From Flavobacteriaceae bacterium F08102 (GTDB taxonomy: Bacteria; Bacteroidota; Bacteroidia; Flavobacteriales; Flavobacteriaceae): 64,000 nt of DNA. The stretch lies in NCBI GenBank assembly GCA_023015935.1, contig JALKAY010000008.1:186001-250000 (forward strand), read 5' to 3'. The translations under genes were made by a program, and so were the position numbers. Positions 1 through 64,000 of the stretch are shown here, piece after piece. Numbering within the stretch: position 1 is the first letter of the stretch; each line of letters opens with the position of its first letter. The notes below the pieces were generated by a model. It ran no database searches and was not told where the DNA came from. It worked only from the letters and a program-made list of their open reading frames with translations.

Positions 1-177
1 AGTTTTATAGTGAATGGGACTTTCCCATCGCAAATTGGTATCCCTCTTTTTCAGTTTTTTTGTATAGTTTTTAGCAAAAAACCGATTTCTGACCCCATAA
101 TACATGCGATAATACACCTGCTCCCATCGAAGGTATTTAACGGTGTGAAATAACAGTTTGATTTTAGTCAGGTTCAA
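1..177 (-). CDS. Heparinase II/III-like protein, N-terminal fragment (runs off left edge)
   Basis: The minus strand is open from the window edge for 59 codons to a TTG at 177; an in-frame TAA lies 21 bases further upstream and there is no ATG between. The residues LLFHTVKYLRWEQVYYRMYY match in style the start of heparinase II/III (alginate-lyase-like) family proteins, which in Bacteroidota capsule loci lie beside a WecB-type epimerase and a two-domain oxidoreductase, as here. Family members are usually periplasmic or cytoplasmic polysaccharide lyases of 500-650 residues; only the first tenth is visible, so catalytic residues cannot be judged. The TTG start is an inference forced by the upstream stop; the first ATG (the codon in YYRMYY) would cut the conserved start. 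Identification rests on the N-terminal pattern and on context. Confidence 0.55.
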   Translation of the reverse strand, partial: MNLTKIKLLFHTVKYLRWEQVYYRMYYGVRNRFFAKNYTKKLKKRDTNLRWESPIHYKT

Positions 178-437
178 GTTGGTTGTTTTTGTGTAAAAGT
201 AAGAAATTTAATGTCTCTGCAAACAAAGTTTTAAGGTTGAATTTAAGGGAAACTATTCTCGAATAAGTAGGCATGCATTATAATTAGATAGGCTATTTGC
301 TACTAAAATGAATTCCATCATTGTGCCATCAATGAAAAACAGAACCAAACGACCAAAATGAGTCTTGTAGACGAATTTTAGAGAGGGGGCAGCTGGTGCG
401 TTGGCTTTCTTTAACACTGATATTTTTTCAGCACGCT

Positions 438-758
438 GCAGTATTCCACGAATAAAAGGAGCTGCGCTCGTATTGCACGAATCGCTACGTTTTAATAGTA
501 CGAGTTATGATTCTAAATATTGACTGAAGACGCTGATGTGTGTTTTTACCGCAAAGGCCACGGGTTTTTGGAGCCTCTTTACGGAGATTCCCACGGGGTG
601 CACTGTTTTTTCCTGTGGGATCTTTTTTTGACACTAATGAACACGGATTTTTTCTTAGCGGTACGCAGTATTCCACGAATAAACGGGAGCTGCACTCGTA
701 TTGCACGAATCGCTACGTTTTAATAGTACGAGTTATGATTCTAAATATTGACTGAAGA
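438..758. repeat. Two copies of a ~94-bp direct repeat in the 178-838 intergenic gap
   Basis: Copy 1 (438-530) and copy 2 (665-758) share nearly the whole stretch from GCAGTATTCCACGAATAAA to GATTCTAAATATTGACTGAAGA, with a few substitutions and one indel. Both contain ATTGCACGAAT, also present in the 130-bp repeat at 1984-2490. Copy 2 runs directly into GACTGAAGACTGTAGACTG-type sequence (about 749-775), the motif that recurs at 24.5, 25.9 and 26.5 kb. The 660-base gap between the heparinase-like gene and the epimerase has no convincing gene; its short open frames lie inside the repeats. Confidence 0.85.
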
Positions 759-838
759 CTGTAGACTGAAGACGCTGATGTATGTCAACAATCCACAATC
801 GTTAATCAATTACTTCCGAACTTTGTTCCTAAACAAAT

Positions 839-1915
839 TCACAGGGTTAACAAATCTTCCACAATACGCGTTGCGGTATGCCCATCCCATAATGGTGGAA
901 TCGCTCCAATTTTCCACTTTCCTGCATGTAATTTTTCCATATATGGTGCCACCTTATCGGGATTGGTTCCAACCAGTTCATTGGTCCCCATGGTAATGGT
1001 TTCAGGACGTTCGGTATTATCGCGCAAGGTCATACAAGGTACTTTCATCACTGTCGTTTCTTCAGTAATCCCACCCGAATCAGTTATAACTGCAAAAGCA
1101 TGTTTTACTAAATAATTAAATGAAAGATAGCCTAATGGCTCTATAAGGTGTAAATTTTCAGCATGAATCCCGATGCCTTCTAACATTTTAGCCGTTCTAG
1201 GATGTACTGGAAACACAATAGGCATTCCTTTTGCTCCTTTGACAATTTCATCAATTAATGCCTTTAACTTTTGTTCTTCATCTACATTCGCTGGTCGATG
1301 TAAAGTCATCACAAAGTACCCTTTTTCTTTTAAATCTAGGGTGTTGTATATCTCAGGTTTTTCAAAACGAGCTTCATTTTTCAATAAGGTATCAATCATG
1401 GTATTTCCTACATAACGAATCTTCTCTTCCGCATGACCTAACTGACGTAAATTCTCATTTGCGACCTCTGAGGTAGTATAGAAAATATCAGTAATCGCAT
1501 CGGTAACCATCCGATTGATCTCTTCTGGCATAGTAATATCATTAGAGCGAATCCCTCCTTCTACGTGAATCACGCCTATCCCTAATTTTTTGGCGGCAAT
1601 AGCACAGGCCATGGTAGAAGTTACATCGCCTACAACTAAGCAATAATTGGCAGGGTCTTTTAGCAATAAGGCCTCATAACGTTCCATAATCCGAGCCGTC
1701 TGTTCGGCTTGTGTACCAGAACCTACTTCTAGATTAACATCTGGATCAGGAATTCCTAATTCTTCAAAAAAACTCCCAGACATCTTTTTATCATAATGCT
1801 GACCTGTATGAATGAGTCGGTATTGAATTTTATCTTGAACAGGTTTTAGCGCTTCTATTATGGGGGCAATTTTCATAAAGTTAGGACGAGCGCCCGCGAT
1901 GATGTCTAGTTTCAT
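839..1915 (-). CDS. Non-hydrolysing UDP-N-acetylglucosamine 2-epimerase, WbpI-like paralogue
   Basis: 358 residues, GT-B-like epimerase fold. Seen: N-terminal AGARPNFMK, GDVTST (96-100), HVEGGIRS (117-124), PEEINR (130-135), DSGGITEE and RDNTERPE near the C-terminus. These are the UDP- and active-site signatures of the WecB/WbpI family, but HVEGGIRS replaces the usual HVEAGLRT, which marks a separate subfamily from the second epimerase at 10160. The family interconverts UDP-GlcNAc/UDP-ManNAc or their derivatives in the cytoplasm. Neighbours (two-domain oxidoreductase, heparinase-like gene, CapK-like ligase) suggest it acts on a uronate or deoxy derivative for the same polysaccharide; this is inference. 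The ATG at 1915 is the natural start. It is separated from the oxidoreductase by the 130-bp repeats and a small plus-strand gene, so it may have its own promoter. Confidence 0.9.
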   Translation of the reverse strand: MKLDIIAGARPNFMKIAPIIEALKPVQDKIQYRLIHTGQHYDKKMSGSFFEELGIPDPDVNLEVGSGTQAEQTARIMERYEALLLKDPANYCLVVGDVTSTMACAIAAKKLGIGVIHVEGGIRSNDITMPEEINRMVTDAITDIFYTTSEVANENLRQLGHAEEKIRYVGNTMIDTLLKNEARFEKPEIYNTLDLKEKGYFVMTLHRPANVDEEQKLKALIDEIVKGAKGMPIVFPVHPRTAKMLEGIGIHAENLHLIEPLGYLSFNYLVKHAFAVITDSGGITEETTVMKVPCMTLRDNTERPETITMGTNELVGTNPDKVAPYMEKLHAGKWKIGAIPPLWDGHTATRIVEDLLTL

Positions 1916-1983
1916 AATGGTGTTTTTTGGTTCGGTAAATTTATGAAAACTGTACGGGTTTAAGAATTGAATTGCTAGATTAT

Positions 1984-2490
1984 TTGTCGCTGGAAAGTTT
2001 TACACGAATTTCTCAGATACATGCTCAGCTGGACGCATGGATTGCACGAATTATTGCTGCGCAAATGGAATTTCACAAAAAATATAACCTAATAGCCAAA
2101 ATGTACTTGAGAATTGTCGCTGGAAAGTTTTACACGAATTTCACAGATACATATTCAGCTGGACGCATGGATTGCACGAATTATTGCTGCGCAAATGGAA
2201 TTTCACAAAAAATATAACCCAATAGCCAAAATGTACTTGAGAATTGTCGCTGGAAAGTTTTACACGAATTTCACAGATACATACTCAGCTGGACGCATTG
2301 ATTGCACGAATTATTGCTGCGCAAATGGAATTTCACAAAAAATATAACCCAATAGCCAAAATGTACTTGAGAATTGTCGCTGGAAAGTTTTACACGAATT
2401 TCACAGATACATATTCAGCTGGACGCATGGATTGCACGAATTATTGCTGCGCAAATGAAATTTCACAAAAAATAACACAATGCCAATAAT
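1984..2490. repeat. Four-copy tandem repeat with 130-bp period
   Basis: TTGTCGCTGGAAAGTTTTAC recurs at 1984, 2114, 2244 and 2374, exactly 130 bases apart; units differ by only a few substitutions and the last one decays after about 105 bases. Each unit carries ATTGCACGAATT (2041, 2171, 2301, 2431) and CACGAATTTCACAGATAC. The near identity of the units points to recent expansion. Open frames of 77-81 codons run through the units but only because the period is not a multiple of three; they are not treated as genes. Confidence 0.95.
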
Positions 2491-2574
2491 TGCATTGTAG
2501 GCTATTAATTTTGTTTTATAAATTAAGTTGAAGAATATGTCTACTGAATTAAAATAAAAAAAGAATCATATCAA

Positions 2575-2913
2575 TTGATCGGGCTTTGTATAGATATTTA
2601 CAATAGTCTTGGCAAAGGATTTAGTGAATATGTTTACAGTGACGCATTGGAACAAGAAATGCTTTTGAGAAATATAAATTTTAAACGTGAGGTAAGTTTT
2701 GAAATTGAATATAATGGGACAATTTTACGTCATAAATATATAGCAGATTTTGTCATTAATGACAAAATTATTCTTGAAATAAAAGCTACTGAAGCAATTC
2801 ACTCAGCTCATATCAAGCAAACATTAAATTATCTTGCCGTAGCCAAATTAAGGTTAGGTTTGTTAGTTAATTTTGGTGAAGATTCTCTCAGATATAAAAG
2901 GGTCGTTTTATAA
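2575..2913 (+). CDS. GxxExxY family protein, probably 5'-frameshifted
   Basis: 112 residues from a TTG start. The family-naming motif GxxExxY is present as GFSEYVY, followed by a REVSFEIEYNG strand, DFVINDKIILEIKA (acidic residues and lysine in a PD-(D/E)XK nuclease-like arrangement), HSAHIKQTLNYL and the closing GLLVNFG. Members are usually about 120-130 residues and their biochemical function is unknown. The coding frame stays open upstream of the TTG to a stop at 2545 without an ATG, while an ATG at 2537 in another frame gives MSTELK and then TAA. Adding one base in the A-rich run near 2552-2562 would join the two into MSTELKIKKESYQLIG, a normal-looking N-terminus. The gene is therefore either read from TTG or is a frameshifted relic. 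It is the only plus-strand gene in this half of the window and is bracketed by inverted ATTGCACGAATT copies. Confidence 0.7.
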   Translation: MIGLCIDIYNSLGKGFSEYVYSDALEQEMLLRNINFKREVSFEIEYNGTILRHKYIADFVINDKIILEIKATEAIHSAHIKQTLNYLAVAKLRLGLLVNFGEDSLRYKRVVL

Positions 2914-2975
2914 TTTAGTCCTGCGCGTAAATGACGAACATGACTATTCAATGAAAACATAATTCAAAAATAATG

Positions 2976-3040
2976 TTTTAAGCGCAGCTTAAAAATTAGT
3001 GAAATAAAAAAATCCCCACTAACCATCAAATTCGTGCAAT
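2976..3040. repeat. Small palindrome and inverted copy of the ATTGCACGAATT element
   Basis: TTTTAAGC-GCA-GCTTAAAA (2976-2994) is a perfect 8-bp stem with a 3-base loop just downstream of the GxxExxY gene. At 3029-3040 AATTCGTGCAAT is the reverse complement of the 12-mer in each 130-bp repeat upstream of the gene. The palindrome could terminate transcription between the two convergent genes, but it lacks a clear U-run on the plus strand. Confidence 0.6.
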
Positions 3041-3070
3041 TAGTGTAAAAAAACACAAGTCAACCTTTTC

Positions 3071-5188
3071 TTAATCTATTTCAACCCAAGATCCAGTTTT
3101 CAAACTCTCCAAGGCCGCAAACGATGCTTTTGTCGTATTTTCAATGATATCAAAAGGAATAATCGCGGGCCCTCCTTCTTTTTGTTGTTTGATGAGGGCT
3201 TCAAACTGTGCAAAGTGTCCCTTATCCTGTTTAGAAGAACTATTTCCGCCTTTAAATCCGTACAATTTTAGTTTCCGCCAATTGTCCATAATCATGGTAC
3301 GTTCTTGGGAATACACTTCGATACGTTCTTTGGAGTAGGCTTTACTACCATTACCGAAATAGTTTACCACGGCATTGGTTCCGTTTTCATATTTGAGAAG
3401 GATACTTGCATTATCTGTATTTTCCTGTGGGTTTATTCCCATTGCATTCATACACACAGCTGTTACCTTACTATCTGCAAAGTAGGTACACAAATCGATA
3501 TAATGGCAAGCTTCACCGATAATACGTCCCCCGCCTACTTGCATATCGTGAACCCAAACATTTGCTGGAATGTATCCAGCATTCATGGTCGCTACAATAT
3601 TTTTAGGAGTTTTATCATTTCCGAGTGCTGCTTTCATTTTTGTGGCTAAAGGGGCAAATCGGCGGTTAAATCCAACCGATAAGGCGACTTGTTGTTTGTT
3701 GTATTCTTCCGTAATTGCGGTTAATTCAGCGCGCGTTAAGGCTAAGGGTTTTTCCACAAACACACTTTTTCCTGCTTGTAAACACTCTATCACTTGTGAG
3801 GCATGCGCATTGTGCTTGGTCGTAATCATGACTAAATCGACTTCCGGATCATTTAAGATTTCGCGATAGTCGGTGGTTGATTTTGCAATTCCAAAACGTT
3901 TCGCCATGGTTGTTGAGGAGAGACCTCCTGAACTGGCAATATATTTAACATTTGCATTTAATTTTTTCAATTGAGGCATGAGCGTTGAACTGGTAAAATT
4001 ACCAGCCCCAATAATTCCGATCACACCTTTCTTTCCAGCAAATGATTTTTCTTGAACGTCAACCGTTTTTACGGGTTTTTCCGTTTGGTCATAGACTAAG
4101 ATAGAAGCGATTGATTTGGAGTTTTTCATATCTCCATATACCTGTTTATAATCACCAATAGAAACACGTTCCGTAATTAATGGAATAACGTTTAAGGATT
4201 TATTAGAAAGGGCTTGTAGGATGGCTTCAAAATTTCGTTTTTCAGTCCATCGAACATAGCCAATAGGATAATCATTCCCATTTTGTTCATAGCTCTCATC
4301 GTAACGTCCGGGACCATACGAACAAGATACTTGAAAAGAAATTTCCTTTTCATAAAAATCAGCTCTACTAATATCGAGACCAATTACACCTACCAGCACT
4401 ATTCGTCCGCGTTTTCGACACATTTTAGCCGACTGTGAGATGATTTCATTACTTTTATTAGAAGCGGTAATCAATACGCCATCCGCACCAATACCATTGG
4501 TAAACGATTCTACAAATTTTACTTGATCAGTACCTTCAGCTGGATTAATCGCGGTAATTCCTTTCCGCTTTGCGAGGGCTACTTTCATAGGGTCATAATC
4601 GAAACCAATCACCCTACAGCCATTGGCTTTAAGTAATTCGGCTGTTACGAGTCCGATAAGACCTAAGCCCACCACCACGATGGTTTCTCCGAAGGTTGGA
4701 TTTAACAAGCGAATTCCTTGTAATCCAATAGAGCCAATTACGGTAAAAGCCGCTTCTTCATCGGTGACATTATCAGGAATTTTTGCGACTAAATTTTTTG
4801 GAACCAGTACATATTCGGCATGATTTCCATTAGAGGCCACACGATCACCAATTTGAAATTCGCTCACCCCTTTTCCAACAGCAACGACTTCACCTACATT
4901 ACAATACCCTAAAGGCAAGGGTTGATTCAATTTATTGAATACCGAATTGAGGGTTGGTTTAAGTCCATCAGTTTTCACTTTATCCAAGACCATTTTCACT
5001 TTATCGGGTTGTTGCTTGGCTTTTTGAATAAAATTTGCTTTTCCAAATTCTACCAGCATCCGTTCAGTTCCTAAAGATACTAAGGTTCTACTTGTTTTGA
5101 TTAGGACCGCTCCCGGTTTTACATTGGGTACGGGAATTTCTTCTAAAATGGTATCCCCATTTTTAAGGTCTTGTATGATTTGTTTCAT
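3071..5188 (-). CDS. Bi-domain oxidoreductase (MDR dehydrogenase fused to Gfo/Idh/MocA)
   Basis: 705 residues, a natural fusion. Residues 1 to ~370 form a medium-chain dehydrogenase/reductase domain with GYCNVGEVVAVG, GDRVASNGNHAEY and a Rossmann motif VVGLGLIGLVTAE (about 172-184); the classical GHE zinc-site motif is not visible. From about 385 a second Rossmann domain starts (IGIIGAGNFTSS) and continues with EKPLALTRAE (about 477) and a Gfo/Idh/MocA C-terminal domain. In Bacteroidota and Proteobacteria this two-domain protein is found with a WecB homologue and a heparinase II/III-like gene in polysaccharide loci, as here. The likely role is oxidation/reduction of a nucleotide-linked or glycan-linked sugar; the substrate is unknown. 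The ATG at 5188 lies 68 bases from the CapK-like gene upstream, probably in the same transcript. Confidence 0.88.
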   Translation of the reverse strand: MKQIIQDLKNGDTILEEIPVPNVKPGAVLIKTSRTLVSLGTERMLVEFGKANFIQKAKQQPDKVKMVLDKVKTDGLKPTLNSVFNKLNQPLPLGYCNVGEVVAVGKGVSEFQIGDRVASNGNHAEYVLVPKNLVAKIPDNVTDEEAAFTVIGSIGLQGIRLLNPTFGETIVVVGLGLIGLVTAELLKANGCRVIGFDYDPMKVALAKRKGITAINPAEGTDQVKFVESFTNGIGADGVLITASNKSNEIISQSAKMCRKRGRIVLVGVIGLDISRADFYEKEISFQVSCSYGPGRYDESYEQNGNDYPIGYVRWTEKRNFEAILQALSNKSLNVIPLITERVSIGDYKQVYGDMKNSKSIASILVYDQTEKPVKTVDVQEKSFAGKKGVIGIIGAGNFTSSTLMPQLKKLNANVKYIASSGGLSSTTMAKRFGIAKSTTDYREILNDPEVDLVMITTKHNAHASQVIECLQAGKSVFVEKPLALTRAELTAITEEYNKQQVALSVGFNRRFAPLATKMKAALGNDKTPKNIVATMNAGYIPANVWVHDMQVGGGRIIGEACHYIDLCTYFADSKVTAVCMNAMGINPQENTDNASILLKYENGTNAVVNYFGNGSKAYSKERIEVYSQERTMIMDNWRKLKLYGFKGGNSSSKQDKGHFAQFEALIKQQKEGGPAIIPFDIIENTTKASFAALESLKTGSWVEID

Positions 5189-5256
5189 GTGGGAAGTCTT
5201 GTTTATTAAATGAAGATTACAAAAATACTGAATAAAATTCTGTTTTTACGAATTCA

Positions 5257-6606
5257 TTATTTCACATCAGAAATTACGGGATTTAATTTTCCAGCGGTTG
5301 TTCGTTCAATTTTATCAACATAATTAATTGAAATTTTTATTGAATCATCTTTTAAACGTTTATTTATTTCTTCTAATAAATCTTTCTCGTCTTGTTCCTT
5401 AAATTGAGGATTTTTTACAATTCTAAAAATGAGTTCATTAAGATTAGGTTGATACACTTGAGCTTCTTTAATATTTGTCATTTTCTTGAACAAATAACTA
5501 ATTGGTCCAAAACGTTGACCATTCCCTAAAGTTAAATAAGTACTTGATCTTCCAATTATTTTTTTAATTTTCATTTCTCCACCTTCAAAATCAACTTCAG
5601 CTAAATCATTCGTGTCATATCTAATTAATGGAAAGGCATAATTGGAAAAATTGGTACCAATAATTCTACATAAATTTGGATTTTCCTTATCAACGGGAAT
5701 TAATTCAACATAGCAAAATTCATGGTCAATATTTAATTTAGAATTAGCATCTTCACTAATATTTGCAACACCTTCAGCCAATCCATAATGTTGCCGAACT
5801 GGAACGCCAAATGCTTTTTCTATTATTTCCTTTTGATAGTCATATAAACTTTCAGCACCAATAGTAATTATTCGTAAATCGGGTAATTTTTCATAGTTCC
5901 CTTCAAGTACAAAAGAGGCAAATAGGCTAAGCTGAGAAGGATATCCATGAAGCCAAGTAAGTTTCCTTTTTTTTATTTCTTGGTAGTACAACGGTGCATT
6001 ACGTTTATTTAAATGAAATGCACTAAATAATACTTGACGGCCAGGTCTATTAATTTTCCAATAGGGCGGTTTATTTCTACTAGCCGTGACTATATTTTTA
6101 CTACCAAACCATCCACACCACGTATTAAATTCTATATTATGAATGCTCCTATAAGCCCACCATATAGCCCATTGTCTATTCACCATCAAATTAGTTTGAG
6201 GAAATGACATACCACTACCTGTGGTGCCACTCGTTGACATCGGTATGATTTTACCCGAAACCTCCTTATTAATAATTTTATCAATATTCTTCTTGACAAT
6301 ACCTTTTGATATAATTGGAAGCTTCTTTAACTCTTCACGAATATCATTTGCTTCAAGATTAACATTATACTTTTTAAACTGGGAATACCAATAAGGTGTT
6401 TTATTTGAAATTTTAACAAAAGCTTTTAAACGTTCTTTTTGAATTAAATCAATTTCATCTTTTCCTTTGGACTGATTCTCAATTGCTAATTCAAATTCTT
6501 TCTTAAAGACTTTATTAAATCTGATTTTTTGAATGCGATATCCTTTTATGAATACCATTATATTTTGTACCCAGAAAGGTGCATTCAAATAGAGTTTCTC
6601 CAGCAT
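5257..6606 (-). CDS. CapK/PaaK-like AMP-binding ligase
   Basis: 449 residues. The P-loop-like AMP-binding motif TSGTTGSG is at about 125-132, followed by QHYGLAEGVANISED, a YDTNDLAEV element and a C-terminal TAGKLNPVISD, all in the order found in phenylacetate-CoA ligase (PaaK)-like enzymes. The branch found in capsule loci is called CapK. Such proteins probably activate an acyl or amino-acid group that decorates a sugar, but the reaction is unproven. The stop of the upstream glycosyltransferase is 3 bases away, so the two are co-transcribed. The sequence is visibly more AT-rich than the epimerase genes at either end of the locus. Confidence 0.82.
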   Translation of the reverse strand: MLEKLYLNAPFWVQNIMVFIKGYRIQKIRFNKVFKKEFELAIENQSKGKDEIDLIQKERLKAFVKISNKTPYWYSQFKKYNVNLEANDIREELKKLPIISKGIVKKNIDKIINKEVSGKIIPMSTSGTTGSGMSFPQTNLMVNRQWAIWWAYRSIHNIEFNTWCGWFGSKNIVTASRNKPPYWKINRPGRQVLFSAFHLNKRNAPLYYQEIKKRKLTWLHGYPSQLSLFASFVLEGNYEKLPDLRIITIGAESLYDYQKEIIEKAFGVPVRQHYGLAEGVANISEDANSKLNIDHEFCYVELIPVDKENPNLCRIIGTNFSNYAFPLIRYDTNDLAEVDFEGGEMKIKKIIGRSSTYLTLGNGQRFGPISYLFKKMTNIKEAQVYQPNLNELIFRIVKNPQFKEQDEKDLLEEINKRLKDDSIKISINYVDKIERTTAGKLNPVISDVK

Positions 6607-6609
6607 AAT

Positions 6610-7698
6610 TTAATTTTTTTTAAGCGTGTTTTCGCCCACTTGATGGGCCAACAACAACCTGTGCTCTATAAAATTCCAACAATGTTGTTGAATTAACTCC
6701 TCTGTAAAAGTAAAAGTGTTTCGTTTATTTACCAATTCACGAGTCAATTTATCCAAGTTAACATTGTAATAACTATCTACAACAACGCCAATATTCAATT
6801 TATCAATTTCAGAAGAAAGAACAACTTCTTTATTAATAATAATGGGGGTTTTACACATTATACCATCATAAATTTTATTCGGACTTGCATTAATATTTTG
6901 GACACTTATGGGTTCATAAAACGAGTAAATGTAATCACATTTCTTACTCGTAATTTTCAATAGTTCCTCTTGCTTAATAATGCCCAAGTAAGTAACCTTT
7001 GGATGAGCCAATAATTCTCTAGAAATATCATCTTTTACCCATCCAGCAGCAAGTATCTTGAAATTCGGATACGCATTAACCAAATTTAACAAAGTCTCAG
7101 ACCCTCTAATTTTCATTAATGTTCCTGAATATAGGATAACAATGTCGTCAGAGTTTCGTGATATGTCCTTAGTTGGTAAAGTTTGAATTTGATTCGGATA
7201 ATTTTCTAAAACGACCACGCGTTTTGAATTAATTAAAAAATCTGGGAGTAATTTTTTTCTATTATGATCCGTAACAATAACCTTGTTTACGGGTGCATAA
7301 ACTATGCGTTTAAACCAAGCTAAATCATTACCGGATTTGTTATATGATAAGAAAATTGAATCAAAAAGATCTAATACAATGTACTTGTGAAAAATAAACG
7401 GGTAAAAGAATATATATGTTTGTTCATTAATTACATGAATTGAATTGATGCGATATTTTACTAAAAACCAGAGGGTGATAAATAAATGTTTAATACGAGA
7501 TTTTAAAGAACGTCCATTCCCGGGAATTAATTTAAATACTTCACAATGCTCTTTAATAAATGATTTTTCACTTACTTCACCAATTCCAACAAACAGTATA
7601 CTGGCATACGGTGCCAAGGTTTTGATTTCTTTATTTATACGTGTATCAGAACCATCATTAGTAGAAATGTATAAAATAGTTTTCTTTTCTTTCTTCAT
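6610..7698 (-). CDS. Glycosyltransferase, GT4-like (GT-B fold)
   Basis: 362 residues. The N-terminal half begins LYISTNDGSDTRINKEIKTL, the pattern of GT4-like acceptor domains; the C-terminal half has VILYSGTLMKIRGSETLL, ILAAGWVKDD, VTYLGIIKQEELL and the donor-site region NASPNKIYDGIMCKTPII, where the usual E-x7-E is weak. It probably transfers one sugar to the lipid-linked repeat unit at the inner membrane face. It is packed between another GT4 and the CapK-like ligase with gaps of 9 and 3 bases. Donor and linkage cannot be inferred. Low GC, as for many capsule glycosyltransferases. Confidence 0.8.
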   Translation of the reverse strand: MKKEKKTILYISTNDGSDTRINKEIKTLAPYASILFVGIGEVSEKSFIKEHCEVFKLIPGNGRSLKSRIKHLFITLWFLVKYRINSIHVINEQTYIFFYPFIFHKYIVLDLFDSIFLSYNKSGNDLAWFKRIVYAPVNKVIVTDHNRKKLLPDFLINSKRVVVLENYPNQIQTLPTKDISRNSDDIVILYSGTLMKIRGSETLLNLVNAYPNFKILAAGWVKDDISRELLAHPKVTYLGIIKQEELLKITSKKCDYIYSFYEPISVQNINASPNKIYDGIMCKTPIIINKEVVLSSEIDKLNIGVVVDSYYNVNLDKLTRELVNKRNTFTFTEELIQQHCWNFIEHRLLLAHQVGENTLKKN

Positions 7699-7707
7699 TT
7701 TAAATTA

Positions 7708-8832
7708 TCATATTCCTTTGGCTTTTAAAAGGATGTTTTTAAAATTTTCAATTAAATACCTTGAATCAAGTGTTTGTACATGCTTAAATCCATTTTCAAT
7801 TTTTTCTAAACGCATTTTCTCATTTTCAATGCATTCTTTAATTGCCCTGGACAATTCTTGTGGATTTCCAGGCTCTATCAACCATCCGCATTTACCATAA
7901 TCTAGCACTTCTGGTATCCCACCAACATTTGTTGATATCACAGATAATCTACTTGCTAAAGCTTCCATATTTGCAACACCCAAAGCTTCCTTATATGAAG
8001 GAACAGAAAAAATATCACATTTCTTAAAATAACTAAGCACTTCGTCTGGATGCAAAGGACCATGAAGATTATAATTTAAAACATTCTTTTTCTTCAAAAA
8101 TTCTTTAATTTCATTAAGCGTATGTACTGGTGGACCAATAATATTTAGTTTAATCGAGTATTCAGGTAACAACGAAATAGCCGTAATCAAATCAAACAAC
8201 CCACCCCGTTTAAAATCTGCTTTAACAAATAAAACTTGAATCTCATTCTCAAATTTACCTTTTTTTGGGAATGAATACCGTCCGACATTAATACCTTTAA
8301 TTAAAGTCTGAACTTTATTTGAAGAAATATGATAAACCCTTTGAATAAGGGTATTCATATATTTACTATTAACAATCACAACATCAGCATTTTGAGCTGC
8401 TTTTTTCTCTAACAAATAGAGCATATTAAATTTAAAAAATGCCTTTGTGAATTTTATTTTATTTCTTTTAAAGCTTAATTTATTGTCATCATTAACCATG
8501 ACAATTACTGGCTTTTTGTCAAATATTGTGCTTAACACCCCCGTAAAAGCATTGTTGTAAACTAATAAATCATAATTAAATTCTTTATTAATTTCTTTAG
8601 CTTTTTTGTAATATTTATATATCCTAAAAAATTGATAAAAAAATTTATTAAACCTGTTTTTTTTCAAATCAATTTTATAAACTTCATCCGTTGAATTTTC
8701 AATGTCTTCAGTTACCATTTTAAGAATGTAACCATTTTCATCACTTAAGTGTTGTTTTAGTAAATTAGCAAATAATGCTGGACCGTTATCTATGGTTTCA
8801 AAGGAAGTTGTTGAAAATAAAACTTTTATCAT
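7708..8832 (-). CDS. Glycosyltransferase family 4
   Basis: 374 residues, GT-B fold. The donor domain is clear: LFVKADFKRGGLFDLITA, LNIIGPP, NYNLHGPLHPDEVLSYF and the GT4 E-x7-E region SYKEALGVANMEALA followed by VGGIPEVLDYGKCGWLI. The N-terminal domain starts KVLFSTTSFETIDNGPALFA, with the short glycine/proline loop typical of the acceptor side. Retaining glycosyltransferase of the cytoplasmic repeat-unit assembly; sugar specificity unknown. It starts 2 bases after the stop of the polymerase gene and was probably moved as a unit with it, since both are strongly AT-rich. Confidence 0.9.
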   Translation of the reverse strand: MIKVLFSTTSFETIDNGPALFANLLKQHLSDENGYILKMVTEDIENSTDEVYKIDLKKNRFNKFFYQFFRIYKYYKKAKEINKEFNYDLLVYNNAFTGVLSTIFDKKPVIVMVNDDNKLSFKRNKIKFTKAFFKFNMLYLLEKKAAQNADVVIVNSKYMNTLIQRVYHISSNKVQTLIKGINVGRYSFPKKGKFENEIQVLFVKADFKRGGLFDLITAISLLPEYSIKLNIIGPPVHTLNEIKEFLKKKNVLNYNLHGPLHPDEVLSYFKKCDIFSVPSYKEALGVANMEALASRLSVISTNVGGIPEVLDYGKCGWLIEPGNPQELSRAIKECIENEKMRLEKIENGFKHVQTLDSRYLIENFKNILLKAKGI

Positions 8833-8834
8833 AA

Positions 8835-10037
8835 TTAGGTATTTGAATTAAGTTTTTTCTGCTGACGCACAAAATCAAATTCTTTTGCATTCATCAATAT
8901 CATATAAGAAAACCAAGGAAAAAACAAGAACTGTCCAGCGGTTAAATTCCCTTCAAAAAGAGGTATAATAATTAACGGAATAATCAATAATGAATATGTT
9001 AAGGTTGTTTTCCAAAAAATTTTTAAAGGATGGAAAACCATAAATGACAAAAAAATGAAGAACACAATAATACCTGAGCCAAATAAAATTTCCCAATAGG
9101 AATTATGATAAGACCTTAATATACCTCCATTTAAATGTAATTCATCATAATTAAACATCCCTACACCTATTAACCAATATACTGGATTTCGTTCAAAACT
9201 TTTTAACATTGCTGCAGTTCCGATTAGTCGCCCTTCTGTTCCTGACTCAATTTGATTCTCATTTTTTTCCAATAAAAAGTCAATAGCCGAATCCTTTTGT
9301 AAAGCAACAAATAGAATTATTAGAACCACTGATAATATGATCAATAGTTTAGTATAATAACCAACAAATTGATCCTTTTTAATGAATAAAATAAACGCAA
9401 TAAAAACAGATAGTAATCCTGCTCTGTTTGCACTTATAATTAATAAATAAAAAACGAATGGTAAAAAGATATATATTACTAATTTGTAAAAAAATTTTAA
9501 GGGATAAAATCGAAGGACTGAAAATGCACATAAAATAAACATAGTACTCCCCCATCCATAGTGATTTGACACAAAATAATTCCCTTCTTGATATCCGTAG
9601 ATATTATAAGTTTCAATTAAACTTCCTCCTACTAGGAAAAAGGAAATAGGAACTATTGAATATACTAGTAAAATTGAACATGAAAGTGCAATCATTAAAT
9701 TAGCTGCTCCATAACGCAGTAAATAATTAATTGAATAAATTATATATAAAAGTGGATACACAAAAGTTAGCCCACGGTAAATAGACTTAAAAGGGTCTTC
9801 TGAAAGAAATGATAACACAAACACCGAAACTATAATAAAATAAATTGCCCCAATATTTTTTATAAATTGTGTTGAAATTGTGTTTTTATACAAAACATAA
9901 AGAAAAGAAAAAAACAACACTACACCTTTAAATATCGTCATTTCAGTGACTGCTTGACCTTGTGTAGTACCCATTGCATATCCAATCAACACTAACATCA
10001 TGTTGAAAGTCAAGACGCGAAATACATTATCGCGCAT
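8835..10037 (-). CDS. O-antigen polymerase/ligase-like membrane protein (Wzy type)
   Basis: About 400 residues with ten or more hydrophobic segments and a large periplasmic-type loop containing ENQIESGTEGRLIGTAAMLK and YHNSYWEILFGSG; the latter fits the YHN(x)Y/W pattern of Wzc_C/O-antigen-ligase-like polymerases. Two arginines lie in loops (SANRAGLLS and EGRLIG), as is usual for Wzy. The likely role is polymerisation of undecaprenyl-linked repeat units at the periplasmic face. The frame is open up to a TTG at 10067; the first ATG at 10037 (MRDNVFRVL) is chosen because it directly precedes the first membrane helix, and TTG starts are uncommon here. A 92-base gap before the gene holds a possible promoter. 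Confidence 0.82.
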   Translation of the reverse strand: MRDNVFRVLTFNMMLVLIGYAMGTTQGQAVTEMTIFKGVVLFFSFLYVLYKNTISTQFIKNIGAIYFIIVSVFVLSFLSEDPFKSIYRGLTFVYPLLYIIYSINYLLRYGAANLMIALSCSILLVYSIVPISFFLVGGSLIETYNIYGYQEGNYFVSNHYGWGSTMFILCAFSVLRFYPLKFFYKLVIYIFLPFVFYLLIISANRAGLLSVFIAFILFIKKDQFVGYYTKLLIILSVVLIILFVALQKDSAIDFLLEKNENQIESGTEGRLIGTAAMLKSFERNPVYWLIGVGMFNYDELHLNGGILRSYHNSYWEILFGSGIIVFFIFLSFMVFHPLKIFWKTTLTYSLLIIPLIIIPLFEGNLTAGQFLFFPWFSYMILMNAKEFDFVRQQKKLNSNT

Positions 10038-10121
10038 CAAGTATTTTATGTTAGAGTTAATTGTCAATTTACACCTTGTGAAATTATTAAATCATTATTA
10101 ACATGTATGTTTCCTACGAGC

Positions 10122-10129
10122 AAAACTAA
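10122..10129 (-). promoter_or_regulatory. Possible -7 promoter element (TAnnTTTG) for wzy-GT segment
   Basis: On the minus strand the 8-mer reads TAGTTTTG, a perfect match to the Bacteroidota -7 consensus, 55-90 bases upstream of the candidate wzy starts. No TTG was found at the matching -33 distance, so it is a weak call. It falls in the only gap above 90 bases in this part of the operon. Confidence 0.35.
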
Positions 10130-10159
10130 TGATCTATATTACTAAATATACTTTTAAAA

Positions 10160-11287
10160 CTATTTTCCGAAATTACTTAAATATTCTATAATTAGTTTAA
10201 CTGCATTGCCATCTCCATAAGGATTATTTGATTTAGTCATTTGATTGTATAGTGTAGAATTATTAATAAGTTCTTGAACGCCATTAATAATATTTTCCTT
10301 GTTGGCACCGACTAACTTAACAGTTCCAGCTATAACTGCCTCAGGTCTTTCGGTTGTATCTCGCATCACCAGTACGGGTTTACCTAAACTGGGGGCTTCT
10401 TCTTGAACGCCTCCAGAATCGGTTAAAATTAAATAACAATGTTTCATGGCAATTACAAAGTCTTGGTATTCTAGTGGATCTATTAAATGAACATTTGATA
10501 GATTTCCTAATACCTGTTGAACGGGTTCTTGTACATTGGGATTTAAATGGACCGGATATACAAAATGCATGCTAGGATTCGCTTGCGCCAAATGCTGAAT
10601 AGCCTCACAGATCTGAATAAAACCATCGCCAAAGTTTTCTCTTCGATGGCCCGTAATCAACACATATTTCTCATCATTTTTGACCAACATATCCAAGGTT
10701 GTTGTCTGTATCTTTTCACTAAATTCTGTTAAATTTTTAGAAATATACAGCAAGGAATCTATTACTGTATTCCCTGTTTTTACAATCCTATCTGGCGAAA
10801 TCCCCTCATCAATAAGGTTTTGTACATTTAAATCGGTTGGGGCAAAGTGATAATTTACCAATTTACTCACCAATACACGATTGGCTTCTTCTGGAAAAGG
10901 AGATTGTAAATTCCCTGTACGTAAACCTGCTTCTACATGTCCAATTTCAATGCCTTCATAAAACGCAGCAAGTGCTGTTACAAAACAGGTACTGGTATCT
11001 CCATGTACCAATACTAAATCTGGTCGCCATTGTTGTTTAAATAAATCACGCATCCCTGTTAGTACTTTAACAGTGACATCGGTTAGGTCTTGACCGTGTG
11101 ACATCACATTTAGGTCAAAATCTGGGGATAATTGAAATAGATCAAGGACTTGATCAAGCATTTCACGGTGTTGCGCAGTTACACAAAGGCGATGTTCTAT
11201 GGTGGGTTCTTCAGACAATCGCTTCGCAAGGACTGCCATTTTAATAGCTTCAGGACGGGTACCAAATACTGTGAGAATTTTCTTCAA
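10160..11287 (-). CDS. wecB: UDP-N-acetylglucosamine 2-epimerase (non-hydrolysing)
   Basis: 375 residues, normal family length. The full WecB signature set is present: FGTRPEAIK (8-16), TAQHREMLDQ, HGDTST (95-100), GHVEAGLRT (116-124), PFPEEANR, TGHRRENFG, DSGGVQEEAP and RDTTERPEA. It interconverts UDP-GlcNAc and UDP-ManNAc; with the TviB/WbpO-like dehydrogenase at 26529 it could feed UDP-ManNAcA. The start must be the TTG at 11287, because an in-frame TAA lies three codons upstream and the family N-terminus MKKILTVFGTRPE begins exactly there. It is 6 bases downstream of the previous glycosyltransferase stop, so it is in the same transcript. It is clearly distinct from the WbpI-like paralogue at 839. 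Confidence 0.95.
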   Translation of the reverse strand: MKKILTVFGTRPEAIKMAVLAKRLSEEPTIEHRLCVTAQHREMLDQVLDLFQLSPDFDLNVMSHGQDLTDVTVKVLTGMRDLFKQQWRPDLVLVHGDTSTCFVTALAAFYEGIEIGHVEAGLRTGNLQSPFPEEANRVLVSKLVNYHFAPTDLNVQNLIDEGISPDRIVKTGNTVIDSLLYISKNLTEFSEKIQTTTLDMLVKNDEKYVLITGHRRENFGDGFIQICEAIQHLAQANPSMHFVYPVHLNPNVQEPVQQVLGNLSNVHLIDPLEYQDFVIAMKHCYLILTDSGGVQEEAPSLGKPVLVMRDTTERPEAVIAGTVKLVGANKENIINGVQELINNSTLYNQMTKSNNPYGDGNAVKLIIEYLSNFGK

Positions 11288-11293
11288 AGCAAC

Positions 11294-12340
11294 TTATTTA
11301 AAGGCTAGGACAAAATCTTCCCAGCGGTGCTGCTGTAAGGAAGCATAGTTTTTTTGACCTATTGTTTCTAGTTCATTTTGATCTATCGCAAAAATAGTGT
11401 TTAATCCTTCTTCCAGCCTATTATACAACAAGAAATTCTGTTGGGCAAGTCGTTTTTTAAGCACCCCCATCTGGGGAGCAAGGATTGCTTTTTTAAACCC
11501 CATCGCCATAATCACACTTCCTGAATTTTCAACCTTATCAAAAGGTAAGACCACAGCATCAGCCGCATTAAAATAATATTGTAACTCTTCTGGGGGAATA
11601 AACCGTGCCATTAACCGAATGTCTACTTGGGGATATTCATTTAACAGTGCATCTAACTGCTTTTTATACCCCTCATCCAAACAATTTCCGGCAATGACTA
11701 AACTTGTGTTTACTGGATTTAGTTTTGCAAAAGTCATCATTAAATTTTCAAAACCTTTGTACGGTTTAATAAAGCCTAACGACAATAGAACTCGATTGGC
11801 ATGGGGTAGTTCCAATTTTCTTCTAGCTTCTTGTCTTGAAATTTCATTGGGATATACCTCGGTATAAGGCCCTTCTGGAATTACCAGGAACTTTTCTATG
11901 GGTTGCTTTAGAACGGCTTTTGCGCGCTCAATAGAATCTTCAGAAAACACCCGAATCCAAAGGCATTGTCGAGCAAAAAAACGCCTCACTATCCGATGTA
12001 ACCATAAATTCTGCGCGTTATGTGGATCAATATTGTGAAGAGTCCAGACTATTTTGGTGGCTGTAAAATACCGGACATACAAGACTTGCGCATAAAACAG
12101 GGGTAATAGGACCAAGGTCATCCACAAACGTCTTCGTTCATAATAACTGGTAATCCAATCAAAATGCACCACATCAGGGCGTTGTTTATAAACCGTTTTA
12201 AAGATTCCAAAAAAACGACCTTTAAAACCATTTTTTGCCTCAATAGATGCGTCCGCATTTAAACCTTGAATCATTAAAGATTGATAGGGGTTTTCTAGCC
12301 CTGCAACTGGTAAACAAGCAATCGTTATTTTCTGATTCAT
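11294..12340 (-). CDS. Glycosyltransferase, GT4-like
   Basis: 348 residues. N-terminal acceptor half with VVHFDWITSYYERRR and a hydrophobic patch followed by IVWTLHNIDPHN; C-terminal donor half with VLLSLGFIKPYKGFENLM, LVIAGNCLDEGYKKQL, FIPPEELQYYFNAADAVVLPF and VENSGSVIMAMGFKKAILAP. The WTLHN and F-x2-YKG motifs are typical of GT4-type transferases that act on undecaprenyl-linked sugars. The ATG at 12340 overlaps the acyltransferase stop by one base (TAATG), so the two are translationally coupled. Donor sugar unknown. Confidence 0.85.
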   Translation of the reverse strand: MNQKITIACLPVAGLENPYQSLMIQGLNADASIEAKNGFKGRFFGIFKTVYKQRPDVVHFDWITSYYERRRLWMTLVLLPLFYAQVLYVRYFTATKIVWTLHNIDPHNAQNLWLHRIVRRFFARQCLWIRVFSEDSIERAKAVLKQPIEKFLVIPEGPYTEVYPNEISRQEARRKLELPHANRVLLSLGFIKPYKGFENLMMTFAKLNPVNTSLVIAGNCLDEGYKKQLDALLNEYPQVDIRLMARFIPPEELQYYFNAADAVVLPFDKVENSGSVIMAMGFKKAILAPQMGVLKKRLAQQNFLLYNRLEEGLNTIFAIDQNELETIGQKNYASLQQHRWEDFVLAFK

Positions 12341-12894
12341 TATTTAAACCAAGGTTTATAGTTTAAATTATAAAGTAATTTGCTTCTTCGAATACCAATT
12401 GGTTTTGCTGGGATCCCCCCGACAATAGTCATTGGAGCCACATCTTTGGTGACCACAGCATTTGATGCGACCACGGCTCCTTTTCCGATGGTTACTCCAG
12501 GTAATATGGTTACCCGCGAAGCAATCCACACATAATCTTCAATCGTAACATCACCTCCCACTGCTTTGTGATGATCGTCATGCACATCGTGTTCCAAGGT
12601 CCAAATATTGGTCTCTTGCGCAATATCTACATTATTGCCTATGCGTAATTTTCCACCACGACCGTCTAATAACACCTTTTTATTTACTACTGAATTATTC
12701 CCAATACTTATATTTTTAGGATTTCTTAATTCTAATCCCATTAAAATATTTGTTCGATTACCAAATTTAGCGACCTGCATTCTAACAAAAAATTTCCTAA
12801 CAGCATGTGACGGGAAATACATTAAATAAGATCTCATTAGGTATTCATAAAATGCCCTAAAATAATTATATAAACTAATGGCTATTTTTTTCAT
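12340..12894 (-). CDS. Left-handed beta-helix acyltransferase (WcaF/NodL-like)
   Basis: 184 residues with hexapeptide repeats from about residue 60 (ISIGNNSVVNKKVLLDGRG, LRIGNNVDIAQET) to 165, the catalytic His region WTLEHDVHDDHH and the typical C-terminal run ITILPGVTIGKGAVVASNAVV-type turn, ending in GGIPAKPIG. A short N-terminal amphipathic or membrane-proximal stretch precedes the helix. Such enzymes O-acetylate capsule or lipopolysaccharide sugars from acetyl-CoA. It lies between the PLP enzyme (10-base gap) and a glycosyltransferase (1-base overlap). It is the only recognisable acetyltransferase in the locus, so it could also supply an N-acetyl group, although the WcaF-like pattern favours O-acetylation. 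Confidence 0.88.
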   Translation of the reverse strand: MKKIAISLYNYFRAFYEYLMRSYLMYFPSHAVRKFFVRMQVAKFGNRTNILMGLELRNPKNISIGNNSVVNKKVLLDGRGGKLRIGNNVDIAQETNIWTLEHDVHDDHHKAVGGDVTIEDYVWIASRVTILPGVTIGKGAVVASNAVVTKDVAPMTIVGGIPAKPIGIRRSKLLYNLNYKPWFK

Positions 12895-12904
12895 TATGAG
12901 TGAT

Positions 12905-14980
12905 TCAAACGAGTAAATCGTTGTGATTTAGTATCAATTCAATTTTTTTAATGATAATCGTTATTTGATTCATCTGTTCTTCAATATTTCTAAAAAACAA
13001 ACTGACATCTCTATCTTTCCAGCTTTCTGAGATCACCCGAGCGCCTAAGCTTATGCGCAGCACAGCACTGGGCTCACCGGATGGATGAATGACCGAAACG
13101 GCTTGACCAATGTGGCATTTTTGTGCCGCTAATTTTTTTACTTCAATGGGGCTTTCCTCAAAATGAGTACTTAAATTCGCGTTCAACAATTCATATATCT
13201 TTTTCACTTGGGCTTGGCTTAGCACCTTGCCATTTTTACTGATAAAGAAAGGGAATATAGTTCGCGTGGTCTTTAAGCTAGATATTTCACCTTTGGGAAC
13301 ATTATTATAATCGTCAATAAATAATTCGTCTAAAAATTCAGACTCTTTTACTGACTTTCGTACAAAATCACAAAATAACTCAATGCCTAAATTTCGGTAT
13401 AAAATAGGCGTATCAAAATACCGGTGCATTTCAGAAATTGCCGCATTCCATCGCATTAAGGCGCCAAAATTTGTTCCATCCGCTAGGGTACGAATACAAT
13501 CCCAACTCACTGGCCAATCAGATTTATTAAAATACTCTGTCAAACCGATGGGCAACTCACATTTTTTACTGCGAATAAGTTTAGCTAGTTGGGTGGGAAT
13601 TAACAAGGCTCCTGAATAAGGAGGTCCGGTAAAAAATTTACTTCCTGTAATGGTTACGATAAAATTATGTTTTAGGTAACGCCCAATATCCTCTGCATCA
13701 AAACGAAATTGTGAACCGTCAATCACAATTTGTGCAGAAATATCTTTGAGGTCTTGTACTTTTTTAATGGCCGCACTGCTCGGTGCTCTATAGCCTAGTT
13801 TTGATTGGTCAATCACGTGTAAGACGATGTGCTTTCCCGCTTGTTTACATGCATCAACAATGGCTAAGACTTCATTGTCAATACGGTCTATTTTCTTCAA
13901 GACACCTGCCTTATCCCGAAACGCTACCGTTTGCACCTCAACCGGCCTAAACCCTCGAATAGGATCTCCTTTTTTTACAGGGTAATGTAAGGCTGTATTA
14001 TTTTCAAAGTGATATCCTTTTAAAGCCGTAGGCACGCCACTTCCTGTCTCATCTGACCCAACCACGATATGTACAATAGGTTTATCCGTTGCTATTTGGG
14101 TAAGGGCTGCTATTTGCAATGAGGAATCTGTACCCGATGGTGAAAAAATCACTTCACAGGGATCTTCAATTTTTAAGGTCTCAATTAAATGTTTTTTTAG
14201 GCTTAAGATAAAATTCTTTCCCGTTTTTTCCATCCCTTGTTTCACGCCATCGCGAATTAATTTTCTTCGCACTCTATCTGTGATATCGAAGGCATAATTT
14301 GAGATACTCGTAGCGGTTGAAGAGGCAAAGGTAAACGCCTGTGGTCTCGGAAATGGGGTACAACCGTATTTATTGAGGAGGGTTTTTTCGCTGAGTTGCA
14401 ATCTAAAGTCCCCTCCAGACATCAACAAAAATTCAGTAGGTTGTGCAAAACCTTCGACCAATTGAAGCATTGCGTCATTTGCGGGTATCTGCGGAATGGT
14501 AATTTTATGAAAACTGGCTAATTCTGCCTTAATTTTATCCGCTAAGGGGTACTGTACGGTTGATTGCCCTTTTGTCTGGTTTAGGAAATCTGCCAAACGT
14601 GCATCATCCTTTTGAAGTGCCATTTTATCCTCTATGGGTAAAAGCTGGTAAAATTTCATCAATACGTTCAGGGCTGCAACATCATAAATGTGTGCATATT
14701 TTTTATTTTTATCAAAGGCTTGAAACCAAATTTGCCATTCAATACCATACCGTAAATAAATTAATGCCAGTACGGGATTGGTCATATAATATTCGCCTAT
14801 GACCAGAAGTTTACCCGGTACAATTCGAAATGAATACGGAAATGTTTTAGATGCCCGAATGTTAATATCATCAATTTTCGGGATGGTACTTATTCTACTT
14901 AAGACCCGTATAAGCGCAGAAACGCCTTGATTACCTGGGAAATTTATTTCGTTGTATTTTTTAGATAAAATATCTTCCAT
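12905..14980 (-). CDS. Large PLP-dependent fold-type-I enzyme of unknown reaction
   Basis: 691 residues. Residues 1 to ~210 match nothing I recognise. From about 215 a fold-type-I PLP domain follows: phosphate-binding loop SPSGTDSSLQ (280-289), a pyridine-contacting aspartate in QIVIDGSQFR (D421) and the probable Schiff-base lysine in TITGSKFFTGPPYSGALL (K448). The order and spacing resemble class-V aminotransferase/desulfurase-like enzymes, not the DegT/PseC family used for sugar amination. The C-terminal 200 residues include a small-domain part (QAVSVIHPSGEPSAVLRIS). It sits inside the polysaccharide locus between the flippase and an acyltransferase (10-base gap), so a role in making an amino-containing substituent is plausible but unproven. 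No membrane segment or signal peptide is seen. Confidence 0.72.
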   Translation of the reverse strand: MEDILSKKYNEINFPGNQGVSALIRVLSRISTIPKIDDINIRASKTFPYSFRIVPGKLLVIGEYYMTNPVLALIYLRYGIEWQIWFQAFDKNKKYAHIYDVAALNVLMKFYQLLPIEDKMALQKDDARLADFLNQTKGQSTVQYPLADKIKAELASFHKITIPQIPANDAMLQLVEGFAQPTEFLLMSGGDFRLQLSEKTLLNKYGCTPFPRPQAFTFASSTATSISNYAFDITDRVRRKLIRDGVKQGMEKTGKNFILSLKKHLIETLKIEDPCEVIFSPSGTDSSLQIAALTQIATDKPIVHIVVGSDETGSGVPTALKGYHFENNTALHYPVKKGDPIRGFRPVEVQTVAFRDKAGVLKKIDRIDNEVLAIVDACKQAGKHIVLHVIDQSKLGYRAPSSAAIKKVQDLKDISAQIVIDGSQFRFDAEDIGRYLKHNFIVTITGSKFFTGPPYSGALLIPTQLAKLIRSKKCELPIGLTEYFNKSDWPVSWDCIRTLADGTNFGALMRWNAAISEMHRYFDTPILYRNLGIELFCDFVRKSVKESEFLDELFIDDYNNVPKGEISSLKTTRTIFPFFISKNGKVLSQAQVKKIYELLNANLSTHFEESPIEVKKLAAQKCHIGQAVSVIHPSGEPSAVLRISLGARVISESWKDRDVSLFFRNIEEQMNQITIIIKKIELILNHNDLLV

Positions 14981-15028
14981 AATTTGTGAATAGGCACTAA
15001 GCCTTAAATATTAACCCCGAGTTAACGG

Positions 15029-16492
15029 TTATTCTTTTGCACTGTAAATTTTATAAGTTGTCATAATTGGATACAAAGATAATACGAATACGGTGCCAAT
15101 TGCCACACTAATTATATTGGGAACAAACCTTGGGAAAATCAAAAACTTTACCCCAATGGCAACCAGTATCAGAAACAACACATAAAACATGTTTTTGTTA
15201 AAAAAATTTATTTTAACAGGATAATCCATACGCAAATAAATTAAATAACTCACAGCGGCCATAAAAAAAGCATTTAACGGAATAATAAATAGCAAACCGT
15301 TTACATTAAAATATTTTATGAACACATAGGTACAAAGCGCCGTTAATAATTGACTTATTGACCAAAAATTATACAGCCGTTTGGCCTTACCTTGAGAAAC
15401 TACCATTTTTCGATACAGTCCGCCTAAACTACTAATAAGTATTCCTACACAATTAAAAAGCAAAAAGACATAAGCTAAATCGACATCTTTCGCTACGAAT
15501 TTTTTATTCTCCCAAATCAACCTTATGATCTCATCCCCCATTAAAATGCTTCCTATAATAATTACCCCATTTATATTCACCAAGCTCATAAAATTCTTGG
15601 TAAACACTTTAGAAACACTTTTTACATTTTGCACCAAGATAGAATATTTTGTAAAAAATATGGTGGTAAAGGGTTGAATAAATAAGCCTTTAATTTTACT
15701 TGCCAAGTTTTGCACGTATTTAAAAATGGCATAGACCCCTTCCGGTAAGAAAGAAATACTAGCAGTAAGCACGATGTTATAAATTTGGGTTGCTCCAACA
15801 TAGATTAACGTACTCCGCATGGTTTTAAAGAAAGATATATGGTCAAATTCAGGCAAACTCCACACCCATTTAAATCGAAAACCATTTTTATACAATTGCC
15901 AAGCATAAAACACAAATTCAATGAACCTCCCTAAAACAAACGAAAGTACCAATGCCCACAGTTGAATATAGGGATATAAGATAACCAAAACCAAAATGTT
16001 GACAAGGGTATTGGTCAAACTCAAAAATTCGGCTCTTCCAAAGCGCTCTTCGGCATTTAAAACAGTAACAAAAAAAGAATTCATCAATACTAAAAAAAGG
16101 ACTGGGATAAACATCCTAAAAATTAAGCTTGTCATTTCTTTATCGGCACTCGTAAATCCCGGTACCATTAAATCAACCAAGGAAGGGGCGAATAAAAAGA
16201 CTATTGAAAGTAAAAACATGCCAAACAAAAACATACGAGTTAGTACTACGTTGAGCCCTAAATATCCGTATCCTTTTTTGATGACATTTAACTTGTGAAA
16301 AATGGGCAAGAACACCTCTGCTAATTGACCACTTTGGGTCAATGAAGAAACCAAATACACCAAACTTTGTGCTGCAAAATAAATCTCAATGGTCCGTGAG
16401 GCCCCAAAATAATGCACCTGTAAAATGGAGTAGAGCAAACCCAATACAGCCGTGAGTAATTTCAATGAAAAAAGCCTCAATAATATTTTCAT
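15029..16492 (-). CDS. Polysaccharide flippase of the MurJ/Wzx (MVF) type
   Basis: 487 residues with 12-14 hydrophobic segments. The N-terminus LLYSILQVHYFGASRTIEIYFAA and the EVFLPIFHKL element match MurJ-like members of the MOP exporter superfamily. In a capsule locus this protein most likely moves the undecaprenyl-linked repeat unit across the inner membrane. It starts inside the end of the pyruvyltransferase-family gene (ATGA overlap, 4 bases). A classical Wzx is not otherwise present, which supports this role. Confidence 0.88.
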   Translation of the reverse strand: MKILLRLFSLKLLTAVLGLLYSILQVHYFGASRTIEIYFAAQSLVYLVSSLTQSGQLAEVFLPIFHKLNVIKKGYGYLGLNVVLTRMFLFGMFLLSIVFLFAPSLVDLMVPGFTSADKEMTSLIFRMFIPVLFLVLMNSFFVTVLNAEERFGRAEFLSLTNTLVNILVLVILYPYIQLWALVLSFVLGRFIEFVFYAWQLYKNGFRFKWVWSLPEFDHISFFKTMRSTLIYVGATQIYNIVLTASISFLPEGVYAIFKYVQNLASKIKGLFIQPFTTIFFTKYSILVQNVKSVSKVFTKNFMSLVNINGVIIIGSILMGDEIIRLIWENKKFVAKDVDLAYVFLLFNCVGILISSLGGLYRKMVVSQGKAKRLYNFWSISQLLTALCTYVFIKYFNVNGLLFIIPLNAFFMAAVSYLIYLRMDYPVKINFFNKNMFYVLFLILVAIGVKFLIFPRFVPNIISVAIGTVFVLSLYPIMTTYKIYSAKE

Positions 16493-17586
16493 GTGTTAAG
16501 CCAATTTACCATTAACGAATCTAATTTTCGTAATGATTCTTGTTCTTGCTTTAATTTTGATGTTGTCATTTTCAAACCTTCAATTTCATTAAAAGCTTGA
16601 ATATATTCATTCAAATTAGCTTCTGGTTTAATTACAACAGGGTTTTCATAAAACAATTCACTTGCATACCTTAATTTCTGATGTAATTCTATAGCAATAA
16701 ACGGTGTACCTACAAGGCCTGAAACATATAGGCTATGCATCCTACTACTAATCGTTAATTTTGCTTGACTGAAAAAATTAAAAAAATCCAAAATTGAACA
16801 TTCATTCGGATTCCAAATTGTTAATTTAAAATCTGCCTTATTTATTTCTGCATAAATATTTTTGTTTTTTTCATGTTGTAAAAATATCCAGTGCGTTTTC
16901 ATTGCAGTATTTTCTTCAATGTATTCTGCAAGATTAAGCAATTGCCCTAAATGCTTTTCATAAACTTTTTTATGTCCATAAGATCTAGGACAAATTACAA
17001 CTTCATCAATTCTCTTTCTACTTTTATTTTGTTCCAAAAAATTCCCATATTCAATACTTAGGTCATTACTGAGGTGCATATTTTTTTTAATACCCATCGC
17101 ATCAGCCTCATCCCAAGACTTTTGATCTCTAACTCCTAAGATTTTAAAGTTTTTTAAAATTTGCCCATGTAAATTTCTGGTTCTATCATTAAAGTATGGT
17201 CCTATTCCAATTCCTATACCTCCAAATTCAGTACCAATAAGTCTGGGTAAATTAAACCTAATCAGATTTGCTAAATATCTTTTGAAATACGTTGCTTTTT
17301 TCATATTAGTTCGGTAATCAAAAAAGACGCCACCTCCAATATAATAAACCTTGTCAAATTGTGCATAAAACAACCATGGTAGTTTTTGCTTGGTTTTTAT
17401 AATCTTAATCTTAGGTAAATAATTATATAAATAATCAGGATCTTCCTTTGAGAATGGAAACGAAACATAAACATCCACATTGTTGAGTTGATTAACTCTC
17501 TTGACTGCTAATTCTAGGAGTAAATCATCTCCAAAATTGCGATGCCCTATGTACCCTTGTAGTAAAATTTTCTTTTTAGATCCCAT
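16489..17586 (-). CDS. Polysaccharide pyruvyl transferase family protein (PF04230 type)
   Basis: 365 residues. The N-terminal KKILLQGYIGHRNFGDDLLLE and the central YYIGGGVFFDYR are the standard landmarks; the C-terminal SSRMHSLYVSGLVGTPFIAIEL matches the family's SxRxH motif. Known members (CsaB, WcaK, Pvg1) add a ketal pyruvate from PEP to a sugar of the repeat unit. Here it could alternatively be one of the family members that act as glycosyltransferases. The TAATG overlap with the upstream gene and the ATGA overlap with the flippase show tight coupling. Confidence 0.85.
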   Translation of the reverse strand: MGSKKKILLQGYIGHRNFGDDLLLELAVKRVNQLNNVDVYVSFPFSKEDPDYLYNYLPKIKIIKTKQKLPWLFYAQFDKVYYIGGGVFFDYRTNMKKATYFKRYLANLIRFNLPRLIGTEFGGIGIGIGPYFNDRTRNLHGQILKNFKILGVRDQKSWDEADAMGIKKNMHLSNDLSIEYGNFLEQNKSRKRIDEVVICPRSYGHKKVYEKHLGQLLNLAEYIEENTAMKTHWIFLQHEKNKNIYAEINKADFKLTIWNPNECSILDFFNFFSQAKLTISSRMHSLYVSGLVGTPFIAIELHQKLRYASELFYENPVVIKPEANLNEYIQAFNEIEGLKMTTSKLKQEQESLRKLDSLMVNWLNT

Positions 17587-19196
17587 TACACAAAAAATAG
17601 TGGTTTTTTAAATTCAATTGATTCTATAATCTTTGCGAAAACCGGTTCCTTTAGGTATTCTTCAATTGTTCCTTTTCTAAAACCACGAATATCAGTGGTA
17701 TTCTCTTCATAAAACATATTAAACGGTATCTGATACCGTATAAATAATAGGTAGGCATACTTTAATGCTTCCTGTTTGTTCTTATCCAAGTTGTAATTTT
17801 CAACCTTAAAATCGGCTAATACCTCAAAATACTCCGCTTTTGAATTAATATCCACCGTAAACCCTTTGTTACGGTAATGCGTTCTAGAGACCACCAAACA
17901 CGGTTTATTCACCAAAGGCAGTTCCATGCCAGCAGTCGTTGTATGTACAATACCAAGATCTGTTATATCATAAATACTCCAACTATTTACCTTTGCATCG
18001 GGTTTTATAATTTTCACATTTTGATTTGGAGTCATATTATCCATGATAATGTCGTAAAATGGCATTTTTGTGCCAATGACTACTTCAGCAGGATGAATTT
18101 TTACAATCAATTGTTTTTCTGGATGGTCATTAAACCAAGCAATGGTTTCAAGCACCCATTCTACTGGGTTTTTAAAAGCAATCTCTCGTTGTGCGCTCGC
18201 CGCATCCCACAAAACATTCGTAAATAGGGTGTAAATGGGTTTGTTGGGGTCTAAACCTAGGTTGGCAATGGTTTCATTTTGCGAGGTTTCTTTACCAAAA
18301 TTATATACATAAACATCATTTTTGTGTGAGATTCTGGAATCAAGATAATCGTTTAAGACATGCATTTCCTTTGGGGTTAACTCTTTGTCTTTAACGCGCT
18401 CCCACTCTTCAGATACGTCCCAAGAATCACCTGTTTTATTCCAATTAAAAACTTGTGAATGCCGCATTTTCCCACGACCATGTACCAAAGTAGGTATGTT
18501 ATTTTGAGTTAGCACTTCAAATGGGGGGCCCCAAGTACTATAAATACCATGACTCATAATCACCTTATCTACCTTTAAATCTACCAGTTTTCTACCTATT
18601 GCATCTGTAAGTGCTATTGCCTTTTTGAAAAGCTCCTTTTTTTCTTTAAAATTTGGTAAATCATTAGATAATACACCAACCTTATATTGTTTTAATAGGG
18701 AAGCTTCTAAAATTGCATCATACTTTTCATTGTATTCATACGATTTGGTTGAATCGATAAAATCAGAAACTTTAATAAAATCTAACTTGAGGTTTGTCAA
18801 AAATTTAGAAGCATATAAGACATTGTATTTTTCTTGATACTCCCAATTTTCTTCATTCCCAATTTTTTTCATTTCGTGCACAGGCAATGTATTGTCATCA
18901 AAAATAATGGTTACATTATGTCCCTTTTTCTTTAGTGCCAAAGCCAAAAGTCCTTCGATATATAAATGAAACGAACTTCCAGGAAGCATTAATAACACAA
19001 AAATATTTTGTGGTTTACTTGATTTCTCAGGTTTCATTTGACCTAGTTTTTCCGCTTGAACTAACGGAATACTCTTGTTAAAAACTGAATATCCTAGTTT
19101 TTTATACGAAAACCCAACCGCATGTAATAATTTTACAAGGATGGGAAATAACGATAGTTTTATTTTATCTTTAATTTTCAATGGTTCCTGTTTCAT
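17586..19196 (-). CDS. Capsule-type polysaccharide biosynthesis protein, GT-B-like
   Basis: 536 residues, soluble. N-terminal half has FVLLMLPGSSFHLYIEGLL and NVTIIFDDNTLP; the C-terminal half has YTLFTNVLWDAA, LIVKIHPAEVV and HTTTAGMELPLVNKPCLVVS. HPAE and T-x-G-x-E-x-PL are donor-site features of capsule-synthesis transferases related to the Kdo/nonulosonate transferase group. It directly follows PseG (ATGA overlap), so it is a good candidate for the transferase that adds the nonulosonate to the chain. That assignment is an inference from position and fold. Confidence 0.75.
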   Translation of the reverse strand: MKQEPLKIKDKIKLSLFPILVKLLHAVGFSYKKLGYSVFNKSIPLVQAEKLGQMKPEKSSKPQNIFVLLMLPGSSFHLYIEGLLALALKKKGHNVTIIFDDNTLPVHEMKKIGNEENWEYQEKYNVLYASKFLTNLKLDFIKVSDFIDSTKSYEYNEKYDAILEASLLKQYKVGVLSNDLPNFKEKKELFKKAIALTDAIGRKLVDLKVDKVIMSHGIYSTWGPPFEVLTQNNIPTLVHGRGKMRHSQVFNWNKTGDSWDVSEEWERVKDKELTPKEMHVLNDYLDSRISHKNDVYVYNFGKETSQNETIANLGLDPNKPIYTLFTNVLWDAASAQREIAFKNPVEWVLETIAWFNDHPEKQLIVKIHPAEVVIGTKMPFYDIIMDNMTPNQNVKIIKPDAKVNSWSIYDITDLGIVHTTTAGMELPLVNKPCLVVSRTHYRNKGFTVDINSKAEYFEVLADFKVENYNLDKNKQEALKYAYLLFIRYQIPFNMFYEENTTDIRGFRKGTIEEYLKEPVFAKIIESIEFKKPLFFV

Positions 19197-20173
19197 AATG
19201 TAACGGTATGTTGTATTCTACTTTTAGATTTCCCGTCTAAATTACCTTGTTGATTCTTTATCAAACTTCGCAATAATGACGTATTTTCATATTGATTAAT
19301 CACCGTCTCTATCATTTTTTCAACGGTAGCTTGCCCGTCAGTTTGCCCAAGCCCTAAGGCCATTTCCAATTGGGTTACTCCCCGATAATTTAAGCGTTGA
19401 TTCTCTACAAACCAACACGTAAATATGGGTTTTCTTAGTGCAATTGCTTCAAAACTTAAAACGCTAGCAGGAATCAATACGATTTTAGATGTAGTCATAT
19501 AGTGAATCATTTCGGATTCATTTAAGCTATATAAAGGCCGTAGGTTTTTACTGTTGTTTTCTCGAACTTGAGCGCTTGACTTTACTACCCAATAAATGGG
19601 GGCAGAAAAATTCGCTTCGAGTAAGCCATTCGCGAATTTTTCACCCAAGTCAAAGGTATCGGCACCACCAAAACATATAAAAACACCTTCTCCTGTTGGC
19701 TCCTCCATAGGTTGCTGCGCAATTTCTAAAAATTTTGGCCGCAGTAATGCGTAGTCAAGTCCCAAACAAAATACCGTACTTGGATCATACGGCGCAAACA
19801 TTTCTTTGGTCAACCCCGGTGTATGGTTTAATACGATATCTACATTTTGTACCGAATACGGTATATCGTTGGTTTCAATGAGTTTTGCCACTAAGGCCCG
19901 TAAGGTTTTTTTCCAAGCCTCCGTAAACGCATAGCCATCAAGCCAAACAATATCGTTTTTAGCTACCCATGGTAACATAGCTGCATCATGCTCAATGCCA
20001 ATAACTTCAAATTCTTCTACAATCCCTTTTACGTAGCCCACATTTTCTTTTAAACACACAAAAGTTATTTCAAAAAGATCCGAAAGCATCCAAGCTGCCG
20101 CCATACAACGAGAAACATGTCCGCGCCCTATGGTGGTATTTCCATCTGTTCTAAAATATAACTTTTGTTGCAT
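19193..20173 (-). CDS. pseG: PseG-like nucleotide-sugar hydrolase
   Basis: 326 residues. The N-terminal YFRTDGNTTIGRGHVSRCM is the PseG signature (RxD-x5-G-x-GHxxR with the essential His), followed by a MurG-like donor domain with FICFGGADTFDLG, IVLIPASVLSFEAIAL and KPIFTCW. PseG cleaves UDP from UDP-2,4-diacetamido-trideoxy-altrose in the pseudaminate pathway; here the true substrate may lack the 4-amino group because PseC and PseH are not in the locus. It is 3 bases downstream of the NTF2-like gene and overlaps the next gene by 4 bases. Confidence 0.86.
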   Translation of the reverse strand: MQQKLYFRTDGNTTIGRGHVSRCMAAAWMLSDLFEITFVCLKENVGYVKGIVEEFEVIGIEHDAAMLPWVAKNDIVWLDGYAFTEAWKKTLRALVAKLIETNDIPYSVQNVDIVLNHTPGLTKEMFAPYDPSTVFCLGLDYALLRPKFLEIAQQPMEEPTGEGVFICFGGADTFDLGEKFANGLLEANFSAPIYWVVKSSAQVRENNSKNLRPLYSLNESEMIHYMTTSKIVLIPASVLSFEAIALRKPIFTCWFVENQRLNYRGVTQLEMALGLGQTDGQATVEKMIETVINQYENTSLLRSLIKNQQGNLDGKSKSRIQHTVTL

Positions 20174-20176
20174 CGT

Positions 20177-20656
20177 TTAAGTTCGTGGAAGGTAGCCTGT
20201 AAAGCTTTGTATTTTCCATTGATTATTAACTTTTCTCAACACAAAGAGGCTTAACCAATCGAGGTTGAGATTCGGTTTATTTTTCACCTCCAAAGTCCCA
20301 TCAAACACTTTATGAACGAAAGCTGTTTCACCTAGAATATCAATTCGCGACAAATAAACATTTTCAAACAGAAAATTCAACGGATCTTCGGCAAATTCTT
20401 CTTTGTTAAATTGCGTACTCTGATGTAACCAATCCTTTTTATACGCCGCTAAATTTGGATAAGTCAAACTCCATGTAGCTTTATCAGACGACTTCTTGCC
20501 ATCAATTCCAAAAAACCCTTCTTCCATAAAATCATCTTCAATCATGGACCAATCTTCTGAACAGAATGCAACAAAATCGCGATACATGATCAATTCCCAA
20601 ATCAAACGCTCCTCTTCATTATACGTTTTAGGTGCCACGTGTTTTTTTTTCTTCAT
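20177..20656 (-). CDS. NTF2/SnoaL-like small protein embedded in the nonulosonate operon
   Basis: 159 residues. A helical N-terminal half (ERLIWELIMYRDFVAFCSEDWSMIEDDF) is followed by beta-rich sequence ending in FVLRKVNNQWKIQSFTGYLP, the layout of the cone-shaped NTF2/SnoaL fold: long helices, then a curved sheet with a closing W-K-I strand. No motif fixes a function. It starts within the neuB stop (ATGA overlap) and ends 3 bases before pseG, so it is translationally coupled to both, which argues for a role in the same pathway, for example as an isomerase or a subunit. Similar folds include ketosteroid-isomerase-like enzymes and binding proteins. The fold call is from pattern only. Confidence 0.6.
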   Translation of the reverse strand: MKKKKHVAPKTYNEEERLIWELIMYRDFVAFCSEDWSMIEDDFMEEGFFGIDGKKSSDKATWSLTYPNLAAYKKDWLHQSTQFNKEEFAEDPLNFLFENVYLSRIDILGETAFVHKVFDGTLEVKNKPNLNLDWLSLFVLRKVNNQWKIQSFTGYLPRT

Positions 20657-21831
20657 AATCCACGTAATTGATTCAACCGAATATAATCGCCTTGCTGAAC
20701 ATCCTCCCCAAGGGTTTTACCAATCACTTTATCCATTTCATAGGGGGGCAATGCATCTACCGGACAAGGTCGAAGGACTTGCACATCCTCTTTCCGAATT
20801 ACTTCTCCCGCCTTCATCGTTCTGGTAGTCCGTATGGCGCGCCGTTGAACAATAACGGTATTTTTTTCATTGGCAGCAAGCTGTTTTATTCCATCCCCAA
20901 TAATCAAAGGTAAAAACTGTCCATCTGTTGCCATATTTTGAATCTTTTCACATCGGGTCTCAAAAGAGTCTGTGGCTTGAATTTCTTTTTTTAAAGCTGC
21001 TGTATTTTGTACCATTGAACGCCATTCATCGGGCATCATTGAAAACGAATGATCTTGTCCCGTTTTGGTATTGTCTAAGGTGAAATGTTTTTCCACTGCA
21101 GCACAGCCATACAATCCTACAGCACCTAACACCGTTAAATCGCCATGGGTATGGTCTGACAAGCCTAAAGGTACTCCAGGCCACAACGATGCGTACTGTT
21201 CTAGCACTTTTAAATTAATGTTAGAAAAACGCTCTTTTGTCAAGGCAATATCTTCTCCTTTCTTTGCTGTATAATTGGTATTACACTGCATTAGAATAAC
21301 TTGTGTATTTACAGCTAATGCAGCCTCCATGGCAAGTTGTACTTCGTGTAAGGTAGACGCTCCTGTGGCAATAATAACTGGTTTATGAAAACTCGCCATC
21401 ACCTCAATCTCTTCGTGCCAAGTAATATCTCCAGACCCCAATTTAAATGCTGATACGTATGGTGCAACGGCTTTGGTTATTTCAATAGAGTAAGGTGACG
21501 TAAAATAATCTATTCCGAGTGATGTTGCTAACTCTTTTAATTCTAAGGTCCATTCAAAGGGAATAGATGCCGCCTTATACGATTCATAAACAGAGGTTTC
21601 CCAGGTACTTTGGTGCGTTTTTACATTTTTCAGATGTTTAAATCCATAATCTGAAACAATGGTATCTGCATTAAAATTTTGCATCTTAATGGCATCTACG
21701 CCCGACTCGGCACCTGCATAAATTAATTCCTTTGCATGTTCTAAATCCCCATTGTGATTGGAGGCAATATCTGCTATAAAATAAACAGGTTCATCTTTAT
21801 CAATAATTCTGTTGTTAATTTTAACCTTCAT
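20653..21831 (-). CDS. NeuB/PseI-type nonulosonate synthase with SAF domain
   Basis: 392 residues. The TIM-barrel half has DIASNHNGDLEHAKELI, DAIKMQNF, FTSPYSIE, KLGSGDITW, IATGAST, GLSDHTHGD, EKHFTLDN and a GQDHSFSM loop: the PEP-, metal- and sugar-binding motifs of NeuB-family synthases. The C-terminal ~65 residues (VQRRAIRTTRTMKAGEVI to IRLNQLRGL) are the antifreeze-like SAF domain. It condenses PEP with a free 2-acetamido sugar to give a nine-carbon 2-keto acid. It is about 40 residues longer than a typical 345-350-residue NeuB because of an insertion between barrel and SAF domain. It overlaps the upstream reductase by 11 bases. Confidence 0.9.
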   Translation of the reverse strand: MKVKINNRIIDKDEPVYFIADIASNHNGDLEHAKELIYAGAESGVDAIKMQNFNADTIVSDYGFKHLKNVKTHQSTWETSVYESYKAASIPFEWTLELKELATSLGIDYFTSPYSIEITKAVAPYVSAFKLGSGDITWHEEIEVMASFHKPVIIATGASTLHEVQLAMEAALAVNTQVILMQCNTNYTAKKGEDIALTKERFSNINLKVLEQYASLWPGVPLGLSDHTHGDLTVLGAVGLYGCAAVEKHFTLDNTKTGQDHSFSMMPDEWRSMVQNTAALKKEIQATDSFETRCEKIQNMATDGQFLPLIIGDGIKQLAANEKNTVIVQRRAIRTTRTMKAGEVIRKEDVQVLRPCPVDALPPYEMDKVIGKTLGEDVQQGDYIRLNQLRGL

Positions 21832-22693
21832 ATATGTACTTTTTTAACCCTTCAATGCGTGTTAACCCCGTAAGGGTTTCTTTTTCATATACCAAAAATC
21901 GGTCTCCATAAAGTTGTAGCATTCGCTCAGGAATAACGGCTAAATTAACTTCACGTTTACCTCCTGCCTGAATGCGGTTTTTGTCATAGCCAAACCGTTC
22001 TGCTTGGGCTTGTAAAAAATGATATTCTTCTGAGTGATCTTGACTTCCAAAATGAAGGGTTCCTGTAATCCGATCGCGAATAATTAACTCAACACCTTCA
22101 ATTAACAAGCTTGCCAGTATTCTATTTTGCACCACGCCTCGATCTACAATTATGCTTTCACCTTTTGCCAATTTTTCTAACAAAGCTTGATTTCGCGTAA
22201 TTTTATGAGGAACCCATCCTTGTACCGATGCAAAACGTAAAATCGCATAGGCTACCGTACTTTCTTTTAACATGGCTTCACAACGCGCTTTAAACTGACC
22301 ATACGGAGTCACACTCTTCGCTTCGAGAGACTCGATAAGTTTTTCACCATTATAACCATCTAAGGCTAAGGCTGATGAGGCATAGAGATAATGGCAAGTA
22401 TTTTGTTGGGCGTAGGCAATAATCGCTGCGTGGATTTGTGCTCCAATTTCGTCTTCTCCACGTAAAAAATTGACTACACTGTCTGGCTGTACTTCCTCAA
22501 GGCACTGTCTATAATCTGCTACTTGATAAGGCAAACGCACGACCCTACAGTTGGCAGGAAATTCAATCTGCGCCTTGTATACCGTTCCAACGACCCGATA
22601 ATCACTAGGTACCAACTGCTGAACTAAGGAATACCCTAGCCACGAAGAGGCTCCTAAAATCAATACCGTTTTTCGTTGAGAATCCTTTTGCAT
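21821..22693 (-). CDS. RmlD-like NAD(P)-dependent sugar reductase/epimerase
   Basis: 290 residues, extended SDR. The Rossmann motif is LILGASSWLGYSLV (GxxxxxG), the active-site pair YGQFK (YxxxK) lies after a serine-rich ASSALALDG, and the C-terminal substrate domain (VVQNRILASLLIEGV, GTLHFGSQDHSEEYHF) follows RmlD/WbvR-like 4-ketoreductases. It is coupled to PseB (TAATG overlap) and to NeuB (11-base overlap). This placement suggests that it reduces the 4-keto product of PseB, instead of the usual PseC amination. That would give a 2-acetamido-2,6-dideoxyhexose with a 4-hydroxyl. The alternative is a UDP-L-RhaNAc/QuiNAc-type branch acting with one of the 2-epimerases. Confidence 0.75.
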   Translation of the reverse strand: MQKDSQRKTVLILGASSWLGYSLVQQLVPSDYRVVGTVYKAQIEFPANCRVVRLPYQVADYRQCLEEVQPDSVVNFLRGEDEIGAQIHAAIIAYAQQNTCHYLYASSALALDGYNGEKLIESLEAKSVTPYGQFKARCEAMLKESTVAYAILRFASVQGWVPHKITRNQALLEKLAKGESIIVDRGVVQNRILASLLIEGVELIIRDRITGTLHFGSQDHSEEYHFLQAQAERFGYDKNRIQAGGKREVNLAVIPERMLQLYGDRFLVYEKETLTGLTRIEGLKKYIYEG

Positions 22694-23712
22694 TAAACCG
22701 TGAAATTAGGATCTACATGTTCTTTTATAAGGGCTCTTATCTCTTCTACCCCTACCCATTCATCGTTGGTACCCGAATTATACACAAATCCAGGGGGAAC
22801 CATTTTAGCTTTGTTTTTATCTATATAATCTTGAATTGTATAACGATAGGTTTGTGGTAAAATAATATAATAATCACCTACATCTACCGTATTATATGAA
22901 TCTGAAGAGGTAATCATTTCTTCGTGAATTTTTTCACCTGGACGAATCCCTAAAATGGGTTTTTCACAATCAGGTCCAATCGCTTCTGCAAGGACCATTA
23001 TTTTATAGGATGGAATTTTAGGAATAAATATCTCTCCTCCCCATGCGTGTTCTAAGGCGTGTAATACCATTTCAACACTATCGTCTAACGAGATATTAAA
23101 ACGAGTCATTTCTGGATCAGTAATCGGTAAAACGCCACTTTCTCTCTTATTCAAGAAAAAAGGAATCACTGAACCTCTAGACCCCATTACATTTCCATAG
23201 CGCACCACAGAAAATTTTAAATCTCTTGAACCGCTCATGTTGTTAGCTGCAACAAATAACTTATCAGAACACAATTTTGTAGCTCCGTATAAATTTAAAG
23301 GTGCAGCTGCTTTATCGGTAGAGAGTGCTACCACACGTTTAACCCCCGTATCGAGTGCTGCATCAATCACATTTTCGGCACCATTGATGTTGGTTTTAAT
23401 ACATTCCATCGGATTGTATTCGGCGGCAGGAACTTGCTTTAAAGCGGCAGCGTGAATAATATAATCAACCCCTTCACAAGCCCTCTTCATCCGTTCTTTA
23501 TCACGTACATCTCCAATAAAATAACGCATGGCCTTATATTTTTCAGGACTAAAAACCTGTGCCATTTCAAATTGTTTTAATTCATCGCGCGAATACACAA
23601 TAATTCTACGTACCTCAGGATATCGCTTTAACACAATTTCAATAAACTTCTTTCCAAAGGATCCTGTTCCCCCAGTAATTAATATGGATTTATGATTTAA
23701 ATCTAAACTCAT
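22693..23712 (-). CDS. pseB: PseB-type UDP-N-acetylglucosamine 4,6-dehydratase (inverting)
   Basis: 339 residues. TGGTGSFGKKF (Rossmann loop), HAAALKQVPAAEYNP, STDKAAAPLNLYGATK with the catalytic Asp-Lys and Tyr-x3-Lys, and RYGNVMGSRGSVIP are all in place and match PseB/FlaA1 enzymes. It converts UDP-GlcNAc to the 4-keto-6-deoxy-L-arabino product by C5 inversion, the first step of pseudaminate-type and L-FucNAc-type pathways. It lies one base after the SpsF-like gene and overlaps the reductase start (TAATG), so it is the second gene of a coupled operon. Confidence 0.92.
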   Translation of the reverse strand: MSLDLNHKSILITGGTGSFGKKFIEIVLKRYPEVRRIIVYSRDELKQFEMAQVFSPEKYKAMRYFIGDVRDKERMKRACEGVDYIIHAAALKQVPAAEYNPMECIKTNINGAENVIDAALDTGVKRVVALSTDKAAAPLNLYGATKLCSDKLFVAANNMSGSRDLKFSVVRYGNVMGSRGSVIPFFLNKRESGVLPITDPEMTRFNISLDDSVEMVLHALEHAWGGEIFIPKIPSYKIMVLAEAIGPDCEKPILGIRPGEKIHEEMITSSDSYNTVDVGDYYIILPQTYRYTIQDYIDKNKAKMVPPGFVYNSGTNDEWVGVEEIRALIKEHVDPNFTV

Positions 23713-23713
23713 T

Positions 23714-24406
23714 TCAGCTGTTTTTTCTTTCTAAATAACTATATAAGGCTGCTTGATTCAAAGGCGTCTTTGTCGCTGTAAACACTTGCAGCAATTGTTC
23801 TATTCTCGTTCTATCTTCTACACTATCAACCGTTAATTTACGATCTAGATGTTGTTGAAGACCAAAGGTAGATGGGGTAACTAAACACGTCTTAAAAAGA
23901 CTTGGATTTTGAATAAAATACGGGGTAACATGCTCTTTATCATAGGGGGTTAAATCCTGTAGATCGACCTTTCTAAAAGCTCCGACACGGATAAATTCCG
24001 TTGCCAAATGACTCAATCCTTCAATGCCCGTATAATCATTTTGATTTTCCTTATGCAACGCCAACAATTCACGACAAACAGTAGCTTGATAAAATAGGTT
24101 ATCTGCCGTAACACGTACAATAACATCACGGTCATTTAAGTTGCCACATCCGCTTAAAAACCGACTAAATACATCATCACGATCACCGCGAACTACGGTA
24201 CAATTCAAGTTATTAGATGCATAGACCTCTATGGGATCATCTTCTTCTAGAGCACTGGTAGCAATGTAAATTTCATCGCAAATAGCTAGGTTACGAACTG
24301 CATCTACAACGCGTTTTAATAGCGGTACACCATTAATTGGACTTAAGGTCTTACCCCGTAAACGTGAGCTTCCCATCCTAGCCTGAATTATGGCTCTAAC
24401 TATCAT
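23714..24406 (-). CDS. SpsF/PseF-type CMP-sugar cytidylyltransferase
   Basis: 230 residues. IIQARMGSSRLRGKTL is the nucleotide-binding start of the SpsF branch of cytidylyltransferases; VRGDRDDVFSRFL and RVTADNLF give the metal/CTP-site acidic residues, and DRKLTVDSVEDRTRI is the usual C-terminal landmark. It probably activates the locus-specific nonulosonate as the CMP-sugar. It is the first gene of the coupled operon that runs down to the flippase. A perfect -7 promoter element lies 25 bases upstream. The ATG at 24406 is the natural start. Confidence 0.85.
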   Translation of the reverse strand: MIVRAIIQARMGSSRLRGKTLSPINGVPLLKRVVDAVRNLAICDEIYIATSALEEDDPIEVYASNNLNCTVVRGDRDDVFSRFLSGCGNLNDRDVIVRVTADNLFYQATVCRELLALHKENQNDYTGIEGLSHLATEFIRVGAFRKVDLQDLTPYDKEHVTPYFIQNPSLFKTCLVTPSTFGLQQHLDRKLTVDSVEDRTRIEQLLQVFTATKTPLNQAALYSYLERKNS

Positions 24407-24430
24407 TTTATTGGCGTTTTTTGGTATTCA

Positions 24431-24438
24431 CAAAAATA
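24431..24438 (-). promoter_or_regulatory. -7 promoter element for the nonulosonate operon
   Basis: On the minus strand this reads TATTTTTG, a perfect TAnnTTTG match, 25 bases upstream of the ATG at 24406. No TTG was found at the -33 position, so the element is only half supported. A promoter is expected here because the gap to the next upstream gene is 365 bases and filled with repeats. Confidence 0.42.
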
Positions 24439-24508
24439 AGGTTTTATTCCAAAATCTGAGCGGAAGTTATAAACAAAAGAAGGAAGTATTTAACGAAGAT
24501 AAGCCTCC

Positions 24509-24766
24509 AGGTCTCAGTCTACAGCCTACAGTCTACAGTCTACAGTCTTCAGCCTACAGTCTACAGTCCACAGTCTACAGTCTACAGTTCAGTCTTCAGT
24601 TGCAGTCGGGAGTCTTCAGTCTTCAGTTTTAAGTATCGTATACATTTCATGGTCTATTATTGAAAATAACATTAATATGATTACCGTCTACTTCATTCGA
24701 ATCCCGCTGACAACTGCCGACTGTTAACTATATACTATTCTGACTGCCGACTGTAGACTGTGGACT
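24509..24766. repeat. CAGTCTACAGTC-type array with inverted counterpart
   Basis: From about 24509 to 24630 the sequence is an irregular array of 7-8-base units (CAGTCTA, CAGTCTTC, CAGCCTA, CAGTCCA). About 110 bases downstream, 24741-24766 carries the opposite orientation. The 18-mer AGTCCACAGTCTACAGTC (24565-24582) is perfectly complementary to 24749-24766, so a large stem-loop is possible. The inverted arm ends 5 bases before the stop of the epimerase gene. The rest of the 24439-24771 gap shows nothing else. Confidence 0.88.
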
Positions 24767-24771
24767 AATCA

Positions 24772-25836
24772 CTATGTGTTCATCTCCAAATACTTATCCA
24801 CAAACGCCTGAATTCCTTCTTCAATAGGTGTTTCCGGTTTAAAGTCAATATAGTCAAACAAACTTTGAACATTTGCGTAGGTAGAAGGAACGTCACCAGG
24901 CTGCATCGGTTTTAATACCACTTTTCCTTTTTTTCCAACAGCTTTTTCTACCGCCCGTACAAAATCCATCAGCGCAACCGGGCTGTTATTCCCAATATTA
25001 AACAATTGATACGGTGCAGAACTTAACGATGGGGTTGGTTTCTTCGCATTGAATTTCGGATTGTTTGGTGCTGGCGCCAAGGGAATTAATCGTCTGATAC
25101 TTTCTACAATATCCGCTACATAGGTAAAATCTCGACTCATATCTCCATAATTGTACACGTCAAATTCTCTATCCTCTACAATGGCTTTGGTAAATAAATA
25201 CAAGGCCATATCAGGTCTCCCCATCGGTCCATATACGGTAAAGAAACGCAATCCGGTACACGGAATTTTAAATAAATGAGCATACGAATGTGCCATCATT
25301 TCATTCGCTTTTTTACTGGCGGCATACATGGCTAACGGATGGTCTGTATGGCTATCAACTGAAAAAGGAATTTCTTCACTTAAACCATAAACTGAACTCG
25401 AAGATGCAAAAACCAAATGCTCAACAGGGTAGGTTCTACAAGCTTCTAAGACATTTAAAAACCCCGTAATATTATTGTCAACATACGATTGAGGATTCTC
25501 TAAAGAATATCGAACGCCCGCTTGAGCAGCTAGGTTCACCACATAGGAAAAGTGTTCTTTTTTAAATAAATCAAGGAGATTTTCTTTGTCTTGTAAATCG
25601 AGTTTTACAAAGGTAATACTTCCCTTCAAAGGCGTATTGTATTCAATGGCCGAAATATCAATCCCCAAATCTTCTAAACGAGCTAATTTTAAATTAGGAT
25701 CATAATAATCGTTAATATTATCAATCCCAACAACATCATAGCTATTTTGGGTTAATAACTTGGACAAGTGATAGCCAATAAATCCGGCAGCTCCGGTAAC
25801 GAGGATTTTTTTATTTTTATTGGTAGGGTTATTCAT
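24772..25836 (-). CDS. NAD-dependent UDP-uronate 4-epimerase (UDP-GlcA epimerase type)
   Basis: 354 residues, extended SDR. TGAAGFIGYHL (GxxGxxG), NDYYDPNLK, SSSSVYG and YAASK (YxxxK) form the cofactor and active site; VYGPMGRPDMAL is the element that distinguishes UDP-glucuronate 4-epimerases (CapI/LpsL type) from GalE and WbpP. The likely product is UDP-galacturonate or an N-acetylated counterpart. With the dehydrogenase at 26529 it could form a uronic acid branch. It is flanked on both sides by the CAGTC repeat arrays, so it may be a separately acquired module. Confidence 0.88.
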   Translation of the reverse strand: MNNPTNKNKKILVTGAAGFIGYHLSKLLTQNSYDVVGIDNINDYYDPNLKLARLEDLGIDISAIEYNTPLKGSITFVKLDLQDKENLLDLFKKEHFSYVVNLAAQAGVRYSLENPQSYVDNNITGFLNVLEACRTYPVEHLVFASSSSVYGLSEEIPFSVDSHTDHPLAMYAASKKANEMMAHSYAHLFKIPCTGLRFFTVYGPMGRPDMALYLFTKAIVEDREFDVYNYGDMSRDFTYVADIVESIRRLIPLAPAPNNPKFNAKKPTPSLSSAPYQLFNIGNNSPVALMDFVRAVEKAVGKKGKVVLKPMQPGDVPSTYANVQSLFDYIDFKPETPIEEGIQAFVDKYLEMNT

Positions 25837-25886
25837 TTTTTTATAGCGAATTTCTTGTGGTGTTGTTCGTTTGTTGTTTTATTTCT

Positions 25887-25992
25887 CAGTCTACAGTTTG
25901 CAGTCTACAGTCTTCAGTCTTCAGTCTACAGTCTACAGTCAACAGTCAGCAGTCTTCAGTCTACAGTCTGCAGTCAACAGTCTTCAGTCTGC
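25887..25992. repeat. CAGTCTACAGTCTTCAGTC-type array, arm 1 of the four-helix-bundle bracket
   Basis: About 106 bases of irregular 7-8-base units: CAGTCTA, CAGTCTT, CAGTCAA and CAGTCTG. It lies between the four-helix-bundle gene and the epimerase start. The same units appear in opposite orientation at 26480-26526, on the other side of the four-helix-bundle gene. Confidence 0.92.
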
Positions 25993-26034
25993 GGTTAGTA
26001 CAATTTTATAGAACCGATTCGAAACTTTCAATTT

Positions 26035-26394
26035 TTATTCAAATTTTTTCGGATTCATCATCATATAATTAATGAGTTTTCCGACTTCAATATTCTTCCT
26101 TTCTAATTTCTTCTTTTTATCTTTAGTGATATAATTGCATGAACTTGCAAACTCAAGCCATCCCAAAGTTTCTGCATTTTCCGAATCGGCATCTGACAAC
26201 TTACTTATAAAATGTTTCGGATAAATCCTTTTTCGATACGACTCAGCCATATTAATACAAACTGACCGCGATGATCTCCTGATTTGATCTGTCAAAGAAT
26301 ACCGTTCTTCCTTTGGAAAAGACTTCGTAATTTCAAAAATTTCCATTGCCAAGTCAAAACCTTTTCTATAAGCTAATAACTTTCTAAATCCCAT
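26035..26394 (-). CDS. Four-helix-bundle protein of the S23/23S rRNA intervening-sequence family
   Basis: 119 residues, nearly all helical. The family pattern is clear: LLAYRKGFDLAMEIFEITKS, FPKEERYSLTDQIRRSSRS, VCINMAESYRKR, SDADSENAETLGWLEFA and a C-terminal helix. The family was first found inside 23S rRNA intervening sequences and later as free-standing genes in many genomes; its function is not established (a five-subunit barrel with possible nucleic-acid binding is known structurally). Here it interrupts the polysaccharide operon between the dehydrogenase and the epimerase and is bracketed by inverted CAGTC-type repeats. It probably has nothing to do with polysaccharide synthesis. Confidence 0.9.
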   Translation of the reverse strand: MGFRKLLAYRKGFDLAMEIFEITKSFPKEERYSLTDQIRRSSRSVCINMAESYRKRIYPKHFISKLSDADSENAETLGWLEFASSCNYITKDKKKKLERKNIEVGKLINYMMMNPKKFE

Positions 26395-26479
26395 AATAAT
26401 TCAAACCTATTAATAATTAAATTAATAACGAAAAATGAACTATTATTTACTCTCTATTTCAACTTTCTTCAGGTTTTAA

Positions 26480-26526
26480 GACTGCCAACTGCCAACTGCC
26501 AACTGTTGACTGAAGACTGAAGACTA
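26480..26526. repeat. GACTG-orientation repeat, arm 2 of the four-helix-bundle bracket
   Basis: GACTGCCAACTGCCAACTG followed by GACTGAAGACTGAAGAC, the reverse-complement orientation of the array at 25887-25992. It ends three bases before the stop of the UDP-HexNAc dehydrogenase gene. Confidence 0.88.
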
Positions 26527-26528
26527 CA

Positions 26529-27830
26529 TTACAATCTACTGTGCGATTTATCCTTCGGAAACGTCGCTTTAACATCAAAAATAACATGATTATCATTTAC
26601 GTAATCACTCAATTCTAATTCTAAAAATTCCTGATGTGATACAGCCACAATCACGGCATCATAATTTTTATCAAGGTCCTTTTTATCACTCACAAGATCA
26701 ATTCCATATTCATGTTTGACCGCAGCAACGGTTGCCCATGGATCATAGACGTCTACATTCACACCGTAGGTTTGTAATTCAGTTACTATGTCAATAGCCC
26801 GTGAATTTCGGATGTCTGGACAATCTTCTTTAAAGGTAATTCCCAAAACTAAGACCTTCGCATCTTTTACTGGAATTCCTTTTCTAATCATCATCTTTAC
26901 TGTTTCCGTAGAGACAAAAGGTCCCATACTATCATTGAGACGTCTTCCTGCTAAAATAATTTCTGGGTTATAGCCTAATTCCATGGCTTTTTGCGCTAAA
27001 TAATACGGATCTACCCCAATACAATGCCCTCCGACCAATCCTGGCTTAAAAGGGAGAAAATTCCATTTGGTACCAGCGGCTTCTAATACCTCATGGGTAT
27101 CAATATTCATTAATCGAAATATTTTAGAGAGTTCATTTACAAAGGCAATATTAATATCTCTTTGAGAATTTTCAATCACCTTGGCAGCTTCTGCCACCTT
27201 AATTGACGGTGCCAAATGAGTCCCTGCTACAATAATGGTTTTATATATGTCATCAACTACTTTCGCAATCGCAGGTGTTGAACCAGAAGTAACTTTTAGA
27301 ATTTTAGTTACGGTATGGGTTTTATCTCCTGGATTTATACGTTCTGGAGAATATCCCACATAAAAATCTTTATTAAAGGTAAGTCCCGATTTCTTTTCAA
27401 GAATTGGAACACACTCATCTTCGGTAGCTCCGGGAAATACCGTAGATTCATATACCACAATATCCTCTTTCTTTAAGACCGAACCAACTGTTTCACTTGC
27501 TTTAAACAACGGCGTTAAATCTGGACGATTGTTTTTATCTACCGGTGTTGGAACGGTTACAATATAGAAGTTGGAATCTGCAATATCTGCCAATTCATTT
27601 GTGATCCAGAAGCCTGTTTTTTTGGTATCTAAGGCTTCTTTTGACCCCACATTCACTGTGGCTAATTCTTCTGAAGACGTTTCTAACGTCACATCTTTAT
27701 TGGCGCGGAGTTGATCTATTCGGGTTTGATTGATATCGAATCCTACCACCTTGAATTTCTTGGCAAATTCAACCGCTAATGGCAATCCCACATAGCCCAA
27801 TCCAATAATTGCAATTTTTTTGTTTTCCAT
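26529..27830 (-). CDS. UDP-N-acetylhexosamine 6-dehydrogenase (TviB/WbpO type)
   Basis: 433 residues. IAIIGLGYVGLPLAVEF (NAD loop), TVPTPVDKNNRPDLTPL, YESTVFPGATEDECVP, YSPERINPGDK, ENSQRDINIAFVNE and the catalytic cysteine in GGHCIGVDPYYL (about residue 265) follow TviB/WbpO closely, including KWNFLPFKPGLV. The family oxidises C6 of UDP-GlcNAc or UDP-GalNAc to the uronate using two NAD+. Its substrate class (N-acetylated) is inferred from this resemblance. It is the first sugar-precursor gene after Wzc, with a 59-base gap that contains a small GTTCA-7-TGAAC hairpin. Confidence 0.92.
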   Translation of the reverse strand: MENKKIAIIGLGYVGLPLAVEFAKKFKVVGFDINQTRIDQLRANKDVTLETSSEELATVNVGSKEALDTKKTGFWITNELADIADSNFYIVTVPTPVDKNNRPDLTPLFKASETVGSVLKKEDIVVYESTVFPGATEDECVPILEKKSGLTFNKDFYVGYSPERINPGDKTHTVTKILKVTSGSTPAIAKVVDDIYKTIIVAGTHLAPSIKVAEAAKVIENSQRDINIAFVNELSKIFRLMNIDTHEVLEAAGTKWNFLPFKPGLVGGHCIGVDPYYLAQKAMELGYNPEIILAGRRLNDSMGPFVSTETVKMMIRKGIPVKDAKVLVLGITFKEDCPDIRNSRAIDIVTELQTYGVNVDVYDPWATVAAVKHEYGIDLVSDKKDLDKNYDAVIVAVSHQEFLELELSDYVNDNHVIFDVKATFPKDKSHSRL

Positions 27831-27889
27831 TTTCTATTTAACAATTTAAATGTTCACTACTGATGAACGCTACCAATTCATAAATATTA

Positions 27890-30355
27890 TTATTTAAAGA
27901 ACTTTCTATACCAAGGTTGTTTGATCTCGTTGGCATGATAGCCATTTCCATACTTCCCATCACCATAGCCACCATAACCATAGCCATAACCATAGCCGTA
28001 GCCATAACCATAGCCGTAACCGTAGGTATTTTTAATACTAAAATCATTGAGGACATAACTGATATTTTTCACCTCTTCATGTTCGTATTTTTCATCAATC
28101 ATTCTCGGCATACCCCGTTGGGTATAGTTTTGTCGAATAATATACAGTACCGCATCTGAATATTTAAACAGTTCAATGGCATCGGCCACCAAGCCCACCG
28201 GCGGGGTATCTATGACAATATAATCATAACGTTCCTTGAGGGTTAGCATCATCTCATGCGCCGCATCACTAATCAAAAGCTCAGAAGGATTTGGCGGAAT
28301 AGGCCCTGAGGTAATAATGTCTAAATTTGGCACTTGTGTGGATTGAATAACCTCTTCTAAGGAAACTTGTCCAATCAGGTAATTAACCACACCAAGCTCA
28401 TTACTCACTTCAAAATCGATGTGTAATTTTGGTTTACGTAAATCAAAGCCCAATAAAATCGTCTTTTTCTCACTCATGGCAAAAACGGAGGCCATGTTGA
28501 TAGAACACAAGGTTTTTCCTTCTCCACTGACCGAAGAAGTGACAACGACCGTTTTAGACCCTTCGCCTTTTTTAAACAAAAACTGAATATTAGAACGCAG
28601 CGCTCTAAATGATTCTGCCAAGGACGATTTGGGCCGATTAAACACGGCTAAATAGGAGTCAATATTTCCACTACCTACCACACCTAAAACCGGAATTTTA
28701 TAGCTTTTTTCAATTTCCTCTACGGTAAGAATTTTGTTGTTTAAGGCTTCTTTAATCAAAATATACAAAAAAGGAATACCGAGGCTCAACAGAGCGGCTA
28801 CTAAATAATTAAAGAGGGTATTTGGACTAATGGGGCCTTGCCCTACATCCTTTGCCTTATCCAATATTTTTATATCCGATACATTGGCGGCAATAGCCGT
28901 ACCCGCCTCGTATTGCTTTTGTTTGAGGTATTCGTAATTGGCGGCCGTAAGCTTGTAATTTCGCTCGTATTTTACCAAGCCTTGCTCTTTTAGTGGTAGT
29001 GTCTTTAAGCGTGCGTTATAGGCCGCTAACCGCTTATCTATACTGTTTAAACTGTTTACCGTCTGTTTTTTAAGATTTGCTAAATTTTCAAGTATCACCC
29101 CTTGGGTATTGCTGATCTTTTCATTTAACAATTTAAGGGGGGGATAATTAGGTGTTACTTCTTTCGCTAATTTTCGTTGCTCCTTCGCCAAATCAATTAA
29201 TTCAACGATATTTTTGGTAATATTAGGATCTTCTAACTGGATACTGGCTGGTGCCAAAACCCCAGACCCATCGTTAACATTGATCTTTTGTAAATATTCT
29301 ATCAGGTTATTGAGATAACTAAGACGACTTGTTATTTCTCCTTTTTCCTCATCCAATTGGGTAAGTCCATCCAATAAAGTCTGTCCTTGTGCACTTAGGT
29401 CGTACACATTATTAGCCCGCTTGTAATTTCCTAAATCCTTTTCAATGGTATCTAAGCTTTTCGCAGCCATTTCAAATACCCCGTCAATATATGTTTTGGT
29501 ACTTCGAGCGTATTTAATTTTTTGTTCCTTTTGATCTCGATCTAGAACGGCAACTGTCGCATTAATGTAGGTCTCTATCTTCTTTTTGTTAGATCCCTTC
29601 ATGCTCAATTCAATAATGGAAGTACCATCTTTATAGGCCTCCACATCAATGTTTTGGTACTTACTTACCGTGCTGTTGTAGCTCGAAAAATACACGTAGT
29701 ACTCCCCTTTCAATGCCAGATCTGCGCGTTTTGGCTGAATGGTAAATTCACAAAACGGTGTTTTAATATGGTAATCCGTAAAAATTTGACTAAAAGAATT
29801 TTCGTCAGGCACAAACCCCTCGGTATCATCTATGGTATAATTCACCAAGCGTTGTTCTTCACCGTTAAAATTGACCGATACCTCCACTGCATTGCCCTCC
29901 TTAAAGGTCAATTTAATTTTCGTTCCTAGAAGCTGATAGGCATTTAAATTGGGACGAATCACAAAGGGGGTAAGTCCGTACACATCTTCCACGCGATAGG
30001 GTCCTTCTCTCAGGTAATTGACAAACAATTGCAAACTGTCTACTACCTTTTCGTTATGGGTTCTCGATTTTAAAATGGCGATGATGGTTTCAACCTTATC
30101 ACTCGGTCCTCCCCAGTTAAAGGCAATATTGGTCCCTGAATTGAACAACGGATTTTGTTCCTCACTTACGGTAATCAACCCATTTAAACTGTAAATTCGT
30201 TCTTTTCTACGATTCACATAAAATGCAACCACCAACCCAACAATCAGCATGGCAAGAAATAATTTCCAATGTGACAACACTTTGAAAATGTATTCTTTGA
30301 CATCAAAGCTCTTGACATCATTCATGTTAAATTCAAACTTTTCTCCTGGTTTCAT
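27890..30355 (-). CDS. wzc: Polysaccharide co-polymerase/tyrosine autokinase (Wzc)
   Basis: 821 residues. An N-terminal cytoplasmic stretch leads to TM1 (about 30-50), then a long periplasmic Wzz domain with coiled-coil character, TM2 (about 505-525), and a cytoplasmic BY-kinase domain: Walker A SSVSGEGKTL (about 605-615), Walker A' LGFDLRKPK and Walker B VIDTPP (about 716). The tail is tyrosine-rich, with nine YG dipeptides in a row, then further YG-type residues. The tyrosine cluster is the usual autophosphorylation site that controls polymerisation and chain length. Its ATG overlaps the Wza stop (TAATG). The tail is encoded by a 6-base microsatellite (separate entry). Confidence 0.95.
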   Translation of the reverse strand: MKPGEKFEFNMNDVKSFDVKEYIFKVLSHWKLFLAMLIVGLVVAFYVNRRKERIYSLNGLITVSEEQNPLFNSGTNIAFNWGGPSDKVETIIAILKSRTHNEKVVDSLQLFVNYLREGPYRVEDVYGLTPFVIRPNLNAYQLLGTKIKLTFKEGNAVEVSVNFNGEEQRLVNYTIDDTEGFVPDENSFSQIFTDYHIKTPFCEFTIQPKRADLALKGEYYVYFSSYNSTVSKYQNIDVEAYKDGTSIIELSMKGSNKKKIETYINATVAVLDRDQKEQKIKYARSTKTYIDGVFEMAAKSLDTIEKDLGNYKRANNVYDLSAQGQTLLDGLTQLDEEKGEITSRLSYLNNLIEYLQKINVNDGSGVLAPASIQLEDPNITKNIVELIDLAKEQRKLAKEVTPNYPPLKLLNEKISNTQGVILENLANLKKQTVNSLNSIDKRLAAYNARLKTLPLKEQGLVKYERNYKLTAANYEYLKQKQYEAGTAIAANVSDIKILDKAKDVGQGPISPNTLFNYLVAALLSLGIPFLYILIKEALNNKILTVEEIEKSYKIPVLGVVGSGNIDSYLAVFNRPKSSLAESFRALRSNIQFLFKKGEGSKTVVVTSSVSGEGKTLCSINMASVFAMSEKKTILLGFDLRKPKLHIDFEVSNELGVVNYLIGQVSLEEVIQSTQVPNLDIITSGPIPPNPSELLISDAAHEMMLTLKERYDYIVIDTPPVGLVADAIELFKYSDAVLYIIRQNYTQRGMPRMIDEKYEHEEVKNISYVLNDFSIKNTYGYGYGYGYGYGYGYGYGGYGDGKYGNGYHANEIKQPWYRKFFK
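27961..28026 (-). repeat. TAYGGY microsatellite coding the Wzc (YG)9 tail
   Basis: On the coding strand nine consecutive TAY-GGY hexamers (TACGGT, TACGGC, TATGGT, TATGGC and so on) give Tyr-Gly nine times, then a spacer and two more Tyr-containing units. The in-frame six-base period allows slippage to change tyrosine number without a frameshift. Confidence 0.9.
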
Positions 30356-31143
30356 TATAAGGTCTTAATTAATAAGATCGACGTAGTTACCAAAGACAAG
30401 ACAGAGAGTATAGTTGTGAACGATTGCACCCCCGTTGTACCCGTTCCCCACGATTTTTGTTTTAAGGGTTCTACGTAGATTATGTCATTTGATTGAATGT
30501 AGAAAGCTTCGTGGTTAAATGTTTCAACCTTAGTTAGGTCGAGGTAAAACTTTTTAGTTCCATCTATATTTTTGCGCCAAACTTGTACTTTTTTTCGATC
30601 TCCAGTAATGGTAATATCCCCTGCATTTGCTATGGCTTCAACAATACTTACTTGATTTTGATACAAAACTTGCGAACCATTTCTATTGACCTCACCGATA
30701 ACGGTATAGCGTATCCCGGCCAATTTAACGGTTACGAAAATATCTTCCAAATCGTTAAAATACTTTCGTAGCTCATCCTCAATTTTTTCGCGTACTTCCT
30801 TTTCAGTATAACCCAACACATTGACTTCTCCAATATATGGAAAACGAATTTTCCCCTGTCGATCTACGGTATAGCTATTAAAATACAGCGACTGCTCTCC
30901 TTGCTGTAGGGATTGATTTGGGATTGTTTCTGTTTGATTAAACAAACTTACCTTCTTTTCGTCATCTGCCTTAATCTTAACATCTAAAATATCATTGACC
31001 TGTAAACGATAGGGCTCATTTGCCAATTTATACACTTTGGTGCTCGGGGTGGGTTCTCCTTGAAAATAAACTAAATCCTTTTTGGGAACACAAGAAACCA
31101 CCAGTGTACTAAGAATTAGTAGGTACAAAATTTTACGCGTCAT
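30355..31143 (-). CDS. wza: Outer-membrane polysaccharide export lipoprotein (Wza family)
   Basis: 262 residues. Lipobox LVVSC with the lipidated cysteine at 18, then a polysaccharide-export domain (YRLQVNDILDVKIKADD, FPYIGEVNVLGYTEKEV) and an SLBB-like domain (YTVIGEVNRNGSQVLYQ). The C-terminus has a hydrophobic segment (about 240-258) instead of the amphipathic barrel helix of E. coli Wza, as is common in Bacteroidota. It forms the export channel together with Wzc. It is the first gene of the minus-strand locus, with a -7 element 20 bases upstream of its ATG. Confidence 0.93.
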   Translation of the reverse strand: MTRKILYLLILSTLVVSCVPKKDLVYFQGEPTPSTKVYKLANEPYRLQVNDILDVKIKADDEKKVSLFNQTETIPNQSLQQGEQSLYFNSYTVDRQGKIRFPYIGEVNVLGYTEKEVREKIEDELRKYFNDLEDIFVTVKLAGIRYTVIGEVNRNGSQVLYQNQVSIVEAIANAGDITITGDRKKVQVWRKNIDGTKKFYLDLTKVETFNHEAFYIQSNDIIYVEPLKQKSWGTGTTGVQSFTTILSVLSLVTTSILLIKTL

Positions 31144-31162
31144 GTCAATTTTTATCTACCGG

Positions 31163-31170
31163 CAAATATA
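31163..31170 (-). promoter_or_regulatory. -7 promoter element for the polysaccharide operon
   Basis: The minus strand reads TATATTTG, a perfect TAnnTTTG match, 20 bases upstream of the wza ATG. A -33 TTG is not obvious. It lies in a 319-base divergent gap (31144-31462) with no gene. Confidence 0.48.
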
Positions 31171-31437
31171 ATTTTTAATTGCTAATGAGCCTAATTATTG
31201 TTAATTAGTTCTTGCTACTTGTTAATTCTTTATGGGGTATTTGGTCCTAAAATATAACAGGATTAAGTCACTCGTTGTTCAGATTCCGCCAAAAGTCTTC
31301 GACTACCAATCAACCACAGCGCAAAATACACTATGTAGTAAGGATACTCACCTCAAAATACCTTGCTTCCGTAGTTCATCTGGTATTTAATGGTAAAATC
31401 TTTGTGTATCCTATACCTAGGTAAGCCCATAAATTTC

Positions 31438-31445
31438 TACTTTTG
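31438..31445 (+). promoter_or_regulatory. -7 promoter element for the methyltransferase gene
   Basis: TACTTTTG fits TAnnTTTG perfectly and sits 17 bases before the ATG at 31463, on the opposite side of the divergent gap from the wza element. No convincing -33 was found. The stretch between the two promoter elements (31171-31437) shows no gene or repeat. Confidence 0.42.
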
Positions 31446-31462
31446 ACATTTCAAGTACACCT

Positions 31463-32245
31463 ATGTTTTACCAAATAAAATCCTATCTAGCCTTCCTCCG
31501 AAAAGCGAAACGCAAACACGGCGTTCATTCACCGTTTGTTTATGAATTTGCCAATACCTGTTTTTACAAAACACCTGAAAAAACGGCAGATGAACGTATC
31601 AAAAACTACCGTAAACAATTGGTAAAAAACACATTGAGTATTGATGTTCAAGACTTTGGAGCTGGATCAAAATCGATGACCACCAAGGAGCGGAAAATTG
31701 CTGCTATTGCGAAGCATGCCGGCATCTCTGTACACAGAGCCCACGTATTAAATCGCATCGTACGTCGGATAAATGCTGCCACTGTACTTGAAATAGGAAC
31801 CTCATTGGGTATCGGAACTGCAAGCATGGCTTTTCAACATCCACATACAAAGATCGTCACCTTAGAGGGTTGTCCGCAAACGGCAAACATAGCACAACAG
31901 CAATTTAATGCCTTTGGGTTAGACACTATTCAACTCGAACTCGGCCCCTTTGAAAAAACGCTGCTACCTACCCTTCAAAATCACTCCCCTTTTGACTTGA
32001 TCTTTTTTGATGGCAATCATCAAAAAGAAGCAACCTTACAGTACTTTGAATTATGTCTCAGCAACAAACATGACAACACGGTATTTATCTTTGATGATAT
32101 CTATTGGAGTCGAGGGATGACCGAAGCCTGGGAACAAATTAAAAGACATCCCGATGTAACCGTAACAATTGACACATTTTATTGGGGTATCGTTTTTTTT
32201 AGAAAAGGACAAGCCAGGGAAAATTTTGTGCTAAAAATGAAGTAA
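31463..32245 (+). CDS. SAM-dependent methyltransferase, O-methyltransferase-like
   Basis: 260 residues. A class-I Rossmann fold starts near residue 110 with VLEIGTSLGIGTASMAF (SAM-binding glycine loop), VTLEGCPQ (acidic residue for ribose) and FDLIFFDGNHQKEATLQYF, the motif of the catechol-O-methyltransferase-like group. The N-terminal FLRKAKRKHGVHSPFVYEF is characteristic of a conserved flavobacterial family. Substrate unknown. It is monocistronic and divergent from the polysaccharide locus; it may modify a polysaccharide or be unrelated. Confidence 0.8.
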   Translation: MFYQIKSYLAFLRKAKRKHGVHSPFVYEFANTCFYKTPEKTADERIKNYRKQLVKNTLSIDVQDFGAGSKSMTTKERKIAAIAKHAGISVHRAHVLNRIVRRINAATVLEIGTSLGIGTASMAFQHPHTKIVTLEGCPQTANIAQQQFNAFGLDTIQLELGPFEKTLLPTLQNHSPFDLIFFDGNHQKEATLQYFELCLSNKHDNTVFIFDDIYWSRGMTEAWEQIKRHPDVTVTIDTFYWGIVFFRKGQARENFVLKMK

Positions 32246-32571
32246 TCGACTTATAGCTAATTTGTTGCTTCATTACTTCCCCACTACTTCTGAACTTTAA
32301 ACCTACAAATCCACCGATTTACCAACAAAAAATCTACGCAAAGCACGGTCTATTCCCAAAAATAACAAGGTACTAAAACTCCATCTACAACAATTTAGTT
32401 ATCGCTGTACACCATTTGTCTTTCAATCAAAAAAACGCACAATCACAACATTCACCCTGTTTATGCTACCTACCAAAGGATCACTGATAGCAACGTGATA
32501 AATTTCACTTTTATTTGTACCTTAGCTACTTTATAACAACTCAATTCAATAACAATTACTAACTTAATCTT
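32246..32571 (+). other. Intergenic region upstream of the amidohydrolase pair
   Basis: No gene is visible in this 326-base gap. A palindrome GTGA-6-TCAC (32495-32508) has the layout of a Crp/Fnr-type site and is followed at once by TTTATTTG (about 32510-32517), a one-mismatch -7 element. Both are suggestive only. Confidence 0.35.
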
Positions 32572-35553
32572 ATGAAACAAAATTTACGAAAGCTTTTTTT
32601 TGGAGTTTTATGGGCCATTTGTTGCATTCATGTAACATCAGCTCAGGATTATTTCCCCAACAACAGTGGGGTTAATGACACTTACACCAACTATACGGCA
32701 TTTACCAATGCCCATATAGTCATCTCACCAGATCAAACGATTAAAAAAGGGACCTTACTTATTAAAGATGGACGCATCGTTGAAGTAGGTGCTTCTGTAA
32801 AATTGCCCAATGGCACAGAGGTTATTGACCTTGATGGAAAAAGTATTTACCCTTCGTTTATTGATGTTTACAGTGACCTAGGAGTTACCCCTCCTTCCGC
32901 TGGTAATTTTACACGTGGAGGAAGTCAACAGCTCGATACGCAGCGAAAAGGATATTATTGGAATGAACACATTCGTGCAGAAACCAATGCTTTTGACCAG
33001 TTTAACTACGACAGTAAAAAAGCAGAGGAATTGCGTAAGGCGGGCTTTGGTTTAGTTAATACGCATGTAAAAGATGGAATTGTCCGAGGAACCGGGGTAC
33101 TTGTAGCCTTAAACTCAACCGACGACAATGAAACGCGCATTCTCGATGTTCGTTCGGCTCAATACTTATCCTTTAACAAAAGTCGCGCCTCTAGACAATC
33201 GTATCCATCTTCATTAATGGGCGCTATCGCTTTGCTAAGACAAATGTATCTAGATGCACAATGGTATGCCGATGGGCATGTAAAAACCCAAGACTTATCC
33301 TTAGCTGCACTTAATAAAAATGCAAGCTTACCACAAATATTTTATGCTGGGAGTAAGTTAAACGCCATTAGAGCAGATAAAATTGGGGATGAATTTGGGA
33401 TCCAATATACCATTGTAGGAAATGGAGATGAATATCAAATCATTGATCAAATTAAAAAAACCAATGCTACGTTTGTATTACCTTTAAACTTTCCGAAAGC
33501 ATACGATGTTTCAAATCCGTTTCAAGCGGATGTTGTAAACCTCGGTGATATGCGTTACTGGAATCAAGCACCTACCAATCCAAAGGCCTTTGCTAAAAAC
33601 AATATTCCATTTGCCTTTACTACTGATCAATTAAAATCGCCAGCTAATTTTATGAGCAATGTTCAAAAAGCCATCAAATACGGATTGGACGAAAAGCGTG
33701 CTTTAGCGGCCTTAACAACTGTTCCTGCAAAAATCTTAGGTAAATCATCGCTTGTTGGAACCTTAGAAAAGGGCAAAATTGCCAATTTCTTAATCACCTC
33801 AGGAAACATTTTTGATCCAGAGTCTACCCTCTATGAAAACTGGGTACAGGGAAAAAAGAATGTCTTAAAAGACTATACAGCCAAGGATATCAGCGGAAAA
33901 TACACCTTACAATTAGGTGATAAATCGTATGATATGACCCTTTCGGGCGCTGCGGATAAACCTAAGATTGAGGTAAAAAAAGGCGATACCAAAATATCGG
34001 CTAAAGTGAACTACAGTGAAGGGTGGATTGGAATTATCCTCACCGAGGACGGTAAAAATTCGCGCCTAAAAGCACGGGTTAAGGCTGATGATACAACCTT
34101 AAAAGGAAAGGCTGTAGTAGATAGCAAAGAGGTTGCATGGACCGCTACGAAAACCGGCGATGTAGAAAAAAAAGATTCCAAACCCCGCGAAATAAAGGTG
34201 CATGAAATTGTTCCTATTACCTACCCTAATGAAGCCTTTGGTTTTAAAGAATTACCAAAATCAGAAACTGTATTATTTAAAAACGCTACCGTTTGGACCA
34301 ATGAAGCTGAAGGAATTCTAACTGAAACTGATGTCCTTGTTAAGAAAGGTAAAATTGCGAAGATTGGAAAAAACCTACCCAAAGGGTCTGCCAGAGTTAT
34401 CGACGCAACGGGGAAACACTTGACTGCGGGAATTATTGATGAACACACCCATATTGCAGCGACCTCTGTGAATGAAGGAGGGCAAAATTCTTCTGCAGAA
34501 GTAACCATGGAAGATGTGATTGATAATGAAGATATCAATATCTACCGAAATTTAGCAGGTGGAGTTACCAGTGCACAAATTTTACACGGCTCAGCAAATC
34601 CTATTGGAGGACAATCGGCGATCGTTAAATTAAAATGGGGAGAAACAGGAGAAAATATGGTGTATGATAACGCTCCTAAATTCATCAAATTTGCCTTGGG
34701 TGAAAATGTGAAACAATCACGATCATCAACCTCTACACGCTTTCCACAAACGCGTATGGGTGTTGAACAATTGTATATTGATTACTTTCAACGGGCTAAA
34801 GAATACGATGCACTTAAGAAAAGTGGAAAACCGTATCGCAAGGATCTCGAAATGGAAGTACTCGCTGAAATTCTCAATAAGGAGCGTTTTATCACCTGTC
34901 ACTCTTATGTGCAAAGTGAAATCAACATGTTGATGAAAGTAGCCGAGAAATTCAATTTCACAATCAATACGTTTACGCACATCCTTGAAGGATACAAAGT
35001 AGCCGATAAAATGAAAGCACACGGAGCAGGTGGTTCAACCTTTGCAGATTGGTGGGCTTATAAATTTGAGGTAAATGATGCCATTCCTTATAATGCAGCC
35101 ATCATGCATGATGTCGGAATTACAACTGCTATTAATTCAGACGATAGAGAAATGTCTCGACGTCTAAACCAAGAAGCGAGTAAGCCCGTAAAATACGGCG
35201 GCGTTTCTGAAGAAGAAGCTTGGAAATTTGTTACGTTAAATCCGGCAAAACTCTTACATATTGACGATCGAGTGGGAAGTGTGAAAGTAGGTAAAGACGC
35301 CGATTTAGTCTTGTGGAGTGACCATCCTTTATCAGTCTATGCAAAAGCTGAAAAAACGATGATTGATGGCGCAATTTATTTTGATATAGATCGAGATAAA
35401 CAAATGAGAGCTGACATACGCTTAGAAAAAAACAAACTCATTGACATGATGCTCAATGAAAAAGCGAATGGTGCCCCAACCCAAGCACCAAAGAAAAATG
35501 TTAAACGCGCATTACACTGTGATTCTTTAGATGATAGCAACCATGAACACTAA
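32572..35553 (+). CDS. Exported double-domain amidohydrolase-family protein
   Basis: 993 residues with a Sec signal peptide (MKQNLRKLFF to about VTSAQ, residue 25). The first half (about 40-440) is an amidohydrolase-like domain in which the metal-binding HxH is replaced (SIYPSFIDVYSDLG). A beta-rich linker follows (about 450-560). The second half (about 570-960) keeps GIIDEHTHIAA (HxH), two further histidines (TCHSYVQSE, NTFTHILEG) and the aspartate INSDDREMSR, so it looks catalytic. The family hydrolyses peptides, imides or cyclic amides in the periplasm; substrate unknown. The downstream gene overlaps its end, so the two proteins are probably co-expressed partners. Confidence 0.85.
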   Translation: MKQNLRKLFFGVLWAICCIHVTSAQDYFPNNSGVNDTYTNYTAFTNAHIVISPDQTIKKGTLLIKDGRIVEVGASVKLPNGTEVIDLDGKSIYPSFIDVYSDLGVTPPSAGNFTRGGSQQLDTQRKGYYWNEHIRAETNAFDQFNYDSKKAEELRKAGFGLVNTHVKDGIVRGTGVLVALNSTDDNETRILDVRSAQYLSFNKSRASRQSYPSSLMGAIALLRQMYLDAQWYADGHVKTQDLSLAALNKNASLPQIFYAGSKLNAIRADKIGDEFGIQYTIVGNGDEYQIIDQIKKTNATFVLPLNFPKAYDVSNPFQADVVNLGDMRYWNQAPTNPKAFAKNNIPFAFTTDQLKSPANFMSNVQKAIKYGLDEKRALAALTTVPAKILGKSSLVGTLEKGKIANFLITSGNIFDPESTLYENWVQGKKNVLKDYTAKDISGKYTLQLGDKSYDMTLSGAADKPKIEVKKGDTKISAKVNYSEGWIGIILTEDGKNSRLKARVKADDTTLKGKAVVDSKEVAWTATKTGDVEKKDSKPREIKVHEIVPITYPNEAFGFKELPKSETVLFKNATVWTNEAEGILTETDVLVKKGKIAKIGKNLPKGSARVIDATGKHLTAGIIDEHTHIAATSVNEGGQNSSAEVTMEDVIDNEDINIYRNLAGGVTSAQILHGSANPIGGQSAIVKLKWGETGENMVYDNAPKFIKFALGENVKQSRSSTSTRFPQTRMGVEQLYIDYFQRAKEYDALKKSGKPYRKDLEMEVLAEILNKERFITCHSYVQSEINMLMKVAEKFNFTINTFTHILEGYKVADKMKAHGAGGSTFADWWAYKFEVNDAIPYNAAIMHDVGITTAINSDDREMSRRLNQEASKPVKYGGVSEEEAWKFVTLNPAKLLHIDDRVGSVKVGKDADLVLWSDHPLSVYAKAEKTMIDGAIYFDIDRDKQMRADIRLEKNKLIDMMLNEKANGAPTQAPKKNVKRALHCDSLDDSNHEH

Positions 35554-36889
35554 AAACAACCTTATGAACTTAGTATATACGAATTTAATAAAGAAAGTAT
35601 CTACAGCGGCCTATGCTTGCCTGTATGCCTTACTCCTTGTTTGTATTCCTTTAAACGCACAACAAACACCTGCCGATCCACAAGACGAAATCACTTCTAT
35701 TGTGGGGGCTACTGCACATATAGGTAATGGACAAGTCATTGAAAACTGTATTATCGTTTTTGAAAATGGAAAAATAATACGTATTGGCGCCGATGTCACT
35801 CCGAGTGGACTGATCATTGATGGAAAAGGGAAACACGTGTATCCTGGATTTATCATGCCAAATTCTACGCTTGGTTTAGGAGAAATTGATGCGGTACGTG
35901 CATCTATTGACGAAGATGAAGTTGGTTCCTTTTTACCACATATCCGTAGTATTATTGCCTACAATACCGAATCGAAAGTAGTAGAAAGTATGCGACCAAA
36001 CGGTGTGTTAATGGGACAAATCACCCCTCGTGGAGGTGTAATCTCTGGAACTTCATCGGTGGTTCAATTTGATGCTTGGAATTGGGAAGATGCCGTAGTA
36101 AAAGAAGATGACGGAATTCATCTTAACTGGCCAGGAAGTTTTTCAAGAGGAAGGGTACGATTGGGGGAAGCACCTGGAATCATCCCAAATAAAAATTATG
36201 CAAAAAGTGTTGATGAAATTAAAACATATTTCCGCAATGCTATCTCATACCCTAAAGCAAAGACGAGAAGACATCTACCTTTTGAAGCAATGCAAGGCCT
36301 CTTTGACGGTACAAAAAAGCTCTATGTACACGCTAATGCGGCAAGAGAAATTACCGACGCCGTGATTTTTGCCAAAAAAATGGGTGTGAAACATGTGGTA
36401 ATTGTGGGAGGATACGAAGCTCCTCAAACCATAGACCTCTTAAAAAAACACCAAATTCCTGTATTAGCAGTTCGAACCCAAAGCCTACCTGCAAGTAATG
36501 ACGACGATTACGACTATCCCTATAAATTACCAAAAATTTTGGCAGATGCTGGTATTTTAGTTGGACTACAAAATGCGGGCGATATGGAACGAATGAACAG
36601 CCGTAACCTCCCTTTTTATGCAGGACAAATTGTGGGACAGGGTTTAGACAAGGAAGAAGCGTTGAAAATGATCACGAGTAATACCGCAAAGATTTTGGGT
36701 ATTGACGATGCCTATGGAACCTTAGAGGTGGGAAAAAGTGCGACCCTTTTTGTCAGTAAGGGGGATGCCTTAGATATGCGTACCAATCAACTAACCCATG
36801 CTTATATTGATGGCAGAGCTATTAGTTTAGAGAGTCATCAAACAACCTTATGGAGACGTTATATGAATAAATACAACACCCTAAAATAA
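35543..36889 (+). CDS. Exported amidohydrolase-like protein lacking the HxH motif
   Basis: About 448 residues. Signal peptide with h-region AAYACLYALLLVCIPLNAQ. GKHVYPGFIMPNSTLGLGE occupies the place of the HxH motif of active amidohydrolases, and the other usual histidines are missing, so the protein may be catalytically dead or use other residues. GLQNAGDMERMN, MITSNTAKILG and LEVGKSATLFVSKGD are typical C-terminal amidohydrolase elements. The ATG at 35543 overlaps the stop of the previous gene; ATGs at 35531 and 35564 are also in frame. It resembles the N-terminal half of its neighbour, suggesting duplication of a non-catalytic domain. Confidence 0.8.
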   Translation: MNTKNNLMNLVYTNLIKKVSTAAYACLYALLLVCIPLNAQQTPADPQDEITSIVGATAHIGNGQVIENCIIVFENGKIIRIGADVTPSGLIIDGKGKHVYPGFIMPNSTLGLGEIDAVRASIDEDEVGSFLPHIRSIIAYNTESKVVESMRPNGVLMGQITPRGGVISGTSSVVQFDAWNWEDAVVKEDDGIHLNWPGSFSRGRVRLGEAPGIIPNKNYAKSVDEIKTYFRNAISYPKAKTRRHLPFEAMQGLFDGTKKLYVHANAAREITDAVIFAKKMGVKHVVIVGGYEAPQTIDLLKKHQIPVLAVRTQSLPASNDDDYDYPYKLPKILADAGILVGLQNAGDMERMNSRNLPFYAGQIVGQGLDKEEALKMITSNTAKILGIDDAYGTLEVGKSATLFVSKGDALDMRTNQLTHAYIDGRAISLESHQTTLWRRYMNKYNTLK

Positions 36890-36913
36890 AGAGGAAAGAA
36901 GAAGTTTTATTCC

Positions 36914-36953
36914 AAAGCCATATAGCATTTTCGAATGTTATATGGCTTTTTTT
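36914..36953 (+). terminator. Rho-independent terminator after the amidohydrolase pair
   Basis: A 16-base stem (36914-36929 with 36934-36949, one G-U pair) around a TTCG tetraloop is followed by a run of T. This is the strongest terminator in the window. Confidence 0.92.
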
Positions 36954-37167
36954 ATCCATGAATCTAAAGCCATTTTTATGTTTATATCCACGGGTAAATC
37001 CCTCAGTACTCAACTAAAACCCGACGGATGTCTTTTTCTTATACATTCCCAACGATTTGCAAATCGATACTTGGCATCTATATTGGGTAAACAAATTCTC
37101 ACGAGAAGCTGAGAACTTTGTATCTGTGTTTCCATCAAAAAGTACGTACTTTGTAAAAAATTTTCAA

Positions 37168-37959
37168 GTGAAAAGTATTAGTAGCATTCAAAATCCTTTC
37201 ATTAAATTCGTTTTACAACTACAAGAAAAATCACGTACGCGTAAAAAAGAAGGGAAGTTTGTTGTTGAAGGCCAACGGGAGCTTTCGTTAGCTATTTGTG
37301 GTGGATATGAAATTGAGCAACTTCTCTATTGTGCAGAATTATATCATCCGGCTGAATTAAAAGAACTGCCTTCACAAATTCCCACTGTACATATACCACC
37401 TTCTTTATACGAAAAAATAGCCCATCGGGGTTCTACTGAAGGTATTATGGCTGTCGTAAAAAGTAAGGACCATCAACTAAACACCTTACAGATTAAGCGT
37501 GAAAATCCACTTATATTAATTGCCGAAGCGCCAGAAAAACCGGGAAACATCGGAGCACTATTAAGAACTGCCGATGCTGCCAATCTCGACGCGGTACTCA
37601 TCGCAAATCCCAAAACCGACCTCTATAACCCAAATATCATCCGCTCTAGCGTAGGATGTCTCTTTACCAACCGCATTGCCACGGGGAGTACCGAAGAAAT
37701 TATTCAATTCCTTAAAGACCATCAAATAAAAAGCTATTGTGCAGCCTTAGACAACAGCATATCGTACACTACACCAGATTACCGAAATGCAACGGCCATA
37801 GTCGTTGGTACAGAAGCTACCGGCCTGAGCAAATCTTGGCTACAAAGCGCAGAAGCTATTGTTAAAATTCCTATGCAGGGCGTTATTGATTCTTTAAATG
37901 TTTCTGTTTCGGCTGCAATTATTATTTTTGAAGCGAAAAGACAACGCAATTTTTCATGA
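37168..37959 (+). CDS. SpoU/TrmH-family RNA 2'-O-methyltransferase
   Basis: 263 residues from GTG at 37168. N-terminal substrate-binding part IQNPFIKFVLQLQEKSRTRKKEGKF and VEGQRELSLA is followed by the trefoil-knot SPOUT domain: EKPGNIGALLRTADAANLDAVL (motif 1), GTEATGLSKSWL (motif 2) and IPMQGVIDSLNVSVSAAI (motif 3). It 2'-O-methylates a ribose in rRNA or tRNA. The frame extends upstream to a TTG at 37057, but residues before 37168 are not family-like and a TACTTTG near 37149 looks like a -7 element, so the GTG start is preferred. Its stop overlaps the NlpC/P60 gene (ATGA). Confidence 0.87.
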   Translation: MKSISSIQNPFIKFVLQLQEKSRTRKKEGKFVVEGQRELSLAICGGYEIEQLLYCAELYHPAELKELPSQIPTVHIPPSLYEKIAHRGSTEGIMAVVKSKDHQLNTLQIKRENPLILIAEAPEKPGNIGALLRTADAANLDAVLIANPKTDLYNPNIIRSSVGCLFTNRIATGSTEEIIQFLKDHQIKSYCAALDNSISYTTPDYRNATAIVVGTEATGLSKSWLQSAEAIVKIPMQGVIDSLNVSVSAAIIIFEAKRQRNFS

Positions 37960-38411
37960 AAATTACAAAAATCTTAGGCTTTATCTTTCTCGTTCTATTA
38001 GGTAGTTGCGGAAGTTTAAAGCAGACGGCAAACCTGCAACAGACTGAAAAAAAACTGGCGGAAGAATACCGTAAGTACTATGGTGTTCCATATCGATTTG
38101 GTGGCGTAGATAGCAATGGCTTTGATTGTTCTGGATTTGTACAGACCGTATACCGGGATGCTTTTCAAATCATCTTACCACGTACTGTTAAAGAAATGGC
38201 TAAAGTAGGATCAAAAATATCGAAGTCACGGATTAAAATTGGCGATTTGGTATTTTTCAGGCCTTCTCGAAAATACAGACATGTGGGTATTTATGTAGGA
38301 AATAATCAATTTATGCACAGTTCAACATCGCAAGGAATTATAAAATCTGATTTAGACAACGTTTATTGGGCTAAAAAATATAAATTTTCACGAAGGATTC
38401 TAAAAAAATAA
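37956..38411 (+). CDS. NlpC/P60 (C40) cysteine peptidase lipoprotein
   Basis: 151 residues. Lipobox LLGSC (Cys18) gives an envelope lipoprotein. The catalytic cysteine is C58 in GFDCSGFVQ and the histidine H109 in YRHVGIYVG; PYRFGG precedes them as usual, and the third polar residue is probably in QFMHSST. Such enzymes cut D-Glu/mDAP peptide bonds in peptidoglycan. The gene starts inside the end of the rRNA methylase gene and the M48 gene starts 2 bases after it, so the three are co-transcribed. Confidence 0.92.
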   Translation: MKITKILGFIFLVLLGSCGSLKQTANLQQTEKKLAEEYRKYYGVPYRFGGVDSNGFDCSGFVQTVYRDAFQIILPRTVKEMAKVGSKISKSRIKIGDLVFFRPSRKYRHVGIYVGNNQFMHSSTSQGIIKSDLDNVYWAKKYKFSRRILKK

Positions 38412-38413
38412 GT

Positions 38414-39643
38414 ATGACCCCTACCCTCATTTTACAAATCATTATTGGAATTCTCATCTTGAATTACCTCGTTGATGTTTTGCTCAGTTTTTTAAATGCC
38501 AAGCATTTTAACGACCCGCTTCCAGAGCAACTTCAAGATGTATACGATGCCGACGCATATCAAAAATCACAAGCATATAAAGCAGAAAATTTTAAATTTT
38601 CTATGCTAACGGGTGCTATCTCGTTTGTCGCTATTTTATTTTTTTTCTATGTAGAAGGTTTTGCCTATATCGATTCTCTAGCAAGAAAACTAAGTACGAA
38701 TGACACGGTTATTACACTTTATTTTTTCGGTATTATTTTTATTGGTGCCGATGTACTAAGTACGCCTTTGAGCTATTATAAAACCTTTTATATTGAAGAG
38801 AAGTACGGTTTTAATAAAATGACAAAAAAGCTATTTTTTCTAGACAAGCTAAAAGGACTTTTATTGACGGTGGTAATTGGTGGCGTCTTACTCACCGTGA
38901 TTTATCAATTCTACGTCTTAACCGAATCCAATTTTTGGTGGTATACGTGGATTTTAATTGCCGTTTTTTCTTTATTAATGACCTTATTCTATTCAACGTG
39001 GATCGTTCCTTTATTTAACAAGCAAACACCCCTTGAACCCGGAGGACTCCGTGATAAATTGGGGGAATTAGCTGCTAAAGTCGATTTTCAACTCGATCAA
39101 ATTTATGTCATCGATGGGTCGAAACGCTCAACAAAAGCCAATGCTTATTTTACTGGTTTTGGAAAAAAGAAACGGATTGTACTCTACGATACCCTGATTA
39201 AAGATCTCTGCGTAGATGAAATTGTGGCTGTTTTAGCTCATGAAGTAGGTCATTATAAGAAAAAACACGTGTTGGTAAATATGCTACTATCAATTCTTTT
39301 AACAGGATTTACCTTATTTCTATTGTCGATATTTATCAACAATGAACTTCTCGCAAACGCATTATCCGTTAAAACACCCAGTTTTCACATTGGCTTAATT
39401 GCCTTTAGTCTTCTGTATAGTCCGATTTCTGAACTCACCGGGTTATTAATGAATATACTATCGCGTACATTTGAATATCAGGCTGATCATTTTGCCAAAG
39501 AATACGTCGGTGCAGCCCCACTTATCAGTGGCTTAAAAAAATTATCCCGAAATAGCTTTAGTAATTTAACGCCGCATCCAGCCTATGTTTTTATGCATTA
39601 TTCACATCCTACCTTATTGCAACGGATACAAGCGATGAGCTAG
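38414..39643 (+). CDS. M48-family CAAX-prenyl-protease-like membrane peptidase (Ste24 type)
   Basis: 409 residues with about seven membrane helices. Zinc site VLAHEVGHYKKKH (HExxH, about 276-280) and the second glutamate in FEYQADHFAKEYV (about 354). Substrates in Bacteroidota are unknown; a role in membrane-protein quality control is inferred from HtpX/Ste24 relatives. N-terminal residues 1-35 form a hydrophobic anchor followed by the family motif FNAKHFNDPLPEQLQDVYD. Confidence 0.9.
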   Translation: MTPTLILQIIIGILILNYLVDVLLSFLNAKHFNDPLPEQLQDVYDADAYQKSQAYKAENFKFSMLTGAISFVAILFFFYVEGFAYIDSLARKLSTNDTVITLYFFGIIFIGADVLSTPLSYYKTFYIEEKYGFNKMTKKLFFLDKLKGLLLTVVIGGVLLTVIYQFYVLTESNFWWYTWILIAVFSLLMTLFYSTWIVPLFNKQTPLEPGGLRDKLGELAAKVDFQLDQIYVIDGSKRSTKANAYFTGFGKKKRIVLYDTLIKDLCVDEIVAVLAHEVGHYKKKHVLVNMLLSILLTGFTLFLLSIFINNELLANALSVKTPSFHIGLIAFSLLYSPISELTGLLMNILSRTFEYQADHFAKEYVGAAPLISGLKKLSRNSFSNLTPHPAYVFMHYSHPTLLQRIQAMS

Positions 39644-39809
39644 TTCTTGAGAAGCTAAGGATTGCCTGTGCTAAAAATGGATTTTTCACTTTCTAACACA
39701 GGTGAAAATTATTTTGTAAATGGTTCTAATAGATCATTTTTTTACTGTATAATTACAAACTTCAACAAAAAATAAATTGTCCTAAAAAAAAATATGTTAT
39801 TTTTAAACT

Positions 39810-42032
39810 ATGGCTTATACGGTATCTATAGAAGAAGAGAATAAGGAGATAAAAAAGCGCTATAAGGATATGCTTAGTGTCACCTATCAGACCTTGTCAA
39901 AACAAGATAAGGACTTGATTAGACGCGCTTTTGATGTAGCCGTTGATGCACATAAAAATCAACGTCGTAAAACAGGGGAGCCTTATATCTATCATCCGAT
40001 TGCTGTAGCAAAAATTGTAGCGAATGAAATTGGGCTCGGTGCTACATCGATTGCAAGTGCACTACTCCACGATGTTGTAGAGGACTCGGAGGACTATGAT
40101 TTTGACGATATTGAACGCCTTTTTGGAGAAACCATCGCTAGAATTGTCAATGGATTAACTAAAATTTCTAGACTGAACAAAGAGCAAGAAGTCTCAATTC
40201 AGGCTGAAAATTTTAGAAAGATGTTACTCACCTTAAACGATGATGTTCGGGTGATTCTTATCAAGATTGCCGATCGTTTGCACAATATGCAAACGATGGA
40301 TTCGATGCCTGATTACAAGCAAATTAAAATTTCATCGGAGACCCTGTATATTTATGCCCCGCTAGCACATCGTTTGGGACTTTACAATATAAAAACCGAA
40401 TTAGAAGATTTAGGATTAAAATATACAGAGCCCGAAGTCTTTCAGGATTTATTGACAAAAACCAAAGAGAGTAAAGAAGAACAAAACGAATATATTAAAC
40501 AATTTACAGCTTCTATTAAAGGAGCATTGGATAAAGAGAATTTTGACTATGTCATTAAAGGACGGCCAAAATCCATTTTTTCCATTCGTAAAAAAATGCT
40601 CAATCAAGGTGTCTCATTTGACGAAGTTTACGACAAATTTGCGATTCGAATAATTTACAGTTCAGAATTATCGCAAGAAAAATTTAATGCTTGGAAGATC
40701 TATTCGATTGTCACAGACAATTTCAATCCAAACCCTGCTCGTTTACGCGATTGGATATCACAACCAAAATCTACGGGATACGAATCTTTACACACTACCG
40801 TAATGGGTCCCAAAGGGCGTTGGGTTGAAGTACAGATTCGATCTCAACGCATGGATGAAATCGCCGAGAAAGGATATGCAGCACACTTTAAGTACAAACA
40901 TGCGAATGAACGAGAAAGTGGTTTAGAAAATTGGCTGAATAAGCTCAAAGAAACGCTTGAAAATCCAGATATTAATGCGGTGGACTTCGTAGAGCAATTC
41001 AAGCTTAACCTCTATTCAAAAGAGATCTATATATTCACTCCAAATGGTGATATAAAATCCCTCCCCAAAGGAGCGACACCTATTGATTTTGCTTTTGCTA
41101 TCCACACAGAAATAGGTATGCGTTGCCGCGGTGCACGAGTCAATGGAAAACTCGTTCCCTTAAGCTATGAATTAAACAGTGGGGATCAAGTTGAAATTAT
41201 CACTTCAAAATCGCAAAAGCCCAAACTATCTTGGTTGGATATGGCTAAAACCGCAAGGGCCAAATCTAAAATTAAAACCGCTTTAAAAGAGGAGCAAAAA
41301 ACCATCGCAGAAGAAGGTAAAGAGGTCTTAGCCCGTAAATTACGCCATATAAAAGTACCTTTTAATGAAAAAACAATTAATGAATTAGTTGATTATTTTA
41401 AACTTAAAACGAGTTTAGATTTATTCTATCGAATTGGAAATGGGGCTATTGACAACCAACAATTAAAAAATTATGCCAGTCAACGTAGCAATGCTATTTA
41501 CAATTTCTTTAAAAGTAAAATTAAACGCGCCGATACAAAGACGCCACAACATAACCAACCAGAAGAAATTACCGATAAATTTGATGCACTGGTCTTTGGT
41601 AAGAATGAAGAACATTTAGACTACAAATTGGCACAATGTTGTAACCCCATCCCAGGGGATAAAGTTTTTGGATTTGTCACTGTTTCAGAAGGACTAAAAG
41701 TACATAAGCAAAATTGTCCCAATGCGGTGAGTATGCAATCACAGTTCGCCTATCGCGTAATGCAGGCTACCTGGATAGATTCAAGTCAACGCGAATTTAA
41801 AGTGTTGCTTAGAATTACCGGAATTGACAATGTAGGATTGATTAATGAAGTGACACGCGTTATTTCAAATAACATGCATGTTAATATTCACAATATTAAT
41901 ATTGCCGGAAATCAAGGGGTTTTTGAAGGAAAAATAGCGGTGAGTATAAAGAACAATACCCAGTTAAAAAAATTAATTGACCGATTGAAAAAAATTGAAG
42001 GAGTTGATAAAGTAGAACGCTTAAATAATTAA
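39810..42032 (+). CDS. Bifunctional (p)ppGpp synthetase/hydrolase (RelA/SpoT)
   Basis: 740 residues, full length. HD hydrolase domain with RRKTGEPYIYHPIAVA and ALLHDVVEDSEDY (HDxxED, about 85-95); synthetase domain with FAIRIIY and TGYESLHTTVMGP (about 323); TGS domain with YIFTPNGDIKSLPKGAT and FAFAIHTEIG (about 410-435); CC region with AQCCNPIPGDKVFGF and a C-terminal ACT domain. The hydrolase residues look intact, so it is the bifunctional Rel-type enzyme. It is monocistronic, in its own 166-base upstream gap. Confidence 0.96.
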   Translation: MAYTVSIEEENKEIKKRYKDMLSVTYQTLSKQDKDLIRRAFDVAVDAHKNQRRKTGEPYIYHPIAVAKIVANEIGLGATSIASALLHDVVEDSEDYDFDDIERLFGETIARIVNGLTKISRLNKEQEVSIQAENFRKMLLTLNDDVRVILIKIADRLHNMQTMDSMPDYKQIKISSETLYIYAPLAHRLGLYNIKTELEDLGLKYTEPEVFQDLLTKTKESKEEQNEYIKQFTASIKGALDKENFDYVIKGRPKSIFSIRKKMLNQGVSFDEVYDKFAIRIIYSSELSQEKFNAWKIYSIVTDNFNPNPARLRDWISQPKSTGYESLHTTVMGPKGRWVEVQIRSQRMDEIAEKGYAAHFKYKHANERESGLENWLNKLKETLENPDINAVDFVEQFKLNLYSKEIYIFTPNGDIKSLPKGATPIDFAFAIHTEIGMRCRGARVNGKLVPLSYELNSGDQVEIITSKSQKPKLSWLDMAKTARAKSKIKTALKEEQKTIAEEGKEVLARKLRHIKVPFNEKTINELVDYFKLKTSLDLFYRIGNGAIDNQQLKNYASQRSNAIYNFFKSKIKRADTKTPQHNQPEEITDKFDALVFGKNEEHLDYKLAQCCNPIPGDKVFGFVTVSEGLKVHKQNCPNAVSMQSQFAYRVMQATWIDSSQREFKVLLRITGIDNVGLINEVTRVISNNMHVNIHNINIAGNQGVFEGKIAVSIKNNTQLKKLIDRLKKIEGVDKVERLNN

Positions 42033-42201
42033 TCTAATTAGGGTATCATTCTTTTTGCTTTTTAAGCCTACAGTTAATGTGATAAGATTGCTATATGTGC
42101 TTTATGACGTACCTTCTGATTGACCAATTTATTTAACATTTTACTGTTCAAAAGTTGTTAAACTTTTTTATTTTTCGCGAAACTTAAATTGCTTTTATAC
42201 G

Positions 42202-42209
42202 TATATTTG
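42202..42209 (+). promoter_or_regulatory. -7 promoter element for the Fur-family gene
   Basis: TATATTTG, a perfect TAnnTTTG match, 18 bases before the ATG at 42227. The -33 position is A/T-rich without a clear TTG. Confidence 0.42.
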
Positions 42210-42226
42210 TTTTTTAAGAATTGATC

Positions 42227-42676
42227 ATGGATAATGCAAAAAATCAGGAAATTGTCAAAAATGTTTTCACGGCATTTTTAGAGAACAATCAGCATAGAAA
42301 AACGCCTGAACGTTATGCTATTCTTCAAGAAATTTACGATCACAACGATCACTTTGATATTGAGTCTTTATATGTTTATATGAAGAATAAAAATTATCGA
42401 GTAAGTCGGGCTACCCTTTACAATACGATAGAATTATTATTGGCATGTGGTCTTGTTAGAAGGCATCAATTTGGTCAGAATCAGGCGCATTATGAAAAAT
42501 CGTATTTTGATAAGCAACACGATCATATCATTTTGACAGATACTGGGGAAGTTATCGAATTTTGTGATCCACGAATACAAACCATAAAAAAAACAATCGA
42601 GGAAGTTTTTAATATAGAGGTTCAAAACCATTCGCTTTATTTTTATGGCACAAGAAAAAACAAGGCTAAAAAATAA
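42227..42676 (+). CDS. Fur-family metalloregulator
   Basis: 149 residues. Winged-helix N-terminus with [26 protein letters not shown] and [23 protein letters not shown]; metal site region [20 protein letters not shown], which has HDH but only a single cysteine, so the structural CxxC zinc pair of many Fur proteins is absent, as is usual in Bacteroidota homologues. It could be a Fur or PerR equivalent. The frame also includes a TTG at 42221; the ATG at 42227 is chosen. PurA starts 26 bases downstream, a conserved flavobacterial pairing that suggests co-transcription. Confidence 0.9.
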
Positions 42677-42702
42677 GTTAAATTTAAAATTCAATTGCAA
42701 CA

Positions 42703-43971
42703 ATGGTTGATCTATTGCTAGGCTTACAGTGGGGAGATGAAGGAAAAGGAAAAATAGTAGACGTACTTACTAAAAATTACGATATAATCGCAAGATTTCA
42801 AGGAGGGCCCAATGCGGGACATACCTTGATTTTTGATGGAAATAAACACGTGCTTCACACCATACCTTCTGGTATATTTCACGATAAAGCGGTGAATATA
42901 GTGGGGAATGGAGTGGTTATTGATCCGGTTATTTTTCAAAAAGAAATTGATAATCTTTCCGCATATGGAATAGATTTTAGCAAGAAATTACTAATTTCTC
43001 GAAAAGCACATCTAATTCTCCCAACGCATCGCCTTTTAGATGCTGCTTCAGAAACCTCTAAAGGCAAAGCTAAAATTGGTTCGACGTTAAAAGGAATAGG
43101 CCCAACATATATGGACAAAACGGGAAGAAATGGTTTGCGTGTTGGTGATTTGGAATTAGATGATTGGAAGGATAAATTTAATGCCCTTACTGAAAAGCAT
43201 ATTAAAATGCTTGATTTCTTTGACGTTGATATTCAATTCGATCTAGACGAATTAACTTCTGAATTTTTTGACGCTATTAGCTCTCTTAAAAAATTAACTT
43301 TTATTGATAGCGAACAGTATCTTTTTGATGCCATGAAAAATGGGAAAACCATTTTAGCAGAAGGTGCACAAGGCTCCCTATTAGACATTGATTTTGGAAC
43401 GTATCCTTTTGTTACCTCTTCCAATACCACTGCCGCTGGTGCCTGTACTGGTTTAGGGGTTGCCCCTAACAAGATAGGTGAAGTATTCGGAATTTTTAAA
43501 GCGTATACAACTCGCGTTGGTTCTGGCCCCTTCCCTACTGAGTTATTTGATGAAGATGGTGCCACCTTAGCTGAAGTTGGCCATGAGTTTGGTGCAACGA
43601 CTGGAAGACCACGCCGTTGTGGTTGGCTTGACCTTGTTGCCCTAAAATATGCAGTTCAAGTAAATGGCGTTACCCAATTAATGATGATGAAAGGCGATGT
43701 ATTGTCTGGATTTAAACAAATCAAAGTATGTACGTCATATACCTATAAAGGTGAAAAAATTGATTATTTTCCGTTTAATATAGAGCCAGAAAATATCCAG
43801 GTTAATTATGAAACATTAGATGGATGGGACGATGATCTTACAAAAATGGATGATCAACAACAATTACCACAGAATCTGATCAAGTACATCGAGTTTTTAG
43901 AAGCTAATTTAGAGGTACCTATTAAAATTGTCTCTGTAGGTCCAGATAGAAAACAAACCATATTTCGTTAA
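42703..43971 (+). CDS. purA: Adenylosuccinate synthetase
   Basis: 422 residues. GLQWGDEGKGKIVDVL (GTP loop with catalytic Asp), GPNAGHTL, GSTLKGIGPTYMDKTGR, GAQGSLLDIDFGTYPFVTSSN, TRVGSGPFPTE and TTGRPRRCGWLDL are all in place. It converts IMP and aspartate to adenylosuccinate with GTP. Followed by a hairpin terminator. The start ATG immediately precedes the conserved VDLLLGLQWGD, so it is secure. Confidence 0.97.
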   Translation: MVDLLLGLQWGDEGKGKIVDVLTKNYDIIARFQGGPNAGHTLIFDGNKHVLHTIPSGIFHDKAVNIVGNGVVIDPVIFQKEIDNLSAYGIDFSKKLLISRKAHLILPTHRLLDAASETSKGKAKIGSTLKGIGPTYMDKTGRNGLRVGDLELDDWKDKFNALTEKHIKMLDFFDVDIQFDLDELTSEFFDAISSLKKLTFIDSEQYLFDAMKNGKTILAEGAQGSLLDIDFGTYPFVTSSNTTAAGACTGLGVAPNKIGEVFGIFKAYTTRVGSGPFPTELFDEDGATLAEVGHEFGATTGRPRRCGWLDLVALKYAVQVNGVTQLMMMKGDVLSGFKQIKVCTSYTYKGEKIDYFPFNIEPENIQVNYETLDGWDDDLTKMDDQQQLPQNLIKYIEFLEANLEVPIKIVSVGPDRKQTIFR

Positions 43972-44026
43972 TGAACGCACCATTTGTTGCCTAGAATAAA
44001 ACGCTAAGACATAATCTATTATAAAT

Positions 44027-44059
44027 AACAAAACTCATTATAATTTAGTGGGTTTTGTT
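44027..44059. terminator. Terminator-like hairpin after purA
   Basis: AACAAAACTCATTA (44027-44040) pairs with TTAGTGGGTTTTGTT (44045-44059) with three G-U pairs; a T-rich stretch follows on the plus strand. It may serve the convergent gene at 44145 as well. Confidence 0.75.
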
Positions 44060-44144
44060 ATTTTATACAAGTAGTATTATTTAAACATAATTTATCATTT
44101 ACCTGTATACGTACACTTTACATCATTTATCTCCTCCTCAATGC

Positions 44145-44504
44145 CTAGATATTAGAAAAATTAATATTCATTTTATTCGAAAATTGATGTTTAGGTACTT
44201 CTTTAAAAAATTCAGCCAATTCAAGATCTGCCGAAGGCCCATAGCCAATTAACATGGTTCCTTTAGACCCTGATTTTGTTTCTATGACATATAAAATAGA
44301 CAAGTCATCAGGATTTGTAAAACCTTCAAAACGATGTTCTGCAACAATATAAATTTCCCTTGGCATATAAACGCCTCCCGAAGCATTTTCAATTAATCGT
44401 TGATCTTTAAATCGATACGAATTATCGTACCCCAAGGATTGATATGTATCGATGTAATCTAATTCGTTATTCATGCTCATAAGATATCTGTAGATTTTGT
44501 TCAT
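44145..44504 (-). CDS. Small conserved Bacteroidota protein of unknown function
   Basis: 119 residues as drawn; ATGs at 44480 and 44474 (MNNELDYIDTYQSLGY) are equally possible. EHRFEGFTNPDDLSILYVIET followed by GTMLIGYGPSADLELAEF matches my memory of a ~100-residue Bacteroidota family sometimes labelled, without support, as phosphoribosylpyrophosphate synthetase. A conserved RFEG(F/M)-x-DP-D-D element and a closing amphipathic helix are visible. No catalytic motif, signal or membrane segment. Function unknown. It is isolated, convergent with purA. Confidence 0.6.
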   Translation of the reverse strand: MNKIYRYLMSMNNELDYIDTYQSLGYDNSYRFKDQRLIENASGGVYMPREIYIVAEHRFEGFTNPDDLSILYVIETKSGSKGTMLIGYGPSADLELAEFFKEVPKHQFSNKMNINFSNI

Positions 44505-44629
44505 ATATATTTTTTGGGTACCCGCTGTACAACCATTTTATTCTTCAGCTTCTTTGCCTGAAAACCTTCACACAAGAACGAATTACCCATTTTTCAAAAG
44601 GGATCTCATCTTCGATATTGAAAACTACC

Positions 44630-44803
44630 CTAAATGAGCATATCAGGGTTTCTTAAACCATGGCTTTCACCCATACGCACTTCGTAAAACGCGACGATCG
44701 AATCACCTAAACTAGCCACCGCACTTTTCAGACCTAGGGTCTGATAGGCAGATTTACCACTAAACATATTAGGTACTGCCTTTTCTTGTTTTTCAATCCT
44801 CCC
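44630..44803 (-). pseudogene. Short open remnant, gene not identified
   Basis: 58 codons without an ATG near the start, ending in a TAG: RIEKQEKAVPNMFSGKSAY then QTLGLKSAVASLGDSIVAF and NPDMLI. Directly downstream, in a shifted frame (about 44550-44631), VVFNIEDEIPFEKWVIRSC continues like the same protein. The composition looks protein-like, so this is probably a decayed gene. I do not recognise the family. Confidence 0.35.
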
Positions 44804-44897
44804 TTAAAGATACAGTTCTTTTAACAAATAACTTAGGTTGAACGATTTAATATTTAGCTCATTTTAAACTATTTAAAGCACTTTCTCACCATTAAAT

Positions 44898-45402
44898 TCA
44901 AACGTAGACGTTCAAATGATAGGACGCGCCTGCAAAGACACTAACGCATCCCCCATTGATTCGTTGGTCAATTTCATTCCATGAGGTCTGCTGATTTAAC
45001 CAGGTAGCAACCCTTGTTTTATCCAAAATTAACGGCATGGATTTATACCGTTTAACATTGATTTATTGCCTAAACTTGCCTTTGTAGTCAAGGCAGAACT
45101 GGTCAAAAAACCATTGTCTAGTTGATTGTAAATTCCGCCAATAAGTAACAACTTGCTAAGGATATTTTCCGAGATTTTCTCCGGTAATTATTTCGATCGT
45201 TGCTTGGTTTAATCCGTTAATCTCTTTCCGCTCTGAACAAAGTTCTTTGAATATAAAGGGTAAATCTAACTGATATATAATCAAATGCAGTGGTGCTGTA
45301 TTTGCAATTTGATAGTACATAAGATAAGACTGTGTCACAAGGACGGCTATTCTTTGTGTTTTTAGTATCGTGAATGATAAAATTCATAACGCTTTTACAC
45401 AT
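44898..45402 (-). pseudogene. Decayed SRAP (YedK/HMCES-type) gene
   Basis: On the minus strand an ATG at 45402 begins MCKS, which keeps the Cys2 of SRAP proteins. Further on GGIYNQLDNGFLTSSALTT (from about 45139) resembles the G-x-Y/W-E to TTEAN stretch, and in a different frame RYKSMPLILDKTRVATWLN (from 45050) resembles the KRMPVIL-x3-WL region, ending in SYHLNVYV and TGA at 44898. The segments lie in order but in different frames with gaps between, so the gene is broken. SRAP proteins shield abasic sites in single-stranded DNA. The rest of the 44505-45471 gap holds only the remnant at 44630. Confidence 0.6.
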
Positions 45403-45471
45403 CCGTAAGAATGCCGATTGATTATGGACTCACACCATCCATCTATACTTTTATTCCCTTTATAAAATACC

Positions 45472-45507
45472 AAAAAAAGAGCGATATTCTACTGCTGAAT
45501 ACCGCTC
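45472..45507 (-). terminator. Rho-independent terminator of the YtxH operon
   Basis: On the minus strand GAGCGGTATTC-7-GAATATCGCTC is followed by seven T. It lies 24 bases beyond the last gene of the minus-strand trio. Confidence 0.88.
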
Positions 45508-45530
45508 GTTTATTCAAACCAATTCAATGG

Positions 45531-45746
45531 TTACTTTTTTTTAAAAAACTTTTTTAGAAAGACTAAAACACTGAAATTCTTCAGCAATTTGAGTGCAATC
45601 GACTTTAGGTTCAACGGATCGTTGAAGGTTAATTTTTCCTTAATTGAATAGCCTGTGTTTTTGAGTTCTTCAATATCAATTTGTTGCTTTAGTTTTAATT
45701 CTTTTAAGGCTACTTCGATATCTTTAAATGATTGATAATTATGCAT
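45531..45746 (-). CDS. Small protein, last gene of the YtxH operon
   Basis: 71 residues: an amphipathic helical first half (HNYQSFKDIEVALKELKLKQ, QIDIEELKNTGYSIKEKL) and a basic, hydrophobic end (FSVLVFLKKFFKKK). It begins 2 bases after the holin-X-like gene and ends just before the terminator, so it belongs to this operon. Similar short proteins accompany YtxH and holin-X genes in flavobacteria. Function unknown; membrane association is likely from the C-terminus. Confidence 0.72.
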   Translation of the reverse strand: MHNYQSFKDIEVALKELKLKQQIDIEELKNTGYSIKEKLTFNDPLNLKSIALKLLKNFSVLVFLKKFFKKK

Positions 45747-45748
45747 AA

Positions 45749-46105
45749 TTAGTGGTTTTTATTAAAAAATACAGCTGAAAATTTACGAATGATCTTACGG
45801 TCGATAAATTTCCGTAAAGCAAATAACAAGCCTGCCAATAAAAATATAATTCCACTTACAATCAAGTACCCTAATGCAGCCGACGCTAAGGCTTCACCAA
45901 TGGCAATGGCAGCTGAAATGCACAAAAAGACAAAACCGAAGAGGATCAAACTACCGATAAAGATTATTTTGGTAAAGGCACTCATGGTAAACACCAGTTG
46001 CTGAAAGACCTTTAGCTGAAAATACTCCATTGATGTTTCAAACAAATGCTTGAGTCGCTCAGCAATGGCACTAAAACTTGTATTTGATTCAGATTCTGAT
46101 TGCAT
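45749..46105 (-). CDS. Putative holin-X/phage-holin-like membrane protein
   Basis: 118 residues with a helical cytoplasmic start (SAIAERLKHLFETSMEYF), two membrane segments (about 48-70 and 75-95) and a basic tail (RKFIDRKIIRKF). The size and layout fit the holin-X superfamily of small two-TM proteins found beside YtxH in many Bacteroidota, where they are not phage holins but probable envelope-stress components. It is 2 bases from both neighbours. Confidence 0.78.
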   Translation of the reverse strand: MQSESESNTSFSAIAERLKHLFETSMEYFQLKVFQQLVFTMSAFTKIIFIGSLILFGFVFLCISAAIAIGEALASAALGYLIVSGIIFLLAGLLFALRKFIDRKIIRKFSAVFFNKNH

Positions 46106-46107
46106 TC

Positions 46108-46434
46108 CTATTTTTGATATTTTTTATTTTTAGCTTTAAGTTCAGCTAATTTTTTCTCTAATGTTGAAATTACGTCTTCTGTTTTATAACTCACATCCGA
46201 AACCAAATTTTCAACTTGTGTTTCTAAAGAAAGTTTCTTTGACGAAGCGGCATCAACTACCACATCCTTCATTTGGGTTGCTTTATCTGCTAGGTTATTC
46301 CCAAGGTCATGTGCCTTATCGGCCATTTTTCTTCTGGTTGCTGCGCCACTTTCTGGGGCAAATAATATGCCTAAAGCTGCACCAACTAAGGTTCCTGCTA
46401 ATAAGCCAACTAAGGTATTTGTGTTACTATTCAT
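46108..46434 (-). CDS. YtxH domain-containing protein
   Basis: 108 residues. N-terminal glycine-rich membrane segment LVGLLAGTLVGAALGILFAP followed by ESGAATRRKMADKA, the YtxH signature, and a long amphipathic/coiled-coil helix (QVENLVSDVSYKTEDVISTL). YtxH-like proteins are induced by stress in other bacteria; their mechanism is unclear. First gene of a three-gene operon. The 251-base gap upstream (46435-46685) shows no gene. Confidence 0.88.
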   Translation of the reverse strand: MNSNTNTLVGLLAGTLVGAALGILFAPESGAATRRKMADKAHDLGNNLADKATQMKDVVVDAASSKKLSLETQVENLVSDVSYKTEDVISTLEKKLAELKAKNKKYQK

Positions 46435-46685
46435 GGTATGTGTTTTAAATTTATCGTTAGATCTATTGCAAATATCCGACCAAAATAAAAAGTAGCTTAA
46501 TTCAATACCTAAAATGATTGACGCAAAAAGATTTTATAGGGTGAATTAGTCAAATAAAGAAAGGGTAAAGACAGTAGACACCGCTGATAATTTCTGTTTC
46601 AATGACACAACTATAGGTGCTATGCTGTTGCGATTCGTTCGTTTTAATGTTAAGGCAACGGATACACAACTGCGCATTCTAATTT

Positions 46686-48011
46686 CTATAACAATCCCTT
46701 CGCTTTAAACCTTAGGTAGGTATTAATGACATTTACCGATAATTTACTTGGTGGAGTTAAGAGGGCATGAATTCCATTGCGTTCTAATTCCTTCACCATA
46801 CGTTGTTTTTCATAGGCAAACTTTTCTGCAATCGTTTGGTGATATACCGCCTGTATATCGGTTACCGGAGATTGAATCAGTTCTGTTAATGTGGTATTCT
46901 CAAAAAACACAACCACCAATAAATGCTGCTTAGCGATGGCTTTGAGCGATGGAATTTGACGTTCCAAACTTGATAAATGTTCAAAATTTGTATAGAGTAA
47001 GAGCAATGAACGATGTGTAATTTTACGTTTAATCGTTGCGTATAATAAGCCAAAATCTGAATCTGTAAAGTTTGTCGTGACTTTGTATAATGCCTCATTA
47101 ATTACATTGATATGTGTTCGTTTGCTACTAGCAGCTACCATAGTATCTACTTTTTTAGCGAAGGTAACCAACCCTGATTTATCCCCTTTAAGTAAAGCTA
47201 TATTTGCAAATGCCAAGGTAGCATTAATCGCATAATCGAGTAATTTAAGACTTTCAAATGGCATTTTCATAGCTCTGCCCGTATCAATAATACAGTATAT
47301 GGGTTGTGATTTTTCATCTTGATATTGGTTAATCATTAAATCCCCTGTTTTGGCTGTTGCTTTCCAATTAATCGTTCGTACATCGTCTCCAGGTATATAA
47401 TGCTTTATTTGTTCAAACTCCATGGTGTGTCCAAGTCGCCGAATTTTCTTTAATCCCGCTGCATTTAGCTTATTCGTAAATGCTAAAAACTCATAGGTTC
47501 TCATTTGGATATAAGACGGATATACCGCAACCATTTCGGGTTCTCCAAGACTAAACCTTCTTGATAAAATTCGCAATACTGAAGACGTATATACTTGTAA
47601 TTTACCAAAGTGGTATTCACCGCGTTCTACGGGTCGAAGGGTATACACAAATTGAGATACAGAACGCGCTGCAATCTTTGAATTCCATTCAAAATCTCTC
47701 TTTTGAAATTGGAAAGGAAGTTCGTCAATTACTTTTACGAAAACTGGAAACGGATAGTGATTAACGATTTTTACTGGTACTGAATTTTCATCCGAATTTG
47801 AAAACTTCAATGGCAATTTTCGATTTCCCTGTATGCCATTTTTTAGCCGATATAAGCTAATTGCATCAACAAAGAGTAACACCCCAAACAATACCAAGAG
47901 GAGAACAGCTATATCAAATAAGGCAGGAATGAAATATGACAACAAGAAAAGTCCCACAAGACTTGACAAGTAATAATAAAATCGATCGTGTATGTATAAA
48001 CTTTTCAACAT
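46686..48011 (-). CDS. DUF58 (VWA-like) protein, MoxR partner
   Basis: 441 residues. Two membrane helices at the start (about 12-48), a beta-rich middle, and the DUF58 core RRLGHTMEFEQIKHYIPGDDVRTINWKATAKTGDLMINQYQDE-type region whose GDDxRxINWxxTA motif is plain; a VWA-like domain follows with YCIIDTGRAMKMP in place of the usual MIDAS DxSxSM, so metal binding may be weakened. It works with the MoxR AAA+ ATPase encoded 34 bases upstream. Last gene of the operon. Confidence 0.9.
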   Translation of the reverse strand: MLKSLYIHDRFYYYLSSLVGLFLLSYFIPALFDIAVLLLVLFGVLLFVDAISLYRLKNGIQGNRKLPLKFSNSDENSVPVKIVNHYPFPVFVKVIDELPFQFQKRDFEWNSKIAARSVSQFVYTLRPVERGEYHFGKLQVYTSSVLRILSRRFSLGEPEMVAVYPSYIQMRTYEFLAFTNKLNAAGLKKIRRLGHTMEFEQIKHYIPGDDVRTINWKATAKTGDLMINQYQDEKSQPIYCIIDTGRAMKMPFESLKLLDYAINATLAFANIALLKGDKSGLVTFAKKVDTMVAASSKRTHINVINEALYKVTTNFTDSDFGLLYATIKRKITHRSLLLLYTNFEHLSSLERQIPSLKAIAKQHLLVVVFFENTTLTELIQSPVTDIQAVYHQTIAEKFAYEKQRMVKELERNGIHALLTPPSKLSVNVINTYLRFKAKGLL

Positions 48012-48045
48012 GCGGGCTGGAGTCTTTACAAAGACTGCTATCGTA

Positions 48046-49047
48046 TTATCGTGGAACTTCTACTGATTCAACAATCATATCAACCACCTGATCAGGGGTA
48101 ATTCCTTCCATTTCACGTTCTGGAGTAAGGATAATACGGTGTCTTAACACAGGTTTAAAACTCTTTTTCACATCTTCAGGAATGATGAAATCGCGACCGT
48201 TAAGGGCTGCAAAACCTTTAGCAGCCATGAGTACCGCAATACTTGCTCTCGGTGATCCTCCGAGGTACAAATGTGGATGATTTCTCGTTTTACAAATAAT
48301 TTCGGCAATGTATTTAACAATTTTATCTTCGGCAAGGATGTCAAATATTTGTTTTCTATAGCCCAATAATTCTTCTGCTGAAATAACGGCTTCTATTTCA
48401 TCTTGTGGTAAACCTCCTTTTCGATTATTATGCGATTTAATAATTAAAAATTCTTCATCCACATTGGGATAATCAACGTTAATTTTAAATAGAAATCGAT
48501 CCAATTGGGCTTCAGGCAAAGCATAAGTCCCTTCCTGTTCAATTGGGTTCTGCGTAGCTAACACAAAAAATGGAGGTGGCATCATATACCGAATCCCATC
48601 CATAGTTATCTGTTTTTCTTCCATCACCTCAAACAATGCAGCTTGTGTTTTGGCAGGGGCTCTATTAATTTCATCAATCAAAATGACATTAGAAAAAATG
48701 GGGCCTTTTTTAAATTCAAATTCCGAGGTTTTCATATTTAGCACCGATGTTCCTAACACATCAGAAGGCATTAAATCGGGTGTAAATTGTATCCTACTGA
48801 AATCGGTATCCACGGTTTTCGCCAAGAGCTTAGCGGTAACCGTTTTTGAAACACCGGGTACTCCTTCTATCAACACATGTCCATCCGCCAATAAGGCAAC
48901 TAATAACAGTTCAATAAAATTGTCTTGACCAATAATTACTTTGTGTAATTGCGCTTTAATTTTTGTCGCTGCCTCCTTTAAACCAGTTAAGTCAATTCGG
49001 TTCTCAAAAGCTACTTCTCGCTGATTGTTCTCTTCGGTATGCTCCAT
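48046..49047 (-). CDS. MoxR-type AAA+ ATPase
   Basis: 333 residues from the ATG at 49047 (a TTG at 49074 is also in frame but would overlap the upstream gene). Walker A GVPGVSKTV carries an S instead of G before the lysine, as in many MoxR proteins; Walker B is VILIDEINRAPAK; sensor region ATQNPIEQEGTYALPEAQLDRF with the arginine finger; C-terminal lid GGSPRASIAVL. MoxR ATPases act as chaperones for VWA-domain protein complexes. Starts 4 bases after the DUF4350 stop. Confidence 0.94.
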   Translation of the reverse strand: MEHTEENNQREVAFENRIDLTGLKEAATKIKAQLHKVIIGQDNFIELLLVALLADGHVLIEGVPGVSKTVTAKLLAKTVDTDFSRIQFTPDLMPSDVLGTSVLNMKTSEFEFKKGPIFSNVILIDEINRAPAKTQAALFEVMEEKQITMDGIRYMMPPPFFVLATQNPIEQEGTYALPEAQLDRFLFKINVDYPNVDEEFLIIKSHNNRKGGLPQDEIEAVISAEELLGYRKQIFDILAEDKIVKYIAEIICKTRNHPHLYLGGSPRASIAVLMAAKGFAALNGRDFIIPEDVKKSFKPVLRHRIILTPEREMEGITPDQVVDMIVESVEVPR

Positions 49048-49051
49048 TTGC

Positions 49052-50242
49052 TTATTGTTTTTTAAACTTGTCAATGTGTTGATTTAATTTTAATAATTCT
49101 TCCTTCGTCACTTGTTCTTTGTTCTCTATCGTTTCATAAAGGTCAAAAAGCGTTTGTACCTCCTCTAGCGAACATCCACTTTTTGCTGCTACCTGTTGAA
49201 AAAACCGCTCATCCATGCGCCCGGTTGCCAAGTGGTATTTAGTCCGAATAAAATTGAGAAAATAGTTCATTTTATGTATTGCCATTGCTTTATTCGCTGA
49301 CTTTTCAAAATACATATTTGCCACAGTTCGTGTAAATTCGAGGCTTTGATTTTTTACCGGCGTACGAATTGGAATAATTCGCTGTGTGCGTTTTCCATTA
49401 AACACGACAAATAGTAAGAGGCCTGTAATGGTTAAATAATAAGCCCATTTAAACGATTTTGTATTGAGAATATAGTACATTTCTGACTGTATACCTGCTT
49501 TTCCATCCTTATAATATGCATCCATAAGAATTGGTTTTTCCGTATTAATATAACTTAAAAGACCACTTACATAGTTTGAATTTTCCCCTTTTAGAAGATA
49601 GTAATTGGTAAACGCTTCTGGGAAGGTATGAAAAAAGAAATTTCCTTTCTCATAACGATATTTTATAAAGTTTATACCCTCAATCACTACAGAACCTTCT
49701 TTATTTGTGTAGCCCGTTTTCCCAAGGGCCATTGTTCTCGTAGTGTCCACTTCCACAAATGAAGAATTGTAAAAATTGCGATCAAACGTATAATGCTTTT
49801 GCGACAATTGCGGGTTAATCAATTTAAAAAAGGGATGTTGTCCAAAAGCTAAAGAAGAAATCGCCTTGGTTTCTAAAGAAAAATCTTTTATTGTAACACC
49901 ATGTGTTGAAATAAAAACGTCATTTCCCCGAGCGACAAATGCTTTAATTTTATCAAATTCTTCTTCTCCAAAATTGATTACATTATTAATAAAAATATAG
50001 GTTCCATTTACGGTTGTATCACTTAAAAAGGTATAGGGTGGCTGATCAACGTGGGTTATTTTAGTGGACTTAAATAACTGAGGCATTGATTGATCAAGTA
50101 CATACGTCCCATACGGAACTTTATGCGTTGCCACATACGAAGGATACCAATTTATGGGTTGGGGTTTCGTTAATTCAACATAGATAAATCCAACGAACAA
50201 CACGATAAATAATCCAATGTATATTTTTGTCTTTTTGTCCAC
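49052..50242 (-). CDS. DUF4350 domain membrane protein
   Basis: 396 residues with a GTG start at 50242, right at the DUF4129 stop. TM helix near the N-terminus (YIGLFIVLFVGFIYV), then a Rossmann-like/DUF4350 domain (PYGTYVLDQSMPQLF, GTYIFINNVINFGEEEFDKI, VARGNDVFISTHGV), a second TM near 280 and a helical C-terminus. Function unknown; constant partner of MoxR/DUF58 in Bacteroidota. Confidence 0.85.
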   Translation of the reverse strand: MDKKTKIYIGLFIVLFVGFIYVELTKPQPINWYPSYVATHKVPYGTYVLDQSMPQLFKSTKITHVDQPPYTFLSDTTVNGTYIFINNVINFGEEEFDKIKAFVARGNDVFISTHGVTIKDFSLETKAISSLAFGQHPFFKLINPQLSQKHYTFDRNFYNSSFVEVDTTRTMALGKTGYTNKEGSVVIEGINFIKYRYEKGNFFFHTFPEAFTNYYLLKGENSNYVSGLLSYINTEKPILMDAYYKDGKAGIQSEMYYILNTKSFKWAYYLTITGLLLFVVFNGKRTQRIIPIRTPVKNQSLEFTRTVANMYFEKSANKAMAIHKMNYFLNFIRTKYHLATGRMDERFFQQVAAKSGCSLEEVQTLFDLYETIENKEQVTKEELLKLNQHIDKFKKQ

Positions 50243-50968
50243 TTAACCAATGCGTTTTAATAAGGATTCAAAATCTTGTCTGGCCTTTTCAAAATGTTCT
50301 TTATCAATCTCAAAGTTACCATACCACACAAAGTCATAGAGGTAAGTACTGCGTTCAAAAGCTTCTTTCAACGATTTTTCTGATAATTCTGCGAGGTAAT
50401 CTTCATTGGTTTTATCTTGATGCCAATCGATATAATCTTTATCTGACAAACGTTGTAATACAGAGAGATAATAGTATCTCACGGCTAGTCGATATTTTTT
50501 ATCAGCGATAGCAGCCTCTCGTAATTCAGACAAATCGCGCATATGTAAAACCGCTTCAGCTGTAGATATATGAATGGGATTTTCACTTGCTCGAGCCTTG
50601 GCCAAATCGCCCGTATTCACTTTTAAAAAGAAACGTAAAATTAAAAATAGTAAAACACCTAATAATACATAGGGTAAAACTTTTAAGGTTATCCTAAGTA
50701 TGGTACCCGCCGGTCCATTGCCAAACAACCAACTTAACACTTTATTAAGCCCTCTTACAAACCAGTCCCATGCTTTTTCAAAAATGCTTGGTTCAGACGG
50801 TACAACCTCATAGGTTAATTCTCGATCTTTTTTAAAACGTGCCAGCTCTTCTTGATTAAACTCCAAGGGAACGATCATAGTATCATCTTCAGCTACAGAG
50901 CGAATGGTATCTTGAGCAACGACTGAAAAGGTAGCCAGAAAAACGATAAAGAATAGTTTTATTTGCAC
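50243..50968 (-). CDS. DUF4129 domain protein
   Basis: 241 residues, GTG start. Signal-like N-terminus (LFFIVFLATFSVVAQ), one TM (about 90-110, LKVLPYVLLGVLLFLILRFF) and a C-terminal DUF4129 domain with AAIADKKYRLAVRYYYLSVLQRL and ERSTYLYDFVWYGNFEID. The family is predicted to sit next to transglutaminase or MoxR systems at the membrane. The gene is tightly packed on both sides (0- and 2-base gaps). Confidence 0.85.
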   Translation of the reverse strand: MQIKLFFIVFLATFSVVAQDTIRSVAEDDTMIVPLEFNQEELARFKKDRELTYEVVPSEPSIFEKAWDWFVRGLNKVLSWLFGNGPAGTILRITLKVLPYVLLGVLLFLILRFFLKVNTGDLAKARASENPIHISTAEAVLHMRDLSELREAAIADKKYRLAVRYYYLSVLQRLSDKDYIDWHQDKTNEDYLAELSEKSLKEAFERSTYLYDFVWYGNFEIDKEHFEKARQDFESLLKRIG

Positions 50969-50970
50969 GC

Positions 50971-51843
50971 CTATTGTCCTAAATTATCAATACGTTCCAT
51001 CGTTCCAGTCAAGTTCTTTTGTTCATTGAGGTCAAAATAAATAAAAACAGAAGCGATAAATGATACAGAAGAAAGTACAAATGAACCTACATTTGAAAGA
51101 ATGTTTAGTCCTAAGTACACAGGATCTTTGAGGATTCCATACACTTCAATAGGATTTTGCGCTGTACTTCCTAGCATTTCATGAATCATCGTATATATGA
51201 AGCTAGGGATAGAAAAAGTCCATCCTAAAATAGAGACTAAAACCCCCACGACAAACAAACTACCAAAAGTATTCCACCATTGCCCTTTAATAAGATAGAA
51301 ACAGTGATTAAGGCTATCACTTATTGATTTTTTCTCAAATACCATGATGGATGTAGCTAAAGAAAAAACAACAATAAAGTAAATCCCAGGAAGTACACAC
51401 AAGGCAAATCCAACAAATGAGATAAGTGCAATGAGCATTCCCAAACCTAAAAACTTCCAAATATACGTAAAGGTATTTTTTCGAATTTCTGTATAATTCG
51501 TAACTCCATTGTTGTTTATATACGACTTGATATAAAAAATAGAGGTTAATGAAATGAGCACATAAACAAACCCTGAAACAATACTATACACACCCATTTT
51601 TGCGTATAATGCCCCAAGGGTTTCAAAAACCATGTTTGGATCTTTTTCTTCCGATATATTTTGGAAATCATCTCCCATAGAACTCATATAAACAACCAAA
51701 ACAAAGGCCCCTAAAAGAATAAAAGGCCCCGCTATTTTGATAACTGCTAAAAAGTACGACTTCCAATTTTCTCTAATAAACTTAAAGGTATCACCAATAA
51801 TACTTCCAATGTCCCTTTCGCGTTTAAATTCAATATAACTCAT
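50971..51843 (-). CDS. Multi-pass membrane protein of the MoxR/SpoIIM cluster
   Basis: 290 residues with six hydrophobic segments. FVGFALCVLPGIYFIVVFSL followed by IMVFEKKSISDSLNHCFYLIKGQWW is the pattern of the glycerophosphodiesterase-like membrane domain/DUF7847 type integral proteins, with no catalytic part. It overlaps the SpoIIM gene by 14 bases. No function can be assigned beyond membership of this conserved cluster. Confidence 0.75.
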   Translation of the reverse strand: MSYIEFKRERDIGSIIGDTFKFIRENWKSYFLAVIKIAGPFILLGAFVLVVYMSSMGDDFQNISEEKDPNMVFETLGALYAKMGVYSIVSGFVYVLISLTSIFYIKSYINNNGVTNYTEIRKNTFTYIWKFLGLGMLIALISFVGFALCVLPGIYFIVVFSLATSIMVFEKKSISDSLNHCFYLIKGQWWNTFGSLFVVGVLVSILGWTFSIPSFIYTMIHEMLGSTAQNPIEVYGILKDPVYLGLNILSNVGSFVLSSVSFIASVFIYFDLNEQKNLTGTMERIDNLGQ

Positions 51844-52801
51844 GTGTTTTCTTTGGTTTAGTTAACTTGATTGGATAATATACATAGTAAAACAGCATTA
51901 ATCCCAATGAACTAAGAATGATTAAAACCGCTAACCAATCTGGCATTTCTGTATGGCGGGTTACAAAACCTTCCAAAAATCCTGCAATAATAAAAAAAGG
52001 TACCGTACTCAACATAATTTTTAATCCGGCTTTGATACTTCGTTTAAAAGAATCTAAGCGAGAAAAAGTCTTAGGAAATAACAGGCCATTACCTAATACC
52101 ATACCAGCACAACTAGCTACAATAATCACACTAATTTCGATAGTTCCGTGAATCCAAATAGTACGTGATGACTCCCAAAGAAGATCTTTATCATAAAAAA
52201 AGTACAAAAAAGATCCGAGCATCATTCCATTTTTCATCATAATATATAAGGTTCCGACCGAGAACAAAATGCCTAATAGAAAAGCCATCGTAGCTACTTT
52301 AATATTGTTTATTGTAATGGCCAAAAACATCTGTACTTCTGCTGCATCTTTATATACAGCCATTGGATCCCCTTTGTTAATATTTTCTAAGGTCATATTA
52401 ATATAGCTATCCCCTAAAACCAAACGCAAAAAGTCTCCACTTTGAGCAGCCGAAAAAGCACCGATTACGGCAAAGAAGAGAAAAACTAAAAAGGCAATGA
52501 ACAATTGTTTTTGATGAGATGCAAATGCCCGAGGAAATTCGGTGGTAAAAAAAGTAATTAATCTATTTTTTCCTTCCTTTTTCGTTTTATAGAGTTTCCT
52601 ATGTGCTGCTGCTGCTACACTGTTTAAATAGTGTGCTGTGGTACTCCCGGGGTAAAAAGTATTCGCATAACTCAAATCATCTGTGATTTCTACGTATAAA
52701 TCCGACAACTGATCTGGCGAAATTTGTTGACGATTAGAAAGTGCTTTTTCAAAAAGTTCCCAACGTTCTTTATGTTTTTTAACAAAAGCTGCTTCTCGCA
52801 T
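51830..52801 (-). CDS. Stage II sporulation protein M (SpoIIM)-like membrane protein
   Basis: 323 residues from the ATG at 52801 (MREAAFVKKHKERWE, the usual start in flavobacteria). The frame runs further upstream to 52972, but that would enter the divergent RDD gene. N-terminal helical region, then five TM segments with VGTLYIMMKNGMMLGSF and IHGTIEISVIIVASCAGMVLG, typical of SpoIIM/DUF95. The role in non-sporulating bacteria is unknown. Head of the minus-strand operon that includes MoxR and DUF58. Confidence 0.88.
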   Translation of the reverse strand: MREAAFVKKHKERWELFEKALSNRQQISPDQLSDLYVEITDDLSYANTFYPGSTTAHYLNSVAAAAHRKLYKTKKEGKNRLITFFTTEFPRAFASHQKQLFIAFLVFLFFAVIGAFSAAQSGDFLRLVLGDSYINMTLENINKGDPMAVYKDAAEVQMFLAITINNIKVATMAFLLGILFSVGTLYIMMKNGMMLGSFLYFFYDKDLLWESSRTIWIHGTIEISVIIVASCAGMVLGNGLLFPKTFSRLDSFKRSIKAGLKIMLSTVPFFIIAGFLEGFVTRHTEMPDWLAVLIILSSLGLMLFYYVYYPIKLTKPKKTHELY

Positions 52802-52905
52802 TAATGGTATTCGTTTTTGCTTTAAAAAGTATCGAAAATCCTTAGAATCTTTTTTATATTCGCCTGAAATTCTCGTTTGACCAAGTATTACAAATAAACG
52901 TAAAA

Positions 52906-53622
52906 ATGGATAATTTTCAAATAGAAACCGCGCAAAATGTGAACATTCATCAAAATGCTGCACATTTAACAACTCGCATCGGTTCTTTTCTTCTTGATTT
53001 AATTTTAATTGCCGTTTACAGCGGTTTGATTATTTGGATTATGAACGCTTTAAATTATCCTCCCTCCCTAGATTCCGTTGTAGTTTACACCCTTTTAGGT
53101 CTTCCTGTTTTTTTATACAGTCTACTCTTTGAAGTCCTCTGCAATGGTCAAACCCCAGGCAAAATGGCAAATCAAATTAGGGTAGTTAAATTAGATGGAA
53201 GTAAGCCTACTTTTTCAAATTATCTTTTGCGTTGGTTACTTCGTTTTATCGATATTGATCTCGCAGGAGGGTCCGTAGCAATCTTAACCATTTTATTAAA
53301 TGGGAAAGGGCAACGCCTTGGAGATATTGCTGGAGAAACAACCGTAATTTCTGAACGCAAAGAACTCCGTATTGAAAATACAATCATGGCTGATTTACCA
53401 AGTGATTACCAACCCACCTTTCCGCAGGTCACCGTACTAAACGATAAAGATATCCAAACGATTAAGGCACTGTATCAAAAATCGATTAAAACGAGAAATC
53501 CATTAGTGCTCGAAAAATTGGCTAATAAAATCAAAGAACTCACAGGGATTCATTCAAATTTAAGATCGCGCGACTTTATCAAAATCATTATTGATGACTA
53601 CGTGTATTACACGCAACAATAA
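52906..53622 (+). CDS. RDD-family membrane protein
   Basis: 238 residues. RIGSFLLDLILIAVYSG gives the R-x5-D of the RDD name, followed by TM2, then NGQTPGKMANQIRVVKLDGSKPT and a third TM with LGDIAGETTVIS. The soluble C-terminal ~90 residues are helical. It is divergent from spoIIM with a 104-base gap that must hold both promoters. RDD proteins are often transporters or channel-like; here it belongs to the MoxR cluster by conserved context. Confidence 0.88.
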   Translation: MDNFQIETAQNVNIHQNAAHLTTRIGSFLLDLILIAVYSGLIIWIMNALNYPPSLDSVVVYTLLGLPVFLYSLLFEVLCNGQTPGKMANQIRVVKLDGSKPTFSNYLLRWLLRFIDIDLAGGSVAILTILLNGKGQRLGDIAGETTVISERKELRIENTIMADLPSDYQPTFPQVTVLNDKDIQTIKALYQKSIKTRNPLVLEKLANKIKELTGIHSNLRSRDFIKIIIDDYVYYTQQ

Positions 53623-53817
53623 AACATACATTCCTAATTTTCTTTTGTTTTATCTAAAATACCCGTTGTCAAAGTAGGAAATTTCACTCCAAAAGATAAC
53701 ATTACAAGACGGAACAAAAACAGGTCTCATTATTTCAACCGCATTGATTCACTATTATTTTTTTCAGACTTTTTAAATAATGTACCTTTATGCTTTGAAA
53801 AAGTTTAAACACTACAG

Positions 53818-54393
53818 ATGAAAATTTATACAAAAACGGGCGATAGCGGTCAGACTTCACTTTTTGGAGGGACGCGCGTTCCGAAATACCACCTACGGAT
53901 AGAAGCATATGGTACGGTAGATGAATTAAATTCATACATTGGACTCCTCAAAGATCAAAATATACCCTCACCCTATGCTGAAAATTTATTAAAAATTCAA
54001 AATGAATTATTTACAATAGGGTCTACCTTAGCCACACCACCCAATAAAGAAACCTTAAAAAGTGGGAAAGATCGATTGGGTATTCCACGCATAAGCTCAG
54101 TTGAAATTTTATTTTTAGAAGAGCAAATAGATGAAATGGAAACCGACTTACCCCCCATGACACATTTCATCCTTCCCGGAGGTCACCAAACAGTGTCATT
54201 CTGTCATATAGCACGTTGTATCTGTCGTAGAGTTGAACGATTAGTTGTTCAACTTAATGATCAAGAACCTGTCTCTGAGAATGTTTTAAAGTATCTCAAT
54301 CGATTGTCAGACTATCTTTTTGTCTTGGCACGAAAATTGACTCAACACTACCAAGCTAAGGAAATTCCGTGGGTTCCACGTAAGGATAACTAG
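53818..54393 (+). CDS. PduO-type cob(I)alamin adenosyltransferase
   Basis: 191 residues. KIYTKTGDSGQTSLFGGTRV (ATP-binding P-loop-like start), EAYGTVDELNSYIG, HFILPGGHQTVSFCHIARCICRRVER and LNRLSDYLFVLARKL are the standard PduO/MMAB motifs. It makes adenosylcobalamin from cob(I)alamin and ATP. This gives the cofactor for AdoCbl proteins; the CarH-like regulator 9 kb away is one likely user. Starts with the ATG directly at the conserved MKIYTKTGD. Confidence 0.94.
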   Translation: MKIYTKTGDSGQTSLFGGTRVPKYHLRIEAYGTVDELNSYIGLLKDQNIPSPYAENLLKIQNELFTIGSTLATPPNKETLKSGKDRLGIPRISSVEILFLEEQIDEMETDLPPMTHFILPGGHQTVSFCHIARCICRRVERLVVQLNDQEPVSENVLKYLNRLSDYLFVLARKLTQHYQAKEIPWVPRKDN

Positions 54394-54454
54394 CTCATTA
54401 TTAATAAAAAAAAGAAGTGTTTTTTTGTTCAAACAAAAATAATACACAAAAAAC

Positions 54455-54484
54455 TTGCTTTTTTGCTCAAAAAAATTACATTTG
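54455..54484 (+). promoter_or_regulatory. Promoter of the DUF2795 gene
   Basis: TTG at 54455-54457, then 19 bases, then TACATTTG at 54477-54484: both halves of the Bacteroidota promoter with consensus spacing. The ATG is 30 bases downstream. Confidence 0.72.
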
Positions 54485-54513
54485 CAAAAATTTACAAAAT
54501 TAAAGTATAAGAT

Positions 54514-54735
54514 ATGTATTGGACTTTAGAATTAGCATCGTATTTAAGTGATGCACCATGGCCTGCTACCAAAGATGAATTAGTAGACTATGCAATACGA
54601 ACAGGTGCACCTCTTGAAGTTGTAGAAAATCTTCAAGCAATTGAAGATGAAGGTGATTCTTATGAGACCATTCAAGAAATATGGCCAGATTATCCAACGG
54701 ATGAAGATTTCCTTTGGAATGAAGATGAGTATTAG
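54514..54735 (+). CDS. DUF2795 domain-containing protein
   Basis: 73 residues, very acidic. WTLELASYLSDAPWPATKDELVDYAIRTGAP is the family core; the C-terminus DYPTDEDFLWNEDEY is mostly negatively charged. Soluble, function unknown; found before secA in many flavobacteria. It is transcribed alone, between a well-formed promoter and a terminator. Confidence 0.92.
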   Translation: MYWTLELASYLSDAPWPATKDELVDYAIRTGAPLEVVENLQAIEDEGDSYETIQEIWPDYPTDEDFLWNEDEY

Positions 54736-54740
54736 CATCA

Positions 54741-54764
54741 AAAAAGTCTCAATAGAGACTTTTT
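54741..54764 (+). terminator. Rho-independent terminator after the DUF2795 gene
   Basis: AAAAAGTCTC-AATA-GAGACTTTTT with the stem running into ten T in total. Compact and well formed. Confidence 0.9.
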
Positions 54765-54827
54765 TTTTTGATTAAAAATCATCGCTAATTTTATATAAAT
54801 TAACAAATAATAAACACGAAGTTTCTA

Positions 54828-54835
54828 TACCTTTG
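54828..54835 (+). promoter_or_regulatory. Possible -7 element for secA
   Basis: TACCTTTG fits TAnnTTTG and lies 58 bases before the secA ATG; no clear -33 TTG. The leader then contains GGATCGTGTCGATCC (about 54849-54863), a GGATCG/CGATCC hairpin with a 3-base loop. Confidence 0.4.
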
Positions 54836-54892
54836 TGTTCCGCAATAAGGATCGTGTCGATCCTTATATTATAAAAAAAATAAATTCAAATT

Positions 54893-57800
54893 ATGAGTAT
54901 TTTAGATTCTCTACTTAAGGTTTTTGTGGGTGATAAAAACAAAAAAGACCTTAAACAATTACAACCTATTGTTGAAAACGTTCATTCCTTTGACAAAGTG
55001 ATGGAAAATTTATCCACCGATGAATTGAGGGCAAAAACAGCGGAATTTAAACAACGTATAAAAGATGCAACCAAAGAGCTCTCTGATCGTTTATCAGCTG
55101 CAGAAGAAGAACTTAAAGATGCTCACATTGATCGAAAAGAGGAACTGTACAAAGAGATCGACGATTTGAATAATGAGATTTATGAAAAAACTGAGCAAAC
55201 ATTAAATGAAATTCAAGCCGAAGCATTTGCTGTAATAAAAGAAACTAGTAGACGCTTTGCTACCCATACAGAAATAAAAGTTAAGGCAACTGCCTTTGAC
55301 CGAGAACTCTCTGCTACAAGAGATCATATCCGTCTCGATGGTGATTATGCAATATGGAAAAATTCGTGGGATGCTGCTGGACAAGCCATTACGTGGGATA
55401 TGGTACATTACGATGTCCAATTAATTGGTGGTTCTGTTTTACATCAAGGGAAAATTGCCGAAATGATGACAGGGGAAGGAAAAACATTGGTAGCCACCTT
55501 GCCGATTTACTTAAATAGTTTGACTGGAAATGGAGTTCATGTAGTAACCGTTAATGATTATTTAGCTAAAAGGGATGCTGCTTGGATGGGACCTATCTTT
55601 GAATTTCACGGGTTAAGTATCGATTGTATCGATTACCATCAGCCAAATTCAGATGCTCGAAGAAAAGCCTATAATGCAGATATTACCTATGGAACAAATA
55701 ATGAATTTGGTTTTGATTATTTGCGTGATAATATGGCCCATGCGCCAGAAGATTTAGTACAGCGTAAACACAATTATGCCATTATTGATGAGGTCGATTC
55801 TGTATTGATTGACGATGCGCGTACCCCATTAATTATTTCTGGAAAAACGCCCCAAGGTGATCGACATGAGTTTAATGAGTTAAGACCCAAAGTAGATAAG
55901 TTGGTACGTCAACAAAACACCTATCTTACAGGTGTACTTGCCGAAGCCAAGCGATTGATTGCAGAAGGTGATACCAAAGAAGGAGGATTTAAACTTTTAC
56001 GTGTCTATAGAGGATTGCCTAAAAACAAAGCCTTAATTAAATTCTTAAGTCAAGAAGGAATCAAGCAGCTTTTACAAAAGACTGAGAATCATTACATGCA
56101 AGATAACAACAAAGAAATGCCTAAAGTGGATGAGGCACTATGGTTTGTTATTGATGAAAAAAATAATCAAATTGAATTAACCGATAAGGGTATTGAAGAG
56201 TTGTCAGATTCAGATGAAGGAAATTTCTTTATCCTTCCAGACATCGGTATGGAAATTGCTCGTATAGAAAACGGCAATTATACCCCAGAAGAAAAAGCCA
56301 ATTTAAAAGAAGAACTCTATCGTGATTTTAGTATAAAAAGTGAACGTATTCACACTTTAAATCAATTACTTAAAGCATATACCTTATTTGAACGAGATAT
56401 CGAATACGTTTTGATGGATGGTAAAATCAAAATTGTAGATGAACAAACTGGACGTGTAATGGAAGGCAGAAGGTATTCTGACGGGTTACACCAAGCAATT
56501 GAGGCCAAAGAAAATGTAAAAATTGAAGATGCAACCCAGACCTATGCGACGGTAACACTACAAAATTATTTCAGAATGTACCGTAAACTTGCAGGTATGA
56601 CCGGAACTGCGGTCACCGAAGCTGGTGAATTTTGGGAAATCTACAAGTTAGATGTGGTTGAAATTCCTACCAATAAACCATTAATTCGAGAAGATAAAGA
56701 AGACTTGGTTTACAAAACTAAACGAGAAAAATACAATGCCGTTATTGAAGACATCGTTCGTCTTGTAAACCAAAAAAGACCAGTATTAGTAGGGACAACT
56801 TCGGTAGAGATTTCTGAATTATTAGGTAGAATGTTATCCATTCGTAAAATACCTCACAATGTCTTAAATGCTAAACTACATAAAAAAGAAGCAGATATTG
56901 TTGCCCAAGCAGGAAAACCTGGGGTAGTAACCATCGCTACAAATATGGCTGGCCGTGGTACAGATATTAAGCTGACCGACGAAGTTAAGGCGGCTGGAGG
57001 TTTGGCAATAATTGGAACCGAACGCCATGACTCAAGACGTGTAGACAGACAATTAAGAGGTCGTGCGGGTCGACAAGGAGACCCAGGATCATCTCAATTT
57101 TACGTGTCTTTAGAAGATAATTTAATGCGTCTTTTTGCTTCAGATCGTGTGGCGAAAATGATGGATAGATTAGGCTTGAAAGAAGGTGAAATGATTCAGC
57201 ATTCAATGATTACTAAATCTATAGAACGTGCTCAGAAAAAAGTTGAAGAAAACAACTTTGGAATTCGGAAACGTTTATTAGAATATGATGATATCATGAA
57301 TTCACAACGTGAAGTAGTGTACAAACGTCGTCGTCATGCCTTATATGGAGATCGTCTTCAAGTAGATATTGTCAATATGGTTTATGACACATGTGAGAGT
57401 ATTGTTTTAGAAAACAAAGCGACGGGCGATTTTGCTAATTTTGAATTTGAACTTATTCGTTTCTCTTCTACTTCGTCACCGTTTAGTAAGGAAGAATTTT
57501 TACAGAAATCTTCACAAGAACTCATTGATCAATTATTTGACGTTGTATACAAACATTATACAGCCAAAGTTGAACGCAATGCAATCTCTGTTTATCCAGT
57601 AATTAAGGAAGTATACGAGCGTGAAGGAAATAAATACGAACGTATTGCTGTACCTTTTACTGATGGGGTAAAAACCATCAACGTAGCGACAAATTTAAAA
57701 GAAGCCTACGAAACACAAGGTAAGCAGCTCATTACAGATTTTGAGAAAAACATTACCTTAGCAATTATTGATGATACTTGGAAAGATCATTTACGGCGCA

Positions 57801-58234
57801 TGGATGAATTGAAGCAATCAGTTCAAAATGCAACGTATGAACAAAAAGATCCGTTACTTATTTACAAATTTGAAGCATTTGAATTATTTAAGAAAATGCT
57901 CGATACGGTAAATAAGGAAGTTTTATCCTTCTTATTTAAAGGTGAATTACCTGAGCAAAATGCCCAGCAAGTTTCCCAAGCTAGAGAGCGTCAACGAGAA
58001 AAGGTGAATCTAAGTAAGGCTGATTTTGACGAAAGCAGACGAAATGAAATGGCTGCTGCTAATCAGCAACATCAGCAACCACAAATTACAGAAACTATTG
58101 TCCGTACAGAACGTAAAATTGGTAGAAATGAACGAGTAACCATTAAGAATGTTATGAATGGTGAAAGTAAGGTAGTTAAATACAAGCAAGCAATTCCTTT
58201 AATTGAAAAAGGAGAATGGGTGTTAAGTGAATAA
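54893..58234 (+). CDS. secA: Preprotein translocase ATPase SecA
   Basis: 1113 residues, the long Bacteroidota form. Walker A MTGEGKTLVATLP (about 191), DEAD-like IDEVDSVLIDDARTPLIIS (about 298), GRRYSDGLHQAIEAKE, VGTTSVEISELL, ATNMAGRGTDI and GRAGRQGDPGSSQFYVS are all present, followed by the helical scaffold domain. A 40-residue charged, helical insertion sits near residues 60-100 between the N-terminal helix and NBD1. The C-terminal zinc-binding CxCGSG tail is absent; the protein ends KQAIPLIEKGEWVLSE, as expected for this phylum. It drives Sec-dependent export through SecYEG. Confidence 0.97.
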   Translation: MSILDSLLKVFVGDKNKKDLKQLQPIVENVHSFDKVMENLSTDELRAKTAEFKQRIKDATKELSDRLSAAEEELKDAHIDRKEELYKEIDDLNNEIYEKTEQTLNEIQAEAFAVIKETSRRFATHTEIKVKATAFDRELSATRDHIRLDGDYAIWKNSWDAAGQAITWDMVHYDVQLIGGSVLHQGKIAEMMTGEGKTLVATLPIYLNSLTGNGVHVVTVNDYLAKRDAAWMGPIFEFHGLSIDCIDYHQPNSDARRKAYNADITYGTNNEFGFDYLRDNMAHAPEDLVQRKHNYAIIDEVDSVLIDDARTPLIISGKTPQGDRHEFNELRPKVDKLVRQQNTYLTGVLAEAKRLIAEGDTKEGGFKLLRVYRGLPKNKALIKFLSQEGIKQLLQKTENHYMQDNNKEMPKVDEALWFVIDEKNNQIELTDKGIEELSDSDEGNFFILPDIGMEIARIENGNYTPEEKANLKEELYRDFSIKSERIHTLNQLLKAYTLFERDIEYVLMDGKIKIVDEQTGRVMEGRRYSDGLHQAIEAKENVKIEDATQTYATVTLQNYFRMYRKLAGMTGTAVTEAGEFWEIYKLDVVEIPTNKPLIREDKEDLVYKTKREKYNAVIEDIVRLVNQKRPVLVGTTSVEISELLGRMLSIRKIPHNVLNAKLHKKEADIVAQAGKPGVVTIATNMAGRGTDIKLTDEVKAAGGLAIIGTERHDSRRVDRQLRGRAGRQGDPGSSQFYVSLEDNLMRLFASDRVAKMMDRLGLKEGEMIQHSMITKSIERAQKKVEENNFGIRKRLLEYDDIMNSQREVVYKRRRHALYGDRLQVDIVNMVYDTCESIVLENKATGDFANFEFELIRFSSTSSPFSKEEFLQKSSQELIDQLFDVVYKHYTAKVERNAISVYPVIKEVYEREGNKYERIAVPFTDGVKTINVATNLKEAYETQGKQLITDFEKNITLAIIDDTWKDHLRRMDELKQSVQNATYEQKDPLLIYKFEAFELFKKMLDTVNKEVLSFLFKGELPEQNAQQVSQARERQREKVNLSKADFDESRRNEMAAANQQHQQPQITETIVRTERKIGRNERVTIKNVMNGESKVVKYKQAIPLIEKGEWVLSE

Positions 58235-58294
58235 ATTGATTTTTTTCAATTAAAAAATTAAACACTGCTAGGTTTGGGCAGTACTACTTTTTTT

Positions 58295-58329
58295 AACCTG
58301 TCAGGTACCTGTCGGGTAGCTGACAGGTT
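58295..58329. repeat. Inverted repeat in the secA-crt gap (possible terminator)
   Basis: AACCTGTCA (58295-58303) and TGACAGGTT (58321-58329) are perfect complements; the loop contains GGTACCTGTCGGGT, a near-copy of the arm. It lies between the convergent secA and crtY genes. CCTGTCAGGT-type repeats are common in intergenic Bacteroidota DNA. The rest of the 58235-58438 gap shows only an A/T hairpin just after the secA stop. Confidence 0.65.
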
Positions 58330-58438
58330 AAATGATTTAATTATCATCACCCAATTTACAGCACACACTGTAGTGACTACTATCTAAAAGCAATACACAA
58401 TTTTGCAAAGGTTTTAAAACAACCACCATAAGGTAGAG

Positions 58439-59164
58439 CTAAAATTTCTTAGGATATCGGGATTGAAAAGTGACTCTTTTTCGATCTAAGTATGTTTGTT
58501 TAAAACGTTGAAAAAGATAAATATTTAAAAATATTAATACCATACCATAGCTAAAATCTTCCAATGGAATGGTCAACACTCTTATTCCAAGATTTTCGGT
58601 ATCGTTATACCAAACCACTGGCTCTTCCATTCCATACCCCGTTAAAAGTCCATTACTCAACAAAAAAAAAGGTAGGATAAAAATATAGGTTAGGTAATAG
58701 TATTGAAGTTGTACTTTTTTGACTAAAAACCAACCTAAACACAAGGCAGTAGCGAGAAATGTGGTCCAAGTATATGCACGATCTACGTGAATTAATACCA
58801 ATATAGCGCCCCCTACTACCAAGCTACCGGTGATATACGGAGCAAGCATTTTTAAATGATTTGACTTTACGAGAATGGTCAATGCGTAAAAACTAAAAAC
58901 ACAGCAATAGGGAATACAAACAAAAAAAAGTACTTCTTCTATGGGAAGATTCCCTAGCATAACCCCTGTTAAATACTGTTCATTAAACCCCCAAATACCC
59001 AACTGAACAAAATAGCTATCCCAAATTACAAAAATGAAGGCTACGATAAAATTGGCTTTAATAAACGATTTCCAATGTTTATAAAAAGGGAATTTAGGAT
59101 AGAAGCTCGCCAAAAGAGGAATCATAATACAACCTAGGTTGATTAGTAAATAGGTGTACTTCAT
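58439..59164 (-). CDS. crtY: Lycopene cyclase (CrtYcd-type membrane protein)
   Basis: 241 residues from the ATG at 59164, which overlaps the crtZ stop (ATGA). About seven TM segments; IWDSYFVQLGIWGFNEQYLTG and GNLPIEEVLFFVCIPYCCVF give the P-x-E-E motif of the CrtYc/CrtYd-like lycopene cyclase domain, here duplicated (second, weaker copy near WYNDTENLGIRVLTIPLEDF). It cyclises lycopene to beta-carotene. Last gene of the operon. Confidence 0.9.
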   Translation of the reverse strand: MKYTYLLINLGCIMIPLLASFYPKFPFYKHWKSFIKANFIVAFIFVIWDSYFVQLGIWGFNEQYLTGVMLGNLPIEEVLFFVCIPYCCVFSFYALTILVKSNHLKMLAPYITGSLVVGGAILVLIHVDRAYTWTTFLATALCLGWFLVKKVQLQYYYLTYIFILPFFLLSNGLLTGYGMEEPVVWYNDTENLGIRVLTIPLEDFSYGMVLIFLNIYLFQRFKQTYLDRKRVTFQSRYPKKF

Positions 59165-59625
59165 GCTGTCTTTTTTCGTTCTAAGTGATATTTTAACGGC
59201 ACATACAACATTCCAAAACACTCGCCATGTTCTTTACCAAGATGCTTATGATGAATTTTATGTGCTTTTCGCAAGCCTAAAAGGTACTTATTTTTAGTTT
59301 GCTTAAACCAGGAAAAGCGTTGGTGGATTAAGACATCATGGATTAAAAAGTAGGCCATACCGTAACAGAAAATACCCAGACCAATAAAAAATTTATAATT
59401 TAATTCAGGTACCGCTCCAACGTAAAACAAATAAATACATGGCATGGCAAAAATGACAAAAAAGGCATCATTTTTCTCAAAAGCATGAGGATATTTTGGT
59501 TGATGATGATCTGCATGAAGTCCCCATAAAAACCCGTGCATCACATATTTATGGGTAAGCCAAGTCACCATCTCCATAGCAACGAAGGTGAAAAGCACAA
59601 GTACAACGTAAAATAACACAGTCAT
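59161..59625 (-). CDS. crtZ: Beta-carotene hydroxylase (CrtZ-like)
   Basis: 154 residues. Histidine clusters THKYVMHG, HADHH, HDVLIHQ and RKAHKIHHKH are the di-iron ligands of the fatty-acid-hydroxylase-like CrtZ family, between four TM segments. It hydroxylates beta-carotene to zeaxanthin. Gene order crtI-crtB-crtZ-crtY with 4- to 23-base spacing supports a zeaxanthin operon. No ketolase (crtW) or geranylgeranyl-diphosphate synthase (crtE) is in the window. Confidence 0.93.
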   Translation of the reverse strand: MTVLFYVVLVLFTFVAMEMVTWLTHKYVMHGFLWGLHADHHQPKYPHAFEKNDAFFVIFAMPCIYLFYVGAVPELNYKFFIGLGIFCYGMAYFLIHDVLIHQRFSWFKQTKNKYLLGLRKAHKIHHKHLGKEHGECFGMLYVPLKYHLERKKTA

Positions 59626-59648
59626 CCGTAGTCTATTTTTTAGCTTTG

Positions 59649-60485
59649 TTATATCACATTAAATTTATAGCGAATATAGGCCTTGGTTAAAAGTACGAAT
59701 TTTCGCGTGTTGGTAATTCGTATTCTTCCTTTTAAAATATGTTTTGCATCTGAATGTTTTAATTTTTTGAGTAATCGCAAGTAATAACGATAGGCAAGAT
59801 ATACCCCTAATCTACTTTCGACAGGCAACCTTAAGACGCCTTTGTAAGCAACCTTGAAATCCTCTTCAATATCAGCTATGATGGCCATTTTATTTTCATT
59901 AGTCAAAACGTTTGCATTGACATTTGGGAAATACGAACGTCCTAAATCTTCTGTATCTGCTTTAATATCACGTAAGAAATTCACTTTTTGAAAGGCAGAA
60001 CCCAATCGGCTGGCTGGCTCTTTCAAAGAATCAAACCTTTCTTGATTATTATTTACAAAAACCCGTAAACACATAAGTCCTACCACATCAGCGGAGCCAT
60101 AAATATAGTGTTCATACGCCTCGCGCGTTGTGTATTCATGTACGTCTAAATCCATCCGCATTCGCGTCAAAAACGTTGTAACAAAATCGTGTAAGTGATA
60201 CTCACGCACTACACTTTGAAAAGAATTTATGATAGGGTTAAGACTAATATGAGCTTCAAGAGCACGTTTATAATCTACCACAAATTGATCAAACAATTCT
60301 TCTTGGTTGTAGTCGTTAAATGTATCTACAATTTCATCGGCATACCGAACAAATGCATAAATAGCATAGATAGCTGGTCGGATGGATGGGGAAAATAATT
60401 GAATTCCTTTAGAAAAGGAAGTACTGTAAGTCTTGGTAATAAGCTTACTACATGCTAAACTTGAACGGTTGAATAAGGCTATCAT
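59649..60485 (-). CDS. crtB: Phytoene synthase
   Basis: 278 residues. FVRYADEIVDTF (first DxxxD) and NFLRDIKADTEDLGRSYFP (second DxxxD and YFP) are the diphosphate-binding motifs of squalene/phytoene synthases; TYSTSFSKG at the start and DVVGLMCLRVF are further landmarks. It condenses two GGPP into phytoene. It overlaps the crtI stop by 4 bases (ATGA). Confidence 0.95.
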   Translation of the reverse strand: MIALFNRSSLACSKLITKTYSTSFSKGIQLFSPSIRPAIYAIYAFVRYADEIVDTFNDYNQEELFDQFVVDYKRALEAHISLNPIINSFQSVVREYHLHDFVTTFLTRMRMDLDVHEYTTREAYEHYIYGSADVVGLMCLRVFVNNNQERFDSLKEPASRLGSAFQKVNFLRDIKADTEDLGRSYFPNVNANVLTNENKMAIIADIEEDFKVAYKGVLRLPVESRLGVYLAYRYYLRLLKKLKHSDAKHILKGRIRITNTRKFVLLTKAYIRYKFNVI

Positions 60486-61951
60486 ATTGTATCGTATTTA
60501 ATCAGCAGATCACTGGCAATTTTTCCTGAAATAATGGCAGGGGGCACGCCTGGTCCTGGCACGGTAAGTTGTCCGCAAAAAAACAAATTATTCACTTTTT
60601 TACTCTTGATATTGGGACGTAAAAAGTGGGTTTGTCTAAGGGTATTCGCCAAGCCATACGCATTGCCTTTATAAGCATTGTAATCGGATTTAAAATCGTC
60701 AATAGCGTAAGATTCATAAAATAAGACATCTTCACGAAGCGATTGATTGGTCAAAATTTCCATACGATCGATAAGCTGATCAAAATAATGGGCTCGGGTG
60801 GCTTTTGAATCTGATAATCCTACAGCTAAGGGGATTAGTAATACGGCAGATTCTTTACCTATTGGTGCTGCATACATATCAGTAACACTTGGGAAACTAG
60901 CGTAAAATAGCGGGTTTTTAGGCCATTGTTTAGCGTCGTATATTTCTGCGGCATGCGCATTAAAATCAGTATCAAAGAACAGTGTATGGTGCGCTATGTT
61001 CTTAATTTTTTTATCAAAACCAATAAAGAACAACAAGGCCGATGGCGCAAAGGTTTTCTTTTCCCAATACGATGAGGAATACTGTCTAAGTGTTGTGGGT
61101 AATAATTGTTCAGTATGATGATAGTCTGCCCCACTAAGCACGTAATCAGCAGGTAAAAAACGATCTTTCATCTTGACCCCAATCACAGTGTCTTTAAGCG
61201 TAACAATTTCTTCTATGGCTGTATCCGTGATAAAAGTCACGCCTAAGAGTTTAGCCAAATCAACCATAGCTTCAACTACTTTTACCATTCCCCCTTGGGG
61301 ATACCAAGTTCCAAGTTTCAAGTCGGCATGATTCATAAAATTATAAAATGATGGAGTGGTTTCTGGTTTGGCCCCCAAAAATAAGACTGGAAACTCAAGA
61401 ATCTGCCTTAGTTTAGGATGTTTGACGTGTTTCGTCACCAATTGTTTGATGGTTTGAACAAATTGAAAGGAATTTTTAATGGTTTTCCATGAGATAATTT
61501 CAAACACAGATTGTCCGGGTTGATACACGAGCTTTTCAATCGCCAAGGCGTAATTGTCACTCGCATTATCCATGAAACGATCCAAGCCCTTACCACTCCC
61601 TGGATCCACTTCCTCAAAAGTTTCTCTTATTTCTTCGTAACTTCCCCCAATGCGCAGGCTATCCTCTTTACCAAAGTACACTTGATAGGCTGGATTTAAT
61701 TTAGAAAGGCTATAAAAATCTTCGGTTGTTGTATCAAAATCATTGAAAAATTTTTCAAACACATCTGGCATCCAGTAAAAAGAAGGCCCCATGTCGTACA
61801 CAAATCCATCTCTTTTAAACTGCCTAGCTCTCCCTCCTAAGGCACTGTTTTTTTCAATAACCGTAACCTCGTAGCCCGCTTTTGCCAAATAACAACTCGC
61901 TGATAACGAAGAAAATCCCGAACCGATAATACAAACTTTTTTCTGACTCAT
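60482..61951 (-). CDS. crtI: Phytoene desaturase
   Basis: 489 residues from the ATG at 61951 (MSQKKVCIIGSGFSSLSA); an ATG at 61972 adds seven residues. FAD loop GSGFSSLSASCYLAKAG, ENSALGGRA-type NSALGGRARQF, YDMGPSFYWMP, and the C-terminal FFCGQLTVPGPGVPPAIISG are the CrtI signatures. It desaturates phytoene to lycopene. It heads the operon; its transcript may start at the promoter at 62583-62613, which would leave a leader of more than 600 bases. Confidence 0.94.
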   Translation of the reverse strand: MSQKKVCIIGSGFSSLSASCYLAKAGYEVTVIEKNSALGGRARQFKRDGFVYDMGPSFYWMPDVFEKFFNDFDTTTEDFYSLSKLNPAYQVYFGKEDSLRIGGSYEEIRETFEEVDPGSGKGLDRFMDNASDNYALAIEKLVYQPGQSVFEIISWKTIKNSFQFVQTIKQLVTKHVKHPKLRQILEFPVLFLGAKPETTPSFYNFMNHADLKLGTWYPQGGMVKVVEAMVDLAKLLGVTFITDTAIEEIVTLKDTVIGVKMKDRFLPADYVLSGADYHHTEQLLPTTLRQYSSSYWEKKTFAPSALLFFIGFDKKIKNIAHHTLFFDTDFNAHAAEIYDAKQWPKNPLFYASFPSVTDMYAAPIGKESAVLLIPLAVGLSDSKATRAHYFDQLIDRMEILTNQSLREDVLFYESYAIDDFKSDYNAYKGNAYGLANTLRQTHFLRPNIKSKKVNNLFFCGQLTVPGPGVPPAIISGKIASDLLIKYDTI

Positions 61952-61972
61952 TCCATCTCTTGTTGATCTCAT

Positions 61973-62552
61973 TTAGTTTAGATTAAAGAAACTGGCGTCT
62001 CACAAAGCCGCCAGTATCAACTCTAACCATTAACTAAACCAAAAATTTTCTTTCTCAATAACTTGTGGTAGTAATACCACATCCATCACAAGGATGAACA
62101 TAGGCGTAACTTTATCTATTTAGCCACGTAATAAGGCAAACTGCATCTGTATTCCGTAATGCTTTTTGCTCTTTCTCATACAGTTGACATAAGATCCTAC
62201 AAATGCGTCTCTGTATCATCAGTACTTCTACCAATGCTTATCGTAATAATTGTGTGGAAGGTTCGGGGTGCTTATAAACAGTTGATCTCCCATTAAGTTT
62301 AAATCTTCAATCTGAATAAAATACCCCCTACATATCCTGGGGTAGTAACGTATTGGTTAATTCTCATCATATAGAATTAACACATATGGCACAAGAACTC
62401 AACGTATTTTCAAAGCGCATATTTGTTTTCACTATATATACGTTCAATAAACATATATAGGCTATATTAAACATCGCTCCTTTAAGCTCCCTCTCTAAAA
62501 AATAACCGACAAAATCATGACTGGTAAATATACACTTGTCAAAACTCGTTAA
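61973..62552 (-). other. Structured, non-coding leader/spacer upstream of crtI
   Basis: No clear gene in 580 bases. Four perfect inverted repeats are visible: ACTGGCG/CGCCAGT (61991-62015, with a T-rich tail on the minus strand, like a terminator), TGTGGTA/TACCACA (62064-62081), TACCCC/GGGGTA (62322-62344) and GTTAATTCT/AGAATTAAC (62356-62381). A 35-codon frame (62112-62219, minus) with LYEKEQKALRNTDAVCLIT faintly recalls the start of ECF sigma factors, but there is no continuation. The terminator-like hairpin just before crtI could end an upstream decayed gene or attenuate the operon. Confidence 0.45.
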
Positions 62553-62640
62553 TTTGTCTAATTATTATCTTAATAACTTAGACAAATCTACGTAAATAAT
62601 TTCATTTGTCCAACTTTTTATAAATATTAATTAGACAAAT
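62553..62640. promoter_or_regulatory. Repeated operator half-sites for the CarH-like regulator
   Basis: TTTGTCTAAT (62553-62562) faces TTAGACAAAT (62578-62587), and ATTTGTCCAA (62604-62613) faces TTAGACAAAT (62631-62640). The pairs are inverted with 15 and 17 bases between arms and repeat at about 51-53 bases, roughly five helical turns. A fifth, weaker TTGTCAAA lies at 62537-62544. They lie only in the crtI/regulator gap. MerR-type regulators bind such inverted sites. Confidence 0.8.
62583..62613 (-). promoter_or_regulatory. Minus-strand promoter overlapping the operators (crt operon)
   Basis: On the minus strand TTG (62613-62611), 20 bases, then TAGATTTG (62590-62583): both consensus halves at the expected spacing. 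The -7 overlaps half-site TTAGACAAAT (62578-62587) and the -33 overlaps ATTTGTCCAA (62604-62613), so a bound regulator would block RNA polymerase. Confidence 0.72.
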
Positions 62641-62710
62641 AAATCGAAGTATGCTAAAATATTGGTAAATTAGCCATTCTGTCAGCGCACAATTAAAACA
62701 AGATGAGCCT

Positions 62711-63592
62711 ATGAAAACGTATAGCATGTCTCAAGTAACAGCCTTAACTGGTCTTAGTGCACATTTACTGCGAAAATGGGAAAGTCGCTATTCATTCATC
62801 ACTCCCATGCGAACTACAACAAACATTCGGATCTATTCTGAAGAGCAATTAAAAATTTTACTGAATGTAAGCATTCTTTACAAAGAAGGGATCAAAATTT
62901 CTACCCTTCACCAAATGTCTATCGATGAAATTCATGAAAAAGTAAATACCCTTTTTGAAGATGGCCGTGTACAGGCTGAAATTAAATCGCTAATAGTGAG
63001 TATGCTCAACTTAGATGAACAACAATTCAACCATATTTTACAGCATGAAATTTTGAGAAATGGATTAGTAGACACCGTACAGGTGGTACTTTTTCCGTTT
63101 TTAACGCAAGTTGGAATTCTTTGGGGTACCAATCAGGCTATACCTGCACAGGAACATTTTATTTCAAACATCATCCGACAAAAAATCTTTGCAGCGATTG
63201 ATCAGCTTCCCCTTCCCGAAAAAAATGCAAAGCGTATTGTATTGTTTTTACCCGAAGAAGAACAGCATGAAATTGGTTTATTATTGGGAGCTTTTATGGC
63301 GAGGAAACTGGGGTGGAAAACCTTTTATCTAGGGCAAAATGTTCCGTTTGATAATTTAAAAGAAGTCATTGATATCGCGCATCCTGACTTATTGATGACC
63401 TTACTTATTAGTCCGCTATCAACCACAACCCTCACCGGATTTACCGAACTCCTAAACACTGTTTCTTGTCCACTCGTTTATGCGGGGCATACCTTACCGT
63501 CAGATCTCACATCCTGTAAAGCAAGGATTACACATCTAGAAAATCCAACATCTTTAATTGCGTTCCTTCGGACGCATTTTCCCTTAAGGTAA
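62711..63592 (+). CDS. MerR-family regulator with cobalamin-binding photosensor domain (CarH/LitR type)
   Basis: 293 residues. MerR helix-turn-helix YSMSQVTALTGLSAHLLRKWE (4-24). Helical bundle with the Wx9EH light-sensing motif: W138, E148, H149. B12 Rossmann domain with EQHEIGLLLG (184-193), an ExHxxG version of DxHxxG whose H186 would ligate cobalt, then KTFYLGQNVP and LMTLLISPLSTTT. CarH proteins bind AdoCbl, form tetramers on DNA in the dark and fall apart in light, derepressing carotenoid genes. The residue after W138 is glycine, not the histidine (His132) used as the photoproduct ligand in Thermus CarH. It is divergent from crtI with operators between, so it probably represses the crt operon and itself. 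Confidence 0.9.
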   Translation: MKTYSMSQVTALTGLSAHLLRKWESRYSFITPMRTTTNIRIYSEEQLKILLNVSILYKEGIKISTLHQMSIDEIHEKVNTLFEDGRVQAEIKSLIVSMLNLDEQQFNHILQHEILRNGLVDTVQVVLFPFLTQVGILWGTNQAIPAQEHFISNIIRQKIFAAIDQLPLPEKNAKRIVLFLPEEEQHEIGLLLGAFMARKLGWKTFYLGQNVPFDNLKEVIDIAHPDLLMTLLISPLSTTTLTGFTELLNTVSCPLVYAGHTLPSDLTSCKARITHLENPTSLIAFLRTHFPLR

Positions 63593-64000
63593 GAATTTTG
63601 CTTTTTCCTTTATCACATCTCCCACCGTTCTATTTTGAATTTTACTTTCTAACCAAGACAGAATATCTAAGTACAAAAATGCACGTTTTTCATACGGGTG
63701 AAATTCATATTGCTTCAACTGCGCATAGGTCTTTTTAAATTCACTTTTAATTTGATGTGGGAATACATCACCAAGTGCCTTGATAGACGAAATAAAGATT
63801 TTTTGAACTTCCTGTAAATTCTCCATTTTAATTAAGAATTTATACGTGTCTTTAAATATTCTTTCTAAGTCGTGATCTATACCACATTCATAATGGGCGA
63901 TTAGATTAAGGATCCGTGCAAAACAAAGTAAATCTTGCCCAGCAATAAATTCATTTGAATAAATAATTCGCTCTAAATAACGAATACATTCTTCGTTTTT
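63584..64000 (-). CDS. Conserved protein of unknown function, C-terminal part (runs off right edge)
   Basis: The minus strand is open from 64000 to the stop at 63584: 138 residues with no start. An internal ATG at 63826 is not a credible start because the same frame continues upstream. The sequence is entirely helical (RYLERIIYSNEFIAGQDLL, FARILNLIAHYECGIDHDLE, KRAFLYLDILSWLESKI), resembling the end of TPR-like or alpha-solenoid proteins common in flavobacteria. Function unknown. It converges on the regulator gene with a 9-base overlap. Confidence 0.7.
   Translation of the reverse strand, partial: KNEECIRYLERIIYSNEFIAGQDLLCFARILNLIAHYECGIDHDLERIFKDTYKFLIKMENLQEVQKIFISSIKALGDVFPHQIKSEFKKTYAQLKQYEFHPYEKRAFLYLDILSWLESKIQNRTVGDVIKEKAKFLP

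Follow-up and report, generated by a model that had tools for sequence, protein, structure and literature searches.

An operon with an RmlD-like reductase in the position of PseC and PseH: a candidate short route to 3,5,9-trideoxy nonulosonic acids in a Flavobacteriaceae bacterium

The minus strand of the 64,000-nucleotide stretch analysed here (the window) carries a dense run of genes, transcribed in the order SpsF-like, PseB, RmlD-like, NeuB, NTF2-like, PseG-like, 536-aa protein, pyruvyl transferase-like and MurJ-like (Table 1). The open reading frames agreed with the close packing from the SpsF-like to the PseG-like gene described in an earlier, sequence-only reading: SpsF-like and PseB are separated by 1 nucleotide, followed by overlaps of 1 (PseB/RmlD-like), 11 (RmlD-like/NeuB) and 4 (NeuB/NTF2-like) and a gap of 3 (NTF2-like/PseG-like). 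The tight run extends past position 19193, where that reading had ended it, into the 536-aa protein (overlap of 4 with the PseG-like gene) and further into the pyruvyl transferase-like (overlap of 1) and MurJ-like genes (overlap of 4). Neither PseC nor PseH was found within the operon.

Table 1 Genes of the operon in order of transcription, with window coordinates and the evidence for each assignment
Feature	Coordinates	Strand	Evidence
SpsF-like cytidylyltransferase	23714..24406	-	Pfam CTP_transf_3 100.5 bits, cut-off 22.6
PseB, UDP-GlcNAc 4,6-dehydratase, C5-inverting type	22693..23712	-	TIGR03589 528.5 bits, cut-off 407.75
RmlD-like SDR reductase, putative 4-ketoreductase acting on the PseB product	21821..22693	-	Pfam RmlD_sub_bind 42.9, cut-off 27
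NeuB-family nonulosonate synthase with SAF domain	20653..21831	-	Pfam NeuB 185.7 (cut-off 22.1), SAF 33.2 bits
NTF2-fold small protein (predicted), 159 aa, accessory	20177..20656	-	AlphaFold2 model and Foldseek
PseG-like UDP-sugar hydrolase	19193..20173	-	TIGR03590 131.9 bits, below cut-off 153.55
GT-B glycosyltransferase-like protein, 536 aa	17586..19196	-	position after PseG; model and Foldseek
Polysaccharide pyruvyl transferase-like	16489..17586	-	ORF in same run
MurJ-like flippase	15029..16492	-	ORF in same run

PseB scored above the TIGR03589 cut-off and contained TDK...YGATK, as expected for this enzyme of the pseudaminic acid pathway. The string STDK...LYGATK fits [ST]DKxnYx3K, the motif of inverting dehydratases, which according to Table 1 of PMC8987622 is also common to CDP-glucose dehydratase and Pen. 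All NCBIfam matches of the SpsF-like protein lay far under their cut-offs. The PseG-like protein matched the UDP-sugar hydrolase 3hbm (E 1.8e-8); of the two orthologues scored with TIGR03590, one exceeded the cut-off that the window protein missed (L020, 163.4 bits) and the other stayed under it (L017, 141.5 bits). The reductase was assigned to the RmlD/SDR proteins by its RmlD_sub_bind domain and the catalytic YxxxK, with Y131xxxK135 and S106-S107 invariant in 6/6 aligned sequences, and it is not an RmlD equivalog (NCBIfam rmlD, 34.9 bits; cut-off 224.05). A PDB profile search with the reductases matched both an RmlD (E 4.9e-6) and an epimerase (E 5.4e-6), which does not settle the substrate. 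At E 1e-20, a search of 395 genomes of the phylum revealed, besides the organism itself and genome G261, a single reductase match that was 30% identical and located elsewhere; plasmid records yielded no match to the window reductase.

The NeuB-family protein, the sole NeuB match in its genome, fell under the cut-offs of both NeuB_NnaB (208.0 bits; cut-off 399.65) and PseI (206.3; cut-off 340.25). In a tree of 19 rows it was placed in a separate clade with a support of 100/100, outside the PseI clade. At the position described as sensing C2 (PMC7371886, section 7), all members of this clade (10/10) carry Gly. The annotated Neu-type rows carry the same residue and the five rows annotated as PseI all carry Phe. 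The window protein has a Gly-Asp motif at residues 134-135. By score, clade and marker, this enzyme is thus not a PseI-type synthase. An N-acetylneuraminate or legionaminate set was not found either: besides the low NeuB_NnaB score, no NeuC exceeded its cut-off in the window, where the two Epimerase_2 proteins (839-1915 and 10160-11287) scored as WecB type (TIGR00236) and under the NeuC cut-off.

For the 159-aa protein no family match was obtained at E 0.001. Its AlphaFold2 model (pLDDT 88.3) gave the NTF2-like 3blz as best Foldseek hit (E 2.9e-5, TM 0.57 on query length), and the protein is thus predicted to have an NTF2 fold. Relatives with up to 47.5% identity were observed on 239 of 72,556 plasmid records, mostly of Rhizobium and Sinorhizobium. 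In the one region examined, its neighbours are genes of the RidA, M81 peptidase and D-TA-type PLP kinds, with no nonulosonate genes, and in genome G171 the protein is fused to a domain that by eye looks RidA-like. The protein may accordingly be a small-molecule NTF2 enzyme or binder. The 536-aa protein (model pLDDT 73.1; Pfam Capsule_synth 15.2 bits, under the cut-off of 20) resembled, among many GT-B folds, KpsC Kdo transferases with TM 0.40-0.50 on target length and 0.26-0.32 on query length, making it a candidate transferase for the CMP-nonulosonate. A by-eye impression that a 691-aa gene (12905-14980) encodes a PLP-fold protein was unsupported by Pfam, NCBIfam and PDB searches, and the gene had no match in the examined stretches of five relatives.

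These relatives came from one scan of a genome collection with two short reductase peptide patterns, a scan that reaches close relatives only. It revealed five further loci (L016-L020) in two Flavobacteriaceae MAGs, two Mucilaginibacter and one Saprospiraceae, with L018 being the record that supplied the second query sequence. The order reductase-NeuB-(NTF2)-PseG-536-aa protein was kept in all five. Each placed the reductase between PseB and NeuB (in L016 the contig boundary leaves just an end piece of PseB), which supports the sequence-only reading of a ketoreductase in the place of PseC and PseH. SpsF and PseB lay directly upstream in the four loci whose contigs extend that far (L017-L020). 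The NTF2-like gene was present in L016-L019 and absent from L020; the 536-aa homologue followed PseG throughout, with one extra gene between them in L019 and L020. Identities to the window proteins were 44-54% (SpsF-like) and 75-89% (PseB) in L017-L020 and 48-55% (reductase) in L016-L020. Its recurrence at further loci, spread over three families, makes the arrangement more than chance.

Considering the observed gene identities as scored, how the genes are ordered and conserved, and that neither PseC nor PseH passed its curated cut-off, we think it probable that this operon serves to synthesise and activate, by way of reduction, a 3,5,9-trideoxy nonulosonic acid that bears one N-acyl group and a 7-hydroxyl and is destined for a surface polysaccharide. 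We infer each reaction in this organism, as well as the stereochemistry, as follows. PseB would convert UDP-GlcNAc into UDP-2-acetamido-2,6-dideoxy-4-hexulose with inversion at C5, and the RmlD-like reductase would turn the 4-keto group into a hydroxyl, in place of amination by PseC and acetylation by PseH. The simplest product would be UDP-2-acetamido-2,6-dideoxy-L-altrose, with its C4 epimer (L-ido) as the alternative; from this sugar the PseG-like enzyme would remove UDP to free the 6-deoxy-HexNAc. Condensation with phosphoenolpyruvate by the NeuB-family enzyme would yield the 3,5,9-trideoxy nonulosonate with its 7-hydroxyl, to be converted into the CMP derivative by the SpsF-like enzyme and transferred by the GT-B-like 536-aa protein.

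The reaction type proposed for the reductase has a precedent, since in the FnlA/FnlB/FnlC (CapE/CapF/CapG) route to UDP-L-FucNAc a reductase acts on UDP-4-keto-6-deoxy-L-HexNAc. In contrast to that route, the dehydratase of the operon is PseB and not FnlA (259.8 bits versus 730), a search at E 0.001 did not match the reductase to NCBIfam NF047837, and NeuB and PseG come next. With the CMP-pseudaminic acid pathway (PseB, PseC, PseH, PseG, PseI, PseF) the operon shares PseB, a PseG-like enzyme, a NeuB-family synthase, a CMP transferase and UDP-linked intermediates, but it contains the RmlD-like reductase instead of PseC and PseH, SpsF-like in place of PseF, and a NeuB outside the PseI clade without the Phe marker. 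The legionaminate pathway of Bacillus subtilis (SpsM, C, D, G, E, F) likewise follows a UDP-linked route with SpsG, the NeuB-like SpsE and SpsF. It needs the aminotransferase and acetyltransferase encoded by spsC and spsD (PMC7439481), which have no counterpart in the operon.

Amination in trans would offer a different explanation: an acetyltransferase and an aminotransferase encoded elsewhere in the genome might together complete an ordinary pseudaminate or legionaminate pathway, leaving the reductase to something else such as a late modification. The organism's genome contains 12 PF01041 matches, three of them full-length (300-373 bits; L002, L003, L004) and below the PseC cut-off. One full-length DegT aminotransferase is LegC-like (364.5 bits; cut-off 420), a GNAT reached 51.8 bits against the PseH cut-off of 93.1, the Saprospiraceae genome holds a PseC-like match of 354.2 bits, again under the cut-off, and a PLP enzyme of another class may serve as the source of amination. 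However, the whole-genome search for PseC and PseH, whose presence elsewhere the sequence-only reading had named as refuting its proposal, found neither above its curated cut-off in any of the 6 operon genomes (controls: 2/14 passed for PseC, 1/14 for PseH). Both Mucilaginibacter genomes keep the whole operon with a best PseC score of 25.1 bits (cut-off 423.5), and the operon (contig C50) is on a different contig from the three DegT loci (C11 and C33). We therefore regard amination in trans as unlikely.

We give slightly less credence still to a reductase that acts on the nonulosonate itself, once NeuB has formed it, in a keto or epimerisation step. Such a role has been proposed for SDRs in some epi-legionaminate and acinetaminate routes, and an RmlD-like gene lies directly upstream of NeuB in three of the four outer relatives of the window NeuB, amid differing upstream chemistry: DegT (L024), a class III aminotransferase (L030), and PseB with PseF (L029). 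In the related cluster of G617 (PseB, PseF, RmlD, NeuB), whose genome has no PseG or PseC over the cut-off, RmlD accompanies NeuB, and the reductase in this NeuB clade may thus have a different function, a point against the route proposed above. Yet the outer RmlD proteins matched the window reductase at profile level only (hhalign 96.5%, 17% identity) and so may differ in role, and the operon offers no other evident candidate for the 4-keto group formed by PseB. Similarly improbable is a product derived from the other epimer of the PseB product, not L-configured at C5 of the hexose and C8 of the acid: PseB forms this epimer in vitro (PMC7910423), the window holds the two TIGR00236 epimerases and the Gly marker resembles Neu-type rows, but PseB scores as the inverting type, and the WecB proteins, unmatched in the examined stretches of the five relatives, are outside the conserved core.

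The product of the preferred route, reduction of the PseB product ahead of NeuB, would fall into the same class as fusaminic acid. The latter, from Fusobacterium nucleatum ATCC 25586, is described as a 3,5,9-trideoxy nonulosonate with a 7-hydroxyl (PMC13014188, PMC7371886) and shares with the product predicted from the genes the 3,5,9-trideoxy skeleton, one nitrogen and the 7-hydroxyl. The same O-antigen holds L-6dAltNAc besides the trideoxy nonulosonate (PMC13014188, PMC7371886), and this sugar corresponds to the simplest predicted hexose intermediate of the operon. Fusaminic acid is 5-acetimidoylated, in contrast to the operon product, which would presumably be 5-acetylated, and its configuration was called tentative (PMC13014188). 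The Gly marker of NeuB argues against a product that is simply pseudaminate with a 7-hydroxyl and, if the C2 rule carries over, would fit poorly with a plain L-altro substrate. The suggestion of a possible new 9-deoxy sugar thus needs amending, as the class is already known chemically according to these two sources. In the open-licence papers searched, we found no report of genes for fusaminic acid, nor one combining PseB, a reductase, PseG and NeuB; the sequence-only reading had likewise named no established pathway of exactly this composition. More speculatively, this operon type might be the genetic basis of fusaminic-class acids. Its NeuB enzymes, a clade apart from both Neu/Leg and Pse, would then accept 2-acetamido-2,6-dideoxy-L-hexoses and set an unusual C4/C5 configuration, and reduction instead of amination might mark out a fourth principal branch of nonulosonate biosynthesis, a view we hold only tentatively.

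Genome-based prediction of nonulosonates relies on Neu, Leg or Pse gene sets, and a set in which a single reduction replaces amination and acetylation could be mistaken for a pseudaminate one. The operon represents a candidate five-enzyme short route to trideoxy nonulosonates, a class with one reported instance according to PMC7371886 (2020). Its gene order, found in distantly related bacteria, offers a candidate set of genes for producing nine-carbon sugars of a rare class.

The six genes of the operon (SpsF-like, PseB, RmlD-like reductase, NeuB, NTF2-like and PseG-like) were all recovered from the ORF listing on the minus strand where the sequence-only reading had placed them, with neighbours overlapping by 1, 11 or 4 bases or lying 1 or 3 bases apart. 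Overlapping genes extend the run past PseG; they encode a 536-aa protein, followed by a polysaccharide pyruvyl transferase-like protein and by a MurJ-like flippase. The operon is located within a larger polysaccharide locus comprising glycosyltransferases, a Wzy_C protein and two WecB-type epimerases, with export-type genes (judged by eye) upstream. Arrays of 7-base units flank an SDR gene in its two gaps just upstream of the operon start, and a 23S rRNA intervening sequence protein is encoded within the polysaccharide locus. For a 691-aa protein of the polysaccharide gene run, neither family profiles nor the PDB yielded a convincing match.

Coordinates of features in the window and in loci of outer NeuB relatives
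Sequence	Coordinates	Feature
Window	12905-14980	691-aa protein
Window	17586-19196	536-aa protein
Window	20177-20656	NTF2-like protein
Window	24502-24627	7-base-unit array (GTCTACA / CAGTCTA), ~17 copies
Window	24772-25836	SDR gene
Window	25887-25990	7-base-unit array (GTCTACA / CAGTCTA), ~15 copies
Window	26035-26394	23S rRNA intervening sequence protein (PF05635, 105.5 bits)
L024 (G229)	3857-9414	SpsF-AKR, SpsF, DegT, RmlD-like, NeuB of operon clade
L029 (G617)	5536-9733	PseB, PseF, RmlD-like, NeuB, GNAT (consecutive)
L030 (G678)	4591-10001	AKR, SpsF, class III aminotransferase, GNAT, RmlD-like, NeuB of operon clade

The identity of PseB was secured by its family profile (528.5 bits versus a cut-off of 407.75). 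Its STDK...LYGATK stretch matches the motif that PMC8987622 tabulates for C5-inverting enzymes (Table 1; Met replaces Tyr in the PglF/WbpM row). The motif is not exclusive, since the table also lists it for CDP-glucose dehydratase and Pen. Pfam assigned the reductase as an SDR with an RmlD domain, by its NCBIfam score it is not an RmlD equivalog, and the YxxxK motif and a Ser pair were invariant in 6/6 aligned sequences. NeuB, the single match in its genome, carries both NeuB and SAF domains (Pfam) and scored nearly equally for NeuB_NnaB and PseI, both under cut-off. PseG remained under its cut-off (131.9 versus 153.55 bits) and matched the hydrolase structure 3hbm, the IGxGH motif falling in register; of two orthologues scored, that of the Saprospiraceae locus L020 passed (163.4) and that of the Flavobacteriaceae locus L017 failed (141.5). 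The 159-aa small protein is NTF2-like by its predicted fold. Its family, which includes members in L025 and L044, occurs in 239 plasmid records, mostly of Rhizobium and Sinorhizobium; RidA, M81 peptidase and D-TA-type genes were neighbours in the one plasmid region viewed, and in genome G171 the protein carries, as judged by eye, a fused RidA-like domain.

The genome collection was scanned with two aligned reductases, the second taken from G261, whose source record also gave L018. The scan yielded five loci: two from Flavobacteriaceae MAGs, two from Mucilaginibacter and one from a Saprospiraceae MAG. The order SpsF-PseB-reductase-NeuB-PseG-536-aa relative is kept in four of them; the fifth, L016, starts within the end of PseB and holds all remaining genes. 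In 4/5 loci NeuB and PseG are separated by an NTF2-like gene, which had no match in the Saprospiraceae locus and is thus not essential to the operon core. One extra gene precedes the 536-aa relative in L019 (Mucilaginibacter) and L020. At E 1e-20 the reductase was found in 3/395 genomes of the phylum (the F08102 genome, G261 and G234, the last with 30% identity and a different gene context), and at E 1e-40 in 2/379 Mucilaginibacter-family genomes (G261 and G869, of the same genus). The operon's NeuB was found at E 1e-70 in 3/397 family genomes, its own included, and in neither same-genus genome listed. The distribution of the operon is rare and scattered.

The sequence-only reading had proposed a ketoreductase in place of PseC and PseH, and had called for a genome-wide search for both, which recovered neither over cut-off in the six operon genomes. 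PseC (cut-off 423.5 bits; 2/14 controls pass) reached at best 233.7 bits in the F08102 genome (3,322,108 bases, 99.48% complete), 211 and 231.7 in the genomes of L016 and L017, 25.1 in each Mucilaginibacter and 354.2 in the Saprospiraceae genome (11.2 Mb). Best PseH scores ranged from 23.3 to 54.9 bits (cut-off 93.1; 1/14 controls passes). Completeness figures cover the F08102 genome and Mucilaginibacter MD40 (as G261, 99%), and MAG genomes may miss genes. The case for a missing PseC is strongest in the two Mucilaginibacter genomes, which keep the whole operon and whose PseC matches never exceed 25.1 bits. A PLP enzyme of another class could conceivably supply an amination step. Within PF01041, the F08102 genome has 12 matches, of which three are full-length, encoded on contigs other than the operon's and under the PseC cut-off at 220-235 bits.

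In a midpoint-rooted tree of 19 synthases (the operon NeuB, its five relatives, the outer relatives L024, L026, L029 and L030, five PseI-annotated and four Neu-type or unassigned rows), the first ten grouped together (100/100 support) to the exclusion of all others. At the position sensing substrate C2, Phe marks Pse synthases and Gly marks Neu and Leg synthases (PMC7371886, section 7). In our alignment the clade shows Gly followed by Asp in 10/10 sequences, the PseI rows Phe in 5/5, and the other four Gly in three and Tyr in L034, suggesting that in this clade either the surroundings of substrate C2 are unlike those of pseudaminate or the Phe/Gly rule fails. Three of the four outer relatives have an RmlD-like gene directly upstream of NeuB, with differing partner genes; these proteins show profile-level kinship only to the window reductase (96.5% probability, 17% identity). 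In L026, PseB and an epimerase-family gene lie further upstream of NeuB instead. The L024 and L030 sets look like unassigned pathways of nonulosonate type; no PseB was seen among the ORFs of the examined stretches, and PseG had no match in G229 or G678 (the latter only 67% complete). The L029 set looks incomplete for nonulosonate synthesis, yet holds a reductase; its PseF scored 297.2 bits versus a cut-off of 205.7, its GNAT fell under the PseH cut-off, and the best PseC (241.4) and PseG (22.7) scores in G617 were below theirs. Because neither PseG nor PseC exceeded its cut-off in any of the three outer genomes (G617, G678, G229), these clusters do not follow the proposed route step by step.

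The 536-aa protein was modelled with moderate confidence (pLDDT 73.1). UDP-GlcNAc 2-epimerases held the top Foldseek ranks, with many GT-B enzymes at low TM. The KpsC Kdo transferases, whose donor is a CMP-ulosonate, had the highest target-length TM among the best 50 matches (0.40-0.50 versus <=0.37 for others); their E-values were not the best, and their query-length TM was just 0.26-0.32. Pfam Capsule_synth matched weakly (15.2 versus a cut-off of 20). We give roughly even odds that this protein is a nonulosonate transferase.

Since the operon has no aminotransferase, the reductase would be the natural next step after PseB, acting on its 4-keto product. UDP-L-FucNAc synthesis, with its reduction of a UDP-4-keto-6-deoxy-L-HexNAc, is a precedent of the same reaction type. 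The PseB product is described in PMC7910423 as UDP-2-acetamido-2,6-dideoxy-4-hexulose with inverted C5, the C5 epimer forming more slowly. According to our derivation from Fischer configurations, its reduction would give an L-altro or L-ido sugar, and elongation of L-altro by NeuB would lead to L-glycero-L-manno, or to L-glycero-L-gluco via the other C4 face. The latter is the configuration tentatively assigned to fusaminic acid. PMC13014188 and PMC7371886 describe L-6dAltNAc and this trideoxy acid, there in a 5-acetimidoylamino form, in the O-antigen of Fusobacterium nucleatum ATCC 25586. These sugars make the proposed chemistry plausible and show that the product class was already known. The operon of the sequence-only reading stands as observed, and its possible new 9-deoxy sugar would fall in a known class. 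In the open-licence literature covered by our search, most subscription journals lying outside it, neither this combination of genes nor any genes for fusaminate turned up. Judged from gene content, the reduction route to a nonulosonate likely holds in outline, with an apparently undescribed gene set that would lead to a known class of product.
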